50,950 bases of DNA, from positions 1 to 50,950 of the forward strand of contig JALHRB010000024.1 of the NCBI GenBank assembly GCA_022841665.1. The letters run 5' to 3'. A model generated the notes under the pieces. It was not told where the DNA came from. It made no database searches and saw only the letters and a program-made list of their open reading frames with translations. Below, piece by piece: positions 1-50,950 of this stretch. The number at the start of each line of letters is the position of its first letter. Position 1 is the first letter of the stretch. The position numbers and the translations under genes were made by a program. This stretch comes from Pseudolabrys sp. (lineage in GTDB: Bacteria; Pseudomonadota; Alphaproteobacteria; Rhizobiales; Xanthobacteraceae).

Positions 1-39
1 AATCCGGACAAGATCGTCAAGGCGACGATGGGGGCGTAG
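1..39 (+). CDS. C-terminal end of a probable peptidyl-prolyl cis-trans isomerase (partial)
   Basis: Only the last 12 codons are in the window, reading NPDKIVKATMGA and then TAG. The tail 'NPDKIVK' fits the C-terminus of cyclophilin-type peptidyl-prolyl isomerases. In alphaproteobacteria such a gene commonly lies just upstream of queA and tgt, as here. The identity is inferred mostly from this synteny; the sequence alone is too short to prove it. Confidence 0.5.
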   Translation, partial: NPDKIVKATMGA

Positions 40-43
40 GTTA

Positions 44-174
44 TCCCTCCCCTGAAAGGGGAGGGTCGACCGCCGCAGGCGGTCGGGGTGGGGTCATCTT
101 CGCAGCGAACGGCAAGCGACCCCCACCCGGCACGCTTCGCGTGCCGACCTCCCCCTTGCAGGGGGAGGTATAAG
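44..174. repeat. Composite palindromic intergenic repeat
   Basis: This gap before queA is built almost wholly of short inverted repeats. Seen in order: a CCTCCCCT/AGGGGAGG hairpin near 47-65, GACCGCC/GGCGGTC near 68-84, GGCACGC/GCGTGCC near 139-155, and CCTCCCCC/GGGGGAGG near 151-170. The two outer hairpins share the same core in opposite orientation, so the element as a whole can fold back on itself. Elements of this style recur between genes in Bradyrhizobium relatives. It may also act as terminator for the gene upstream. No coding capacity is convincing here. Confidence 0.7.
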
Positions 175-181
175 AAAAGAA

Positions 182-1297
182 ATGCGCACCGACCTGTTCG
201 ACTTCGACCTGCCCGCCGACCGCATCGCGCTGCGGCCGGTGCATCCGCGCGAGGCGGCGAAGCTGCTGGTGGTGAAACCGGGCGGAGGGCTCGACGACCG
301 CAGCGTCGGCGACCTGCCGGACCTGCTGCGCGCGGGCGACTGCCTGGTGGTCAACGACTCCAAGGTGATCGCGGCGCGGCTCAAGGGCCGGCGGATCGGG
401 CGCGGGGAGGCCGAACCGGCCATCGAAGCGACGCTCATCAAGCGCGTCGACGGCTCGACCTGGAAGGCCTTCATCCTCGGCGCCAAGAAAGTCCAGGTCG
501 GCGACACCCTGCGCTTCGGCGACGAGGGGCGCGTCTGTTTCCTCGGTCAGCTCGACGCTCAAGTTTCACATAAGGATGAGGGAGGGGAGGTAACCCTCTC
601 ATTTTCCTTCCATGGGCCGGTGCTGGACCAGGCGATCGCCGAGCGCGGCGACATGCCTTTGCCGCCCTATATCGCCTCCAAGCGCGCGCCCGACGACCGC
701 GACAAGGCCGACTACCAGACCGTCTTCGCCCATGACGAGGGCTCGGTGGCGGCGCCGACGGCCGGGCTGCATTTCACCGACGCGTTGCTGGCCAAGCTCG
801 CCGCGCGCGGGGTGGCGGTGCACAAGGTCACCCTGCATGTCGGCGCCGGCACCTTCCTGCCGGTGAAGGCCGAGGACACCGAAGGCCATAAGATGCATGC
901 CGAGTTCGGCTCGCTGTCGGCCGAGACGGCGGATGCCTTGAACGCGGCGCGCGCCAAGGGCGGGCGCATCGTGGCGGTCGGCTCGACCGCGCTGCGGCTG
1001 CTGGAAAGCGCGGCCGGCGAGGACGGCAAACTGAAAGCTTTTGCCGGCGAGACCGCGATCTTCATCACGCCCGGCTACCGCTTCAAGGCGGTGGACCTGA
1101 TGCTGACCAATTTCCATTTGCCGCGCTCGACGCTGTTCATGCTGGTGGCGGCCTTCAGCGGGCTGGACACGATGAAGCGGGCCTATGCGCATGCCATCCA
1201 GAACGGCTATCGGTTTTACTCTTACGGCGATGCCTGTTTGTTGCACCCAGCCTCTCGTGCCCCGGACGCGGTGCAGCACGAGCCGAAGGCGAAGTGA
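182..1297 (+). CDS. queA: S-adenosylmethionine:tRNA ribosyltransferase-isomerase QueA
   Basis: QueA transfers and isomerises the ribosyl group of S-adenosylmethionine onto 7-aminomethyl-7-deazaguanine in tRNA, giving epoxyqueuosine. It is a cytoplasmic enzyme of queuosine synthesis. The 371-residue protein has the usual family length and opens with the characteristic N-terminus '[16 protein letters not shown]'. Other family blocks are visible: '[13 protein letters not shown]', 'GDMPLPPYI', '[11 protein letters not shown]', 'LHVGAGTF' and '[13 protein letters not shown]'. The ATG at 182 directly follows a purine-rich stretch after the upstream repeat. tgt, which acts earlier in the same pathway, follows on the same strand, separated by a palindrome. 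Confidence 0.97.
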
Positions 1298-1360
1298 TGC
1301 GCCGCAGATCCGGGGCCCAGCTTGCTGTTGAAGAAACCGGGGCCCCGGGTCTGCAGCGCA
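1298..1360. repeat. Long imperfect inverted repeat between queA and tgt
   Basis: The arm 1298-1319 (core CGCAGATCCGGGGCCC) pairs with 1339-1360 (core GGGGCCCCGGGTCTGC) with about two mismatches over some 21 bases, around a loop of about 20 bases. It begins directly after the queA stop codon. Similar GC-rich palindromes are dispersed between genes in Bradyrhizobium-type genomes. It may lower readthrough into tgt, but no T-tract follows, so I do not call it an intrinsic terminator. Confidence 0.65.
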
Positions 1361-1421
1361 CCACTAACGTGTTGCGCTGCGCCCGGGACACGAGTCAGTG
1401 CCAGTCTGCTAATAGTTGAAA

Positions 1422-2558
1422 ATGCACGAGCCCTTCTCCTTCACCCTGCACAAAACCGACGGCGCCGCCCGGCGCGGCGAATTCGTAACGCCGCACGGCG
1501 CGGTGCAGACGCCGGCCTTCATGCCGGTCGGCACGCAAGGCACGGTGAAGGGGCTGCATCCGGAGGACGTGGCGGAGACCGGCGCCGAGATCGTGCTCGG
1601 CAACACCTATCACCTGATGCTGCGGCCGGGGCCGGAGCGCATCGCCGCGCTCGGCGGCCTGCACACGTTCATGAACTGGGAAAAGCCCATCCTGACGGAC
1701 TCGGGCGGCTTCCAGGTGATGTCGCTCTCTCAGCTTAGAAAGCTGACCGAGCAGGGCGTCACCTTCCGTTCGCATCTCGACGGCACCATGTTCGAATTGA
1801 CGCCGGAGCGCGCCATCGAGATTCAGGCGCTGCTCGGCGCCGACATCTCCATGCAGCTCGACGAATGCCTGCGGCTGCCGGCGTCGCGCGACGAGATCAA
1901 GCGGGCGATGGAATTGTCGCTGCGCTGGGCCGAGCGCTCGCGCCGTGCGTTCGAGCCGTCAATGCGCGGAGGGCGAGCCCTCTTCGGCATCGTCCAGGGG
2001 GGTGACGATCTGGCCTTGCGCGCCGAGAGCGCGCGCGAATTGACCGGCATGGATTTCGAGGGCTACGCCATCGGCGGCCTGGCGGTGGGCGAGCCGCAAG
2101 ATGTGATGCTCAAGGTGGTCGAGGAGACCGCGCCGCAATTGCCGGCGGACAAGCCGCGTTACCTGATGGGCGTCGGCACGCCGCACGACTTGATCGAAGC
2201 CGTGGCGCGCGGCATCGACATGTTCGACTGCGTGATGCCGACCCGCAACGGCCGCCACGGCACGGCCTTCACGCGCTTCGGCGCCATCAACCTCGCCAAC
2301 GCGCGGCACGCCGACGACCGGCGCCCGCTCGACGGGACAAGCCCGCACGCCGCGGCGCGCAGCTATTCGCGCGCCTATCTGCACCACCTCACCAAGGCCA
2401 ACGAGATGCTCGGCCAGGTGCTGCTCTCGACCGTCAACCTGGCCTATTACCAGACGCTGATGACGGGGATGCGGGAGGCCATCGAGCAAGGGCGTTTCGG
2501 CGACTTCCGCGCGGAGACGATGGCGGGGTGGCAACGGGGGGATATTCCGGCGCGGTGA
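1422..2558 (+). CDS. tgt: Queuine/preQ1 tRNA-ribosyltransferase (tRNA-guanine transglycosylase)
   Basis: Tgt swaps guanine 34 of GUN-anticodon tRNAs for the queuosine precursor preQ1. Family motifs are present: 'FMPVGTQGTVKG', 'GNTYHLMLRPG', the substrate-site block 'TDSGGFQVMSL' with its Asp, 'GGLAVGE', and 'DMFDCVMPTRNGRHG' with the nucleophilic Asp. The ATG at 1422 is preferred to a TTG two codons upstream; neither has a strong ribosome-binding site. The product is 378 residues. Odd: the C-terminal zinc site, normally CxCxxC plus His, reads RRPLDGTSPHAAARSYSRAY, so the three cysteines are absent while 'SRAYLHHL' is kept. The enzyme is otherwise full length. Confidence 0.96.
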   Translation: MHEPFSFTLHKTDGAARRGEFVTPHGAVQTPAFMPVGTQGTVKGLHPEDVAETGAEIVLGNTYHLMLRPGPERIAALGGLHTFMNWEKPILTDSGGFQVMSLSQLRKLTEQGVTFRSHLDGTMFELTPERAIEIQALLGADISMQLDECLRLPASRDEIKRAMELSLRWAERSRRAFEPSMRGGRALFGIVQGGDDLALRAESARELTGMDFEGYAIGGLAVGEPQDVMLKVVEETAPQLPADKPRYLMGVGTPHDLIEAVARGIDMFDCVMPTRNGRHGTAFTRFGAINLANARHADDRRPLDGTSPHAAARSYSRAYLHHLTKANEMLGQVLLSTVNLAYYQTLMTGMREAIEQGRFGDFRAETMAGWQRGDIPAR

Positions 2559-2563
2559 GTATG

Positions 2564-2611
2564 ACCCTCATCCTGAGGAGGGTGCGCAGCGCCCGTCTCG
2601 AAGGATGAGGG
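2564..2611. repeat. Dispersed palindromic repeat after tgt
   Basis: ACCCTCATCCTGAGGAG at 2564-2580 and CTCGAAGGATGAGGG at about 2597-2611 form an imperfect inverted repeat around a GC-rich GCGCAGCGC loop. This sequence type (CTCATCCT...AGGATGAG) is a familiar intergenic repeat in Bradyrhizobium, Rhodopseudomonas and Afipia genomes. It sits six bases after the tgt stop codon and may also end its transcript. Confidence 0.75.
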
Positions 2612-2675
2612 CGGGACTGGGATTGTCACATGCCCAGGCCTTCGCTATCCCGGACGGCGACAGTCGGGAGAACAC

Positions 2676-3536
2676 ATGAATATCCACGCCGGTTTTCTCA
2701 ATCATCGCCGAAAGCCGCGTTTCAAGCTGCCGCCGGGCACCTGCGACGCCCATTGCCACGTGTTCGGGCCGGGGAGCCGCTTTCCCTACGCCCCGAACCG
2801 CCGCTACACGCCGGCCGACGCGCCGAAGGAAATGCTGCGCGCGCTACACGACCATCTCGGCATCGCGCGCGCGGTGATCGTGCAGGCGAGCTGCCACGGC
2901 ACCGACAACGCCGCCATGCTCGACTGCATTGCGTCCGACCCGCAGCGCTACCGCGGCGTCGCCATTGTCGACGACGGATTCACCGACAAGGATTTCGACG
3001 CGCTCGACAAGGGCGGCGTGCGCGGCGTGCGCTTCAACTTCGTCAAGCATCTCGGCGGCGCGCCCGACATGGCGGTGTTCGACCGCGTCATCGACCGTAT
3101 CAAGGGGCGCGGCTGGCACGTCGTGCTGCACATCGACGCGCCCGACATCGTTCCGCTGTCGGACATGATGCGCAAGCTGCCACTGCCCTTCATCGTCGAC
3201 CACCAGGGCCGGGTTCCCGCCAAAGATGGCGTCAACCAGCCGCCTCTCAAAGCGCTGCTCGAGCTCGCCAAGCTCGAAAACTGCTGGATCAAGGTGTGCG
3301 GCTCCGAACGCATCGACATGCCGCCCTACGACAAGGCGGTGCCGATCGCGCGCGCCATCGTCCGGGCGGCGCCCGAGCGCGTGCTGTGGGGCACCGATTT
3401 CCCGCACCCGAACGCCACCCACGAGGCCGACGAGGCCGACCTGGTCGACCTGGTGCCGCAATTCGCGCCCGAGGCGCTGGCGCAAAAGCGCGTGCTGGTG
3501 GACAATCCGGCCCGGCTCTATGGTTTTGGGCGCTGA
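2676..3536 (+). CDS. Amidohydrolase-2 family protein, 2-pyrone-4,6-dicarboxylate lactonase-like
   Basis: A 286-residue TIM-barrel metal-dependent hydrolase of the COG3618 / PF04909 family. The N-terminal metal motif reads 'CDAHCHVFGP' (about residues 25-34), the form seen in LigI-type lactonases. 'VLHIDAPD' and 'FIVDHQGR' carry further barrel-strand residues, and 'LWGTDFPHPN' supplies the conserved Asp near the C-terminus. LigI hydrolyses 2-pyrone-4,6-dicarboxylate in protocatechuate and syringate breakdown; relatives open other lactones, so the substrate here is open. It is followed after 30 bases by a solute-binding protein on the same strand, which suggests uptake and hydrolysis of a small carboxylated or aromatic-derived compound. 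Confidence 0.8.
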   Translation: MNIHAGFLNHRRKPRFKLPPGTCDAHCHVFGPGSRFPYAPNRRYTPADAPKEMLRALHDHLGIARAVIVQASCHGTDNAAMLDCIASDPQRYRGVAIVDDGFTDKDFDALDKGGVRGVRFNFVKHLGGAPDMAVFDRVIDRIKGRGWHVVLHIDAPDIVPLSDMMRKLPLPFIVDHQGRVPAKDGVNQPPLKALLELAKLENCWIKVCGSERIDMPPYDKAVPIARAIVRAAPERVLWGTDFPHPNATHEADEADLVDLVPQFAPEALAQKRVLVDNPARLYGFGR

Positions 3537-3566
3537 CAAGAAAATATTTCATTGGAGGAACGCACG

Positions 3567-4556
3567 ATGGGCAAGGGACTTTTCAATTTCACGCGCCGGG
3601 CGCTGCCCGGGATATTCGCGCTCGCGCTGGCGGGGCTGCTGCCGGCGGGCCAGGCGCAGGCCGCCTGGCCGGAAAAGCCGATCAGGCTCGTGCTGCCGTT
3701 CGGCGCCGGCGGCGTCGCCGACGTCACCTCGCGCATCATGGCCGACAAGCTCACCGAGAAGCTCGGCCAGCGCGTCGTGATCGAGAACATGCCGGGCCCC
3801 GGCGGCATCAATGCCGCGCGCGCCGTCACCAGCGCTGCGCCCGACGGCTACACAATGGGGCTGGTCACCAACGGCACCGCGATCAGCGTCGCGGCGTTCA
3901 AGGCGCTGCCGTTCGACCCGGTCAAGGACTTCGAGATGGTCTCGACGCTCGGCCTGTTCGACCTGGTGTTCGCGGTCAACGCGGCGTCCGAGTACAAGAC
4001 GCTCGGCGATTTCATCAAGGCGGCGAAGGCCAACCCGGGCAAGCTCAACATCGGCACCATCGCGGTCGGCGGCACGCAGAATCTCGGCGCCGAACTGTTC
4101 AAGTCGATGGCCGACCTCAACGTCGTGATCGTGCCGTACAAGAACTCGCCCGAAATCGTCGTGGCGCTGTTGCGCAACGACGTGCAGATGCTGGTCGAGT
4201 TCCCGCCGGCGATCCAGGGCCAGGTCAACGACGGCAAGCTCAAGGTGCTGGCGTCGTCCTCGCCCAAGCGCGCAGCGGGATCGAGCGTTCCGACCGTCGA
4301 TGAGGCGGGCGTGAAGGGCTACGAGGTGGAGTCCTGGAACGGCGTATTCGCGCCCAAGGGCACGCCGAAGGAAGCCATCGACAAGATGAACAAGGCCATG
4401 CACGAAGTGCTGGCGCTGCCCGACGTGAAGGCCAACTTCGCCAAGGTCGGCGTCACCGCGCAGGCGAGCACGCCGGACGAACTGATGAAGCGGCTGACCG
4501 CCGACATCAAGAAGTGGAACGCGGTCATCGACAAGGCCGGCATCGAGCGCAAGTAA
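3567..4556 (+). CDS. Bug-family (TctC-type) periplasmic solute-binding protein
   Basis: An extracytoplasmic receptor of the tripartite tricarboxylate transporter family, which binds carboxylates or related small anions. Residues 1-30 form a signal peptide (basic TRR, hydrophobic FALALAGLLPAG, AQAA cleavage region). The mature part shows the Bug signatures 'WPEKPIRLVLPFGAGG', 'VIENMPGPGGINAA' and 'APDGYT'. The ATG at 3567 is chosen because a clean GGAGG lies at 3554-3558; a TTG further upstream would overlap that site. The product is 329 residues. No TctA or TctB membrane genes are nearby, so this is an orphan receptor, as is common in proteobacteria with many Bug paralogues. The upstream lactonase-like gene is probably co-transcribed. 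Confidence 0.92.
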   Translation: MGKGLFNFTRRALPGIFALALAGLLPAGQAQAAWPEKPIRLVLPFGAGGVADVTSRIMADKLTEKLGQRVVIENMPGPGGINAARAVTSAAPDGYTMGLVTNGTAISVAAFKALPFDPVKDFEMVSTLGLFDLVFAVNAASEYKTLGDFIKAAKANPGKLNIGTIAVGGTQNLGAELFKSMADLNVVIVPYKNSPEIVVALLRNDVQMLVEFPPAIQGQVNDGKLKVLASSSPKRAAGSSVPTVDEAGVKGYEVESWNGVFAPKGTPKEAIDKMNKAMHEVLALPDVKANFAKVGVTAQASTPDELMKRLTADIKKWNAVIDKAGIERK

Positions 4557-4613
4557 CGCCGGCCGGCGTCACGAGACGAAGGCGGGGACGGAGCGATCCG
4601 TCCCCGTTCTGCC

Positions 4614-5258
4614 ATGTGGACGACCCCGATCGACCTTTATTGCGAGCGCCTCGGCCCGTCCTTCTGGGCGGAGCCGGTCAACGCGCTGAGCAACGCCGCC
4701 TTCCTCATCGCGGCCTGGGCCGCCTTCGTGCTGTGGCGGCGCGAGGGGCGGGGCGATCTCGCCATCCTCGCGCTGATCCTGGTGGCGGCGGCGGTCGGGC
4801 TCGGCTCGTTCGCGTTCCACACGTGGGCGACGCGCGGCGCCATGCTGCTCGACGTCATCCCGATCGGCATTTTCATCTATGGCTATTTCCTGCTGGCCCT
4901 GCGGCGCTTCCTCAAGCTGTCATGGCCTTGGTCGCTCGCCCTGCTGGCCGGCTTCATCCTGCTGTCGAACGGTCTGGCGTCGCTGGTGCCGCGTGCGGTG
5001 CTCAACGGGTCGTCGGGTTATTTCCCGGCGCTGGCCGCGCTGATCGCGATCGGCTGGATGGTGCGGGCGCGGCCGGCCGGGCAGGCCATGCTGATCGCGG
5101 CGGCGGCTTTCACGGCCGCGCTGGTCCTGCGCATCGTCGACCTTGACGTCTGCGGCGCACTGCCCGTGGGCACCCATTTCCTCTGGCACATCCTCAACGC
5201 CGTCGTGCTCTACGCGGTGCTGCGCGGGGCCATCCGCGACAAGGCGTCGGTGCGTTAA
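4614..5258 (+). CDS. Ceramidase-family (CREST superfamily) integral membrane hydrolase
   Basis: The 214-residue protein has about seven hydrophobic segments. Its conserved pieces match alkaline-ceramidase-type CREST proteins: 'DLYCERLGPSFWAEPVNALSN' at the N-terminus, 'GSFAFHTWAT' (Ser and His), 'DVIPIGIFIY' (Asp), and 'HFLWHILNA' near the C-terminus with the last His pair. In the family these residues form a zinc site that cleaves amides. Bacterial members are mostly of unknown substrate, so ceramide hydrolysis is not implied. Its stop codon overlaps the stop of the convergent flavoprotein gene by four bases. Confidence 0.8.
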   Translation: MWTTPIDLYCERLGPSFWAEPVNALSNAAFLIAAWAAFVLWRREGRGDLAILALILVAAAVGLGSFAFHTWATRGAMLLDVIPIGIFIYGYFLLALRRFLKLSWPWSLALLAGFILLSNGLASLVPRAVLNGSSGYFPALAALIAIGWMVRARPAGQAMLIAAAAFTAALVLRIVDLDVCGALPVGTHFLWHILNAVVLYAVLRGAIRDKASVR

Positions 5259-6436
5259 GGCCCGCCGTAGAGCCAGGCGATGCCGTCGTAAGCCTGCTCG
5301 GTGGTGCGGCCGCCGACCGCCATGTCGCGCAATTCGGCGGCGACGCCGCGCGCGTGATAGAACTCGCCATAGACGCGCGCCATGATCTGCGTGCGGCCCG
5401 TGCGCAGATAGCGCTCGTTCTGGTAGGCCTGGAAGGCGGCCGGCAAGTTGTCGGGCTGCGCCGCAACCTTTTCCGCCAGCACGATGGCGTCCTCGGTCGC
5501 CATGCAGGCGCCTTGCGCGAGATATTGCAGCATCGGATGCGCGGCGTCGCCCAAAAGCGTGACGCGGTTCGACGACCAGTTCTTCACCGGCTCGCGGTCG
5601 CACAGCACCCACAGGCGCCAGGTCTCGATGCGCTCCAAGAGACGCTTGACCTGCGGCACCTGCATGTCGAAGTGCTTCCACAGCACCTCCTTGCTGCCTT
5701 CCGCGTTCCAGCCTTCCTCGTAATGGTCGGAATGGAAGACGGCGACCAGGTTGAACAGCTCGCCGCGGCGCAGCGGGTAATGCACGAAGTGCGCGCGCGG
5801 GCCGGCCCAGAGCACGACTTCGGGCCGCCACAGGTCGTCCGGCACCTGATCGCGGCGCAGCACGGCGCGGTAGGCGATGTGGCCGGAGACGCGCGGCTTG
5901 CCGTCGCCGACCAGACGCTCGCGGATCGCCGACCACATGCCGTCGCAGCCGATCAGCGCGCGGCCTTCGGCGGTCTCGCCGTTGTTGAGCAGAACCGAGA
6001 CGCGGTCGCCGTGGTCCTCGTAGGACTCGACCTTGCGGCTGGTCTCGAGCGTGATCAGGTTCGAGCTCTGGCAGGCCTTGAGGAAAGCACCGTGGATGTC
6101 GGCGCGGTGGGTGACGCCGTAAGGTTGGCCGAAGCGCTGCGAGAATTTCTCGTCGAGCGGAATGCGGGCAATGAGCTTGCCGGTGAGCGCGTCGCGCATC
6201 TCCTGCGCCGGCGGGATGTGGGCGTCGGCGAGCACGGCGTCCTTGAGGCCGACCTTCTCCAGCACGCGGAAGATGTTGGGGCCGAGCTGAATGCCGGCGC
6301 CGACCTCGCGGAATTCGCTCGACTGCTCGAACAGGCGGACCGGTAAGCCCTTGTGCGCGAGCGCGTAGGCCGTGATGAGCCCGCCGATGCCGCCGCCGGA
6401 GATCAGGAAGGGGGCCTGGCCGTTGCCCTGCGCCAT
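5255..6436 (-). CDS. FAD-dependent aromatic monooxygenase, 3-hydroxybenzoate 6-hydroxylase-like
   Basis: A 393-residue single-component flavoprotein hydroxylase (group A). Seen: the FAD dinucleotide motif 'ISGGGIGG' at residues 12-19, 'VGAGIQLGPN', the middle motif 'IGCDGMWSAIR' (DG motif) and the FAD-ribityl motif 'LLGDAAHPMLQYLAQGA' with 'EDA'. The stretch 'DREPVKNW' through 'GDAAHPMLQYL', and the C-terminal 'DGIAWLYGG', resemble 3-hydroxybenzoate 6-hydroxylases, which make gentisate using NADH and O2. Salicylate-type or other substrates remain possible. GAGG lies eight bases before the ATG. No gentisate ring-cleavage gene is in the window. Confidence 0.82.
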   Translation of the reverse strand: MAQGNGQAPFLISGGGIGGLITAYALAHKGLPVRLFEQSSEFREVGAGIQLGPNIFRVLEKVGLKDAVLADAHIPPAQEMRDALTGKLIARIPLDEKFSQRFGQPYGVTHRADIHGAFLKACQSSNLITLETSRKVESYEDHGDRVSVLLNNGETAEGRALIGCDGMWSAIRERLVGDGKPRVSGHIAYRAVLRRDQVPDDLWRPEVVLWAGPRAHFVHYPLRRGELFNLVAVFHSDHYEEGWNAEGSKEVLWKHFDMQVPQVKRLLERIETWRLWVLCDREPVKNWSSNRVTLLGDAAHPMLQYLAQGACMATEDAIVLAEKVAAQPDNLPAAFQAYQNERYLRTGRTQIMARVYGEFYHARGVAAELRDMAVGGRTTEQAYDGIAWLYGGP

Positions 6437-6554
6437 GGGGGTTACCTCAGTGTTCTTGGGGGGTTAGGTCCGCGTGGCGGCGACCATAAATCCTGCCGCG
6501 GCCGGACGCAAAGCGCGTCATGCGCACAACGCATGCGCGCAAGGCATGCGCGAT

Positions 6555-6583
6555 AGAAAAGCCCGCCGGTGGGGCCGGCGGGC
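6555..6583 (-). terminator. Rho-independent terminator of the CHRD gene
   Basis: Read on the minus strand, GCCCGCCGG and CCGGCGGGC form a perfect nine-base-pair stem with a five-base loop, followed directly by TTTT. It lies about 30 bases after the stop of the CHRD-domain gene. Confidence 0.8.
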
Positions 6584-6611
6584 GAGGGGATTTGCGGGAC
6601 TTAGACGCGGC

Positions 6612-7052
6612 TTACTTGAGCACCTGGCCGCGGATCTCGCCGGCCTTGTGGGCGTCGGTATGAATATTCACGTACCAGCGGCCGGCCATCAGGTCGGCGG
6701 CCTGCGGGTCGGTGAGGGTGGCCGAGCCCTCGAACGGGCTCTTGGCGGTGGCGCCAGCGAAGATCGGCACCGCGACGCCGCCGTTCTTGCCGGCTTCGGC
6801 GGCGTGGAAATGGGCGGCGGTGGGCGGGCCGGACAGGCCCGTGAACGTGCCCTTCCAGCTCAGCTTCTTGCTGGCCGGGTCATAGGTGAGGGTGACGGCG
6901 CCCGAGCCCTTGCTGTCGGTGGGCGGGACCTCGTTGGACGCCTTCAGATCGGCCTTCAGGTCGATGGCGCTGGCGATCGACGGCGCGCCCAAAACGAGCG
7001 CGGCGGCGCAGGCGACGGCGGCCAGCATGGACCGCACGGAAAAGGTGGTCAT
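6612..7052 (-). CDS. Exported CHRD-domain protein
   Basis: A 146-residue protein with an N-terminal signal peptide (FSVRSMLAAVACAAALVLG...ASA, residues 4-29) and one CHRD domain (about residues 32-145). Typical CHRD pieces are 'LKASNEVPPTDSKGSGAVTLTYD', cut here to its core, 'AAHFHAAEAGKNG' and 'WYVNIHTDAHKAGEIRGQ'. CHRD domains occur in chordin and in many secreted bacterial proteins, and their role in bacteria is not established. The ATG at 7052 is preferred because GGAGGAG lies just upstream; the longer frame would add 16 unlikely residues. It has its own terminator and is probably monocistronic. Confidence 0.88.
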   Translation of the reverse strand: MTTFSVRSMLAAVACAAALVLGAPSIASAIDLKADLKASNEVPPTDSKGSGAVTLTYDPASKKLSWKGTFTGLSGPPTAAHFHAAEAGKNGGVAVPIFAGATAKSPFEGSATLTDPQAADLMAGRWYVNIHTDAHKAGEIRGQVLK

Positions 7053-7133
7053 GTGTGCTCCTCCCTGGCGGGGCGCGGTGACGCCCCGCAAAGACAACAC
7101 CCGCAGCCTAGCAGCTATTCCGGCACCGCCCGT

Positions 7134-7331
7134 TCACGGTCCGGTCAGCGGGATGGCGGTGGAGGAGGCTTCTCCACAGGCGTCGCATTCCCAGTGGTGG
7201 CGGATTTCGCCGCCCTCGACGAACTCCGAGCAGACGGGCGCGACCATCCAATCGCCGCAATGCGGGCAGCGCGCCGGCGCGGCGAAGGCGCGGATCGATG
7301 AGAGCTCAGCCGCGTGAACTTGAAGCTGCAT
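7134..7331 (-). CDS. Small zinc-ribbon-like protein, function unknown
   Basis: A 65-residue protein with two CxxC pairs, CPHCGDW and WECDACG, separated by about 27 residues. This is the layout of a treble-clef or zinc-ribbon metal site. The ATG is preceded by a strong AGGAGG six bases upstream, which supports a real gene. Short proteins of this kind are common in rhizobia as uncharacterised families. No partner is evident. Confidence 0.7.
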   Translation of the reverse strand: MQLQVHAAELSSIRAFAAPARCPHCGDWMVAPVCSEFVEGGEIRHHWECDACGEASSTAIPLTGP

Positions 7332-7564
7332 GTCTCGGCCTCCTGCGTCGAACCCAACCCCTCGAGCATGTTGCCTAGAGGCAGATCATGGCGGCGCTTA
7401 GACCGTGCGGTGAAGGTCCGGTGACAAGACCGAAAAGCTTTCGTGACGCGGCCCGCCGCGTGCAGCGCACAAAGGAGGGTCCCGCGCGGGCGAGGCTCAG
7501 CCGGCGAACAGGACGACGCTGCGGAGCGAGCAAAAATTGCCCCTTCGCAAAACGCGCGCGGCGC

Positions 7565-7747
7565 CTAGCCCGCCTGCTTGAAGGCGATGCCTTCCAGCCA
7601 TTCCTGATTTTGCGCGACCGAGAGCAGGCCGTCGCGCATGGCGGTCAGCCGCTCGTACTCGGCGCCCGTGATCATGGGGTCCCTGGCGCGCGCGTCGCAT
7701 TGCGCCGCCCAGCGCCGCAGCTCGGCGGGGTTAAGATTGGTGTTCAT
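7565..7747 (-). CDS. Small hypothetical protein, 60 residues
   Basis: The frame opens further upstream, but the ATG at 7747 is favoured because GGGAGG lies a few bases before it. The product MNTNLNPAELRRWAAQCDAR... is predicted to be mostly helical, with charged pairs (LRRW, CDARARD, YERLTAMRDGLL) and no membrane segment. It has the look of a small conserved soluble protein of rhizobia, but I do not recognise a function. Confidence 0.6.
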   Translation of the reverse strand: MNTNLNPAELRRWAAQCDARARDPMITGAEYERLTAMRDGLLSVAQNQEWLEGIAFKQAG

Positions 7748-7915
7748 GGACGAACCTCCCGGCGAAGCTCGACTGCTCTTGGCGGGAGCAGAATGCGCGG
7801 CGGGCCGGGAAGGTTCCTGCCGCCCCGGGCGGAAGCGGGCAGGCCGCACGGGTTTGCCAATCGTCGCGGTCTAATGCTAGCCATCCGCCCGATGGCAACG
7901 GCACAGGCGGGAAGA

Positions 7916-8122
7916 ATGTCCAAAGAAGCAATGCGCGCGGAAGCCGAGCGGCTGGTGAAAGAGGCGATGGAGAAGAAGACCGTCGCCGTGAAGCGCGGCG
8001 ACACCCGCATCGAGGCGAAGTGCGGCAAGTGCGGCGCGTCCAACCGCGTGACCGCCGCGCCGGGCGAGACGCGGGTGGAGTTCAAGTGCAAGGAGTGCGG
8101 GCATAAGCAGAGGGCGATGTAG
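7916..8122 (+). CDS. Small zinc-ribbon protein, 68 residues
   Basis: Residues 1-30 are a charged helix (MSKEAMRAEAERLVKEAMEKK). Residues 35-62 hold two CxxC knuckles, 'KCGKCGASN' and 'FKCKECGHK', a compact zinc ribbon. GGGAAG lies a few bases before the ATG. It may bind RNA, DNA or protein, but this cannot be told from sequence. A degraded copy of its first knuckle lies about 4.7 kb away at 12767-12814. Confidence 0.7.
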   Translation: MSKEAMRAEAERLVKEAMEKKTVAVKRGDTRIEAKCGKCGASNRVTAAPGETRVEFKCKECGHKQRAM

Positions 8123-8165
8123 GGGGGAATAGAGCCGCTTTTGGGAATGCCAGCGGCTTGCTCCT

Positions 8166-9479
8166 CTAACGGCCCGGCAGCCAGGTTGCGAGCGGAGGGT
8201 AAGCGAGCAGGGCCGCCAGCAGGACCAGGCTCATCGCGATGTAAGGCAGCACCGCCCGGAAGATATGCGCCATGGTGACCTGCGGCGGCGCCACGCCCTT
8301 CATCGTCATCAGCAGGAGGCCGTGCGGCGGCATCAGCAAGCCTAGCTGCATGCAGATCAGATAGAGCACGCCGAACCAGATCGGATCGATGCCGAGCTGC
8401 TGCACCACCGGCATGAACACCGGCAACGTGATCAGCATCATACTGACCTGATCCACGAAGATGCCGAGGAAAATCAAAAGCAGCATCATGCCGACAACGA
8501 TCGCCATCGGCGACAGGCCATGCCCGAGTATGGCGGCGACCAGTCCTTGCGTGGCGCCGGAAAAGCTCAAGATCTGGGCGAAGGTGGTGGCGCCCAGAAT
8601 AATGAACAGGATCATTCCCGAAATCGCGACCGTGCCGCGCAAAGCGCGCATCAGATTGTCGACGGTGATGACGCGGTAAACCGCCGCCAGCGCCATGGTG
8701 GCGAGCGCGCCGAGAGCGGCGCACTCCGTCGGCGTCGCCAGGCCGGCTGACATCGCGCCGACCACGACGACAAAGATCGATGCCAGAGGCAGCACATAAA
8801 GCACCAGCAATTCATAACGCGCCCAGCCGGTCTTGCGTTCGATCGGGGCCGCGGGCGCGAGTTCGGGCCGGGTCAGCACGCGGATGACGATGTAGGCGAC
8901 AAAGGCGACGCTCAGAATGAGCCCGGGCACGATGCCGCCGATCAGCAGCTTCGAAATCGAAATGCCCGAAAGACTGCCGAGCAGAACCGTCAAAGCCGAG
9001 GGCGGGATCAGCATGTCGACCGCCCCGATGGCCATGATCGGGCCGGTGGCCAGCACAGGGTCGTAGCCGCGCCTTAACATGACCGGCAGCATCAGCGAGC
9101 CCAGCATGGCCGTCGTCGCGATGGTCGAGCCGGAAATAGCCGAGAAGATCGTACCGGCAACGACGGTGACAACGGCGAGCCGTCCCGGCACTTGGCGAAC
9201 GATCCGTTCGATGCCGTCGATCACCTTGATGGCAAGGCCGGTGTGAAACAACACTTCGCCCATGAGGATGAAGAGCGGAATAGGCGTCAGGGAAAAGTTC
9301 AACGTCGCCGCGATGCTATTGCGGGCCACCTGCTGAAGGCCGGCCTCGCCGCCCAGGAAGAGGAGGGCGCCGGCAATATTGATCGCCACGAAGGAGATCG
9401 CGACCGGCATGCCCAGCAACAGGAGGACGGTCGATCCACCCAGCAGGAACAGCGAGGCGGCTTGCCAGGACATGATCAT
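8166..9479 (-). CDS. TRAP transporter large permease, DctM type
   Basis: The 437-residue multi-spanning protein is the ion-coupled transport subunit of a tripartite ATP-independent periplasmic importer. Family marks include 'IPLFILMGEVLFHTGLA', 'SAISGSTIATTAMLGS', 'MLIPPSALTVLLG' and 'PPHGLLLMTMKGVAPPQ'. It ends a three-gene operon (binding protein, small permease, large permease) with spacers of about 25 and 12 bases. MIMSW could start at the second Met as well. The imported substrate is probably an organic acid. Confidence 0.93.
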   Translation of the reverse strand: MIMSWQAASLFLLGGSTVLLLLGMPVAISFVAINIAGALLFLGGEAGLQQVARNSIAATLNFSLTPIPLFILMGEVLFHTGLAIKVIDGIERIVRQVPGRLAVVTVVAGTIFSAISGSTIATTAMLGSLMLPVMLRRGYDPVLATGPIMAIGAVDMLIPPSALTVLLGSLSGISISKLLIGGIVPGLILSVAFVAYIVIRVLTRPELAPAAPIERKTGWARYELLVLYVLPLASIFVVVVGAMSAGLATPTECAALGALATMALAAVYRVITVDNLMRALRGTVAISGMILFIILGATTFAQILSFSGATQGLVAAILGHGLSPMAIVVGMMLLLIFLGIFVDQVSMMLITLPVFMPVVQQLGIDPIWFGVLYLICMQLGLLMPPHGLLLMTMKGVAPPQVTMAHIFRAVLPYIAMSLVLLAALLAYPPLATWLPGR

Positions 9480-9491
9480 CGCCGGCCCGCC

Positions 9492-10007
9492 TCAAGCCGC
9501 CGAAATCGCATCGTCGCGCAGGCCGACTTCGGCGGTCGAAAGCCGGTGCATGCGGAAGATGAATTCGATCGCCACCAGCGCAAAGGCAATCGGCAAAGGC
9601 GCGAGCGTCCACCATTCCGGCGTCACCAGCGTCTTGATGTTGATCGAGCCCGCTGCGTAACTCGCTCTGGTAATGACGATGCCGTACCATACGAAATAAA
9701 GCGAACACAGCAGCCCGACGATGTCGCCGACCCATTCCAGCGCCCAGGCGAGACGCAGCGGCAGGGCGCGCAGCAGGACGTCGACGCGGATGTGCTGGCC
9801 TTGCCGGAGCAGCCACGGCGCGGCCAGCACCGTCATCAGATAGAGAATGTCCTCCGAAAGTTCGTTGCTGACGGCGAGTCCGCCCGCGCCGGCGTTGCGC
9901 AGGAAGACATCGAGGCCGATGACGACCGTCATCAAAAGCAGCAACAGGCAGGCGACGACCATCAGCAGGTCGAGCAGGCGCCCGAACCATTGCGACAATA
10001 ACGGCAT
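9492..10007 (-). CDS. TRAP transporter small permease, DctQ type
   Basis: A 171-residue membrane protein with four predicted helices: about residues 8-32, 52-68, 84-108 and 133-152. The family residues 'GLDVFLRNAG', 'NELSEDILYLMTVLAAPWLLRQGQHI' and 'RVDVLL' are clear. DctQ proteins stabilise the large permease and complete the membrane complex. It lies between the binding protein and the DctM gene. Confidence 0.9.
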   Translation of the reverse strand: MPLLSQWFGRLLDLLMVVACLLLLLMTVVIGLDVFLRNAGAGGLAVSNELSEDILYLMTVLAAPWLLRQGQHIRVDVLLRALPLRLAWALEWVGDIVGLLCSLYFVWYGIVITRASYAAGSINIKTLVTPEWWTLAPLPIAFALVAIEFIFRMHRLSTAEVGLRDDAISAA

Positions 10008-10032
10008 ATCGTGCTCCGAGGCGGGCAGAGCC

Positions 10033-11001
10033 TCAGTTCGACTTCGAAAAGAACGCCCTCAGCTTCGGGCCGTGCTCCGGACTCTGCTTGATGACGCCTT
10101 CCCAGCCCGTGTCATAGGCCTTCTTGCGCCAGGCAGCGGCTGCCGCGCCGTCGAACTTGACGACCTGGATGCCGGCGTCCGCCTGCCGCTTGGTGTCCTT
10201 CGCGTTCTCTGCCTTGAACTCGGCCGCGGCCTCGGCTTCGCCTTGCTCGGCCGCCTTGCGCAGCACGGCCTTCTGCGCGTCGCTGAGCTTGTCCCAGGCC
10301 GTCTTGTTGATGAGCACGGAAACTTCCGCGCTGTAGAAGCCGGGATCGACGCGGTACTTGGTCTTCTCGTGCCAACCGAGATCGAAGATTCCGGTGATCG
10401 GCCACCCATAACCGTCGACGACGCCGCGCTCCAACGCGGTGTAGACCTCGCCCGGCGGCGTCTGCACGACGGTCGCGCCTTGCGCCTGGAAAAAGTCGCG
10501 ATAGACCGGCGTGATGCGCAGCTTCAGGCCGGTGAGGTCGGGACCCGTTATCGGCTTGGTCAGATAGAGATGAAACGGGTTGTCATCGACAAGGCGCGCC
10601 AGGAAGACGGCATTCATCTTTTCGGCGTAGAGCTTCGCCATGTAGTCAAAACCGCCGTTCTTGCGCAGCTCCGCCATGGGCTTCTCGGTGAGCTTCCAGG
10701 CATCGCCTTCAGGCAGGACATTGGTGGTGAAAGCGCCCGTGGTGTTGGCGAGATCGATGACGCCGGTCTGCAGCGCCTTGCCGACCTCGAACGGCGGCAT
10801 CGCCTTCGGCCCGCCGATGTAGTTGATCTGCACCAGCCCCTTGCCGCTGGCGTTGACGCGGTCGATGAATTTCTCGAAGCCCCGCGCATAAGTCGTCTTC
10901 TCGGCGAATGCGGAGACGGCGCGCAGCGTCACTTCCTGGGCGAGCGTCGCGGTGCCGAGCAGCGATGAGGCGATGAGGCCGAGCGCGATTTTCCTGTACA
11001 T
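10033..11001 (-). CDS. TRAP transporter periplasmic binding protein, DctP type
   Basis: A 322-residue DctP-family receptor with a short signal peptide (KIALGLIASSLLGTATLAQ). Mature-domain features include 'INYIGGPKAMPPFEVGKALQTGVIDLANT', shortened here to its ends, and the ligand-binding block 'LKLRITPVYRDF', whose Arg normally salt-bridges a substrate carboxylate. The later block 'ALERGVVDGYGWPITGI' is also typical. The ATG at 11001 is preceded by AGGGGGAAA on the minus strand; the very long open frame upstream of it is antisense to the neighbouring gene and is not coding. The Arg suggests a carboxylate ligand. It heads the operon and is divergent from a thiamine-diphosphate enzyme. Confidence 0.92.
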   Translation of the reverse strand: MYRKIALGLIASSLLGTATLAQEVTLRAVSAFAEKTTYARGFEKFIDRVNASGKGLVQINYIGGPKAMPPFEVGKALQTGVIDLANTTGAFTTNVLPEGDAWKLTEKPMAELRKNGGFDYMAKLYAEKMNAVFLARLVDDNPFHLYLTKPITGPDLTGLKLRITPVYRDFFQAQGATVVQTPPGEVYTALERGVVDGYGWPITGIFDLGWHEKTKYRVDPGFYSAEVSVLINKTAWDKLSDAQKAVLRKAAEQGEAEAAAEFKAENAKDTKRQADAGIQVVKFDGAAAAAWRKKAYDTGWEGVIKQSPEHGPKLRAFFSKSN

Positions 11002-11094
11002 GATGTTTCCCCCTGCCAGCGTTGCGCCGGTCATTTGTTGCCTGGTGACCGGTGATATAGTCATATGGGCGGTATTCACTGTCAAATGGGCACC
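11002..11094. promoter_or_regulatory. Divergent promoter region between the TRAP operon and the ThDP enzyme
   Basis: Both neighbours start outward from this 93-base AT-richer gap, so both promoters must lie here. CATATGGGC near 11063-11071 and CAAATGGGC near 11083-11091 form a near-direct repeat that could be an operator, but this is weak. No clear -35/-10 pair is asserted. Confidence 0.45.
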
Positions 11095-12744
11095 ATGAGC
11101 AATAATTCGACTGTGGCGGCGGTTCTGGCGAAAGACCTGGCGGCGCTTGGCGCGCGGCGCTGTTTCGGCCTGCTCGGTACGGCAAATTACAGGATTTCGC
11201 ACGCGCTGGTCGAAGCCGGCGTCGAGCTTATCTCCGCGCGTCACGAAGGCGGCGCTGCCGCCATGGCCGACGCCTATGCCAAGGCGACCGGCGAGTTGAC
11301 CTTGCTCAGCGTTCATTCCGGCCCGGGATTGACCAATGCGATCACGGGCATCGCCGAGGCGGCTAAGAGCCGCACGCCGCTGCTCGTGCTGGCGGGCGAC
11401 GTGCCGACCGGCGACGTCAAGAGCAACTTCTATTTCGAGCAGGCGGAAATGGCCCGCTCGGTGGGCGCGACGGCCGAACGCGTCCATACTGCGCAGTCGG
11501 CGCGGTCCGACCTCCTGCGCGCGGTGACGCAGGCGATGCAGGGGCGGCGGACGGTCGTGCTCAGCCTGCCGCTCGATGTGCAGAATGCATCGGTGGCGGC
11601 TACCAATACGCCGGCGCAATTGCCGCGGTCGCCCGGCCGGCTGCATCCGGATCCGGCCGCGGTGGCACGGCTGGCCCAGGCGGTCAAGGCGGCCAAGCGC
11701 CCGCTGATCCTCGCGGGGCGGGGCGCGGCATTGTCCGGCGCCGAAGCTGCGTTGATGGCGCTGGCGGAAAAGAGCGGCGCCTTGCTCGCCACGTCGGCGT
11801 GCGGTCACGGCCTTTTTGCGGACGATCCCTGGTCGCTCGGCATATGCGGCGGTTTCTCGTCGCCGGTGGCCGATGAACTCATTTCCGAAAGCGACCTGAT
11901 CCTCGGCTTCGGCGTCAGCTTCACCGGGTGGACCACCAAACGCGGTAAGCTGATCGCGAACGACGCCGTGGTCGCCCAGATCGATATCGAGCCGACGCGG
12001 CTCGGCTACCAGACCGGGGTCGAGCACGCGGTTCTCGGCGACGCGAAAGCGACCGCCGAGGCGCTGCTCGCCACGCTGAAGGGCGGGGCATTCAATCGCC
12101 GCAGCCCGGAGATGCGCGCGCGCATCGTCGCGGGCGACAATCATCATTTTCCGTATCGCGATACGTCGAGCGGCGAGTTCATCGACCCGCGTGTCGTGAG
12201 CAAGGCTGTGGACGCGATTCTGCCAATGGAGCGCGTGGTCGCGTCCGACTCCGGTCATTTCTGCGGTTGGGTGCCGCGCTATCTGCGCGTGCCGAATGCG
12301 AAAGCGTCGTGCCTCAGCCATTCCTTCCAGTCGGTCGGGCTCGGGTTGCCCTCGACGATCGGTCTTGCGCTGGCCAATCCCGGCAAGCTTGCGGTGCTTG
12401 GCGCAGGCGATGGCGGTTTCCTGATGTCGATCGCCGACTTCGAAACGGCCATCCGGCTCGGCCTGCGCATGTGCGTGCTGGTCTACAATGACAGTTCCTA
12501 TGCCGCCGAGGTGCATTACTTCCGGCGGCTAAACCTGTCGGTCGACATCGTGCAGTTTCCCGAAACCGATTTTGCGGCCATCGCGCGCGGCTTCGGCGCG
12601 CGGGGGGCAACGGTGCGCACGCTGGACGACCTTGCGCCCGTGCGCGCGTGGGTGGCCGAAGGCTGTCCGGGTGTGTTCGTCATCGACGCCAAGATCGACC
12701 GCGATCTCGAGGCGGATTGGCACGCCGAGCATTTCCCGTCCTGA
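11095..12744 (+). CDS. Thiamine-diphosphate-dependent enzyme, acetolactate-synthase-like (IlvB family)
   Basis: A 549-residue protein with the three-domain ThDP fold. The N-terminal Pyr domain carries the activating Glu in 'ARHEGGAAAMADAYA' (E51). A central TPP_enzyme_M domain is around residues 190-320. The C-terminal PP domain has the cofactor motif GDG (438-440) followed by 24 residues and N465 ('VYND'). Members make or break C-C bonds next to a carbonyl: acetolactate synthases, oxalyl-CoA or sulfopyruvate decarboxylases and related enzymes. No regulatory subunit follows, so a biosynthetic ilvB role is unlikely. Divergence from the TRAP operon suggests it processes the imported acid. ATGs at 11065 and 11086 are also possible starts. 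Confidence 0.83.
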   Translation: MSNNSTVAAVLAKDLAALGARRCFGLLGTANYRISHALVEAGVELISARHEGGAAAMADAYAKATGELTLLSVHSGPGLTNAITGIAEAAKSRTPLLVLAGDVPTGDVKSNFYFEQAEMARSVGATAERVHTAQSARSDLLRAVTQAMQGRRTVVLSLPLDVQNASVAATNTPAQLPRSPGRLHPDPAAVARLAQAVKAAKRPLILAGRGAALSGAEAALMALAEKSGALLATSACGHGLFADDPWSLGICGGFSSPVADELISESDLILGFGVSFTGWTTKRGKLIANDAVVAQIDIEPTRLGYQTGVEHAVLGDAKATAEALLATLKGGAFNRRSPEMRARIVAGDNHHFPYRDTSSGEFIDPRVVSKAVDAILPMERVVASDSGHFCGWVPRYLRVPNAKASCLSHSFQSVGLGLPSTIGLALANPGKLAVLGAGDGGFLMSIADFETAIRLGLRMCVLVYNDSSYAAEVHYFRRLNLSVDIVQFPETDFAAIARGFGARGATVRTLDDLAPVRAWVAEGCPGVFVIDAKIDRDLEADWHAEHFPS

Positions 12745-12766
12745 GCGGTGGCGCTGCCGGGCGAGA

Positions 12767-12814
12767 GGCATAGACACCAAGTGCGGCAAGTGCGGCGCGC
12801 CGAACAGCGTCACA
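12767..12814 (+). pseudogene. Remnant of a zinc-ribbon gene
   Basis: The stretch reads GIDTKCGKCGAPNSVT, matching the knuckle RIEAKCGKCGASNRVT of the gene at 7916-8122. The two DNA segments share a 21-base identical core and roughly three quarters identity over 48 bases. There is no start codon in suitable position, and the second CxxC knuckle is missing, so this is a fragment and not a gene. It lies 22 bases after the ThDP gene, at the border of the AT-richer patch. Confidence 0.5.
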
Positions 12815-12831
12815 GTGCGCCTGGCTCGGCC

Positions 12832-13632
12832 TCAACCATGGGCGGCCGGATTCGTGGCTGCGGTCTTTTCATCACGGCGTTTCTTTCTATTTTCGAATAG
12901 AATGCCGGGGTCTGGTGAGCCGTCCATAATAGACCTGAGGCGATTAGCAACGTGAAGTAGGTCTGCTCGCCAATCGTCCATGGCCTCTTCGTGGCCTTTA
13001 TAGATAGTCGCAAGAAACTCTAAATCCCAAGGCTCTTCAGACCGCATCTTTATTTGTGCCCCGCCTTTCGCCTTTGAGACTACCAGAACAACATCTGCGG
13101 CGATTGAAGGGCCGAGCAATCCGAGTTTGTCAATGCTTGCTCGAAATATGGGAGCTTCGAATGTAGGAAATTGCATTTCCTTCGTAATGCTTCGATGCCC
13201 CTTTTTTGCCAGACCGTCATAGAATTGCCGCATCATCCACGCATTCAACTTCGCGTCGCCAACCTGCGCATTCAAAGAGTAGACCTCGGCCCAGAGCGCA
13301 GAGACGAGCGCTCTTTTTTCGCGTTCGGTCTGTCTCTCAAGCTTCTGTTCATCCAATTCATACTGGTGAACTCGAGCCTCGCGCTCGAGTTTTGCCTGGT
13401 TTTCTTGCGAGGTGATGAGATTGGAGAAGCCTTTGCTGGTTTGCCACGCCACGATGCAGAGGCCAATGATTGCGCCGCAGAGGGTCGCTATACCGGGATC
13501 GACCTTCACGGCAGTGTAGCTATTGACAGCCCAGAGAAGATTGAAAAGGAGCAACAGGAGGCCGGCACCAAGTGCGATCTTCAATTCAAAGGGAAGCTGC
13601 TTGAACCGCTGCAATACAAAAGACCAATCCAT
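12832..13632 (-). CDS. Two-TM coiled-coil membrane protein, function unknown
   Basis: The 266-residue protein has two hydrophobic helices (about residues 17-36 and 46-64). They are followed by a highly charged heptad-like region (about 75-110, QENQAKLEREARVHQ through QKLERQTEREKR) that should form a coiled coil, and then a soluble C-terminal half. This is an N-terminal membrane anchor with a long cytoplasmic part. I do not recognise the family. Its codon use and base composition are visibly AT-richer than the flanking catabolic genes, which points to acquisition by transfer. The neighbours on the same strand are also orphans. Confidence 0.65.
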   Translation of the reverse strand: MDWSFVLQRFKQLPFELKIALGAGLLLLLFNLLWAVNSYTAVKVDPGIATLCGAIIGLCIVAWQTSKGFSNLITSQENQAKLEREARVHQYELDEQKLERQTEREKRALVSALWAEVYSLNAQVGDAKLNAWMMRQFYDGLAKKGHRSITKEMQFPTFEAPIFRASIDKLGLLGPSIAADVVLVVSKAKGGAQIKMRSEEPWDLEFLATIYKGHEEAMDDWRADLLHVANRLRSIMDGSPDPGILFENRKKRRDEKTAATNPAAHG

Positions 13633-13752
13633 GTTCTCAATCCGATAAAGCTACATTCAAGGGCAACAAAGGTCAGGCGGGTTCACGCCGGGGCGGAAAA
13701 ATTCAATGAAAACTGTCTAGGGGCGGGCCGTTGCACCCGCACTGCATTTCGA

Positions 13753-13923
13753 TTATGCGCGAATCAGGCCTCGGTCAAATGGCATTTTTTTTAAAGCAAT
13801 CTCCGCTTTGATCGCCTTGGCCCCGCGAATTGCTCGACCAACCTGCCGCTCAACATTGGCGATGGCTGCGATCAGAGCGCCGACAGCCAATATCCAGGCG
13901 GTGATTTCGAGCAAGAGGGACAT
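13753..13923 (-). CDS. Possible small membrane protein, 56 residues
   Basis: Translation gives MSLLLEITAWILAVGALIAA followed by NVERQVGRAIRGAKAIKAE and a short tail: one hydrophobic helix (about 3-22), then a basic amphipathic segment. The ATG is at 13923 and the stop (TAA) at 13753. A ribosome-binding site is weak. The membrane-helix-plus-basic-tail design is plausible for a real small protein (toxin-like or accessory), but a chance frame cannot be excluded. Confidence 0.4.
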   Translation of the reverse strand: MSLLLEITAWILAVGALIAAIANVERQVGRAIRGAKAIKAEIALKKMPFDRGLIRA

Positions 13924-14121
13924 AGGATAACTCTAGTTCCCCACCCAACCGACAGCAATTCAACCTTTCCCGAAGTTTTTGTGGACAACCGGCTTTGGCG
14001 TGGCTCCGCCGCAACGACCCATCCATCGCCCCGTGTAGTCTCGCATATCGCAGCCTAAGCCGAGCCCATACGGGCCGGGTCGGATTGTGGATGCCCTCGA
14101 AGAGGGGCGAGTCCTAACTCT

Positions 14122-14676
14122 CTACCAAGAGTGTTCAGGATCGAGGCCCTGTTCAATTCGCTTGAAGCCTCGCAAAAATCCGCGTCCCATAGTGAGCCGC
14201 TCTTCCCGCGATGCATTAACAATTTTTTCGACCCCCCGTCGAAAGTCGGCATAGTGGGGATGATCGGGGTCAGGGTGGGAATCCCAGACATCCGGCTGCC
14301 AGAGAGTCATGATGGTTTCCCAAGCTTTCATTTCAGCAGAGAGTTTGCCGTTTGTGACCCTTCCATAGAGAATTACACTGAAGCCAATGCCCGACACGGC
14401 GTGCACCTCGTGCGGCTCCATCTGGTCTTCATGGTCTTTGTCAGCATGTTTCAGAAAATTCGTAATCGCGTTGTATTCCTCCCAGCCCATAAACTCGATA
14501 ATTTTCCCGAACTCTTTTTCAAACCCGTCTTCAGCGAGTTTTGGATAAAGGTCCCACAACAGCCTAAACGCTGCTCGACATAGCGTGATAACCGAGCACA
14601 TATCGTCATCATGGAAATAGAGCCGAATGGCGCAATCAAGCTGCCGCTTCGCTGCTTCCAGTTTGGAAATTTCCAT
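14122..14676 (-). CDS. Conserved protein of unknown function with N-terminal KLEAAKRQLDxAIxL block
   Basis: The 184-residue protein starts MEISKLEAAKRQLDCAIRLY and contains 'TLCRAAFRLLWDL' and 'NFLKHADKDHED'. I recall an uncharacterised proteobacterial family with the pattern KLEAArRQLdtAIrLyF...D.vsihTLa.AA, followed by a NFFKHADrD block; this protein fits it with changes. It is all-helical by appearance, somewhat HEPN-like in feel, but lacks an obvious RxxxxH catalytic motif, so no nuclease call is made. The start at 14676 is preferred because GGGGAG lies about five bases before it; an ATG at 14688 is the alternative. It is AT-richer than its surroundings. Confidence 0.6.
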   Translation of the reverse strand: MEISKLEAAKRQLDCAIRLYFHDDDMCSVITLCRAAFRLLWDLYPKLAEDGFEKEFGKIIEFMGWEEYNAITNFLKHADKDHEDQMEPHEVHAVSGIGFSVILYGRVTNGKLSAEMKAWETIMTLWQPDVWDSHPDPDHPHYADFRRGVEKIVNASREERLTMGRGFLRGFKRIEQGLDPEHSW

Positions 14677-15039
14677 CGGACTCCCCATCCGGCTGCGCCA
14701 TTGGACGCTCCTTATAGCCCAAGACGCGACTCAGTCAGAAGGGAATGGTTCATGAGGTCTTGATCTGTCGTAGAGTCGCTTCCGACAACGTGACTTGGAT
14801 CTGAAGGATTGCGCAGCATGCGCGGGAACGTCGCTCTCTTAAGTCATTGAGATGTGGCGCGCGCGCTGGGAGTGCAACGAATTAGTGCTTACAAGGACTT
14901 GCTATGTCAAACCCGCCCAAATGCGGGTATTGGCGTCAAAGGGATATTTGCGCTCGTGTCTGTCCAGCCTCAAAGCGGCCGCTTTCGGTCGAAAATGACC
15001 TAGAGCGGGCATGTGCGGCGTACGCGCGCTGTGCGCCGC
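14677..15039. other. Intergenic stretch without a convincing gene
   Basis: No open frame here has a supported start or recognisable product. A six-base stem ACCCGC/GCGGGT at 14911-14928, followed on the minus strand by TTTG, could be a weak terminator for the MarR gene about 110 bases upstream in its direction. The 14700-14900 part contains no tRNA end or integrase target that I can identify. Confidence 0.5.
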
Positions 15040-15648
15040 TTACGGCTCCCGACCGCCGGCCAGATAGTAATCCTGCATCGCAACGGCTCGGTGGCTATCC
15101 GCTATCATGCGCCGCAGCACGTCATTGAGCTTGAGAAATTCCTCGCGGGTCAAAGTGCCGAACTCGATATCGTTGATACGCCGTTGGATCGGCGCGAGCC
15201 TTTCCAGCGCGGCCCGCCCCTTGGTGGAGACGGTGAGTGTGACGCGGCGCCGGTCGGCAGTATCGACCGTCTTGTGAATGTAGCCGAGCTTCAAGAGGCG
15301 GTTGGTTGTCGCAGTAATAAAAGCGCCCGACAAATGCAGATGATCCGCGACGGTCTTGACGTTGACGTCGCCTTCGCGCGCAAGATGTCCGATCGAAATC
15401 AGCACCGTATACTCGACGCCGCCGAGCCCGATATATTTGCCGTGGCCGGTGCGCAGACGCTCGTGCAGGGCAAAGAAACCGAACAGATTATGGACGAGCT
15501 CGCGAAACGCACGGTCGCTGCCGTTGATAATCAGGTCGGGCCGCGAAATCGTCAGAGGCACGGCGCCGCGTTGCCGGACCGGCGCTTTGCGGGTCGATGC
15601 GACAGCCGAATTGCCGGAAGCGCGCTTGCGTATGGGAGCGGTCATCAA
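15040..15648 (-). CDS. MarR-family transcriptional regulator
   Basis: The 202-residue protein has a winged helix-turn-helix in the middle and C-terminal half. Seen: 'VNVKTVADHLHLSGAFITATTNRLLKLGYI' (HTH, about residues 103-132) and the wing 'DTADRRRVTLTVSTKG' with the DRRR typical of MarR proteins. The N-terminal 35 residues are basic and probably disordered. MarR regulators usually repress adjacent catabolic or efflux genes and are released by a small aromatic or related ligand. It lies 32 bases after the livF-like gene on the same strand, so it may be the last gene of the importer operon and control the whole locus. Confidence 0.9.
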   Translation of the reverse strand: MMTAPIRKRASGNSAVASTRKAPVRQRGAVPLTISRPDLIINGSDRAFRELVHNLFGFFALHERLRTGHGKYIGLGGVEYTVLISIGHLAREGDVNVKTVADHLHLSGAFITATTNRLLKLGYIHKTVDTADRRRVTLTVSTKGRAALERLAPIQRRINDIEFGTLTREEFLKLNDVLRRMIADSHRAVAMQDYYLAGGREP

Positions 15649-15680
15649 ACGGTCGTCTTCTGTTGACGTGACATTGAACG

Positions 15681-16412
15681 TTACGGCGCTCCGGTCTCAT
15701 GGGACGGCGTCCCGCCTAAAAATGCCTGCGTCATCAGCGAATCATTGGCAAGCTCGGCGGCACTGCCAGACGTTACCACGCGTCCCGTTTCCAGTAGATA
15801 GGCACGGTCGGCGATTTTGAGGGTCTGCCGCGCTTTCTGTTCCACGAGAAGAACGGTCAGGCCATCGCGCCGCAGCGACGAAATGAGTTCGAATACTGCG
15901 ACTGTCGTTTTGGGCGCAAGCCCGAGCGAGGGCTCGTCCAGCAGCAGGAGGCGTGGCCGGCTCAAAAGCGCGCGCGCGATCGCGAGCATCTGCTGCTCGC
16001 CTCCGCTCAGGAGGCTTGCCAGCGAATGCCGGCGCTCCCGCAAAATCGGGAAACGCTCGAACATCCCGTCGATGTCTTTTGCCGCTTGCGCCTGATCCTT
16101 GCGGCAATAGGTGCCCAGGTTCAGATTGTCCTCGACGGTCATCCGGCCGAGAATTCCCCGCCCTTCCGGTACCAGCGAGATACCCGCACGCAGATTATGT
16201 TCGGCAGAGTTGGGCGTCAGCGATTTGCCATTATAGGTGATAGCGCCAAGAAACGGAGCCAGGCCCGCGATGGCGCGCACCGTCGTCGTCTTGCCGGCGC
16301 CGTTGGCGCCGATCAGCGCAACGATTTCGCCGGCTTCAATATCGAGGTCGATGCAGCGCACCGCGCGGATCGGCCCATAGAAAACTTCGAGACCGCGAAC
16401 CGTCAGTATCAT
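15681..16412 (-). CDS. Branched-chain amino acid-type ABC transporter ATPase (LivF family)
   Basis: A 243-residue ATP-binding subunit. Motifs: Walker A 'GANGAGKTT' near residues 35-43, signature 'LSGGEQQMLAIARAL', Walker B 'LLLLDEPSLGLAP' and the switch His region 'LLVEQ'. The 'VPEGRGIL' piece marks the LivF subgroup. The start ATG overlaps the stop of the livG-like gene by four bases (ATGA), which indicates translational coupling. LivF-type pumps also carry urea, amides, aromatic acids and other compounds, so the substrate is set by the binding protein. Confidence 0.93.
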   Translation of the reverse strand: MILTVRGLEVFYGPIRAVRCIDLDIEAGEIVALIGANGAGKTTTVRAIAGLAPFLGAITYNGKSLTPNSAEHNLRAGISLVPEGRGILGRMTVEDNLNLGTYCRKDQAQAAKDIDGMFERFPILRERRHSLASLLSGGEQQMLAIARALLSRPRLLLLDEPSLGLAPKTTVAVFELISSLRRDGLTVLLVEQKARQTLKIADRAYLLETGRVVTSGSAAELANDSLMTQAFLGGTPSHETGAP

Positions 16413-17158
16413 GCGGCCTCCGTGCCGAGATAGGCGTCGAGCACAAGCGGATTGGTGCGGACTTCATCCGGCGTGCCTTCGGCGATAAGGGCGCCGAAAT
16501 CGAGCACGTAGAGCTGGTGACACAGGGTCATGACGAATGGCATGTCGTGCTCGATCAGCAGGATCGACAGCCCGCGCTCGTTAAGCCGGCGGAACAAAGT
16601 GCGCAGGTCCGCCGCTTCCTCGGCATTCATGCCGGCGACCGGCTCGTCGAGCAGCAACAGCTTCGGCTTTGCCGTCAGCGCGCGCGCCATCTCGACCTTG
16701 CGCTGGATGCCATAGGGCAGTGTACGGGCGATCACGTCACGATACTGCTCCAGGCCGAAGAAGGTGAGGGCGTCTTCGGCGCGCGTGCGCGCCTCGGCAT
16801 CGGCCCAACTGACCGGCAGAGCGTTGCGCCAAAGCGCGTTTTGCCGCGGCTGCGCGACCAGCAGGTGTTCCCAGACGGTCATGCTGGCGAACAGCCGGAT
16901 GTTCTGGAACGTCCGTGCCACGCCCGATCGCATGATGCGCCATGACGGCCACTGCGTAATGGTCTCACCGCCAAGCACGACCTCGCCGCTGGCCGCCCGG
17001 TAGGCGCCGGTGATGACGTTGAACAATGTCGTCTTGCCGGCCCCGTTCGGGCCGATCACGCCGACGATACGGCCTTCCGGCACGGACAGCGACACGTCGC
17101 TCAGCGCACGAATGCCGCCAAAGCTCTTGCTTACATTGCTCAGGCTGAGAACGGTCAC
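16409..17158 (-). CDS. Branched-chain amino acid-type ABC transporter ATPase (LivG family)
   Basis: A 249-residue ATPase with Walker A 'GPNGAGKTTLFNVITG', 'ARTFQNIRLF' (Q-loop region typical of LivG), Walker B 'LLLLDEPVAGMN' and 'LLIEHDM'. The signature region reads 'LPYGIQRKVEMARAL', the usual LivG variant. The start is taken as GTG at 17158, whose GTGA overlaps the livM-like stop; a longer open frame upstream would run through that gene and is rejected. Confidence 0.93.
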   Translation of the reverse strand: MTVLSLSNVSKSFGGIRALSDVSLSVPEGRIVGVIGPNGAGKTTLFNVITGAYRAASGEVVLGGETITQWPSWRIMRSGVARTFQNIRLFASMTVWEHLLVAQPRQNALWRNALPVSWADAEARTRAEDALTFFGLEQYRDVIARTLPYGIQRKVEMARALTAKPKLLLLDEPVAGMNAEEAADLRTLFRRLNERGLSILLIEHDMPFVMTLCHQLYVLDFGALIAEGTPDEVRTNPLVLDAYLGTEAA

Positions 17159-17994
17159 GAGCGGGCCCTCCGGAAGCGGAGCTTGTCGAGCAAAGGCCGG
17201 TCGAGAATGCCCTGGCGGCGGGTCAGCAGCACCAGCACCAGCAGCACGCCGAAGGCCGCGAGCCGCCAGTCGGCGAGGAAGCGCAGCCACTCCGGCAACA
17301 GCACGAGCAGCGCGGCGCCGACCGCCGCGCCGGCGCCGACAGTCGAGCCACCAAGAATGACGGCGAGCACAAAGTCGATCGAGCGCTCAAAGCCGAAATT
17401 GCCCGGCTCGATATAGACGTAATGATGCGCAAACAGGCCGCCGCTGATCGCGGCAACCGCGGCGCCGGAGCCGAAGGCGCCGACCTTGGTCATTGTCGTA
17501 TTCAGCCCGACCAGATTGGCCGCGGTTTCGTCGTCATGGACGGCGCGCATCTCCAGCCACAGCCGGGAGCGCTCCAGCATGACGATCAGCAAGAATATGA
17601 GGCCCGCCCATGTCCAGATGTATTCGAGCGAAACGTGCTTCATGCCGTGGAAGCCGCCGGCGCCGCCCATGCGGTCGAAATTCAACAGGAAGCTGCGCAC
17701 CACCTCGCCGAAACCGAGCGTGGCGATCGCAAGGTAGATGCCCTTCAGCCGCAGCGCTGGAAAGCCGACAATGACGCCAATGACCGCCGCGACGAGTGCC
17801 GACGCAACGAGCGCTGCCGTGAGTGGCAAATGCATTTCGACCGTGAGGAAGGATGCGACGTAGGCGCCGATCCCCATGAAGCCGGCATTGCCGAGCGACA
17901 GCTGGCCTGTCGCCAGGATGATGTAGACGCTCATGGCGCCAAGGAACAGAATGCCGATGTCGGCAAAGAGGCCGGCGTAATAAGTCGACATCAT
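17155..17994 (-). CDS. Branched-chain amino acid-type ABC transporter permease (LivM family)
   Basis: A 279-residue membrane permease, a little shorter at the N-terminus than many LivM proteins. Family features: 'GQLSLGNAGFMGIGAY' near residue 30, 'FPALRLKGIYLAIATLGFGE' and 'AVIGGSTVGAGA'-like text (VILGGSTVGAGAAVGA). The C-terminus is basic (KLRFRRARS). Four-base start/stop overlaps with both neighbours show a tightly coupled operon. Confidence 0.92.
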   Translation of the reverse strand: MMSTYYAGLFADIGILFLGAMSVYIILATGQLSLGNAGFMGIGAYVASFLTVEMHLPLTAALVASALVAAVIGVIVGFPALRLKGIYLAIATLGFGEVVRSFLLNFDRMGGAGGFHGMKHVSLEYIWTWAGLIFLLIVMLERSRLWLEMRAVHDDETAANLVGLNTTMTKVGAFGSGAAVAAISGGLFAHHYVYIEPGNFGFERSIDFVLAVILGGSTVGAGAAVGAALLVLLPEWLRFLADWRLAAFGVLLVLVLLTRRQGILDRPLLDKLRFRRARS

Positions 17995-18869
17995 ACGCGC
18001 TGCCCGACGTCAGACCGCGCACCGCCCAGCAGGCCCTGCGGACGCAACAGAAGAATGAGGATCATCAGCCCGTAGACGATGAAATCGCGGATCTGCGAAC
18101 CGCCATAAGCGATGGTCATTACCTCGGCGACGCCGATCAGCGGTCCGGCGAGCAGTGCGCCCCACACGCGGGTGGTGCCGCCGATCACCATGACGGCGAT
18201 GGCTTTGAGACCGATATCGACACCGATGTAGGGCGTAATCGCCGCGTAGTGCAGGCTGATCAGGACGCCTGCGGCGCCGGCGAGCAGGCCGGAAATTGCA
18301 AAGGCGAGAAACGTCGTGCGACTGACGGAGACGCCGAGCATGCGCGCAACATCACGGTTCTCCGCGATTGCGCGCAAGGCGCGCCCGGCCGAGGTTCGCT
18401 GCACCAGATAGGCGACGGCGCCGACGAGGACGACGGTGACGCCCACGACGACGACCTGCATCACGCCGATGCGCACCGGACCGACGGTGAAGTCGGCGTC
18501 GAACAACTCGGCTGGCAGCTGCAGCGGGTCGGAGCCCCAGACATTGGTGACGATGTTCTGGAGGATGATCGAGAAGCCGAGCGTCGACAGCATTGGCGTG
18601 ATCAACGGCGCGTCGCGCAGCGGTTCGTAAGCAACTTTCTGGATGATGAACGAGGCAATCGCCGCGCCGGCCATGGCAAAGACCAGCGCGACAGGAAGCG
18701 GAAGATTGCTGGCAATCACGGCAAAGCCGATAAAGCCGCCGAGCATGAACAGTTCGCCGATGGCGATGTTGAGGACGGAGAGAATGCCCATGACCAGCGA
18801 AAAGGAAAGCGCCACGAGCGTATAGACCGCTCCGAGCGTCAAACCGTTCACCAGTTGCTGCAGCAGCAT
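17991..18869 (-). CDS. Branched-chain amino acid-type ABC transporter permease (LivH family)
   Basis: A 292-residue inner-membrane permease beginning 'LLQQLVNGLTLGAVYTLVAL', a classic LivH opening. 'LNIAIGELFMLGGFIGF', 'RAIAENRDVARMLGV' (coupling-helix region) and 'GIGVAEVM'-like text follow. It pairs with the LivM-type subunit to form the channel. A 155-base gap with a strong hairpin separates it from the binding-protein gene upstream, which often allows the receptor to be made in excess. Confidence 0.93.
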   Translation of the reverse strand: MLLQQLVNGLTLGAVYTLVALSFSLVMGILSVLNIAIGELFMLGGFIGFAVIASNLPLPVALVFAMAGAAIASFIIQKVAYEPLRDAPLITPMLSTLGFSIILQNIVTNVWGSDPLQLPAELFDADFTVGPVRIGVMQVVVVGVTVVLVGAVAYLVQRTSAGRALRAIAENRDVARMLGVSVSRTTFLAFAISGLLAGAAGVLISLHYAAITPYIGVDIGLKAIAVMVIGGTTRVWGALLAGPLIGVAEVMTIAYGGSQIRDFIVYGLMILILLLRPQGLLGGARSDVGQRV

Positions 18870-18976
18870 GATTGCCTACCGATCTTTAGCGCCGGCGCTA
18901 CCGTTGCACCCTGAGGTGCCGGCGCATGCCTGGCGAGCATCCCGTTGTGTGACGAAACGCGCCTGAGCGAAACCTT

Positions 18977-19010
18977 GGCGCGTCCGGGCGAGGGGATGCC
19001 CGGACGCGCC
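18977..19010 (-). terminator. Strong hairpin between the binding-protein gene and livH-like gene
   Basis: GGCGCGTCCGGGC pairs perfectly with GCCCGGACGCGCC (13 base pairs, eight-base loop), starting 15 bases after the stop codon of the binding-protein gene. Only a short AAGGTTTC follows on the minus strand, not a full T-tract, so it may act as a partial terminator or as an mRNA-stabilising hairpin for the receptor transcript. Confidence 0.65.
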
Positions 19011-19024
19011 GTTCGTCGTTGCCT

Positions 19025-20227
19025 TTAGCAACCGCCGCCGGCTGCGGAGCAACCGGTGACCTTGGTTTCCCAGGCGCCGTTCTTGCCCTCGACGATGAAG
19101 AAGTTCTTGATCGCGTCACCGTCCTCGCCGAAGTGAATCGGGCCGCTGAACCCGTCATAGCCCTTCAGGTTGGCCATGTAGTCGCGGATCTTGGTGCGAT
19201 CGGCTTCGAGATCTCCCGGCTTGCCGGTGATGCCGGACTTCTTGGCGGCGTCGACGTACATGTTGACGATTTCGTAGATGTTGGCGTCATACATGCTCGG
19301 CTCGATATCCTTCGGCAGGCCCGAGGCGCTGCGCAACAAGGGCTGAAGGTCGGCGACAAACTTTTTCGCCTTCGGCGTCGACATCGTGGCGTAGAAGGTC
19401 GCCGGCGCGATCACCGGAATTTCCGGAGCCGCTTTCAGGATCGCCGAGGAGATGAGCGGCGTGCCGCCGATCACCGGCTTCATGAGGCCCTGACGCTTCA
19501 TTTCGCGCAGCACGGTCACGGCCTGGCTGTAGTCGGCGCCGATGACGATGCCGTCCGGGTTCAAGCTTTTGAGCTTGGTGACTTGGGCGCTGACGTCGAG
19601 ATCGCCGGTGTTGAATGAGATCGGCGAATCACCGTTGAGCACCTTGACGCCGGCGCTTGTGAAAGCCGCCGGCATGATCCTGGTGGCGATGGAGGTCGAA
19701 ACCGCATCCTTGGCGTCGTAGATGATCGCGACCGACTTGGCGCCGAACGTCTTGTTGAAATAGGGCACCGATGTGTTGGCGAGAATGCCTTCGTCGACGG
19801 TGTTGCGGAACGCCCACGGACGGTTGGCTTTGGCGACGCCCGGCTTGGACGAAGCTTGCGACGTTGCGACCGTCTTGAGCTCGTTGGCGATGGGGAAGGT
19901 GACTTCGCAGGCGCTGCTGGTCAAAGGACCGGCAACGGCGAGGACCTTATCGTCGCCCGCGAGCTTGCGCATATTGTTGGCGGCCTGCGCCGGTTTTGCC
20001 GCGTCGTCGAGAATGATGATGTTGAGCTTTGCGCCGTTGACGCCGCCCGCATCGTTGACCTGCTTTTCCAGCATCTTCAACGTTACGGTGTTGGTGCGGC
20101 CCCATTCGGCGAAGGGGCCGCTGCTCGGCACGATGGCGCCGATGTTGACCTGGTTTTGTGCCTGCGCGCCCGATACGAGCGCGGCGGTCAAGAGACCGCC
20201 AATTAAGAACTTGCGAATTTCCAACAC
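19025..20227 (-). CDS. ABC transporter substrate-binding protein, Leu/Ile/Val/amide type
   Basis: A 400-residue periplasmic-binding-fold protein (peripla_BP_6). A signal peptide (EIRKFLIGGLLTAALVSGAQAQ) is followed by 'VNIGAIVPSSGPFAEWG', the usual ligand-pocket opening. 'AGPLTSSACEVTFPIANE' and 'DGIVIGADYSQAVTVLREM' are further pocket blocks. The GTG start at 20227 is chosen for its GGAGGAGAG site; upstream codons would extend into the promoter region. Odd: the C-terminus ends CSAAGGGC, two cysteines that could form a disulfide. It feeds the livHMGF-like proteins and is divergent from the PF06684 gene, so it probably recognises the compound degraded by the locus. Confidence 0.92.
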   Translation of the reverse strand: MLEIRKFLIGGLLTAALVSGAQAQNQVNIGAIVPSSGPFAEWGRTNTVTLKMLEKQVNDAGGVNGAKLNIIILDDAAKPAQAANNMRKLAGDDKVLAVAGPLTSSACEVTFPIANELKTVATSQASSKPGVAKANRPWAFRNTVDEGILANTSVPYFNKTFGAKSVAIIYDAKDAVSTSIATRIMPAAFTSAGVKVLNGDSPISFNTGDLDVSAQVTKLKSLNPDGIVIGADYSQAVTVLREMKRQGLMKPVIGGTPLISSAILKAAPEIPVIAPATFYATMSTPKAKKFVADLQPLLRSASGLPKDIEPSMYDANIYEIVNMYVDAAKKSGITGKPGDLEADRTKIRDYMANLKGYDGFSGPIHFGEDGDAIKNFFIVEGKNGAWETKVTGCSAAGGGC

Positions 20228-20435
20228 GCTCTCTCCTCCGATTGACCGTTCTCGCCCGCAAAGACTGGCGTAGCGCCAGCTTCCAGATTGCATCCGGCGT
20301 TGCCCGAGATACGAGTTCGTGCCCCGCCGAGGAAATAGCTAACATCGAAAAGCGAACTTGAAAAGCATAGTTAGTTAGGCAATTATCCGTCCGGACTGCA
20401 CGTTTAGTGTTCACGCGCACGGCAAAGGGCGGGCC
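20228..20435. promoter_or_regulatory. Divergent regulatory region of the importer and catabolic operons
   Basis: This 208-base gap must hold the promoters of both outward operons. It becomes AT-rich around 20337-20390. AGTTAGGCAAT at 20373-20383 resembles AGTTAGGTATG at 24763-24773 in the other divergent gap of this locus, so both may be sites for one regulator such as the MarR protein. This is two instances only, hence a weak call. Confidence 0.45.
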
Positions 20436-21008
20436 ATGAAAATCAGAAGAATGCTCACTTTTTTCGATGAGATCCGGGAGGCCAGCGGGCATCCGGTCCA
20501 TCCGGTGCTGCGTAAATCCGCCGCGGCCGCTATTGTGCAGAACCCGTTTGCCGGCAAATACGTGGAGGATTTATCGCTGCTTACGAAGGAAAGCGAAGCG
20601 GTCGGCCGCGAGATTTGCGCGATCGCGGTCGCATTGCTCGCGCCCCACAGTCCCGTAAGCTACGGCAAGGCGGCGGTCGTCGGCATTGCCGGTGAACAGG
20701 AACACGGCAATGCCATGCTGACCACCGTGTTCGGCAATGTCATGCGCGAGGCCGCCGGCGGCGGCATCGCGTGGATTTCGTCGTTCACCAAGCGCGCCGC
20801 ACCTGGCGCGACTATCGATATACCACTGGCGCATAAAGACGCACTTTATGTGCGTTCGCATTACGACGGCATCAGCATCACCTTGCCGGACGGTCCGCAG
20901 CCTGACGAAATCGCCGTGATCTGCGCTTACGCGACGCGCGGGCGGGCAAACAGCCGCGTCGGCGGTTTGGCCGCGGCCGACATCAAGGGCGTTGACGGTC
21001 TCACCTGA
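20436..21008 (+). CDS. PF06684 (AA_synth, formerly DUF1185) family protein
   Basis: A 190-residue cytoplasmic protein. Blocks such as 'NPFAGKYVEDLS', 'SYGKAAVVGIAGEQEHGNAMLT', cut here to its core, and 'GGGIAWISSFTKR' are typical of the PF06684 family. Solved structures of this family show a chorismate-mutase-like trimeric fold, and a role in amino-acid metabolism was suggested, but no activity is established to my knowledge. It is the first gene of a three-gene run with the flavin monooxygenase and the enamidase-like gene, spaced by 52 and 14 bases. That context suggests a lactam- or imide-related step. Confidence 0.8.
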   Translation: MKIRRMLTFFDEIREASGHPVHPVLRKSAAAAIVQNPFAGKYVEDLSLLTKESEAVGREICAIAVALLAPHSPVSYGKAAVVGIAGEQEHGNAMLTTVFGNVMREAAGGGIAWISSFTKRAAPGATIDIPLAHKDALYVRSHYDGISITLPDGPQPDEIAVICAYATRGRANSRVGGLAAADIKGVDGLT

Positions 21009-21060
21009 GGGCTCCGCGTCACGCGAAGCGCCCAACATCACGGATCGAACGGAGCGGGTT

Positions 21061-22545
21061 ATGAACGATTGCAAGACCGGAGCGGATCACCTCAAGTCTC
21101 TGAAGGATGGGCGTACTGTCTATCTCGACGGCAAACTGGTCGGTGACGTCACAGAGCACCCGGCCTTCCGGAATGCGGTCAAGGCGTCGGCCGATCTTTA
21201 CGATTTTCAGTCGAGGCCGGAGAACCTTGAGTTGATGACGTTCCGGCCGAACGGTTCGAACCGGCGCGTGAACCGCGCCTGGCAGATGCCGCGGAACTAC
21301 GACGAAATGGTGCAGCGGCGAAAAGCATTGCAGGCCTGGTCGGCGCTGTCGGGCGGCTTTCTCGGCCGCTCGCCGGACCATCTCGCTTCGGCCGTCATCG
21401 GTCAGCGCATGGGCATCGAGGTTTTCCGCAAGCACAACGAAAAACGCGCCAAGGCGTTCGAGGATTATGTCGACTATGCCACGCAGAGCGACTTTTTTCT
21501 CACTTATGTGATCATCAACCCGCAGGCCGAACGCACCAAAGGCTGGGGCGAGCAGGCTGAGGATCTGGTGGCGCGCATCGTCGACGAGGATTCCACCGGC
21601 ATCACCATTCGCGGCGCCAAGATGCTCGGGACCTCGTCGATCATGGCCAATGAGGTATTTGTCGCCAACCTCCAGCCGCTCAAGCCGGGCGAAGAAGACC
21701 TCGCATTCTGTTGTGCGCTGCCGATGAACGCGAAGGGTCTGCGCGTGCTGTCGCGCAAGTCCTACGAGGCGCACGCCGTGTCGGTTTTCGACAACCCACT
21801 TTCGTCGCGATTCGACGAGAACGACGCGCTGATCTATTTCGACGACGTAAAGGTCCCGTGGGATCGCGTCTTCATCCATCGCGACCCCGATGCCTGCCGC
21901 GCCCAGTTTCACGACACGCCCGGCCACGCCTACCAGAACTATCAGGCGCAGATCCGCCTGTCGGTGAAAATCGCGTTCCTTGTCGGGCTTGCCCGTTCGA
22001 TTACCGAGGCGATCGGTACGGTGAAAATTCCGAGCGTGTCGGAACAACTCGGCATGCTGGCGGCGCAGGCCGGGATGGTGAACGCGATGCTGTCCGGCAT
22101 GGAAGCGTCGGGCGAGCAACGAGGCGAGTGGTGGGTGCCGAACAAGCATTTCATGTATTCGGCCCAGGTGATAACGCAGGACCTCTATCCGAAGGTTATC
22201 AACGCCATTCGGGATCTCGCCGGCGGCTCGCTGATCATGTTGCCGTCCTCGATCGCCGATTTCGGCAATCCCGAATTGGCCGCGATCATCCAGAAGACCC
22301 AGCGTTCGGCGACGATGGATCCCGAGCACAAGGTCAAGTTCATGAAAGCCGCATGGGACGCCATCGGCTCGGAATTCGGCTCGCGTCATACGCAATACGA
22401 GATGTTCTACGCCGGAGCGCGTTTCGTTACCTGCGGTCACAGCATGCGCACGTATGATTGGAACAACGCGACCGGCCTCGTCGACAGGCTCCTGTCGTCC
22501 TATGACCTCAAGGATGAGTTGAAGCGCATGCAAGCGGCAAGCTGA
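21061..22545 (+). CDS. HpaB-family FADH2-utilising monooxygenase, large component
   Basis: The 494-residue oxygenase belongs to the 4-hydroxyphenylacetate 3-monooxygenase / HpaB family, which uses reduced FAD supplied by a separate reductase. The acyl-CoA-dehydrogenase-like fold shows in 'DFFLTYVIINPQ', 'GITIRGAKMLGTSS', 'DDVKVPWDRVFIH' and the C-terminal block 'AIRDLAGGSLIMLPSS'. Its N-terminus 'LKDGRTVYLDGKLVGDVTEHPAF' is the family opening, given here only in part. HpaB relatives hydroxylate phenols and also N-heterocycles such as pyrrole-2-carboxylate. The ATG at 21061 has GAGCGGG before it. The reductase partner is probably the gene at 24182-24715. Confidence 0.9.
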   Translation: MNDCKTGADHLKSLKDGRTVYLDGKLVGDVTEHPAFRNAVKASADLYDFQSRPENLELMTFRPNGSNRRVNRAWQMPRNYDEMVQRRKALQAWSALSGGFLGRSPDHLASAVIGQRMGIEVFRKHNEKRAKAFEDYVDYATQSDFFLTYVIINPQAERTKGWGEQAEDLVARIVDEDSTGITIRGAKMLGTSSIMANEVFVANLQPLKPGEEDLAFCCALPMNAKGLRVLSRKSYEAHAVSVFDNPLSSRFDENDALIYFDDVKVPWDRVFIHRDPDACRAQFHDTPGHAYQNYQAQIRLSVKIAFLVGLARSITEAIGTVKIPSVSEQLGMLAAQAGMVNAMLSGMEASGEQRGEWWVPNKHFMYSAQVITQDLYPKVINAIRDLAGGSLIMLPSSIADFGNPELAAIIQKTQRSATMDPEHKVKFMKAAWDAIGSEFGSRHTQYEMFYAGARFVTCGHSMRTYDWNNATGLVDRLLSSYDLKDELKRMQAAS

Positions 22546-22559
22546 CAGTCGAGGGGCCC

Positions 22560-23756
22560 ATGAAAGTTGCGATCGTCAATCTCGGACAGATAGTTTCCGG
22601 CAACTGGCGTGAGCCCTTTGCTGCCGGCGATACGATCGTCACCGAGGACGACAAGATCGTCAGCGTCGGGACGGCCTCCTCCGCTCAGGTCGAGCAGGCC
22701 GACGTCGTGATCGATGCCGACGGCATGACCGCGATACCGGGCCTGATCGATTCGCACGTTCACATCACCTTTGGGGACTATACGCCGCGCCAGCGCACGG
22801 TCGGCTATCTCGAGAGCTATCTGCACGGCGGCACCACGACCTGCATCACTGCCTCCGAAGTGCACGTGCCGGGCCGGCCGCGCGATCCCGAAGGCGTCAA
22901 GGCGCTGGCGCTTGCGGCGCAACGCTGCTTCGAAACCTACCGGCCGGGCGGCATGCGCGTGATTGCCGGCTCGGTCATCCTCGAGCCCGGACTTAAGCCT
23001 GAGGATTTCGTCGAGTTGACCGCGAAAGGCGTCAAGCTCGCCAAAGCCGGGTTCGGCGCGGTCAAGACAGCTTACGATTACGGCCCGCTGGTCAAGGCCG
23101 CCAAGGACGCCGGCATGATCACGACCTGCCACACCGGCGGCTCGTCGATCCCGGGCTCGGGCGCGATTACCGGCGACCATTTGTTGGCATTTCACCCGCA
23201 CGTCTCGTTCCACATCAATGGCGGGCCGACGGCGATGCCGGATTCGCATTTCGAGCGGGTGATCAGGGAAAGCGAGATTGCGCTGCAGGTCTGCACCGCC
23301 GGCAACCTGCGCACGACCTTGCTGTGCGCGCGGCTGGCAGATCAGCTCGGCGCCTTCGACCGCTTTATCATCGCAACGGACACGCCGACCGGTTCGGGCA
23401 TCATGCCGCTCGGCATGCTCTATACGATCGCGCATTGCGCCAGCCTGACCGGGATGGAGCCGGAACGCTTCATTTGCGCGGCTTCAGGCAGCAATGCGCG
23501 GATCTATGGCCTCGACTCCGGTTATCTGGCCGCCGGAAAGGCGGCGGACATTGTCCTGCTCGATGCGCCGGATGGCGGCACACAGAGTTCGGCGCTGGCG
23601 GCCATCAAGCATGGCGATATCGCCGCGATCGGCGGCGTTGTCACGGCCGGCGTGCCCCGCTTTATCGGCCGCAGCCGCAACACGCCGGCGACCACCCGCA
23701 AGGCGCGGGTGGTGCGGTCATCGATCATGCAGGACTTTGCCGCGGCGGCGCATTAG
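22560..23756 (+). CDS. Metal-dependent amidohydrolase, enamidase-like
   Basis: A 398-residue amidohydrolase-superfamily enzyme. Metal-site candidates: HVH at residues 66-68 ('GLIDSHVHITFG'), K169 ('GAVKTAYDYG'), H191 ('TCHTGG'), H218 ('SFHINGG') and D274 ('IATDTPTGSG'). This set and the 'HTGGSSIPGS' segment resemble enamidase of nicotinate fermentation, which hydrolyses the cyclic enamide 6-oxo-tetrahydronicotinate to 2-formylglutarate and ammonia. Placed 14 bases after an HpaB-type monooxygenase, it would fit opening of a hydroxylated heterocycle in its lactam form. Other cyclic amides are possible. The composite N- and C-terminal beta-sandwich segments (DTIVTEDDKIVSVG; GKAADIVLLDAPDGG) are present. 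Confidence 0.82.
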   Translation: MKVAIVNLGQIVSGNWREPFAAGDTIVTEDDKIVSVGTASSAQVEQADVVIDADGMTAIPGLIDSHVHITFGDYTPRQRTVGYLESYLHGGTTTCITASEVHVPGRPRDPEGVKALALAAQRCFETYRPGGMRVIAGSVILEPGLKPEDFVELTAKGVKLAKAGFGAVKTAYDYGPLVKAAKDAGMITTCHTGGSSIPGSGAITGDHLLAFHPHVSFHINGGPTAMPDSHFERVIRESEIALQVCTAGNLRTTLLCARLADQLGAFDRFIIATDTPTGSGIMPLGMLYTIAHCASLTGMEPERFICAASGSNARIYGLDSGYLAAGKAADIVLLDAPDGGTQSSALAAIKHGDIAAIGGVVTAGVPRFIGRSRNTPATTRKARVVRSSIMQDFAAAAH

Positions 23757-23770
23757 CGGCCTCTATTGGC

Positions 23771-24151
23771 TCAAGCCGGGTCGAAATAGTGCAGCTCGAA
23801 CAGCATGCACCCGTTGGTCGACTTGAACGGCCCGTGAAAGGCGCCCGGCGGACGGCATGCATAGGTGTTCGGCGCATAAGCCGTGCCGCCATTTCCCTGA
23901 CGGTCGTTGCCAACGGTCAGATCGCCGGCGACGAGATAAACTTCTTCCCAGTAGTCATGCACGAAGGGCTCGGTGGTGTAGACCCCCGGTGCAAAGCGCA
24001 GGAGGCGTGAGCGGGTTCCGCGCTTGTTCTTTTCATCCAGCGCGCCAGACAGAATCTTCTGCTGGATGCCGGCCGGATAGCCGGCCGGCGTCTCCCAGCC
24101 GGTCGACATGTCGACCGCGTGAAACTCTTTGTGCTCTTTGTTGACCGCCAT
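23771..24151 (-). CDS. Single-domain cupin protein
   Basis: A 126-residue cupin barrel. Motif 1 is recognisable as 'PFVHDYWEEVYLVAGDLTVG' with one His and the Glu pair, and motif 2 as 'YACRPPGAFHGPF'. Such small cupins bind a divalent metal and may be isomerases, hydrolases, dioxygenases or ligand binders, so no reaction is assigned. GGAG lies about eight bases before the ATG. It follows the flavin reductase gene by 30 bases on the same strand and converges on the enamidase-like gene. Confidence 0.8.
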   Translation of the reverse strand: MAVNKEHKEFHAVDMSTGWETPAGYPAGIQQKILSGALDEKNKRGTRSRLLRFAPGVYTTEPFVHDYWEEVYLVAGDLTVGNDRQGNGGTAYAPNTYACRPPGAFHGPFKSTNGCMLFELHYFDPA

Positions 24152-24181
24152 GTCGTTTGCTCCGTTTGGGCGTTTTGAGGG

Positions 24182-24715
24182 CTACCAGCCCTCGAATATG
24201 TGGGCGTCGCGTGGTGGCGCGTCCTGAAAACCGGCGTCGAGCCGGCGATAGCGGCCGCCATAAAAGATCAGGGGTTGAGCCTGTTTGTGCGGCGTCGTGC
24301 GCAGCGCGATGACGTGTCCGACGAAGATCACGTGGTCGCCGCCGTCGAAACGGGCATGGGCCTCGCATTCGAAGCTCGCCAGCGCATTGGGCAGAAGGGG
24401 GACGTCGGTCTCGCCGTTGATTACGATCATGTCCGACCACTTGTCGCCCAGCGGCCGGGCAAAGCGGTTGGAAACGGTTTCCTGCGACTGCGCGAGGATA
24501 TTGATCGCATAGCGTTCGATCTCCATCCAGGCCGGGAAGCTGTGGGCGCGGCGGGCGACGCTGAACAGCACCAGCGGGGGCGCGGTCGAGACCGAGTTAA
24601 ACGAACTCACTGTCATGCCGAGCCGTTCGCCGGCGCGGCTGATGCCGGTCACCACGGCTACGCCGGTCGGGAAGGCGCCCAGGGCATCGCGGAAACGTCG
24701 TTCGTCGAAGCTCAT
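24182..24715 (-). CDS. Flavin reductase (PF01613), probable partner of the HpaB-type monooxygenase
   Basis: The 177-residue protein has the FMN-binding split-barrel features 'FPTGVAVVTG', 'GMTVSSFNSVS', 'PPLVLFSVAR' and 'DHVIFVGHVIAL', near to HpaC-type reductases. These enzymes reduce free FAD or FMN with NAD(P)H and pass it to a separate oxygenase. The only HpaB-type oxygenase in the window is the gene at 21061, so a two-component system is the natural reading even though the two genes are on opposite strands. It may be co-transcribed with the cupin gene. Confidence 0.9.
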   Translation of the reverse strand: MSFDERRFRDALGAFPTGVAVVTGISRAGERLGMTVSSFNSVSTAPPLVLFSVARRAHSFPAWMEIERYAINILAQSQETVSNRFARPLGDKWSDMIVINGETDVPLLPNALASFECEAHARFDGGDHVIFVGHVIALRTTPHKQAQPLIFYGGRYRRLDAGFQDAPPRDAHIFEGW

Positions 24716-24798
24716 GAACGGAGTCTTTGTGGCGCTTGCATTCGGGGAATATTACCTTTTAAAGTTAGGTATGTCACTTAGCAAATAGGGAGGTCCGT
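24716..24798. promoter_or_regulatory. Divergent promoter region with palindromic AT-rich box
   Basis: Between the flavin reductase and DUF2848 genes there is an AT-rich box ATTACCTTTTAAAGTTAGGT at 24751-24770, with TACCT/AGGTA arms spaced nine bases apart. The right half, AGTTAGGTA, recurs as AGTTAGGCA at 20373-20381. This looks like an operator for a regulator of the locus. GGGAGG at 24788-24793 is the ribosome-binding site for the DUF2848 gene. Confidence 0.5.
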
Positions 24799-25476
24799 GT
24801 GCCCGCTTTCACGTTCAGTTGCGCCGGCGGCCGGCAAAAGAGCGGCGAATTCGACACGCTGATCGTGGCGGGGTGGACCGGACGCGACACCCAGGCGCTC
24901 GAGCACCATATCGAGGAACTGGCCGCGCTCGGCGTGCCGCGCCCGTCGTCGGTGCCGGTGTTCTACCGCACCAGCGTCAACGGCCTGACCCAGACCACGC
25001 GGCTCGACGTGCTGGGCCCTGATTCCTCCGGCGAGGTGGAGCCGGTGGTGTTCGGCTTCGACGACGGCATGTGGCTCGGCGTCGGCTCCGATCATACCGA
25101 CCGCAAGCTGGAAACCCTCGGCATAGCGCTGTCGAAGCAGATCTGCGGCAAGGTGATCGGCACCGAATTGTGGCCGCTCGCGGAGGTGATGCCGCATTGG
25201 GACAGGCTCATCATCCGTTCGCATGCCACCATCGACGGCGAGCGCGTGCTGTACCAGCAGGGCCCCTTATCCAACATGCGGACCCCCGGCGACCTTTTGT
25301 CGATTCACGACCGAAGTTCAGGTTTGCGGCCCGGTTCGGTAATGTTCTGCGGCACCGTCGGCGCCATGGGTGGCATCCGGCCCGCGTCTCGTTTCGAAAT
25401 GGAAATCGAAGATCCGGTACTCGGCCGCCGCATCGGCCACACTTACGATATCGTGGCCCTGCCGGTCATCAGCTGA
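24799..25476 (+). CDS. DUF2848 family protein (possible FAH-like hydrolase fold)
   Basis: The 225-residue protein begins at GTG with GGGAGG five bases before it. Conserved-looking blocks are 'LIVAGWTGRDTQALEHHI', 'FYRTSVNGLTQT', 'VGSDHTDRKLE', 'SKQICGKVIGTELWPL' and 'GSVMFCGTVGAMGGI'. I recognise this pattern as DUF2848 (PF11010). The 'GSDHTDR' and 'PGSVMFCGT' segments recall the metal and turn regions of fumarylacetoacetate-hydrolase-like proteins, which act on oxo-dicarboxylates, so a late step on the ring-opened product is possible. That function is an inference. Confidence 0.75.
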   Translation: MPAFTFSCAGGRQKSGEFDTLIVAGWTGRDTQALEHHIEELAALGVPRPSSVPVFYRTSVNGLTQTTRLDVLGPDSSGEVEPVVFGFDDGMWLGVGSDHTDRKLETLGIALSKQICGKVIGTELWPLAEVMPHWDRLIIRSHATIDGERVLYQQGPLSNMRTPGDLLSIHDRSSGLRPGSVMFCGTVGAMGGIRPASRFEMEIEDPVLGRRIGHTYDIVALPVIS

Positions 25477-25745
25477 AATCGGTGCTTTCGAAATCAACGC
25501 TCGTATCAACCGTCACCGGAGGTGAGAGGCACACCTTCGGCTGCTTAACTGCATGTTGCATGCGCGCTCTTCTTGCCGGCCGTCGGTGTCGTTGAGCTCC
25601 GCCCGGTCAATCACGTCGTGCGGCGCGCACTTCGTGGCGCCTCCTCGCGACGGTCGGACCGTCAGCACAAGACCGGCACGACATTGCAGATTCCGGTTAA
25701 GAGGCAACTCTAACCATCCGAGGTCACGCCAGAACGTTTCTGGAT

Positions 25746-25821
25746 TGGTGAGCGCGCTGGGACTCGAACCCAGGACCTACTGATTAAAAGTCAGTTGCTC
25801 TACCGCCTGAGCTACGCGCTC
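25746..25821 (-). tRNA. tRNA-Lys (anticodon UUU)
   Basis: On the minus strand the gene reads GAGCGCGTAGCTC at its 5' end. The acceptor arms GAGCGCG/CGCGCTC pair fully. The anticodon stem-loop is ACTGA-CTTTTAA-TCAGT, giving anticodon TTT. The T arm contains GGTTCGAGTCC, and the encoded ACCA end is present. No integrase or att-like duplication of its 3' end was found nearby. Confidence 0.97.
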
Positions 25822-26024
25822 GTCACCAAGGCAGGGCCGTTTCCGAAAAATCGGTTCCCCGCAGCGGAAATCGCGGGGGTCAAGGCCGTGCGCTCGGGGC
25901 TGTGTAGGGGCGCCGGTCTGCCCGGTCAATAGGCGGCCCGCCGGCATGTTGAACTCGCGCCGCCCGCCCGCTTTTTGGTAGACTGGACGCTTCGCGCCGG
26001 CCGTTTCCGCCGCCTGGAGGTGCC

Positions 26025-27188
26025 ATGCCCATCGTCAACCGCGTCGCCGACCTCACCGCCGACATCACCGCCTGGCGGCGCGACCTGCACGCCCATCCCG
26101 AGCTGCTGTTCGACGTGCACCGCACGGCCGCGGCCGTGGCCGAGAAGCTGAAAGCCTTCGGCTGCGACGAGGTGGTCACCGGCATCGGCCGCACCGGCGT
26201 GGTCGGCGTCATCAAGGGCCGCAAAGGCGGCGAGCGCGTCATCGGCCTGCGCGCCGACATGGACGCGCTGCCGATCGAGGAGGCGACCGGGCTGCCTTAC
26301 GCCTCGACCGTGCCCGGCAAGATGCACGCCTGCGGGCATGACGGCCACACGGCCATGCTGCTCGGGGCGGCGCGGTATCTGGCCGAGACGCGCAATTTCG
26401 CAGGCCAGGCGGTGGTCATCTTCCAGCCGGCCGAGGAAGGCGGCGGCGGCGGCAAGGAGATGGTCGATGAGGGCATGATGGACCGCTTCGGCATCACCGA
26501 GGTCTACGGCATGCACAATTATCCCGGCATGCCGGTCGGGCAGTTCGGCATCCGCCCCGGCCCGACCATGGCGGCGGCCGACTACATCACCATCGACATC
26601 GAGGGCAAGGGCGCGCACGCGGCGCGCCCGCATCTCGGCATCGACCCGGTGCTGGTCGGCGCGCAGATCATCGTCGCGGCGCAGTCGGTGGTGGCGCGCA
26701 ACGTCGATCCTTTAAAGTCGGCGGTGGTGTCGATCCCGATGTTCCGCGCCGGCACGGCCGACAACGTCATCCCGCAGACGGTGCAGCTGCGCGGCACCGT
26801 GCGCACGCTGTCGGAGGAGGTGCGGGTCTTCGTCGAGAAGCGGCTGCGCGAATTGGTCGAGCACACGGCCGCGGCCTACGGCGCGAAAGCCACGTTCACC
26901 TACCGGCGCAACTACCCGGTGCTGGTCAACCACGCGCGCGAGACCGGCTATGCCGCGGAAGTGGCGGGGCAGATCGCGGGCGCCGAGCGCGTCGATATCG
27001 ACCTGCCGCCGATGATGGGCGCGGAGGACTTTTCCTTCATGCTCAACGCGCGGCCGGGCGCCTTCATCTGGATCGGCAACGGCGACAGCGCGGGCCTGCA
27101 TCACCCGGCCTACAACTTCAACGACGAGGCGATCCCGTTCGGGACGTCTTACTGGGTGAAGCTGGTGGAGACGCGGCTGAAGGGGTGA
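26025..27188 (+). CDS. M20-family amidohydrolase, hippurate hydrolase-type
   Basis: A 387-residue zinc/manganese aminoacylase of the M20D group. Metal and catalytic motifs: 'LRADMDALPIEE' (residues about 75-86), 'HACGHDGHTAML' (about 104-115), 'QPAEEGGGGGKEM' with the Glu pair, 'MHNYPGMPVG', and the late His in 'GLHHPAYNFND'. A dimerisation domain lies around residues 185-300 ('GKGAHAARPH'). Members cleave N-acyl amino acids such as hippurate or N-acetyl amino acids. GGAGG lies just before the ATG. It stands alone between a tRNA and the glucan locus, so the physiological substrate is not indicated. Confidence 0.92.
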   Translation: MPIVNRVADLTADITAWRRDLHAHPELLFDVHRTAAAVAEKLKAFGCDEVVTGIGRTGVVGVIKGRKGGERVIGLRADMDALPIEEATGLPYASTVPGKMHACGHDGHTAMLLGAARYLAETRNFAGQAVVIFQPAEEGGGGGKEMVDEGMMDRFGITEVYGMHNYPGMPVGQFGIRPGPTMAAADYITIDIEGKGAHAARPHLGIDPVLVGAQIIVAAQSVVARNVDPLKSAVVSIPMFRAGTADNVIPQTVQLRGTVRTLSEEVRVFVEKRLRELVEHTAAAYGAKATFTYRRNYPVLVNHARETGYAAEVAGQIAGAERVDIDLPPMMGAEDFSFMLNARPGAFIWIGNGDSAGLHHPAYNFNDEAIPFGTSYWVKLVETRLKG

Positions 27189-27223
27189 GAGCCCGATTTG
27201 CTCGCAGGATTTTGTAGCCGTTC

Positions 27224-27273
27224 ATTCCCGCGCAAGCGGGAATCCAGCGCTGGGTCCCCGCTTGCGCGGGGAC
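27224..27273. repeat. Twin palindromic repeat (CCCGCGCAAGCGGG and its inverse)
   Basis: ATTCCCGCGCAAGCGGGAAT (27224-27243) and GTCCCCGCTTGCGCGGGGAC (27254-27273) are two hairpins whose cores are reverse complements of each other. They lie between convergent genes and could form either two small hairpins or one long one. Elements with this core are dispersed in many alphaproteobacteria. They may serve as a bidirectional terminator here. Confidence 0.75.
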
Positions 27274-27289
27274 GAGCGGATAGTTTGAG

Positions 27290-29926
27290 CTACTGCACGA
27301 CTTCCGGCTGCTTCGGCGCGGGGGCGGGCGCCTTGACCAGCGCCGGACGGCGCGCGAGCAGGCTGCCGAGGCGGGCTTCCAGCGCCTGCCAGGTGGCGAA
27401 GTCGTTCACCCTGCTGCGCTCAAGCGCGGCCAGCGCAACCGCGGCGAGGAACGGCATGCCCTGGATCACCAGCACGCCGGCGAAGATGTAGATTTCGCGC
27501 ACTTCCTTGATATTGGTCTGCACCAGCACCACGGCGCCGAGGATCAGGAGGCCCGCGATCACCGCTTCCCAGAAGGCCGGGAAGTCGGCCGCGCGGCGCT
27601 TGATGCCACCCTTATCGGTGCGCACAAAGGGCAGGTGCTCCTTGACCAGACCCATGGCGACGGCGCGCGCCACCGTCCACTGCACCGACATCGCGGGCAG
27701 CATGGAGGCGAGCATCTGGCGCTTGTTGGTGCGCACGCGCAGCCGGTAGAGCGTCACGAAGTGCACCACCGACACGGCAAAGCTTGCCAGGATCGGCAGC
27801 GTGAGAATGCGGTCGGGGATGGCGATGTCGAGGAAGGCGACGACCGGCACCCAGGCGATGTTCAACAGCGCAACCAGCACGCCGATCGATTCGGCGCCGA
27901 GCCAGTTGAGCCAGCCGAGCGAGAACTCGCGCTTCTGATCGCGCGTGAGCCGGCTCGCGCCGGGCAGGAAGCGGCGCCAGTGCTTCTTGACGATCTGGAA
28001 GCCGCCATAGGCCCAGCGGTCGCGCTGCTTCTTGTAGGCCTCGAAGGTGTCGGGCAGCAGGCCGTGGCCGTAGCGCGTGTTGGTGTAGTGCGCGTGCCAG
28101 CCGTGCTCGAGGATGGACAGGCCGAGATCGGTGTCCTCGCAGATCGTGTCGCTCGACCAGCCGCCGGCCGCTTCCATGGCGGTGCGCCGGATCAGGCACA
28201 TGGTGCCGTGCACGATGATGGCGTTGGCCTCGTTCCGCTGCACCATGCCGATGTCGAAGAAGCCGGCATATTCGGCATTCATGGCGTGATGCATCACGCT
28301 GCGGCGGTCGTCGCGGTGATCCTGCGGCGCCTGCACGAGACCGACCTGCGGGTCGTCGAAGACCGGCACGAGGTCCTTGAGCCAGTCGGGGCGCACGACA
28401 TAGTCGGCATCGATGACGCCGATGATCTCGGCGTCGGCGGCGGTGTGCACCATGGCGAGCCGCAGCGCGCCGGCCTTGAAGCCCTGCAGGTTGTCGGCGC
28501 GCACGAACTTGAAGCGGTCGCCGAGCGTGCGGCAGTGCTCCTCGATCGGCATCCACATCGCCGGATCGGGCGTGTTGTTGATGACGACGATGCACTCGAA
28601 GTTCGGGTAGTCGAGGCGGGCGAGCGCGTCGAGCGTCTGCTTGAGCATTTCCGGCGGCTCGCGATAGGCCGGGACGTGGATCGAGACCTTGGGCGGCGTG
28701 AGGTGCGGCACGATCGAGGGCGAGGCGATCAGGCGCGCCGGCTTGCGGCCGAAGGCGATGGCCGCGATCTCCTCGACGCGCGCGAGCGCGATCAGGATCA
28801 GCGGGATGAGCAGCAGCGTGCCGAGGCCGAGCGCGAAGGCGGCGCCGGGCACGAAGTAGTGGCCGTTCCAGAAGCCGAACATGTAGGCGGCCCAGGCGCC
28901 GACCACGTTGGCGGCGCCGGCGAGCAGCACGGCCTGACCGAGCGTCGCCGCGCCGGCGAGGATCGGCAGCGACAGCAGCACGCTCACCAGCAGCGCGATG
29001 CCGGCGAGCCGCCAGTGGTCGGGCAAAGTGATCGGGCCGGTCCATTCGAACTTGGGATGGCGGGAGGCGTCGAACATGCCCCAATAGGGACCGACGCCGC
29101 CTTCGAAGATTTTCCAGGGCTGGTCGATGGCTTCGACGATGTTGTAGTCGATGCCATAGGCCTCCGCGCGCGAGACGAAGTCGCGCAGCAGCACCGCCTG
29201 CGAGATGCGGCCCGGATTGGCGCTCTTGAGATTGTAGCCGGCGCTCGGCCAGCCGAACTCGGCGATCACGATGCGCTTGCCCGGATAGGCGCGGCGCAGC
29301 TTGTCGTAAATGATGACGGCCTGGTCGACCGCCTGGCTTTCCGAGAAACCTTCCCAGTAGGGCAGGATGTGCGCGGCGATGAAGTCGACCGACGACACAA
29401 GCTCGGGATGCTCGAGCCAGATATTCCAGATTTCGCCGGTGGTGACCGGGACGCTGGTCGAGCGCTTGACGCGCTGGATGAGCTTGATGAGCTCGGGGAC
29501 CTTGAGCTCGTCGCGATAGATCGTTTCGTTGCCGACGAAAATCCCGTTGACGTTGCTATGGCGCTTGGCGAGGTCGATGACCGAGCGGATTTCGCGTTCG
29601 TTGCGGTCCTGGTTCTTGTCGATCCAGGCGCCGATCGTCACGCGCAGGCCGGTCTCGGCGGCAATTCCGGGCACCAGTTCGACGCCGCCCGTGGAGGAAT
29701 AGGTGCGCACCGCCTTGGTGAGCGGAGCGAGCAGCTTGAGGTCGGAGCGGATTTGCGAGGCCTGCGCGCGCGACGTGTCCGGATGGGCGCTGCCGTCGAA
29801 CGGCGCGTAGGAGACACTGGCGAGCTGGCCGGTGACGTCGGGAGCCTGGACCGTGTCGCGCGCAATCGCCCACAGCCCAGCATGCACGCACGCCACGAGG
29901 GCGATTACGGCAGCAACGGTGCGCAT
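27290..29926 (-). CDS. GH17-GT2 fusion membrane protein, cyclic beta-1,3/1,6-glucan synthase-like (NdvB type)
   Basis: The 878-residue protein joins three parts. Residues about 35-295 form a GH17 domain with the acid Glu in 'VGNETIYR' (E134) and the nucleophile in 'IAEFGWPS' (E223). Residues about 305-390 are membrane helices. Residues about 410-680 are a processive GT2 domain with DAD (506-508), ED (597-598) and QRDRW (634-638), followed by further membrane helices. This layout and the neighbouring GH17 gene fit the Bradyrhizobium ndvB-ndvC system, which makes periplasmic cyclic beta-(1,3),(1,6)-glucans for osmotic adaptation and symbiosis. A proline-rich tail (KAPAPAPKQ) ends the protein. 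The exact product is inferred. Confidence 0.85.
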   Translation of the reverse strand: MRTVAAVIALVACVHAGLWAIARDTVQAPDVTGQLASVSYAPFDGSAHPDTSRAQASQIRSDLKLLAPLTKAVRTYSSTGGVELVPGIAAETGLRVTIGAWIDKNQDRNEREIRSVIDLAKRHSNVNGIFVGNETIYRDELKVPELIKLIQRVKRSTSVPVTTGEIWNIWLEHPELVSSVDFIAAHILPYWEGFSESQAVDQAVIIYDKLRRAYPGKRIVIAEFGWPSAGYNLKSANPGRISQAVLLRDFVSRAEAYGIDYNIVEAIDQPWKIFEGGVGPYWGMFDASRHPKFEWTGPITLPDHWRLAGIALLVSVLLSLPILAGAATLGQAVLLAGAANVVGAWAAYMFGFWNGHYFVPGAAFALGLGTLLLIPLILIALARVEEIAAIAFGRKPARLIASPSIVPHLTPPKVSIHVPAYREPPEMLKQTLDALARLDYPNFECIVVINNTPDPAMWMPIEEHCRTLGDRFKFVRADNLQGFKAGALRLAMVHTAADAEIIGVIDADYVVRPDWLKDLVPVFDDPQVGLVQAPQDHRDDRRSVMHHAMNAEYAGFFDIGMVQRNEANAIIVHGTMCLIRRTAMEAAGGWSSDTICEDTDLGLSILEHGWHAHYTNTRYGHGLLPDTFEAYKKQRDRWAYGGFQIVKKHWRRFLPGASRLTRDQKREFSLGWLNWLGAESIGVLVALLNIAWVPVVAFLDIAIPDRILTLPILASFAVSVVHFVTLYRLRVRTNKRQMLASMLPAMSVQWTVARAVAMGLVKEHLPFVRTDKGGIKRRAADFPAFWEAVIAGLLILGAVVLVQTNIKEVREIYIFAGVLVIQGMPFLAAVALAALERSRVNDFATWQALEARLGSLLARRPALVKAPAPAPKQPEVVQ

Positions 29927-30114
29927 TGACTCAATACCAAATGGGGCTGGATGGCAGACCCGTGGACCCGTCCCCTGGGCCCAACCGACGCTCCGTCTGT
30001 AGGTAAATACGGTAGCGCGGCATCCGGTAGCAATTCAAGTAATGCGGTCGCATGGCATTTCCTAGGCACGTGCATGGCACCGCGATGAAAATTTTCGCCT
30101 CGGGGAAAAACAGC

Positions 30115-30609
30115 TCAGCGGGCTGTCGTTCCGGCCGCGGGAGCCGCTGGTGGCGGGGCGGCGGCGGCGGCGGGTTGTGGCTCCAGGCCGGGGTTGAGCC
30201 AGCAGGCATGGACGCGGCCGGTCAGCGTTTCCGGGGCCTTGGGATCGATGTTTCCCTGGCGGACCAGGCAGCGGAAAGTGGCCTGGATATGGGCACTTGG
30301 GCAGCCGAAACGGTCGTAGAGGTCGAGGTGGCGGAAGGCGGTGTCGAGATCGTCGCGCCAGAGCAGGCTGACCACGCGGCGCCCGAGCCAGACGCATTCC
30401 GGGTTACCGGCGGGGCCGGTGAGCGTGCGGGACGCCTCGGCGATCTCGTCGATCTTCTTCTGGCTTTCCTTGACGGTGTCGGCGCTGGCCGGCTTCGACG
30501 GCTCGGGCGGCTTGACGTTGCCGCTTTGGGCGAAGGCCGTGCCCGACAGGGTCAAGGCCGCCATGCCGAGCACGGCAAAGTAAGTACGCAACATACGAGA
30601 AAACGGCAT
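30115..30609 (-). CDS. Small exported protein of the glucan locus
   Basis: A 164-residue protein with a signal peptide (RTYFAVLGMAALTLSGTAFAQ), a charged helix (VKESQKKIDEIAEA), a central domain with three cysteines (PECVWLG, RFGCPS, TFRCLVRQG, and a fourth in HACWLNPG), and an alanine/proline-rich tail. Proteins like this are annotated in Bradyrhizobium as beta-1,3/beta-1,6-glucan biosynthesis proteins and lie between the two large genes, as here. A periplasmic accessory role in glucan synthesis is therefore likely but untested; it may correspond to NdvD. Confidence 0.7.
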   Translation of the reverse strand: MPFSRMLRTYFAVLGMAALTLSGTAFAQSGNVKPPEPSKPASADTVKESQKKIDEIAEASRTLTGPAGNPECVWLGRRVVSLLWRDDLDTAFRHLDLYDRFGCPSAHIQATFRCLVRQGNIDPKAPETLTGRVHACWLNPGLEPQPAAAAAPPPAAPAAGTTAR

Positions 30610-30947
30610 AGTCCCGCCGGTGTTGTTCGATGGAGGCCGCCCGTCCCAGGGTCCGGCAACCTCTGCATCCGGAATGGGACACTAATGCGGCGCTCGTGAC
30701 TGCCGGTCGTCCCGGCTTGTTTTTGACGCTGAAACCCGTCCCCTAGACTTGGACCGCCAGAACTGAACCGCGGCTGAACGCGGAAAGAGCTGGAGATTTG
30801 CCCGCGCGAGACTTGGCCCGAAAGGCGGGATTTTGTCCAGCCTCTCGGTTCAACTTGCTTAAAGCGGCGGCATCCGGGCTGCTTGGCACCGGCAAACCTG
30901 CGCTATAAGCCGGTCCGGAGCGATCCCGCCCTTGCTAGGTTAAGCCG
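30610..30947. other. Intergenic region between divergent glucan genes
   Basis: Both neighbours read outward, so promoters of both should lie here. I see no open frame with support. No strong hairpin with T-tract and no clear -35/-10 pair was recognised. Confidence 0.5.
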
Positions 30948-32543
30948 ATGCGCCTTGGTCTTGCCTGCCTCGCCGCCACGGCGCTGCTTATTGCCGCCGC
31001 CTGGACCTGGCTCGGCACCCCCGCCGCCATGCCATCGGCCCCCCTGACGCCGGGCGAGAAGCTCTACTGCATCTCCTACGCCCCCTTCCGGGGCGCCCAG
31101 ACCCCGCTCGACCTGAACACCCGCATCACCGCCGCCCAGATCGAGGAGGACCTCACCCGGCTCGCCCGCATCACCGGCTGCATCCGGGTCTATTCGGTCG
31201 ACTACGGGCTGGACCAGATCGCCGGCATAGCCGAGCGGCTAGGCCTGAAAGTGCTGCAGGGCCTCTGGCTGTCCAGCCATGCGGACCGCAACCGCTACCA
31301 GATCGAGACCACGATCGCGCTCGCCAACAAATATCCCGACACCATCCGGGCGGTGATCGTCGGCAACGAGGTGCTGCTGCGCGGTGAGATGACCGCCACC
31401 GATCTCGCCGCCACCATGCGCGCGGTAAAGGCGCAGGTGAAGGTGCCGGTGACCTATGCCGATGTCTGGGAGTTCTGGCTGCGTCACCGCGACGTCGCCG
31501 CCGCCGCCGACTTCATCACCATCCATATCCTGCCTTACTGGGAGGACTTCCCGATCCCGGCGAGCCAGGCGGCGGCGCATGTGGAGTCGATCCGCCGGCA
31601 GGTGGCCGCCTCCTTTGCCGGCAAGGAAATCATCATCGGCGAAGTCGGCTGGCCGAGCGCCGGCCGCATGCGCGAGGGCGCGCTGCCGTCGCCCGCCAAC
31701 CAGGCGCGCGTGATCCAGGACGTGCTGGCTTTCGCCAAACGCGAGGGGGTCAAAGTCAACGTGATCGAGGCCTTCGATCAGCCTTGGAAGCGGGCGCTGG
31801 AAGGCACCGTCGGTGGCCATTGGGGCCTGTTCGACGACGCCACGCGCCAGGCGAAATTCGAATGGGGCGCGCCGGTGTCCGATCATCCCCTCTGGCGCTG
31901 GCAGGCCATCGGCGGGATGGCCTTCGCCGTGGTTATTTTCGCAATGGCGATGGTGACGCGCAGCACGCGGGTCTCGCCGGCGCAGTGGCTGGCGGTGAGC
32001 GCGAATGCGCTCGCGGGCGGCATCCTGATCGGCTGGGCGGCCGCCAATGTGCCGCTCGAAAGCTTAGGCCTCGGCGGCTGGCTGCGTTCGCTCGCGCTGG
32101 TGGCGATCGCCTGCGCGAGTCCCTTGGCGCTGAGCGCCGCCACCATGCGCGGCGTGCCGATGCCGCCCTTCGCGCGCATTCTGGGGCCTGCGGATGGGCG
32201 CACGCGCGATCCCCTGGCTCAGGCGGTCGGCCTGGTGGCGATGGCGACGCTGCTGCTGGCCATGCTGGTGGCGCTCGGGCTGGTGTTCGATCCGCGCTAC
32301 AAGGATTTCCCCTTCGCGCCGCTGACGGCGGCGATCGTGCCGCTTATCGCGCATAGTCTGGTCGTCGCCCGGCCGGCGGGCGCGCGTGCAACCGCCGAGA
32401 TGGCGGGCGCCAGCGTGCTGGCGCTGTCGGCGATCTACATCGTCCCAAACGAGGGCCTCGCCAACTGGCAATCGCTGTGGCTGTGCGCGGCGCTCGCGGC
32501 GCTCGCGTTCACTCTGTCGCGGGTGCGCGACGCGCGAGGCTGA
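30948..32543 (+). CDS. GH17-domain membrane protein, NdvC-like beta-glucan synthesis/branching protein
   Basis: The 531-residue protein has an N-terminal signal anchor, a GH17 domain (about residues 37-310) and about seven membrane helices in the C-terminal 210 residues. The catalytic pair is intact: 'VGNEVLLR' (E141) and 'IGEVGWPS' (E232). Its GH17 domain resembles that of the fusion protein encoded at 27290-29926 ('SYAPF', 'HILPYWE', 'FDQPWK', 'GHWGLFD'), so the two share an origin. In Bradyrhizobium, NdvC is thought to add beta-1,6 linkages to the cyclic glucan; GH17 enzymes can act as transglycosylases. Its 3' end overlaps the convergent small gene by 35 bases. Confidence 0.82.
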   Translation: MRLGLACLAATALLIAAAWTWLGTPAAMPSAPLTPGEKLYCISYAPFRGAQTPLDLNTRITAAQIEEDLTRLARITGCIRVYSVDYGLDQIAGIAERLGLKVLQGLWLSSHADRNRYQIETTIALANKYPDTIRAVIVGNEVLLRGEMTATDLAATMRAVKAQVKVPVTYADVWEFWLRHRDVAAAADFITIHILPYWEDFPIPASQAAAHVESIRRQVAASFAGKEIIIGEVGWPSAGRMREGALPSPANQARVIQDVLAFAKREGVKVNVIEAFDQPWKRALEGTVGGHWGLFDDATRQAKFEWGAPVSDHPLWRWQAIGGMAFAVVIFAMAMVTRSTRVSPAQWLAVSANALAGGILIGWAAANVPLESLGLGGWLRSLALVAIACASPLALSAATMRGVPMPPFARILGPADGRTRDPLAQAVGLVAMATLLLAMLVALGLVFDPRYKDFPFAPLTAAIVPLIAHSLVVARPAGARATAEMAGASVLALSAIYIVPNEGLANWQSLWLCAALAALAFTLSRVRDARG

Positions 32544-32883
32544 GCACCAGCAGCCCGGCCGCCAGCGCCGAGAGCTGCACGTTGTAGAGCACGATGCCGA
32601 GACAGGCGCAGGCGAGCGCGACCGCGAACAGCACCAGCGACGGCCGCAATAGATTGAGGGCAGCGACCAGGAGCGCCGCGATGCCGAACACGGAATTGGT
32701 GAACAGCGCGATGGCGATGCGGCGCGAGAAGCACAGCCAGGTGTCGAGGCCGGCGCCGCAGGCCAGCCCGACGCTCGATTGCTCGATGGCCAGATAGCGC
32801 ATGTAGAGCGCCAGGCCGAGCGAACAGAAACCGACGATCAGCAGGATATTGGTGGCGCGCGCCGAAGGCAGGAACAGCTTCAT
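32509..32883 (-). CDS. Small integral membrane protein, four helices
   Basis: A 124-residue protein with four hydrophobic segments (about 12-30, 52-76, 80-100 and 102-116) and two cysteines (GLACGAGLDTWLC) in the first periplasmic loop. That pattern, with a four-helix bundle and 'VGLACGxG...C', is reminiscent of vitamin-K-epoxide/disulfide-type membrane proteins but too divergent to assign. It runs on the opposite strand to the NdvC-like gene and overlaps its end. Confidence 0.65.
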   Translation of the reverse strand: MKLFLPSARATNILLIVGFCSLGLALYMRYLAIEQSSVGLACGAGLDTWLCFSRRIAIALFTNSVFGIAALLVAALNLLRPSLVLFAVALACACLGIVLYNVQLSALAAGLLVLSLARRAPATE

Positions 32884-32915
32884 GCCGCGATTATGCCGTG
32901 GGCGGCGGGCGCAGG

Positions 32916-33848
32916 CTAGCGCTGGACGACCTGATCGGCGTTGAACTTGGCCGGACGGCAGGCGGCGTGCGCGTCGACGAAGCGCGCGCAGAGCACCCGC
33001 GCCGCAGTCAGATGCGCCACCGGGCCGGCGATCAGCTTGAACTCCGTGCCGCCATTGGGCCGCCGCTCGCGTACCGCGATCGGCTGCAGGCCGGTGAGCA
33101 GCGGACCGTAATTCGCCTTCACCGTCGTCCAGCGCGTGCGCAACTGCTCCAAGGTGGCGGCGCTGCCGAGCTCGATGCCGAATTCGACCTTAGGCAGCGG
33201 CGGCGGCTCCGGCGGCGCGGTGATGAAACGCGGGGGCGGCAAGGGCACCGCCATCTGCCCCTCCAACTCGTTGGGCCTGAGCTGCGGCTCGTCCTTCTCG
33301 GCCGTGCCGGGCCAGATCGCAGCCGTGTCGCTCAACACGGGGTGGGCGAGCGGATCGAATGCCGGAACGGCCGCCGGCAAGGCGGCGACGCGGGCGAGGG
33401 CCGGCGGTGCTGCCGGTGCGGGTGCCGCCGCCGCCGCTGGCGCCACAACGGGCGCGGCTTGCGGCGCGGGCGTTTGGGCGGCGTTTGACGTGGCTTGGCG
33501 CTGGATCGAGCCGGTCATGTCGTCGAGATGGCGCTCGAGGTTGGCCATGCGCGCGGCCAGGCGCTCGCGGTCGGCGGTGAGCGCGCGCACCTGCGCTTCC
33601 AGCGCCCGCGTCTCGGCGTCCTTCTCGGCGCGCGGCGGTATGGCGGCGACGGCGGAATTGCCGAACGCGGCATAGGTCTGCCGCAGCCTTTGGCTGCCGG
33701 TGTCGGTCTGGATGGTGACGGCGACGGCGGCTAGAGCAAGCGTAGCCCCGCCGCCCCAGGCGCAAAGCCGCAGCAGCAGGCTCAAGCCGCGCTTGTGCCG
33801 GCCGGTGGGAGGCCCCTCGCGTTTCGGCGGCGCTATCTCGAGCTTCAT
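32916..33848 (-). CDS. SPOR-domain-containing inner-membrane protein
   Basis: A 310-residue protein with a cytoplasmic N-terminus, one membrane helix (about residues 23-44), a coiled-coil stretch (EKDAETRALEAQVRALTADRE region, about 75-115) and an alanine/proline-rich linker. The C-terminal SPOR domain is about residues 222-297 (GIELGSAATLEQLR ... FKLIAGPVAHLTAARVLC). SPOR domains bind denuded peptidoglycan at division sites. The start at 33848 gives a conventional bitopic topology; the open frame upstream of it is antisense to glmU and is rejected. Confidence 0.82.
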   Translation of the reverse strand: MKLEIAPPKREGPPTGRHKRGLSLLLRLCAWGGGATLALAAVAVTIQTDTGSQRLRQTYAAFGNSAVAAIPPRAEKDAETRALEAQVRALTADRERLAARMANLERHLDDMTGSIQRQATSNAAQTPAPQAAPVVAPAAAAAPAPAAPPALARVAALPAAVPAFDPLAHPVLSDTAAIWPGTAEKDEPQLRPNELEGQMAVPLPPPRFITAPPEPPPLPKVEFGIELGSAATLEQLRTRWTTVKANYGPLLTGLQPIAVRERRPNGGTEFKLIAGPVAHLTAARVLCARFVDAHAACRPAKFNADQVVQR

Positions 33849-34025
33849 CGGCAGGCGGTTTCCGAGAGCGCGAATCAGATCGTTGAAAACATTAGCAGAA
33901 TCCGGCAAAGCTGGCTTTGGCCGCGTGGCTCTTATGAGCCTTTGTCTTTTGCCTTCCGCCGCGTTTCGGCTAAGGGGGACGCGCGCGCCCCGACTCGAAA
34001 TCCACCAGCGTGAGCCTGCAACCGG

Positions 34026-35381
34026 ATGCCCGACAGAACGTGCCTCGCCATCGTGCTCGCCGCCGGCGAAGGCGTCCGCATGCGTTCCAGCCTGCCGAAG
34101 GTGCTGCACGCGATCGGCGGGCGCAGCCTGATCGATCACGTCCTGACGGCAGCGATGCGCGCGGGCGGCGCCGACATCGCGGTGGTGGTCGGCCCCGACC
34201 ATGCAGCGGTGGAGGCCGAGGCCAAGCGCATCGCGCCCAAGGCCGAGGTCTTCCAGCAGCGCGAGCGGCTGGGCACGGCGCACGCGGTGCTGTCGGCGCG
34301 CAGCGCATTGGCGCGCAAGCGCGACGACATCCTGGTCATCTTCGGCGACACGCCGCTGATCCGCAGCGAAACGCTGGCGCAATTGCGCGGCGCGCTTGCC
34401 AAGGGCGCGGCGGTGGCGGTGCTCGGCTTTCGGCCGGCGGATCCGAAAGGCTATGGCCGGCTGGTCATGCGCGGCAACGATCTCCTAGCCATCCGCGAGG
34501 AGAACGACGGCAGCGCGGAGGAGCGTAAGATCGCCTTCTGCAACGGCGGGCTGATGGCGCTCGCCGGCGACAAGGCGCTCGCGCTCCTCGATCGCATCGG
34601 CAACGCCAATACCAAGGGCGAATATTACCTGACCGACGCGGTCGCCATCGCCCGCGATATGGGCTTGCAGGCGGTCGCGATCGAAACCTCGGAGGACGAC
34701 GTGCGCGGCATTAACACCAAGGCGCAACTCGCCGAAGCGGAAGCCGTATTGCAGAAGCGCCTGCGCTCGGCGGCGCTGGAGGCGGGCGTCACCATGACGG
34801 CACCCGACACCGTGTTCCTCTCCACCGACACGAAATTCGGCAAGGACGTCACAATCGAGCCGAACGTCGTGTTCGGCCCGGGCGTCACCGTCGAGGACGG
34901 CGCGACGATCCGCGCCTTTTCGCATCTGGAAGGCGCGCGTGTCGGCAAGGGCGCGCGCGTCGGGCCGTTTGCGCGCTTGCGGCCGGGCGCCGAACTCGGG
35001 GCCGACGTGCACATCGGTAATTTCGTCGAGGTGAAGGCGGCGAGCATCGAGGCCGGCGCCAAGGCCAACCATCTCGCCTATATCGGCGACGCGCGCGTGG
35101 GCGAGGGCGCCAATATCGGCGCCGGCACCATCACCTGCAATTACGACGGCGTCGGCAAACACAAGACCGACATCGGCAAGGGCGCCTTCGTCGGCTCCAA
35201 TTCGTCGCTAGTCGCGCCGGTCAAGATCGGCGACGGCGCCTATGTCGGGTCGGGTTCGGTCATTACGAAGGACGTGCCGGCCGACGCGCTGGCGGTCGAA
35301 CGCGCGCTGCTGACGGTTAAGGAAGGCTGGGCGAAGCGCTTTCGCGCCGCGATGACGCTGCGGAAAAAATCGCAGCGCTGA
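34026..35381 (+). CDS. glmU: Bifunctional N-acetylglucosamine-1-phosphate uridyltransferase / glucosamine-1-phosphate acetyltransferase
   Basis: GlmU acetylates glucosamine-1-phosphate and then uridylylates it to UDP-GlcNAc for peptidoglycan and lipopolysaccharide. The 451-residue protein has the N-terminal pyrophosphorylase domain with '[18 protein letters not shown]' (residues 10-27), 'GTAHAVLSA' and 'GDTPLI'. The C-terminal left-handed beta-helix has hexapeptide repeats from about residue 255, and 'NFVEVKAA', '[11 protein letters not shown]' and '[10 protein letters not shown]' mark the acetyltransferase site. It is full length. glmS, which makes its substrate precursor, lies 2.3 kb downstream. 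Confidence 0.97.
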
Positions 35382-35446
35382 GCGCGCGTGCTGTCGCAAG
35401 TCGATGCGCCGACGACGCCCAAGCGACGCCCATCAGCGAGCGTCGC

Positions 35447-36142
35447 TCAGTAGATTTCCGCGCGGCGCACGCCGTAGGATACCGGCGAAACCAACGACGC
35501 CGGACCGCGCGTGACAACAGCGACTGCGCTGCGCGCGGGCAGGACGATGATCTTGGCGCCGACATTCACGCGGCTGTAGAGGTCGATGACGTCCTCGTTC
35601 AGCAGGCGGATGCAGCCGCTCGACACGTTCTGGCCGATGGTATCCGGCATGTTGGTGCCGTGAATCCGGTAGACCGTGTTGCCGAGATACATGGCGCGAG
35701 CGCCGAGCGGGTTGCCTTCGCCGCCGGCCATGAAGCGGGCCAGATAAGGCTGCCGCGCGATCATTTCGGCCGGCGGGGTCCAATCCGGCCATTCGGACTT
35801 GCGCGTCACGGTTTCGGTGCCTGACCAAGTGAAGCCTTCGCGACCGACACCGATGCCGTAGCGGATCGCCGTCCCATTGCCGAGCACCAAGTAGAGGTAG
35901 GTGTTCGCGGTGTCGACGATGACCGTGCCGGGGGCCTCGGCGGTCGCAAATTCGACCATGGTGCGGCGCAGGTGGGCCGGCGTTTCGGCGGCCCGAACCT
36001 CGTCGGCAACCGCGGCCTCCGTCGCATAGACACCGCCTGCATAGGGCACGGAGGGCATCGGAGCCGCACCGGCGGCACCGATGCAAAAGGCTGTTCCTGC
36101 GAGTAAAAATGAGGTTTTTAGAAGAAGCCGGCGGCCAAACAT
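35447..36142 (-). CDS. Exported L,D-transpeptidase (YkuD fold)
   Basis: The 231-residue protein has a signal sequence (RRLLLKTSFLLAGTAFCIGAAGAA) and a YkuD catalytic domain (about residues 70-200). The active-site signature is 'HGTNMPDTIGQNVSSGCIRLLNED', here named by its ends, with H161 and nucleophile C177. It forms 3-3 cross-links in peptidoglycan or attaches lipoproteins to it. 'GIGVGREGFTWSGTE' is a typical substrate-groove element. It lies opposite to, and just after, glmU, and is divergent from the HWE kinase gene across an AT-rich gap. Confidence 0.92.
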   Translation of the reverse strand: MFGRRLLLKTSFLLAGTAFCIGAAGAAPMPSVPYAGGVYATEAAVADEVRAAETPAHLRRTMVEFATAEAPGTVIVDTANTYLYLVLGNGTAIRYGIGVGREGFTWSGTETVTRKSEWPDWTPPAEMIARQPYLARFMAGGEGNPLGARAMYLGNTVYRIHGTNMPDTIGQNVSSGCIRLLNEDVIDLYSRVNVGAKIIVLPARSAVAVVTRGPASLVSPVSYGVRRAEIY

Positions 36143-36326
36143 GGTGTAGTTCCCCCTGTATATATAAGAACAAGTCCGGCCGCCTGGTAATGTTCCGCTG
36201 TGAGAATAATATATCTGCGTTACAATATTAGACGTTTTATGTATTAATGGTCCTTAATATTCAATCATTACTTTCGGTCGGGCCGCCCGCGCCGCCGGAA
36301 AGTGTTACTTACAGAAAGCCCGTCTC

Positions 36327-37472
36327 ATGTCAGCAGACACACCCGTTTCCAAAACTAATGTCCTCGTTGTCGAAGACGAGATGGTGTTGCGCATGCGCGC
36401 GGTCGATATCGTGCAGGACGCCGGCTTCAACGCGGTGGAAGCGATCAATGCCGACGAGGCGCTTACAATTCTGGAAAGCCGTTCGGATATTTCGCTGCTC
36501 TTCACCGACATCCAGATGCCCGGCAGCATCGACGGCCTCAAGCTTGCCCATGCGGTGCACAGGCGCTGGCCGGAAATCAAAATCGTTCTGGTGTCCGGCA
36601 AGGTCGAACTGACCGATGCCGACAAGCCCGCCTTCAGCCGCTTTTTCGGCAAGCCGCTGGAAGCCAAGCAGATGATTTCCGAAATTCAGAACATGGTCGG
36701 TGCGGGCGCCCTCAAGATCGTCCCAGGCGGCGGCCAGGACATGCTGAGCGCTGAAAACGACAACCTTCGCCTGTTGCTGGAACAGGCAGGCATCGATGCC
36801 AAGGCATTGCTCGCGCAAGCCGGCATCGACGCCAAGCAGCGCGAGGCGGCGGACCGCCTGCAAAAGCTCATTCTCGAAGAGATGCATCACCGCATCAAGA
36901 ATACGCTGGCGACTGTGAGCGCCATCGCATCGCAGAGCCTGCGCACCGCCACCAGCCCCGAACATGGGCAGCACGCTATCGAAGGACGGCTGGCGGCGCT
37001 TGGCCGCGCGCACGATCTGCTGATGCAAGCCAATTGGGCAAACGCCAGCCTGGCCCAGACGGTACGCGGCGCGACCGAGCCCTACGACAATGAAGGCGCG
37101 ATCAATTTTGAGATCGAGGGGCCCGATGTCGGCATCACCTCCGGCGCCGTCATTGCGCTCGCCATGACCTTTAATGAGCTCTGCACCAATACGACGAAAT
37201 TCGGCGCGCTTTCGGTGCCCGGCGGCCGCGTCAAGATCGCGTGGACGATCGATGACGACAAGCAGCGCCTGCGCCTCACCTGGAGAGAGATGGGAGGGCC
37301 GAAAGTCCCGCCGCCCGGCCGGAAAAGCTTCGGCACGCGGATGATGAGTTCGCTCGGGCAGCAGTTGAAGGGGAAGGTCGAACTCGACTACGACCCGGCC
37401 GGATTCGTCTATACGCTCGAAGTCCCGCTGGACGCTTTGACAGCGCCTGCCTCCGCGGCTGGCGCCGCCTGA
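36327..37472 (+). CDS. Receiver-HWE histidine kinase hybrid
   Basis: A 381-residue soluble signalling protein. Residues about 10-125 are a receiver domain with acidic pocket E16-D17, phospho-acceptor D61 ('LLFTDIQMPG') and the Lys in 'FFGKPL'. A linker with two near-identical QAGIDAK repeats (about 153-170) follows. The kinase part has the H-box 'EEMHHRIKN' (H188), the N-box 'TNTTKFGALS' (N288) and W319-x-E321, the WxE signature of the HWE family. HWE kinases are common in Rhizobiales and often act in light, stress or general stress signalling. There is no membrane helix or sensor domain, so input must come through the receiver. No cognate regulator is adjacent. Confidence 0.9.
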   Translation: MSADTPVSKTNVLVVEDEMVLRMRAVDIVQDAGFNAVEAINADEALTILESRSDISLLFTDIQMPGSIDGLKLAHAVHRRWPEIKIVLVSGKVELTDADKPAFSRFFGKPLEAKQMISEIQNMVGAGALKIVPGGGQDMLSAENDNLRLLLEQAGIDAKALLAQAGIDAKQREAADRLQKLILEEMHHRIKNTLATVSAIASQSLRTATSPEHGQHAIEGRLAALGRAHDLLMQANWANASLAQTVRGATEPYDNEGAINFEIEGPDVGITSGAVIALAMTFNELCTNTTKFGALSVPGGRVKIAWTIDDDKQRLRLTWREMGGPKVPPPGRKSFGTRMMSSLGQQLKGKVELDYDPAGFVYTLEVPLDALTAPASAAGAA

Positions 37473-37676
37473 CGGCAGGGCGTTCGCTCACCGGCACGCC
37501 TGCGCCTGCGTTTGCGCGCCGCGGGCCGCTGGCGTATGAAGCCGGCGCGCACAGGCTGGCAGCGCGGCCTCTCAGGCGCCATTGTCACAAGCCGAAATAC
37601 GTTTTGATTCACAGAGCGTTGCCGGCGCCGGTTAAGGTTGGAATCAAAACGGGTAAGGCAGGGGCTATCCAGGCGA

Positions 37677-39503
37677 ATGTGCGGAATTGTCGGAATTCTC
37701 GGTAGCGGGCCGGTGGCCGGTCAGTTGGTCGATGCGCTCAAGCGTCTCGAATATCGCGGCTACGACTCGGCCGGCGTGGCCACCCTCGACCACGGCGCGC
37801 TCGGGCGCCGCCGCGCCAAGGGCAAGCTGCACGCGCTGGAAGAGCGGCTCCAGAGCGAGCCGCTGCCGGGCAAGATCGGCATCGGTCACACCCGCTGGGC
37901 GACGCATGGGCGGCCGAGCGAGGACAATGCCCACCCGCACGCCACCGACAAGGTCGCGGTGGTGCATAACGGCATCATCGAGAATTTCCGCGAGCTGCGC
38001 GAGAAGCTGACCGCGCAGGGCTGCAAGTTCACCAGCGACACCGACACCGAGGTGGTGGCGCATCTGGTCACGCAGGAAATGAAGAGCGGCAAGCCGCCGG
38101 CCGAGGCGGTGGCCGCCACGCTCAAGCAGCTGCGCGGCGCCTTCGCGCTCGTCTTTCTGTTCGCGGGCGAGGACGACCTCCTGATCGGCGCCCGCAAGGG
38201 CTCGCCGCTCGCGATCGGCTACGGCAAAGGCGAGATGTATCTCGGCTCCGACGCCATCGCGCTCGCGCCCTTTACCGACAGGGTCGCCTATCTCGACGAC
38301 GGCGACTGGGCCGTGCTCACCCGCAAGGGCGTGCAGATCCGCGACGAAGGCGGACAGCCGGTCGAGCGGCCGGTGATCAAATCGGCCGCTTCGGCCATGC
38401 TGGTGGACAAGGGCAACCACAAGCACTTCATGGCCAAGGAAATCCACGAGCAGCCGGAGGTCGTCGGCCACACGCTCGCGCGCTACATCGACATGGTGCA
38501 GGAGCGCGTGGCGCTGCCGGACGCCCTGCCGTTCGACTGGAAGAAGATCAAGCGGCTGTCGATCTCGGCCTGCGGCACGGCCTTCTATGCCGGGCTGGTG
38601 GCGAAATACTGGTTCGAACGCTTCGCCCGCATGCCGGTGGAGATCGATATCGCGTCGGAATTCCGCTACCGCGGCGCGCCGCTCGAGCCGGGCGACGCCG
38701 CCATCTTCATCTCGCAGTCGGGCGAGACCGCCGACACGCTGGCGACGTTGCGCTACGCCAAGGAGCAGAAGCAGCACATCCTTTCGGTGGTCAACGTGCC
38801 GACCTCGACCATCGCGCGCGAAAGCGACGTGGTGCTGCCGACCTTGGCCGGCCCCGAAATCGGCGTCGCCTCGACCAAGGCCTTCACCTGCCAATTGGCG
38901 GTGCTCGCCTGCCTCGCCATCGCCGCCGGCCGCGCGCGCGGCGAATTGTCGGAAGCCGACGAGCGCAAGCTGGTGCAGGCGCTGATCGGCGTTCCCGGCC
39001 TGATGGCCAAGGCGCTCACGCTCGAGCCGCAGATCGAGCGGCTGGCGCACGACCTCGCCAAGGCGCGCGACGTGCTCTATCTCGGCCGCGGCACTTCGTT
39101 TCCGATCGCGCTCGAAGGCGCGCTCAAGCTCAAGGAGATCTCCTACATCCACGCCGAAGGCTATGCGGCGGGCGAGCTCAAGCACGGGCCGATCGCGCTG
39201 ATCGACGAGACCATTCCGGTGATCGTGATCGCGCCGCACGACCGCGTGTTCGACAAGACCGTGTCGAACATGCAGGAAGTGGCAGCCCGCGGGGCCAAGA
39301 TCGTCCTGATCACCGACCCGAAGGGGGCGCAGGAAGCCACCCTCGAGTCGATCGAGACGCTGACCCTGCCGGAAATGGCCTCGACGGTGACGCCGCTGGT
39401 CTATTCGATCCCGGTGCAGCTCATCGCCTATCACACGGCTGCGGCCATCGGCACCGACGTCGACCAGCCGCGCAATCTCGCGAAATCGGTCACGGTGGAA
39501 TAG
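37677..39503 (+). CDS. glmS: Glutamine:fructose-6-phosphate aminotransferase (isomerising)
   Basis: GlmS makes glucosamine-6-phosphate from fructose-6-phosphate and glutamine, the entry to amino-sugar synthesis. The start is fixed at 37677 because Cys2 of MCGIVGILG must become the N-terminal nucleophile of the glutaminase domain; upstream in-frame codons are excluded. The 608-residue protein has the class-II glutaminase (about 2-225, with 'GHTRWATHG') and two SIS sugar-isomerase domains (about 285-420 and 455-590, with 'SQSGETADT' and the C-terminal 'KSVTVE'). No ribozyme-like leader was recognised. Confidence 0.97.
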   Translation: MCGIVGILGSGPVAGQLVDALKRLEYRGYDSAGVATLDHGALGRRRAKGKLHALEERLQSEPLPGKIGIGHTRWATHGRPSEDNAHPHATDKVAVVHNGIIENFRELREKLTAQGCKFTSDTDTEVVAHLVTQEMKSGKPPAEAVAATLKQLRGAFALVFLFAGEDDLLIGARKGSPLAIGYGKGEMYLGSDAIALAPFTDRVAYLDDGDWAVLTRKGVQIRDEGGQPVERPVIKSAASAMLVDKGNHKHFMAKEIHEQPEVVGHTLARYIDMVQERVALPDALPFDWKKIKRLSISACGTAFYAGLVAKYWFERFARMPVEIDIASEFRYRGAPLEPGDAAIFISQSGETADTLATLRYAKEQKQHILSVVNVPTSTIARESDVVLPTLAGPEIGVASTKAFTCQLAVLACLAIAAGRARGELSEADERKLVQALIGVPGLMAKALTLEPQIERLAHDLAKARDVLYLGRGTSFPIALEGALKLKEISYIHAEGYAAGELKHGPIALIDETIPVIVIAPHDRVFDKTVSNMQEVAARGAKIVLITDPKGAQEATLESIETLTLPEMASTVTPLVYSIPVQLIAYHTAAAIGTDVDQPRNLAKSVTVE

Positions 39504-39513
39504 GCTTACGCGC

Positions 39514-40281
39514 ATGGCCCAGACACCCCCGCAGCCGCGTGACGAGCTTGCCGCCGATATCGAGCAGGTGACGACGTCGCACACCGGCGCGATGGGCCGC
39601 TTCCGCAACTATTTCCTGACTGGCCTGGTGGTGGCCGGGCCGCTGGCGGTCACCGCCTGGCTGGTCGTTTCGGTGGTGAACTGGGCCGACGGCGTGGTGC
39701 GGCCGCTCATTCCGGAGGCCTACCGGCCGGAGAGTTATCTGCCCTGGCCGATCCCCGGCACCGGTCTGATCATTGCGATCGCCGCGCTCACGCTGCTCGG
39801 CTTCCTCACCGCCAACCTGGTCGGCCGCACGCTGGTCGGGTGGGGCGAGGGCGTGCTCGGCCGCATGCCGATCGTGCGGCCGATCTACAAGACCATGAAG
39901 CAGATCTTCGAGACGCTGTTTTCGAAGAGTGGTTCGAGTTTCCGCAAGGTGGCGCTGGTGGAATTTCCGGCGCCCGGCATGTGGTCGCTGGTGTTCCTGT
40001 CGCAGCCGCCGAGCGAGGACTTTTCGGCCAAGCTGCCGCAGGGCGAGCATGTATCGTGCTTTCTGCCCTGCACGCCCAACCCCACCACCGGCTTCTTCTT
40101 CTATGTAAAGCGCAATGAACTGATCGAGCTCGACATCTCGGTCGAGAACGCGATGACGCTGTTGATTTCGGCCGGCATGGTCCAGCCCGGCGCCGACAAG
40201 GACGCGCAGAAAAAGCTGGCGAACATGGCCGCGACCGCGAAGGCGGCGCAGATGGCGCGCACCGCCGCGGCGGGGGAGTGA
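39514..40281 (+). CDS. DUF502 family membrane protein
   Basis: A 255-residue protein with two membrane helices (about 31-53 and 83-106) and a C-terminal soluble domain. Typical DUF502 text includes 'FRNYFLTGLVVAGPLAVTAWL' (partly), 'PGTGLIIAIAALTLLGFL', 'IPIVRPIY'-like 'MPIVRPIYKTMKQ' and 'PNPTTGFFFYVKR'. The molecular role is not known. It starts 10 bases after glmS and is probably in its operon. Confidence 0.88.
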   Translation: MAQTPPQPRDELAADIEQVTTSHTGAMGRFRNYFLTGLVVAGPLAVTAWLVVSVVNWADGVVRPLIPEAYRPESYLPWPIPGTGLIIAIAALTLLGFLTANLVGRTLVGWGEGVLGRMPIVRPIYKTMKQIFETLFSKSGSSFRKVALVEFPAPGMWSLVFLSQPPSEDFSAKLPQGEHVSCFLPCTPNPTTGFFFYVKRNELIELDISVENAMTLLISAGMVQPGADKDAQKKLANMAATAKAAQMARTAAAGE

Positions 40282-40286
40282 AGGCG

Positions 40287-42386
40287 TCAGCCGGCCCTGA
40301 TCAGCTTGATCGCCTCGTCCTTGCCGAACAGATAGAGCAGGTGACGCAAAGCCTGGCCGCGCTCGCTCTGCAATGACGGGTCGCGTGTGAGTACGAGCGC
40401 GGCATCGTCGCGCGCCGCGCCGAGATACTTGCCGTGGAATTCCGGACGCGCGACCCGAAAGCCGGGCATGCCGCTCTGACGCGTGCCCAAGAGGTCGCCT
40501 TCGCCGCGCAGGCGCAGGTCCTCCTCGGCGATGCGAAAGCCGTCTTCCGTCTCGCGCAGAATCGCGAGGCGCGCCTTGGCGGTCTCGCCGAGCGGCGCCT
40601 TGTAGAGCAAGAGGCAGGTCGAGGCGCCGGCGCCGCGGCCGACGCGGCCGCGCAGCTGGTGCAGCTGGGCCAGCCCGAACCGCTCGGCGTGCTCGATCAC
40701 GATGATGGTCGCCTCCGGCACGTCGACGCCGACCTCGATCACCGTGGTGGCGACCAGCACCTGCGACTGGCCCGCGGCGAAGCGCGCCATGGCGGCGTCC
40801 TTGTCGGCGCCTTTCATCTGGCCGTGCACCAGATCGACCGCTTTGCCGAACTTCTTGCGCAGTTCGTCGTAGCGCGCCTGCGCGGCGGCGAGGTCGGTCT
40901 TTTCGGATTCCTCGACCAGCGGGCAGACCCAATAAGCGCGCTTGCCCTCTGAGATCGCGCGGCCGATGGCGGCTTCGACTTCGTCGAGGCGATCGAGCGG
41001 GATGGTGCGGGTATCGACCGGCTGGCGGCCGGCCGGCTTCTCGCGCAATTCCGAAATGTCCATGTCGCCGAAATAAGTGAGCACCAATGTGCGCGGGATC
41101 GGCGTGGCGGTGAGCACCAGCACGTCGACCGACTCGCCCTTCTGCGTGAGCGCGAGCCGCTGATGCACGCCGAAGCGGTGCTGCTCGTCGACCACGGCGA
41201 GCGCGAGATCGTGAAAAGCGACGTCCTCCTGGAACAGCGCGTGCGTGCCGACCAGCAGATCGATGTCGCCGAGCGTGAGCCGGTCGAGAATTTCCTTGCG
41301 CGCCGGCCCGCGCTCGCGGCCGGTGAGGATGGCGACGCGGATGCCGGCGGCTTCGGCCAGCGGCGCGATGGTCTTGAGATGCTGGCGCGCCAGAATTTCG
41401 GTCGGTGCCATGAAGGCGGCCTGGCGGCCGGCTTCGATCGCGGTGGCGGCGGCGGCGAGCGCCACCACGGTCTTGCCGGAGCCGACGTCGCCTTGCAGCA
41501 GGCGCAGCATGCGCTGCGGCAGCGCGAGGTCGTTGACGATCTCGTCGACCGCCTTCTGCTGCGAATGGGTGAGGGCGTAAGGCAGCGCCTTGAGCACTTT
41601 CGCCCGCATCTTGCCTTCGCTCGAGGTGCCGCGGCCGGATTGGCGGCGCATGTGCGCGCGCACCAGCGCAAGCGCGAGCTGGCCGGCGAGCAGTTCGTCA
41701 TAGGCAAGCCGCGTCCAGGCCGGGTTTTCCGGCGCGATGTCGTGCGGCTCGTGCGGCCGGTGCAGCGCGCGCAGCGCGTCGCCGAAGCCCGGCAGGCGCT
41801 CGCGCGAGACCCAGGCCTCGTCCTGCCACTCCGGCAAGGCCGGGAGCTTGGCCAGTGCGCCGTCCATCGCGCGCCGCACATTGCCGAGCGCGAGCCCTTC
41901 GGTGAGCGGGTAGACCGGCTCGACCAGCGGTAGTGCCGCGAATCCCTTCTCGTCGACCACGCGGTCGGGATGCACCATCTGCAACGAGCCGTCGTAGAAC
42001 TCGGCGGTGCCCGAAACGTAGCGGGTCTCGCCCACCGGCAGGAGCTTTTCCAGGTAGTCGGGACGGGCGCTGAAGTAAGTCAGCGTCAGCGTCACGCCGG
42101 TGTCGTCCGAGGTGAGGATGCGGTAGGGCGCGCGCGGCCGGTGGCGCGGGGCGGGATAGTGCTCCTCGACCTGCACCGCGACGGTGACGACCTGGCCGAC
42201 CTTCACTTCGTTGAGTTTGGGCCGCGCGCGGCGGTCGATGACGCCGGCGGGCAGGTGGAACAGCAGGTCGACCACGCGCGGGGTCTCGCGGTCCAGGAGG
42301 CGCGCATAGAGCTTCTCCAGCTTCGGCCCGACGCCGGGCAGGCTGGTGAGCGAGGCGAACAGGGGCGTGAGGACGAGCGGGCGCAT
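40287..42386 (-). CDS. recG: ATP-dependent DNA helicase RecG
   Basis: RecG remodels stalled replication forks and branched recombination intermediates. The 699-residue protein has the N-terminal OB 'wedge' region (about 1-250), then superfamily-2 helicase motifs: I 'GDVGSGKT', Ia 'APTEILARQH', II 'VVDEQHRFGV', III 'TATPIPRTL', V/VI 'QLHQLRGRVGRG', and the RecG tail ('GMPGFRVA', 'RHLLYLFG'). It is read opposite to sdhE-mfd from a shared gap that holds a palindromic repeat. Confidence 0.97.
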   Translation of the reverse strand: MRPLVLTPLFASLTSLPGVGPKLEKLYARLLDRETPRVVDLLFHLPAGVIDRRARPKLNEVKVGQVVTVAVQVEEHYPAPRHRPRAPYRILTSDDTGVTLTLTYFSARPDYLEKLLPVGETRYVSGTAEFYDGSLQMVHPDRVVDEKGFAALPLVEPVYPLTEGLALGNVRRAMDGALAKLPALPEWQDEAWVSRERLPGFGDALRALHRPHEPHDIAPENPAWTRLAYDELLAGQLALALVRAHMRRQSGRGTSSEGKMRAKVLKALPYALTHSQQKAVDEIVNDLALPQRMLRLLQGDVGSGKTVVALAAAATAIEAGRQAAFMAPTEILARQHLKTIAPLAEAAGIRVAILTGRERGPARKEILDRLTLGDIDLLVGTHALFQEDVAFHDLALAVVDEQHRFGVHQRLALTQKGESVDVLVLTATPIPRTLVLTYFGDMDISELREKPAGRQPVDTRTIPLDRLDEVEAAIGRAISEGKRAYWVCPLVEESEKTDLAAAQARYDELRKKFGKAVDLVHGQMKGADKDAAMARFAAGQSQVLVATTVIEVGVDVPEATIIVIEHAERFGLAQLHQLRGRVGRGAGASTCLLLYKAPLGETAKARLAILRETEDGFRIAEEDLRLRGEGDLLGTRQSGMPGFRVARPEFHGKYLGAARDDAALVLTRDPSLQSERGQALRHLLYLFGKDEAIKLIRAG

Positions 42387-42432
42387 GCGGACGCAGTCTA
42401 ATGCATCCCTCGTGCGGCTGCGCCGCGCCCAC

Positions 42433-42536
42433 GACGGTCATCCCCCGCGAAAGCGGGGGATCCAGTACTCCGCAGCGTATCGAGAGCACACGGCGTACTG
42501 GATTCCGGGTCTCGCTGCGCTCGCCCGGAATGACAG
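42433..42536. repeat. Composite palindromic intergenic repeat between recG and sdhE
   Basis: The element opens with GGTCATCCCCCGC...GCGGGGGAT (a hairpin), and contains a GTACTGGATTCC/GGATCCAGTAC type inverted pair near 42460-42505. It closes with ATTCCGGGTC...GCCCGGAATGAC, another hairpin. The outer GTCAT/ATGAC ends make the whole block one large imperfect palindrome. Its cores resemble those at 27224-27273 and 46441-46468, so these belong to one repeat style. The promoters of recG and sdhE must lie around it. Confidence 0.7.
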
Positions 42537-42629
42537 CCAACAGCGCTGCTCCGCATGACAAACCAAAGCGGCACCTCTATATAAACCCCGCACCCGGCCC
42601 GCGCCGGGTTTTTGCCGTTGGAGAAAAGG

Positions 42630-42929
42630 TTGACCACAGGCACCAGGCTGTCGAGCGAAGGACTGGACCCGCGCCGGCGGCGGCTCTTGTTCCGCTGCTG
42701 GCATCGCGGCATCCGCGAGATGGACCTGATCATCGGGCGTTTCGCCGACGCCCGGCTGGCGGCGATGGGCGACCCCGAACTCGACGAACTGGAAGGCTGG
42801 CTGGAAATTCCCGACCAGCAGTTCTTCGCCTGGGTCAACGGCGCCGAGCCTGCGCCGCCTGAGCTCGACACGCCGCTGTTCCGCGCTTTGCTCGATTTCC
42901 ACCGCCAAGACGCTTCGAAGGCCCAATGA
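42630..42929 (+). CDS. sdhE: Succinate dehydrogenase flavin assembly factor SdhE (DUF339)
   Basis: SdhE assists covalent attachment of FAD to the SdhA subunit of succinate dehydrogenase. The small protein has the defining RGxxE motif in 'WHRGIREMDLIIGRF', plus 'LLFRCWHRG' and 'PDQQFFAW'. A TTG start at 42630 is chosen because GGAGAAAAGG directly precedes it and because the resulting N-terminus TTGTRLSSEGLDPRR fits rhizobial homologues; a TTG at 42612 is the alternative. The product is 99 residues. Its stop overlaps the mfd start by four bases (ATGA). Confidence 0.9.
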   Translation: MTTGTRLSSEGLDPRRRRLLFRCWHRGIREMDLIIGRFADARLAAMGDPELDELEGWLEIPDQQFFAWVNGAEPAPPELDTPLFRALLDFHRQDASKAQ

Positions 42930-45900
42930 AATCTCCCGCCGAACTTCTCCAACCCGGCCAGGCGCTGACGCTGTCGCAGGTCGCCGACGGCGCCGAAGGC
43001 CTGGTGCTGGCCGATCTCGCGCGCGCCGTCGCCGCGCGCAAGGACGCGCCCGCGGTGTCGCTCGCGGTCGTCTGCCGCGACGGCCAGCGCATGGCGGCGC
43101 TCGCGCGCGCGCTGGCGTTCTTCGGGCCCGACCTGCAGATCATGGAATTCCCGGCCTGGGACTGCCTGCCTTACGACCGCGTCTCGCCCAACGCCGCCGT
43201 GGTGGCGCAGCGCATGACGGCGCTGTCGCGACTCGCCCGCGTGAAGGGCCGCGACAAGCCCTCGGTCCTGCTCACGACGGTGAACGCCGCCTCGCAGCGC
43301 GTGCCGGCGCGCGACTTCGTCGGCACGCACGCGCTGTCGGTCGCGCCCGGCAACGTGATCGGCATGGCCGGCATCGTCGAGTGGCTGGAGCTCAACGGCT
43401 TCACCCGCGCCTCCACCGTGCGCGAGCCGGGCGAATACGCCGTGCGCGGCGGCATCCTCGACCTGTTCCCGCCCGGGCTCGACATGCCGGTGCGCTTGGA
43501 CTTCTTCGGCGACGCGCTGGAGACGATCAAGGCCTTCGACGCGCAAACGCAACGAAGCGAACTGCCGATGCGCGGGCTCGACCTGGTGCCGGTGGCGGAA
43601 TTTCAATTGGTCACCGACACCATCCGCCGCTTCCGCACCGGCTATGTTGCGCAGTTCGGCGCCGCCGGGCCGGACGACCTGCTCTATGAAGCGGTGAGTG
43701 AGGGCCGCCGTCATCCAGGCATGGAGCATTGGCTGCCGCTGTTCCACGACAAACTCGAAACGATCTTCGATTATTTGCCGGGCACGCCGCTGACGCTCGA
43801 GCATCTCGACGAGGACGCCGCGCACGAGCGCTTCACCCAGATCAAGGACTATCACGAGGCGCGCATCGACGCGCTCAAGCAGGGCGTGACGCCGCCCTAC
43901 AAGCCGCTGCCGCCGGACAAGCTCTACCTGAGCGAAGAGGAATGGCGCGGCCGGATCGAGGCCTCCGCGCTGGCGCGGCTCACCCCCTTTGCGGTGCCGG
44001 AGGCGCGCGGCGTCATCGATATCGGCGCGCGCGCCGGCCACAACTTCTCGGCCGAGCGCGCCGAGCCGAACGCCAATGTGTTCGAGGCGGTGACCAAGCA
44101 CGTGCTGGCGCGGCAGGCGGCCGGCAAGCGCGTCGCCATCGCGCTGTGGAGCGAGGGCGCGCGCGAGCGCATGAGCCACGTGCTCGCCGACCACCGGCTG
44201 CACAATCTGGCCAATGTCGGCGCCTGGCCGCAGGCGCTGGCATTGCCCAGGCACACCGTGGCGCTGGCCGTGCTCGGCATCGAGAGCGGCTTCGAGACCG
44301 AGGACGCCGCCGTCATCAGCGAGCAGGACATCCTCGGCGACCGCCTGGTGCGGCCGCGCCGCGCGCAGCGCCGCGCCGAGAATTTCATCGCCGAAGCGAC
44401 CAGCCTGGCGCCCGGCGACCTGGTGGTGCACGTCGACCACGGCATCGGCCGCTTCGTCGGCTTGCAGGCGATCGAGGCGGCCGGCGCGCCGCACGACTGC
44501 CTGGAAATCCGCTACGCTGAGGAGACCAAGCTTTATCTGCCGGTCGAGAACGTGGATTTGCTGTCGCGCTACGGCTCGGAAGAGTCCGGCGTCGAACTCG
44601 ACCGGCTCGGCGGCGGCAACTGGCAGGCGCGCAAGGCGCGCATGAAGAGCCGCATCCGCGAGATCGCGGGCGAGCTGATCAAGATCGCGGCCGAGCGCAT
44701 GCTGCGCGAGGCGCCGCGGCTCACCGTCGCGACCGGCGCCTATGACGAATTCTGCGCCGGCTTCCCCTACGAGGAAACCGAGGACCAGCTTGCCGCTATC
44801 GAGGCGGCCATCGCCGATCTCGGCAAGGGGCGGCCGATGGACCGGCTGGTGTGCGGCGACGTCGGCTTCGGCAAGACCGAAGTGGCGCTGCGCGCCGCCT
44901 TCGTCGCGGCGCTGTCCGGCAAGCAGGTGGCCGTGGTGGTGCCGACCACACTTTTGGCGCGCCAGCACTTCAAGACCTTTTCGGAAAGGTTTCGCGGCTT
45001 CCCGGTGAACGTGGCGCAGGCCTCGCGCCTGGTGCCGGCGGCAGAGCTTGCCAAGGTGAAGGCGGGGCTCGCCGATGGCACCGTCGACATCGTCGTCGGC
45101 ACCCACGCGCTGCTTGGCAAGGGCATCAAGTTCAAGGACCTGACGCTGCTGGTGGTGGACGAGGAGCAGCACTTCGGCGTCGCGCATAAGGAGAAGCTCA
45201 AGACGCTGCGCAGCGAGGTGCACGTGCTGACGCTGTCGGCGACGCCGATCCCGCGCACCTTGCAGCTCGCGCTCACCGGCGTGCGCGACCTCTCGATCAT
45301 CGCCTCGCCGCCGGTCGATCGCCTGGCCGTGCGCACCTTCGTGACGCCGTTCGATCCCGTCACCGTGCGCGAGGCGCTGCTGCGCGAGAAGTACCGCGGC
45401 GGGCAATCCTTCTATGTCTGCCCGCGCATCGAGGATTTGGCCGGCGCGAAGGACTTCCTCGACAAGAACATCCCCGAGGTGCGCACCGCGGTCGCGCACG
45501 GCCAGATGCCGCCGACCGTGCTCGACGACATCATGTCGGCCTTCTACGACGGCAAATACGATGTGCTGCTCTCGACCACCATCATCGAGTCCGGCCTCGA
45601 CATCCCGACCGCCAACACGCTGATCGTGCACCGCGCCGACATGTTCGGCCTGTCGCAGCTCTATCAGCTGCGCGGGCGCGTCGGCCGCTCCAAGCTGCGC
45701 GCCTATGCGTTGTTCACGTTGCCGGCGCAGAAGCCGATCACGCAACAGGCCGAGCGCCGGCTGAAGGTGCTGCAATCGCTCGATACGCTGGGCGCCGGCT
45801 TCCAGATCGCCAGCCACGACCTCGACATCCGCGGCGCCGGCAATCTCCTGGGCGAGGAGCAGTCCGGCCACATCAAGGAAGTCGGCTTCGAGCTTTACCA

Positions 45901-46432
45901 GCAGATGCTGGAGGAAGCCGTCACCAGCCTGAAGGCCGGCATCACGGCGCCGGTCGCCGACCGCTGGTCGCCGTCGATCACCATCGGCACGCCGGTGATG
46001 ATCCCGGACGACTATGTGGCCGACCTGTCGGTGCGCCTCGCGCTCTACCGGCGGCTGGCCGAAATCGAGGACGAGGCCGACATCGAGCCCTTCGCCGCCG
46101 AGCTGGTCGACCGCTTCGGCTCGCTGCCGCAGGAAGTCGAGTACCTGCTGCAGACGCTCACCATTAAGACGCTGTGCCGGCGCGCCAATGTCGAGAAGAT
46201 CGACGCCGGGCCGAAGGGCGCGGTGCTGTCGTTCCGCGACAATGTCTTCGCCAATCCGGTCGGGCTCATTCATTTCATCCAGGAGCAGGGGCCGTCGGCG
46301 CGCATCCGCAACGACAAGAGCGGGCAGAAGGTCGTTTTCCTTGAGGATTGGGACACGCCAGCGGCGCGCCTGAAGGGCACGGCGGCGCTGTTGCGCAAGC
46401 TCGCGAAGATCGCGGAGAAGAAGGCGGCGTGA
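42926..46432 (+). CDS. mfd: Transcription-repair coupling factor Mfd
   Basis: Mfd removes stalled RNA polymerase from DNA lesions and recruits UvrA for excision repair. The 1168-residue protein has the UvrB-like N-terminal module ('FPAWDCLPYDRVSPN', 'VREPGEYAVRGGILDLFPPG'). The RNA-polymerase-interacting domain follows ('GDLVVHVDHGIGRFVGL', 'LYLPVENVDLLSRY'). The RecG-like helicase has Walker A 'GDVGFGKTEVALRAAF', 'VVDEEQHFGV' and 'QLRGRVGRS', and a TRCF C-terminal domain ends the protein. It is translationally coupled to sdhE. Confidence 0.98.
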   Translation: MKSPAELLQPGQALTLSQVADGAEGLVLADLARAVAARKDAPAVSLAVVCRDGQRMAALARALAFFGPDLQIMEFPAWDCLPYDRVSPNAAVVAQRMTALSRLARVKGRDKPSVLLTTVNAASQRVPARDFVGTHALSVAPGNVIGMAGIVEWLELNGFTRASTVREPGEYAVRGGILDLFPPGLDMPVRLDFFGDALETIKAFDAQTQRSELPMRGLDLVPVAEFQLVTDTIRRFRTGYVAQFGAAGPDDLLYEAVSEGRRHPGMEHWLPLFHDKLETIFDYLPGTPLTLEHLDEDAAHERFTQIKDYHEARIDALKQGVTPPYKPLPPDKLYLSEEEWRGRIEASALARLTPFAVPEARGVIDIGARAGHNFSAERAEPNANVFEAVTKHVLARQAAGKRVAIALWSEGARERMSHVLADHRLHNLANVGAWPQALALPRHTVALAVLGIESGFETEDAAVISEQDILGDRLVRPRRAQRRAENFIAEATSLAPGDLVVHVDHGIGRFVGLQAIEAAGAPHDCLEIRYAEETKLYLPVENVDLLSRYGSEESGVELDRLGGGNWQARKARMKSRIREIAGELIKIAAERMLREAPRLTVATGAYDEFCAGFPYEETEDQLAAIEAAIADLGKGRPMDRLVCGDVGFGKTEVALRAAFVAALSGKQVAVVVPTTLLARQHFKTFSERFRGFPVNVAQASRLVPAAELAKVKAGLADGTVDIVVGTHALLGKGIKFKDLTLLVVDEEQHFGVAHKEKLKTLRSEVHVLTLSATPIPRTLQLALTGVRDLSIIASPPVDRLAVRTFVTPFDPVTVREALLREKYRGGQSFYVCPRIEDLAGAKDFLDKNIPEVRTAVAHGQMPPTVLDDIMSAFYDGKYDVLLSTTIIESGLDIPTANTLIVHRADMFGLSQLYQLRGRVGRSKLRAYALFTLPAQKPITQQAERRLKVLQSLDTLGAGFQIASHDLDIRGAGNLLGEEQSGHIKEVGFELYQQMLEEAVTSLKAGITAPVADRWSPSITIGTPVMIPDDYVADLSVRLALYRRLAEIEDEADIEPFAAELVDRFGSLPQEVEYLLQTLTIKTLCRRANVEKIDAGPKGAVLSFRDNVFANPVGLIHFIQEQGPSARIRNDKSGQKVVFLEDWDTPAARLKGTAALLRKLAKIAEKKAA

Positions 46433-46440
46433 TCCCCTGC

Positions 46441-46468
46441 CGTCATGCCCGCGAAAGCGGGCGATGAC
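46441..46468. repeat. Palindromic repeat between convergent mfd and alcohol dehydrogenase genes
   Basis: CGTCATGCCCGC and GCGGGCGATGAC form an imperfect hairpin around AAAG. It begins nine bases after the mfd stop and ends just before the convergent gene's stop, so it may work as a bidirectional terminator. The core CCCGCGAAAGCGGG is also in the recG-sdhE element. Confidence 0.7.
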
Positions 46469-46476
46469 ACCCTGAC

Positions 46477-47580
46477 TTATTTCGCCATCCTGATCACCGG
46501 CTTGATGGTCGTGCCCGCCGCCGACTCCGCCGCCGCGCGGTTGATGTCGGCGAGGTCGTAGAAGGTCACCATCCTTTCGGACGGGAAGCGTCCCTCGGCC
46601 ATGTAGTCGGCAAGCTGCGGCAAGAACTGTTTCGGCACGCTGTCGCCCTGGATGACGCCGCGCACAATTCGGCCGTTCTGGAGGAACGGCGTCTCGAAAG
46701 TCACCTCGGTGCCGGCGGGCGCGCTGCCGAGCAGCACGCAGGTGCCGGCGGGCATCAGGCAGTCGACCGCTTCACGGAAAACCTGCGGCAGCGCCGACGT
46801 CTCGACGGTAAAGCGCGCGCCGAGGCCGGTAATCTTGCGGATCTCCTGCACAACATCGGTGCGGCCGGTATGGTTGATCGCGTGCGTCGCGCCCATGCCG
46901 CGCGCGATCGCCAGGCGATGGTCGTGCACGTCCACGGCAATGATCGGGTCGCAGCCGGCGATCTTGGCCGCCATCAGCGAGGAGAGGCCGACCGCCCCGA
47001 CGCCGAAGATGGCGATGCTGTCGCCTGCGCGCGGCTTCATCACGTTGAGCACCGCGCCGGCGCCGGTCTGGCCGCCGCAGGCCAGCGTCGCGAGCAGCTC
47101 GAGCGGCGCGTCTTCGCGCACCTTCACCGCATAGCGCTCATTGGCGATGGTGAAGGTGCCGAAAGAGGACTGCTGGAAGAAGGCGCTGTAGACCGGCTTG
47201 CCGTTCTGCGAATGCAGGGTCGAGCCGTCGGCGCGCGTGCCTTTCATCTTCAGCGGAAAGGCGTCGACGCAGTAGGTCTGCCGGCCGCTCCGGCAGTTGG
47301 GGCAGACACCGCACCAGGGATAGGCCATCACCACATGGTCGCCCGGCTTGAAGCCGGTCACCGCGCGCCCGGTGGCGCGCACGACGCCGGCGCCTTCGTG
47401 CCCGAACACCGCCGGGTAGGGCGTGCTGTAGTAGCCGTCGCGGCCGTGCAGGTCGGTGGCGCACATGCCGGAGGCGGCGACTTCGACCAGCAGCTCGTCG
47501 TCGCGCGGATCGCAGAGATCGACTTTTTCGATGCGGAACGGCCCGTTCCGCTCGAACACCACCGCCGCCGTGATCTGCAT
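46477..47580 (-). CDS. Zinc-dependent alcohol dehydrogenase, aryl/benzyl-alcohol type
   Basis: A 367-residue medium-chain dehydrogenase. Catalytic zinc ligands: C40 ('SGMCATDLHG') and H61-E62 ('FGHEGAGVV'). The structural zinc loop is C90, C93, C96, C104 ('CGVCPNCRSGRQTYC'). The Rossmann motif is 'GVGAVGLSS', followed by 'AVDVHDHR', whose Asp suggests NAD. The sequence style ('ACGGQTGAGAVLNVM', 'LLGSAPAGTEVTFET') is close to aryl-alcohol dehydrogenases. The exact alcohol is unknown. It ends three bases before the start region of nothing else; the DsbA-family gene lies directly upstream on the same strand with a three-base gap, so the two are co-transcribed. Confidence 0.9.
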   Translation of the reverse strand: MQITAAVVFERNGPFRIEKVDLCDPRDDELLVEVAASGMCATDLHGRDGYYSTPYPAVFGHEGAGVVRATGRAVTGFKPGDHVVMAYPWCGVCPNCRSGRQTYCVDAFPLKMKGTRADGSTLHSQNGKPVYSAFFQQSSFGTFTIANERYAVKVREDAPLELLATLACGGQTGAGAVLNVMKPRAGDSIAIFGVGAVGLSSLMAAKIAGCDPIIAVDVHDHRLAIARGMGATHAINHTGRTDVVQEIRKITGLGARFTVETSALPQVFREAVDCLMPAGTCVLLGSAPAGTEVTFETPFLQNGRIVRGVIQGDSVPKQFLPQLADYMAEGRFPSERMVTFYDLADINRAAAESAAGTTIKPVIRMAK

Positions 47581-47583
47581 GCG

Positions 47584-48243
47584 CTATTCCGCGGCGTCGC
47601 TGGCCTGCGCCAGCCGCTCGATCGCCTCGGCGAGATATTCCGGCTCCTGCGCGCCCGAGACCGCGAACTTGCCGCCGAAGATGAAGCAGGGCACGCCCTC
47701 GATGCCGGCCTCTTTCGCCGACTGCGCTTCCTGCGTCACTGCCGCGACGTCCTGGTCGCTGGCGAGCGCCGTCCGGATGTCCTCGGCGTCGAGCCCGATC
47801 TCCGCGGCCGCCTCGACCAGCACCGCGCGGTTAGAGAGATCGGCGCCTTGCGTGAAATAAAGGTCCATCAGCTTCTGCTTCATCTCAGCCGCCTTGCCGA
47901 TGCCGCCGGCCCAGCGGATCAGGCGATGACAGTCGATCGTGTTGGGCTGGCGCGCGATTTTGTCCTTGTCATAGACAAGGCCTTCGGCGGCCGCCGCCGC
48001 GCTGACGCGCTGCGCGATGCCGCTGTAGCGGTCGACCGAGCCGAACTTGGTGGTGAGGTAGTCCTCGCGCGACATGCCCTCGGGCGGGATCCAGTCGTTG
48101 AGGAAATACGGGTGCCAGTGCACCTCGACCGGGATGTCGGGCTTGAGCGCCAGCGCCTTCTCCAGCCGCGCCTTGCCGATGAAGCACCAGGGGCAGACCA
48201 CGTCGGAGACGACGTCGATGCGGACGGGATTGGTAGTAGCCAT
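47584..48243 (-). CDS. DsbA-family oxidoreductase, FrnE type
   Basis: A 219-residue thioredoxin-fold protein with the active site CPWC at residues 17-20 ('VVCPWCFIG'), an inserted helical domain, and the cis-Pro loop 'IEGVPCFIFGGKFAVSGAQ'. This is the COG2761 / FrnE group, cytoplasmic (no signal peptide). It is related to 2-hydroxychromene-2-carboxylate isomerase and used in thiol redox or polyketide-related chemistry. The ATG at 48243 (MATTNPVRID) is preferred over a longer frame. It overlaps the transcription unit of the alcohol dehydrogenase with a three-base gap. Confidence 0.9.
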   Translation of the reverse strand: MATTNPVRIDVVSDVVCPWCFIGKARLEKALALKPDIPVEVHWHPYFLNDWIPPEGMSREDYLTTKFGSVDRYSGIAQRVSAAAAAEGLVYDKDKIARQPNTIDCHRLIRWAGGIGKAAEMKQKLMDLYFTQGADLSNRAVLVEAAAEIGLDAEDIRTALASDQDVAAVTQEAQSAKEAGIEGVPCFIFGGKFAVSGAQEPEYLAEAIERLAQASDAAE

Positions 48244-48317
48244 GGGCGCTCGCCTGATTGTGACGGGAGCGGAATCTAGGCGCTGAGCCAGCCGGCCGCA
48301 ACCAGCGTGCCCCCCCA

Positions 48318-48701
48318 TTAGTTCTTTTCAATGTCAGTCAAGGCGCTCATCAGTGCCGGATTGGCCGGCGCCGTGCCATAGCTGCGCTGCAACGCCCGCT
48401 TGAGCGAGTCAGCGAGCGGTATTTCGCCTTCCTTGGTGCGAAGACGGACGGTGACGTCGTAATCGCCATAGGAGGTCGTCTCCAGAGAAAACTGCCCTTC
48501 CGTATCCGGCCGAACCGTCTGTATCGGGTCGTAATAGGTCGGATCGAGCTCAAATGTCGCGGCGTATGTCTCCTGTGGCGCGTTCTCGACACCGATCGTG
48601 ACTTCATAGTGTTTGGTGTCGCCGTCCGTTACAAAAACGGGATTGCCTTCGGTATCGGTTTTGAACCGCGCGACGATGGCAGGTTTGAACTCGGTGCTCA
48701 T
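48318..48701 (-). CDS. Prokaryotic-YEATS (pYEATS)-like domain protein
   Basis: The 127-residue protein is a single all-beta domain. Its sequence follows the pYEATS pattern: 'YEVTIGVENAP' (residues 32-42), then 'AATFELDPTYYDP' (48-59), 'QFSLETTSYGDYDVTVRL' (70-87) and a 'TKEGE' turn before a short helix. YEATS folds read modified peptides in eukaryotes. Bacterial versions have been proposed from genome context as sensor or ligand-binding modules of conflict systems, frequently next to two-TM proteins. Here its ATG lies one base after the stop of a two-TM protein gene, so they are translationally coupled. Assignment is from pattern recognition and needs a profile search. Confidence 0.6.
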   Translation of the reverse strand: MSTEFKPAIVARFKTDTEGNPVFVTDGDTKHYEVTIGVENAPQETYAATFELDPTYYDPIQTVRPDTEGQFSLETTSYGDYDVTVRLRTKEGEIPLADSLKRALQRSYGTAPANPALMSALTDIEKN

Positions 48702-48702
48702 C

Positions 48703-49383
48703 TCAGTTGACCCTTGCCGGTGACGGCGTCCAGCCGTTCATGAACTGGTCGCGAATTCCGTCAGTTGTTCTCTTGAGCTCCGCCGCCATCTCCTCCGCAG
48801 GTGGCAAAGGATCCCACGGCCAAACTCGGTTGCGCAGTGCATTGGCCACCTGGTCGTCGACCGATTTTTGAACCTTACTTATCGTTGGCATTGGATCGGC
48901 GTCGGACAACGCGACATAAAGCTCTTGATTAAGTGAACGCATGGTGTGCGCGCAATCGCGCGCGAGCAAGGCACGTCCGAGTATGTCTTCTCTCTGCACA
49001 AAGATGCGCAGTGCGATCCAGATCGCCAGCGCGACAACGCCGATCCAAAATCCGTACCAGGGAAGGGCATCTTGGAGGATTTGAATGGCGGACTTGCCCT
49101 CCGGGGCCTTGCCGCTTGAGACGAGACTGGTGATTGGAGCGCCTATGCCATAGGCGGCAAGGGCTGCGGCCAAATTTGAGATGTAGTCGTACAGGCGCGC
49201 GACGCGGACCATCCAGAGCCGTTGCAGACGGCGGCCGGCGATAATCCAAGGCAGGACCTGATTATTGAGCTTGCGGAGAATGTAGTGGTCGCCGGGTTGC
49301 AACGGCGATTGAGGCGGCGCCTCGGCTCCAACCGCAACGGCGTGCGCGACATTCGCCATGGCCCCGACCCCCGCCAAAGGCAT
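48703..49383 (-). CDS. Two-TM protein coupled to the pYEATS-like gene
   Basis: A 226-residue protein with a soluble N-terminus (about 1-65, with 'RRLQRLWMVRVARLY'), TM1 (about 68-90), a short loop, TM2 (about 109-129) and a charged helical C-terminus ('REDILGRALLARDCAHTMRSLNQEL' region). The layout, with helices before and after a TM hairpin, resembles SLATT-type or related two-TM proteins of bacterial conflict systems, which are thought to be membrane effectors. The similarity is architectural only. Alternative start ATG at 49359. The stop TGA is one base from the ATG of the pYEATS-like gene. It stands apart from the flanking redox and GGDEF genes. Confidence 0.6.
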   Translation of the reverse strand: MPLAGVGAMANVAHAVAVGAEAPPQSPLQPGDHYILRKLNNQVLPWIIAGRRLQRLWMVRVARLYDYISNLAAALAAYGIGAPITSLVSSGKAPEGKSAIQILQDALPWYGFWIGVVALAIWIALRIFVQREDILGRALLARDCAHTMRSLNQELYVALSDADPMPTISKVQKSVDDQVANALRNRVWPWDPLPPAEEMAAELKRTTDGIRDQFMNGWTPSPARVN

Positions 49384-49458
49384 TGATAGGCAATCCTAGC
49401 TTCGGGGCATGCGGATTGCAACTTATGAGAGAGGTCTATTTCCGAGGATGAGGCGCGT

Positions 49459-50721
49459 CTACTCCGCCGCAACCATGCGGCTGCCGGCTACCCGTAGCAT
49501 CAGCGAGTCGAGCGTGTCGCCCGCCTTGAGCGTGGCCAAAGTCACGTTGGCGGTGACGTTGTCCTGCCCATGCTGGACGATGATCATCGCGCTCTTGAGT
49601 GTGCCGGCGATGCGGCGGGCGACGACGTGCGCCTCGCGCAGGTCGGTCTGCGTGAAGGCGATCAGCAGCGCGCCGTCGGTCTCGCGGGTGGCAAAGTCGA
49701 TTGAGCGCACGAGGCGCGTGAGCAGGCGGGCGGCGTCGAGGCCCTCGCGCGGATCGACGTGGCCGTCGAAGGAGAAGCGTCCGATCGACAGCGGCTGGCT
49801 GCGGTCGCCGGCGTCGGCGATGGTCCTTTCAAGGTCGCGCCAGAACGCCTCGCGCGTGAGCAGGCCGGTCTCAGCGTCGATCATGCCGTCGGTCTCGAGC
49901 GATTTGAGCAAGCGCTTGAGCCGCTGCGCGAAGGCGTGCAGCCGCACCATCGGCAGCATGCGCGCGACGACGCGCGCGGCATCGCCGCCGTCCACCACGT
50001 CGATGTTGGGCAGCGCCTCGATCAGGTCGGCGGGCGCCTCGCCGATGACGATCACCGGCAGTTCCCGGAATTGAGTGTTCTCGGCCAGCATGGTGAGGAA
50101 GGCCTCCACCATGCGTGGGGAGAAGCCGTCGCCGACCACCACGCCGTCGATGTCGCGGGCATTGAGGTGGCGCGCCGCGTTCTCGACGCTGAGCGCGCCG
50201 ACCATCTTCACGCGTTCGCCCATCGCCACCGTCAGCGCCGGATAGAGCGGGCCGCGGCCGGCGATCAGTACGGTGGCGTCGTCGAGCGCGTCGGACCTGG
50301 GCAGCGCCGGCGCGTCCTTGCCCTTGAACAGTTCGAGGCGGCGCAGAACGGTGGCGTGCAGCGCGCGCACGCGCATGGCCGATTGCAGGCGCGCCACCAG
50401 GCGCTGCGGCGGCAGCATGACGTCGGCCGGCAGCGCCACCGGAATGGCGGCGTCGAGGTCGCCGCCCGACAAGGCGATGGTCGGCACGAGCGGGCCGTCG
50501 ACGGTGGCGATCTGCAAACACAGCATGCGCGCGGCGGATTCGCTCGGCGGCGGGCCGGGATCGGCGATGACGACGCCGGCCGGCTTCACCGACACGAAAG
50601 CGGTCGGCGCGTCCGCCCATTTGACCTCGACGATGGGGAAAGCCCCGGCTGCGCCCAGCGCCTGCGCGAGCTCGCGCGCCGGATGCTCGGCGACGACGAT
50701 CAGCGGACCTTGCAGCGACAT
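49459..50721 (-). CDS. Degenerate GGDEF-domain response-regulator-like protein
   Basis: A 420-residue protein with one or two receiver-like segments (about 5-110 and 145-265, 'TVLIAGRGPLYPALTVAMGE', 'DGVVVGDGFSPRMVEAFL') and a C-terminal GGDEF-like domain. The domain starts with the usual 'DAETGLLTREAFWRDL', but the signature loop reads 'ETDGALLIAF' in place of GG(D/E)EF, so diguanylate cyclase activity is unlikely. It may bind c-di-GMP or another partner, or be a structural element in signalling. The ATG at 50721 gives MSLQGPLIVVAEHP; sequence upstream is not coding-like. Confidence 0.75.
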   Translation of the reverse strand: MSLQGPLIVVAEHPARELAQALGAAGAFPIVEVKWADAPTAFVSVKPAGVVIADPGPPPSESAARMLCLQIATVDGPLVPTIALSGGDLDAAIPVALPADVMLPPQRLVARLQSAMRVRALHATVLRRLELFKGKDAPALPRSDALDDATVLIAGRGPLYPALTVAMGERVKMVGALSVENAARHLNARDIDGVVVGDGFSPRMVEAFLTMLAENTQFRELPVIVIGEAPADLIEALPNIDVVDGGDAARVVARMLPMVRLHAFAQRLKRLLKSLETDGMIDAETGLLTREAFWRDLERTIADAGDRSQPLSIGRFSFDGHVDPREGLDAARLLTRLVRSIDFATRETDGALLIAFTQTDLREAHVVARRIAGTLKSAMIIVQHGQDNVTANVTLATLKAGDTLDSLMLRVAGSRMVAAE

Positions 50722-50800
50722 GGGACGCACGCGGGTTACACAAAGACGGCGCGACCATAGCCGGCGCGTTGTTAATACGGCGTCAACGACGATGCGGAAA

Positions 50801-50950
50801 TCAGGCGGCGTCGGAGCGGGCGCGCGCTCGGAAAGCCGAGGCGATGAGCGGGTTTGCGCCGCGCGCCTGCAATTCAGCCTCAAGCGCGGCGGGCGCCGGC
50901 GCGCCGCCCGCCAGCCGCTGGCCGAGCAGCGCGTCGGGCAGGGCGACGAG
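50801..50950 (-). CDS. C-terminal end of an unidentified gene (partial)
   Basis: An open frame enters from the right edge on the minus strand and ends at TGA (50801-50803). The 49 residues visible (LVALPDALLGQRLAGG ... FRARARSDAA) are alanine/arginine-rich and helical in character, as at the C-terminus of many GC-rich soluble proteins. GC-rich third positions support real coding. The family cannot be told from this fragment. Confidence 0.45.
   Translation of the reverse strand, partial: LVALPDALLGQRLAGGAPAPAALEAELQARGANPLIASAFRARARSDAA

Follow-up and report, generated by a model that had tools for sequence, protein, structure and literature searches.

A candidate locus in Pseudolabrys sp. 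for uptake, hydroxylation and C-N hydrolysis of an N-heteroaromatic acid

Which compound would a bacterium take up and degrade with a gene set that joins a Liv-type ABC importer, an HpaB-type oxygenase and a relative of a fermentative enamidase? The question is raised by positions 15,040 to 25,476 of the window, the stretch of 50,950 nucleotides from Pseudolabrys sp. (contig JALHRB010000024.1) that was analyzed here. The gene content, the co-occurrence of the genes, the alternation of hydrolases among related loci and the active-site signatures were observed directly. On balance, we favor the reading that the locus is a MarR-controlled catabolic island that would import an N-heteroaromatic acid, hydroxylate it to a lactam and hydrolyze the C-N bond, with pyrrole-2-carboxylate as the best candidate substrate.

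Gene content and recurrence of the locus

The features of the locus, with their strands and principal matches, are as follows.

15040..15648, minus: MarR-family regulator (Pfam MarR_2, 8.8e-08); start codon uncertain; homologue in 34 of 80 enamidase-anchored loci
15681..16412, minus: LivF-type ATP-binding subunit (PF00005, 4e-30; NCBIfam LivF, 3.9e-67, under that model's cut-off)
16409..17158, minus: LivG-type ATP-binding subunit (PF00005 and PF12399; NCBIfam LivG, 1.4e-71, under cut-off)
17155..17994, minus: LivM-type permease; open reading frame named by position and homology, without a Pfam scan; homologue in 31 of 80 loci
17991..18869, minus: LivH-type permease; open reading frame, without a Pfam scan; homologue in 31 of 80 loci
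19025..20227, minus: periplasmic binding protein of the importer (PF13458, 2e-55)
20436..21008, plus: PF06684 (DUF1185) protein, partner of the enamidase (Pfam E 2.9e-61; PDB 2qtp, 2.6e-42)
21061..22545, plus: HpaB-type oxygenase component (HpaB_N/HpaB, E 1.3e-83 and 3.7e-55); Arg103/His107/Tyr149 signature
22560..23756, plus: enamidase-like amidohydrolase (PDB 2VUN, E 4.1e-94); Lys162 where 2VUN has Glu164
23771..24151, minus: cupin of the HpaB core (Cupin_7, 26.8 bits, just below the 27-bit cut-off; cupin by predicted fold)
24182..24715, minus: flavin reductase component (PF01613, E 5.3e-41)
24799..25476, plus: DUF2848 protein (PF11010, E 7.5e-77; FAA_hydrolase, 6.8e-4, below its cut-off), possibly of FAH-superfamily fold

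A preliminary description had placed these genes in one block; all were recovered in place and matched their families, but they form four facing units and not one operon. MarR and the importer (LivF/G/M/H and the binding protein, 15681-20227) are on the minus strand, PF06684, HpaB and the enamidase-like gene on the plus strand (separated by gaps of 52 bp and 14 bp, respectively), the convergent cupin and reductase genes on the minus strand, and DUF2848 on the plus strand. PF06684 and HpaB have one match apiece in the draft genome, and a scan for promoters and terminators gave no signal above that of shuffled sequences.

Because a phylum sample contained HpaB relatives in just 5 of 398, class and family samples were added. 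The complete order from MarR to DUF2848 recurs in 4 of 80 enamidase-anchored loci (L029, L030, L031 and L043) and partially in others; the arrangement is not due to chance. HpaB adjoins or lies near the enamidase gene in many loci and is absent from 42 of the 80, some of which are on short contigs. Counted from the oxygenase, 14 of 59 HpaB copies have an enamidase within 9 kb; this count excludes copies below 50% identity and six places of at least 50% from one listing, and the genomes of the 58 HpaB loci partly coincide with those of the 80 enamidase loci. The expected recurrence of the gene set in other genomes was thus borne out, as was the kinship to enamidase described below.

The enamidase-like protein and its PF06684 partner

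The amidohydrolase is homologous over its full length (query residues 2-384, E 4.1e-94) to the enamidase of Eubacterium barkeri (PDB 2VUN), an enzyme of nicotinate fermentation, in agreement with its initial assignment as enamidase-like. Its H66, H68, H191, H218 and D274 match 2VUN residues at what we take to be the metal-ligand positions of enamidase; the last four are kept in every scorable row of the alignment, and H66 is histidine in 101 of 109. In contrast, Glu164 of 2VUN, presumably a bridging metal ligand, is replaced by Lys162 in the window protein and in 85 of 85 relatives with at least 58% identity. Lysine is the usual bridging ligand in other amidohydrolases.

The neighbor of the window protein also differs from that in E. 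barkeri, being an oxygenase and not a reductase. Within 10.5 kb, HpaB was found beside 39 of 90 Lys162-type and 0 of 17 Glu164-type enamidases, whereas a 6-hydroxynicotinate-reductase-like gene (relatives with 66-71% identity are so named in several records) was found beside 0 of 90 and 10 of 17, respectively. This gene had no match in the window's genome, which differs in this from the nicotinate pathway of 2VUN; the same search gave matches in three of five other genomes (G165, G148 and G163), those picked as positives. A reductive nicotinate pathway was rejected for the window, as the gene was found neither in its genome nor beside any of the 90 Lys162-type enamidases. Plasmid loci of Sulfitobacter and Rhizobium etli 8C-3 carry an enamidase relative, as in the window, but have a Mo hydroxylase, the 6-hydroxynicotinate-reductase-like gene and UPF0280 in place of HpaB; the annotated Sulfitobacter locus carries two PF06684 genes.

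The PF06684 protein (206.4 bits against a Pfam gathering score of 27) belongs to a family present in 23 of 23 enamidase-bearing genomes among 289 sampled (Fisher 5e-19; our Fisher tests ignore kinship and genome size). A member lies within 15 kb of the enamidase at 20 of 27 enamidase genes, and within 10.5 kb of 73 of 90 Lys162-type and 13 of 17 Glu164-type enamidases; neither PF06684 nor HpaB was found near three of six plasmid enamidases examined (L160, L162 and L165). PF06684 is the usual partner of enamidase, not of HpaB. Both members of the pair are likewise found next to 6-hydroxynicotinate-reductase-like genes, which assigns them to ring opening and not to HpaB. At 11 of the 90 Lys-type enamidases a class A flavin monooxygenase is present and HpaB absent, and the pair is accordingly not confined to a single substrate. 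As far as the excerpted account goes, the 7-hydroxycoumarin locus hcdDEFG of Pseudomonas mandelii 7HK4 likewise unites a PF06684 protein, a cupin-like protein (by description) and an FMN reductase, but its substrate is a lactone and its fourth gene encodes an alcohol dehydrogenase (PMC7913881).

The HpaB core and its alternating hydrolases

The HpaB domains PF11794 and PF03241, together with the neighboring PF01613 reductase, place the oxygenase among group D two-component flavin monooxygenases, and its nearest solved relatives are phenol hydroxylases. In 4-hydroxyphenylacetate 3-hydroxylase, the phenol site is presumably formed by Arg113, Tyr117 and His155; the window protein keeps the arginine (Arg103) but has His107 and Tyr149 for the other two. 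This change from Tyr/His to His/Tyr was seen in 100 of 100 scorable relatives (alignment of 103 sequences, 95 distinct), is the same in enamidase- and amidase-linked copies, and sets the group apart from all five phenol hydroxylase chains compared. Distant copies have the histidine in seven of eight and the tyrosine in eight of eight, and the signature is hence not limited to the window's clade. The phenol site of 4-hydroxyphenylacetate 3-hydroxylase is thus not conserved in the window protein, whose NCBIfam HpaB scores of 287 and 281 bits are also below the cut-offs of 885 and 480.

DUF2848 and the cupin accompany HpaB and its reductase without enamidase as far as Arthrobacter; they belong to the HpaB core. 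DUF2848 was discarded as a general enamidase partner, as only two of its 36 places in the class sample (G000 and G064) adjoin an enamidase; an HpaB relative was near DUF2848 in 5 of 20 further places fetched from these 36. The predicted DUF2848 structure, a weak model (pLDDT 69), looks FAH-like: its first ten Foldseek matches are FAH-type, with TMq of just 0.38-0.43, and hmmsearch against 4maq gave 0.0086.

Among the 59 HpaB copies, 17 have an amidase within 9 kb (one of these, L171, is the source of the amidase query), none has both an amidase and an enamidase within that distance, and 26 have none of the sought hydrolases nearby. The HpaB tree requires at least four switches between the two hydrolases. 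Strict exclusion was abandoned because genome G702 has both on one contig: each of its two HpaB copies (L067 and L232) has an adjacent amidase and a 67% enamidase 11-15 kb off, and the p-value for exclusion goes from 0.006 to 0.12 if both copies are counted as having both hydrolases. The two modules can thus coexist. Across the 16 amidase-type genomes, a window-type enamidase (67%) occurs in one, just a 41-43% one in 13, and none at E 1e-40 in two. Annotated reductase-HpaB-cupin-amidase sets with DUF2848, a Liv importer and MarR are found on plasmids of Roseateles, Caballeronia and Thioclava. In a few loci a hydantoinase A/B (HyuAB) pair or a carbon-nitrogen hydrolase lies near HpaB; L171 has HyuAB as well as its amidase, and Arthrobacter has a carbon-nitrogen hydrolase (best NCBIfam match deaminated glutathione amidase, below the model cut-off) beside DUF2848-HpaB-cupin-reductase. 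The C-N hydrolase thus varies across loci while the oxygenase is constant. Such replacements of enamidase are consistent with an amide or lactam intermediate, as the preliminary description had supposed.

Candidate pathway, substrate and rival readings

We infer every chemical step, the roles of MarR and the importer, and the substrate. MarR would control the island and the Liv-type importer would take up the N-heteroaromatic acid. With reduced flavin supplied by the reductase, HpaB would hydroxylate the ring next to its nitrogen. The resulting hydroxy-heterocycle would tautomerize to a cyclic (en)amide, and the C-N bond of this form would be hydrolyzed by the enamidase-like enzyme. PF06684, being found with enamidase whatever produced the lactam, is proposed to aid this opening as a tautomerase or an enamine/imine (ring-chain) hydrolase; on the HpaB side, the FAH-like DUF2848 and the cupin might process 2-oxo-acid or ring-chain forms.

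Pyrrole-2-carboxylate is the leading, unproven substrate, and a six-membered ring is possible too. A monooxygenase for it was reportedly described in Rhodococcus by Becker in 1997. This enzyme (EC 1.14.13.130) is classed as a group D two-component monooxygenase, as is HpaB (PMC6165268). Hydroxylation would give 5-hydroxypyrrole-2-carboxylate, equivalent to 5-oxo-pyrroline-2-carboxylate, and opening would yield 2-oxoglutarate and ammonia. The oxo-pyrroline could also hydrate to 2-hydroxy-5-oxoproline / 2-oxoglutaramate, hydrolyzable by an ordinary amidase, which would account for the amidase replacing the enamidase pair in sister operons. With 2-oxoglutarate as product, the cupin and DUF2848 would be without an obvious task, and this counts against the leading reading.

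Hydroxylated pyridines keep their aromaticity and are poor enamides, and a hydroxypyridine or pyridine carboxylate, opened by the enamidase-like protein in the manner of KpiC with DUF2848 as the FAA hydrolase KpiD, is in our view unlikely. The 6-hydroxynicotinate-reductase-like gene is absent from all 90 Lys162-type loci, and alternation with amidases agrees better with hydrolysis than with an oxygenative cleavage as reported for KpiC. The FAH-like appearance of DUF2848 favors such a ring, as does the six-membered substrate of 2VUN (PMC7356986). In the excerpted account, the kpi cluster for 4-hydroxypyridine degradation in Arthrobacter sp. IN13 resembles the window in joining a flavin monooxygenase, a ring-opening amidohydrolase-family enzyme and, if DUF2848 is FAH-like, an FAA hydrolase; a further hydrolase is encoded there as well. 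HpaB, PF06684 and a cupin are unnamed in that account, and KpiC is a reported dioxygenase of 475 aa, 28% identical to enamidase (PMC7356986).

The locus might instead combine two separate pathways, one formed by the importer and the HpaB-reductase-cupin-DUF2848 core, the other by a PF06684-enamidase pair that acts on a different compound. Each gene set is indeed found without the other, and the G702 contig has an amidase-type HpaB unit as well as the enamidase pair; we nevertheless think this improbable, given that a gap of 14 bp separates the co-directional HpaB and enamidase genes of the window, that the two adjoin or lie close together in many loci, and that a window-type enamidase is present in just one of 16 amidase-type genomes. 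Amidases and HyuAB proteins act on more than lactams, and HpaB could accordingly hydroxylate a phenol or aryl amide from which the hydrolases remove an exocyclic amide, with no N-heterocycle involved. The phenol hydroxylases among its closest solved relatives fit this, but the uniform His/Tyr signature and the presence of enamidase and PF06684 in 6-hydroxynicotinate-reductase-like loci make it very unlikely.

Relative to these readings, pyrrole-2-carboxylate remains our preferred substrate. If it is correct, the locus would supply genes for a long-known monooxygenase activity. More tentatively, and with considerable doubt, PF06684 could be a general enamide ring-opening helper (a tautomerase or RidA-like enamine/imine hydrolase) serving both reductive nicotinate-type and oxidative pathways, the cluster could be the missing aerobic pyrrole-2-carboxylate genes, and amidase, HyuAB or carbon-nitrogen hydrolase could replace the enamidase/PF06684 pair. 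The locus offers a testable setting for two families without assigned function, PF06684 in enamidase-type ring opening and DUF2848 in an HpaB-cupin core, and defines an HpaB group with active-site residues unlike those of phenol hydroxylases. No description of the cluster was found in titles and abstract starts among the literature matches listed, a scope outside which most subscription journals fall.

Indole or an indole carboxylate, oxidized to an oxindole lactam, has the slightest chance of being the substrate. It is suggested by the UbiD encoded at L097, a Bradyrhizobium locus; this protein resembles HmfF (4e-92) and the indole-3-carboxylate decarboxylase AnInD (5e-60). Against it, most loci lack UbiD, the window's genome has a single UbiD match, which is on another contig, and an unsystematic look at the surroundings of the window showed no anthranilate-type genes. 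The same UbiD was set aside as proof of pyrrole-2-carboxylate, being nearer to HmfF and AnInD than to PA0254 (3e-26). A second UbiD type (L087) is nearest to 7pda.

Locus layout and surroundings

All the genes named in the preliminary description were confirmed in the window, where the locus (15040-25476) is arranged as facing units on both strands:

Minus strand: MarR regulator and Liv-type ABC importer genes, in one unit
Plus strand: PF06684 (DUF1185), HpaB-type oxygenase and enamidase-like genes, separated by gaps of 52 and 14 bp
Minus strand: cupin and flavin reductase genes
Plus strand: DUF2848 (PF11010) gene

PF06684 and HpaB each gave a single match in the 3.85 Mb draft genome, and the closest named relatives of the enamidase-like protein include that of Pseudolabrys sp. 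Root1462 (93%). An M20 peptidase-type gene lies 548 bp beyond the DUF2848 end of the locus. Elsewhere in the window, genes for TRAP transporter DctM and DctP components adjoin one for a thiamine-pyrophosphate enzyme (8166-12744), possibly a separate catabolic locus, and a 266-aa protein encoded at 12832-13632 had no Pfam match at E 0.001.

The enamidase-like protein and PF06684

The amidohydrolase aligns end to end with the Eubacterium barkeri enamidase (PDB 2VUN; E 4.1e-94). In an alignment of the window protein, 107 related sequences and 2VUN, the presumed metal-ligand positions, which we take to be the ligands of 2VUN, are conserved. At the first presumed ligand histidine, window residue 66, Gln is found in 7 of 109 aligned rows. 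The window protein carries Lys162 in place of Glu164 of 2VUN; this residue is Lys in all 85 sequences of at least 58% identity, and of the 21 below 50% identity 17 have Glu and 4 have Lys.

The neighbors of the Lys and Glu types within 10.5 kb differ (HpaB counted at 36% identity or more). PF06684 was found near 73 of the 90 Lys types and HpaB near 39, with a class A flavin monooxygenase near 12 (one of which also has HpaB) and a 6-hydroxynicotinate-reductase-like gene near none, whereas the 17 Glu types were accompanied by PF06684 (13), UPF0280 (11) and the reductase-like gene (10) but never by HpaB. The reductase-like protein had no Pfam or NCBIfam match; relatives of 66-71% identity in several plasmid records carry the name 6-hydroxynicotinate reductase. 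On a Sulfitobacter plasmid the gene, annotated "hypothetical", lies together with MarR, two PF06684 genes, UPF0280, a Mo hydroxylase and the enamidase. Among the six plasmid enamidase loci that we looked at from 25 records, PF06684 was near the enamidase in Agrobacterium, Thermomicrobium and Sulfitobacter, and not in two Rhodococcus loci and Haloarcula. On a quick enamidase tree of 108 rows the HpaB label needs 16 changes, of which well supported branches force at least 8, pointing to repeated gain or loss of the oxygenase partner. In several loci (L048, L050, L060, L062, L163 and others) a class A FAD monooxygenase replaces HpaB beside the PF06684-enamidase pair, and some of these add a DUF4286/EthD-like protein and a GntR regulator.

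In a class sample of 289 genomes, PF06684 occurs in 56 and an enamidase-like gene in 23, and every one of the 23 enamidase genomes also has PF06684 (Fisher 5e-19, uncorrected for kinship and genome size), and PF06684 lies within 15 kb at 20 of the 27 enamidase places. We infer that PF06684 could be a tautomerase or enamine-hydrolase. Two other members have ties to ring chemistry in print, as described in PMC7913881: TgnF, from a trigonelline degrader, is there said to stimulate succinic semialdehyde oxidation, and HcdD is grouped with an FMN reductase and a cupin-like protein in 7-hydroxycoumarin degradation, with attempts at demonstrating its effect reported there as unsuccessful.

HpaB and its alternating hydrolases

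In E. coli-type HpaB (6qyh), Arg113, Tyr117 and His155 are, we assume, the phenol hydroxylase trio; the window HpaB has Arg103, His107 and Tyr149 at these positions. His107 and Tyr149 recur in all 100 scorable relatives (92 distinct; 103 aligned), regardless of the linked hydrolase (enamidase, amidase, hydantoinase or none of these). Among eight distant copies His is kept in 7 and Tyr in 8, which extends the signature beyond this HpaB clade. Tyr and His occupy these positions in the five solved chains compared, of which three are nearly identical. Given this common site, unlike that of the solved chains, enamidase-linked and amidase-linked HpaB may share one substrate class, which judging from these residues is probably not a 4-hydroxyphenol.

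The HpaB-anchored sample comprised 59 copies of at least 50% identity in 58 loci, with six further such places left out. Within 9 kb, 14 copies have an enamidase, 17 an amidase (one also with hydantoinase A/B), 2 hydantoinase A/B without amidase and 26 none of these; enamidase and amidase together were found at none of the 59 (p 0.006). Of 16 amidase-type genomes searched at E 1e-40 alongside one enamidase-type control, G702 alone has a window-type enamidase (67%), 13 have only enamidases of 41-43% identity and 2 gave no match. The G702 enamidase sits 11-15 kb away from both HpaB copies on the same contig, and counting both copies as having enamidase and amidase raises p to 0.12. From these counts, an amidase usually, not always, replaces the enamidase pair beside HpaB. 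On this G702 contig (C3; L232, with L067) both modules occur together: it carries PF06684-enamidase, an importer and an HpaB, plus a separate reductase-HpaB-cupin-amidase unit.

Each of the 16 amidase-only HpaB copies in the 50-70% identity band has both a cupin and a flavin reductase no more than 9 kb away, and five of them have DUF2848. A quick HpaB tree (74 labelled rows, some duplicates) needs at least four changes between enamidase and amidase/hydantoinase. Of 11 HpaB plasmid records 8 were looked at, and three of these, from Roseateles, Caballeronia and Thioclava, combine HpaB and flavin reductase with a cupin, an amidase, DUF2848, a Liv importer and MarR (the Roseateles cupin, annotated DUF4437, is 71% identical to that of the window); the amidase is also present on Paracoccus and Cupriavidus plasmids and was not found at the same threshold on those of Burkholderia and Rhizobium ACO-34A. 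Arthrobacter StoSoilB13 has DUF2848, HpaB (41%), cupin and reductase next to a PF00795 carbon-nitrogen hydrolase, whose top NCBIfam match (deaminated glutathione amidase) is below the model cut-off.

In relative locus L171, HpaB, cupin and DUF2848 lie alongside an amidase and hydantoinase A/B, the latter with caprolactamase subunits as top NCBIfam matches, below cut-off. The single run (L171:2194-10668), which also holds an isochorismatase-type hydrolase, is a further variant of the pathway. A tandem trio of related genes (L168:6817-9646), whose first member encodes a nitronate-monooxygenase-like protein, adjoins HpaB, two UbiD genes and UbiX.

Substrate, DUF2848 and cupin

We lean towards uptake, hydroxylation and C-N hydrolysis of an N-heteroaromatic acid as the general mechanism, a view that the G702 result weakens slightly. 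UbiD and UbiX adjoin some HpaB copies, which favors a heteroaromatic acid. Hydroxylation of pyrrole-2-carboxylate would give a tautomer of an enamide, and the predicted ring-opened product, 2-oxoglutarate, would require no further enzymes. For these reasons, and because Table 1 of PMC6165268 places pyrrole-2-carboxylate monooxygenase among the group D two-component enzymes, this compound is our preferred, if doubtful, candidate. The UbiD of L097, a Bradyrhizobium locus, is nearest HmfF and AnInD, not PA0254, which is described as a pyrrole-2-carboxylate decarboxylase. An aldehyde dehydrogenase with at least 30% identity to a succinate-semialdehyde dehydrogenase relative lies near 9 of the 90 Lys type enamidases; some relatives may thus make an aldehyde acid, and the enamidase-PF06684 pair may serve several substrates.

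The predicted cupin model (pLDDT 86.5) is similar to TM1459, acetylacetone dioxygenase and KdgF. For the weak DUF2848 model (pLDDT 69), the first ten Foldseek matches are all FAH-type proteins, 2-keto-3-deoxyarabinonate dehydratase among them, in agreement with a sub-threshold Pfam match and a match to 4maq. DUF2848 adjoins the enamidase at 2 of 36 class-sample places, and an HpaB relative (35-59% identity) is near DUF2848 at 5 of 20 further places fetched. In six loci (L170, L172, L175, L179, L183, L185), without HpaB near, DUF2848 adjoins a conserved gene run, presumably TRAP transporter parts judging from sequence, and some include an amidase-like gene. This TRAP-like run is a second context for DUF2848.
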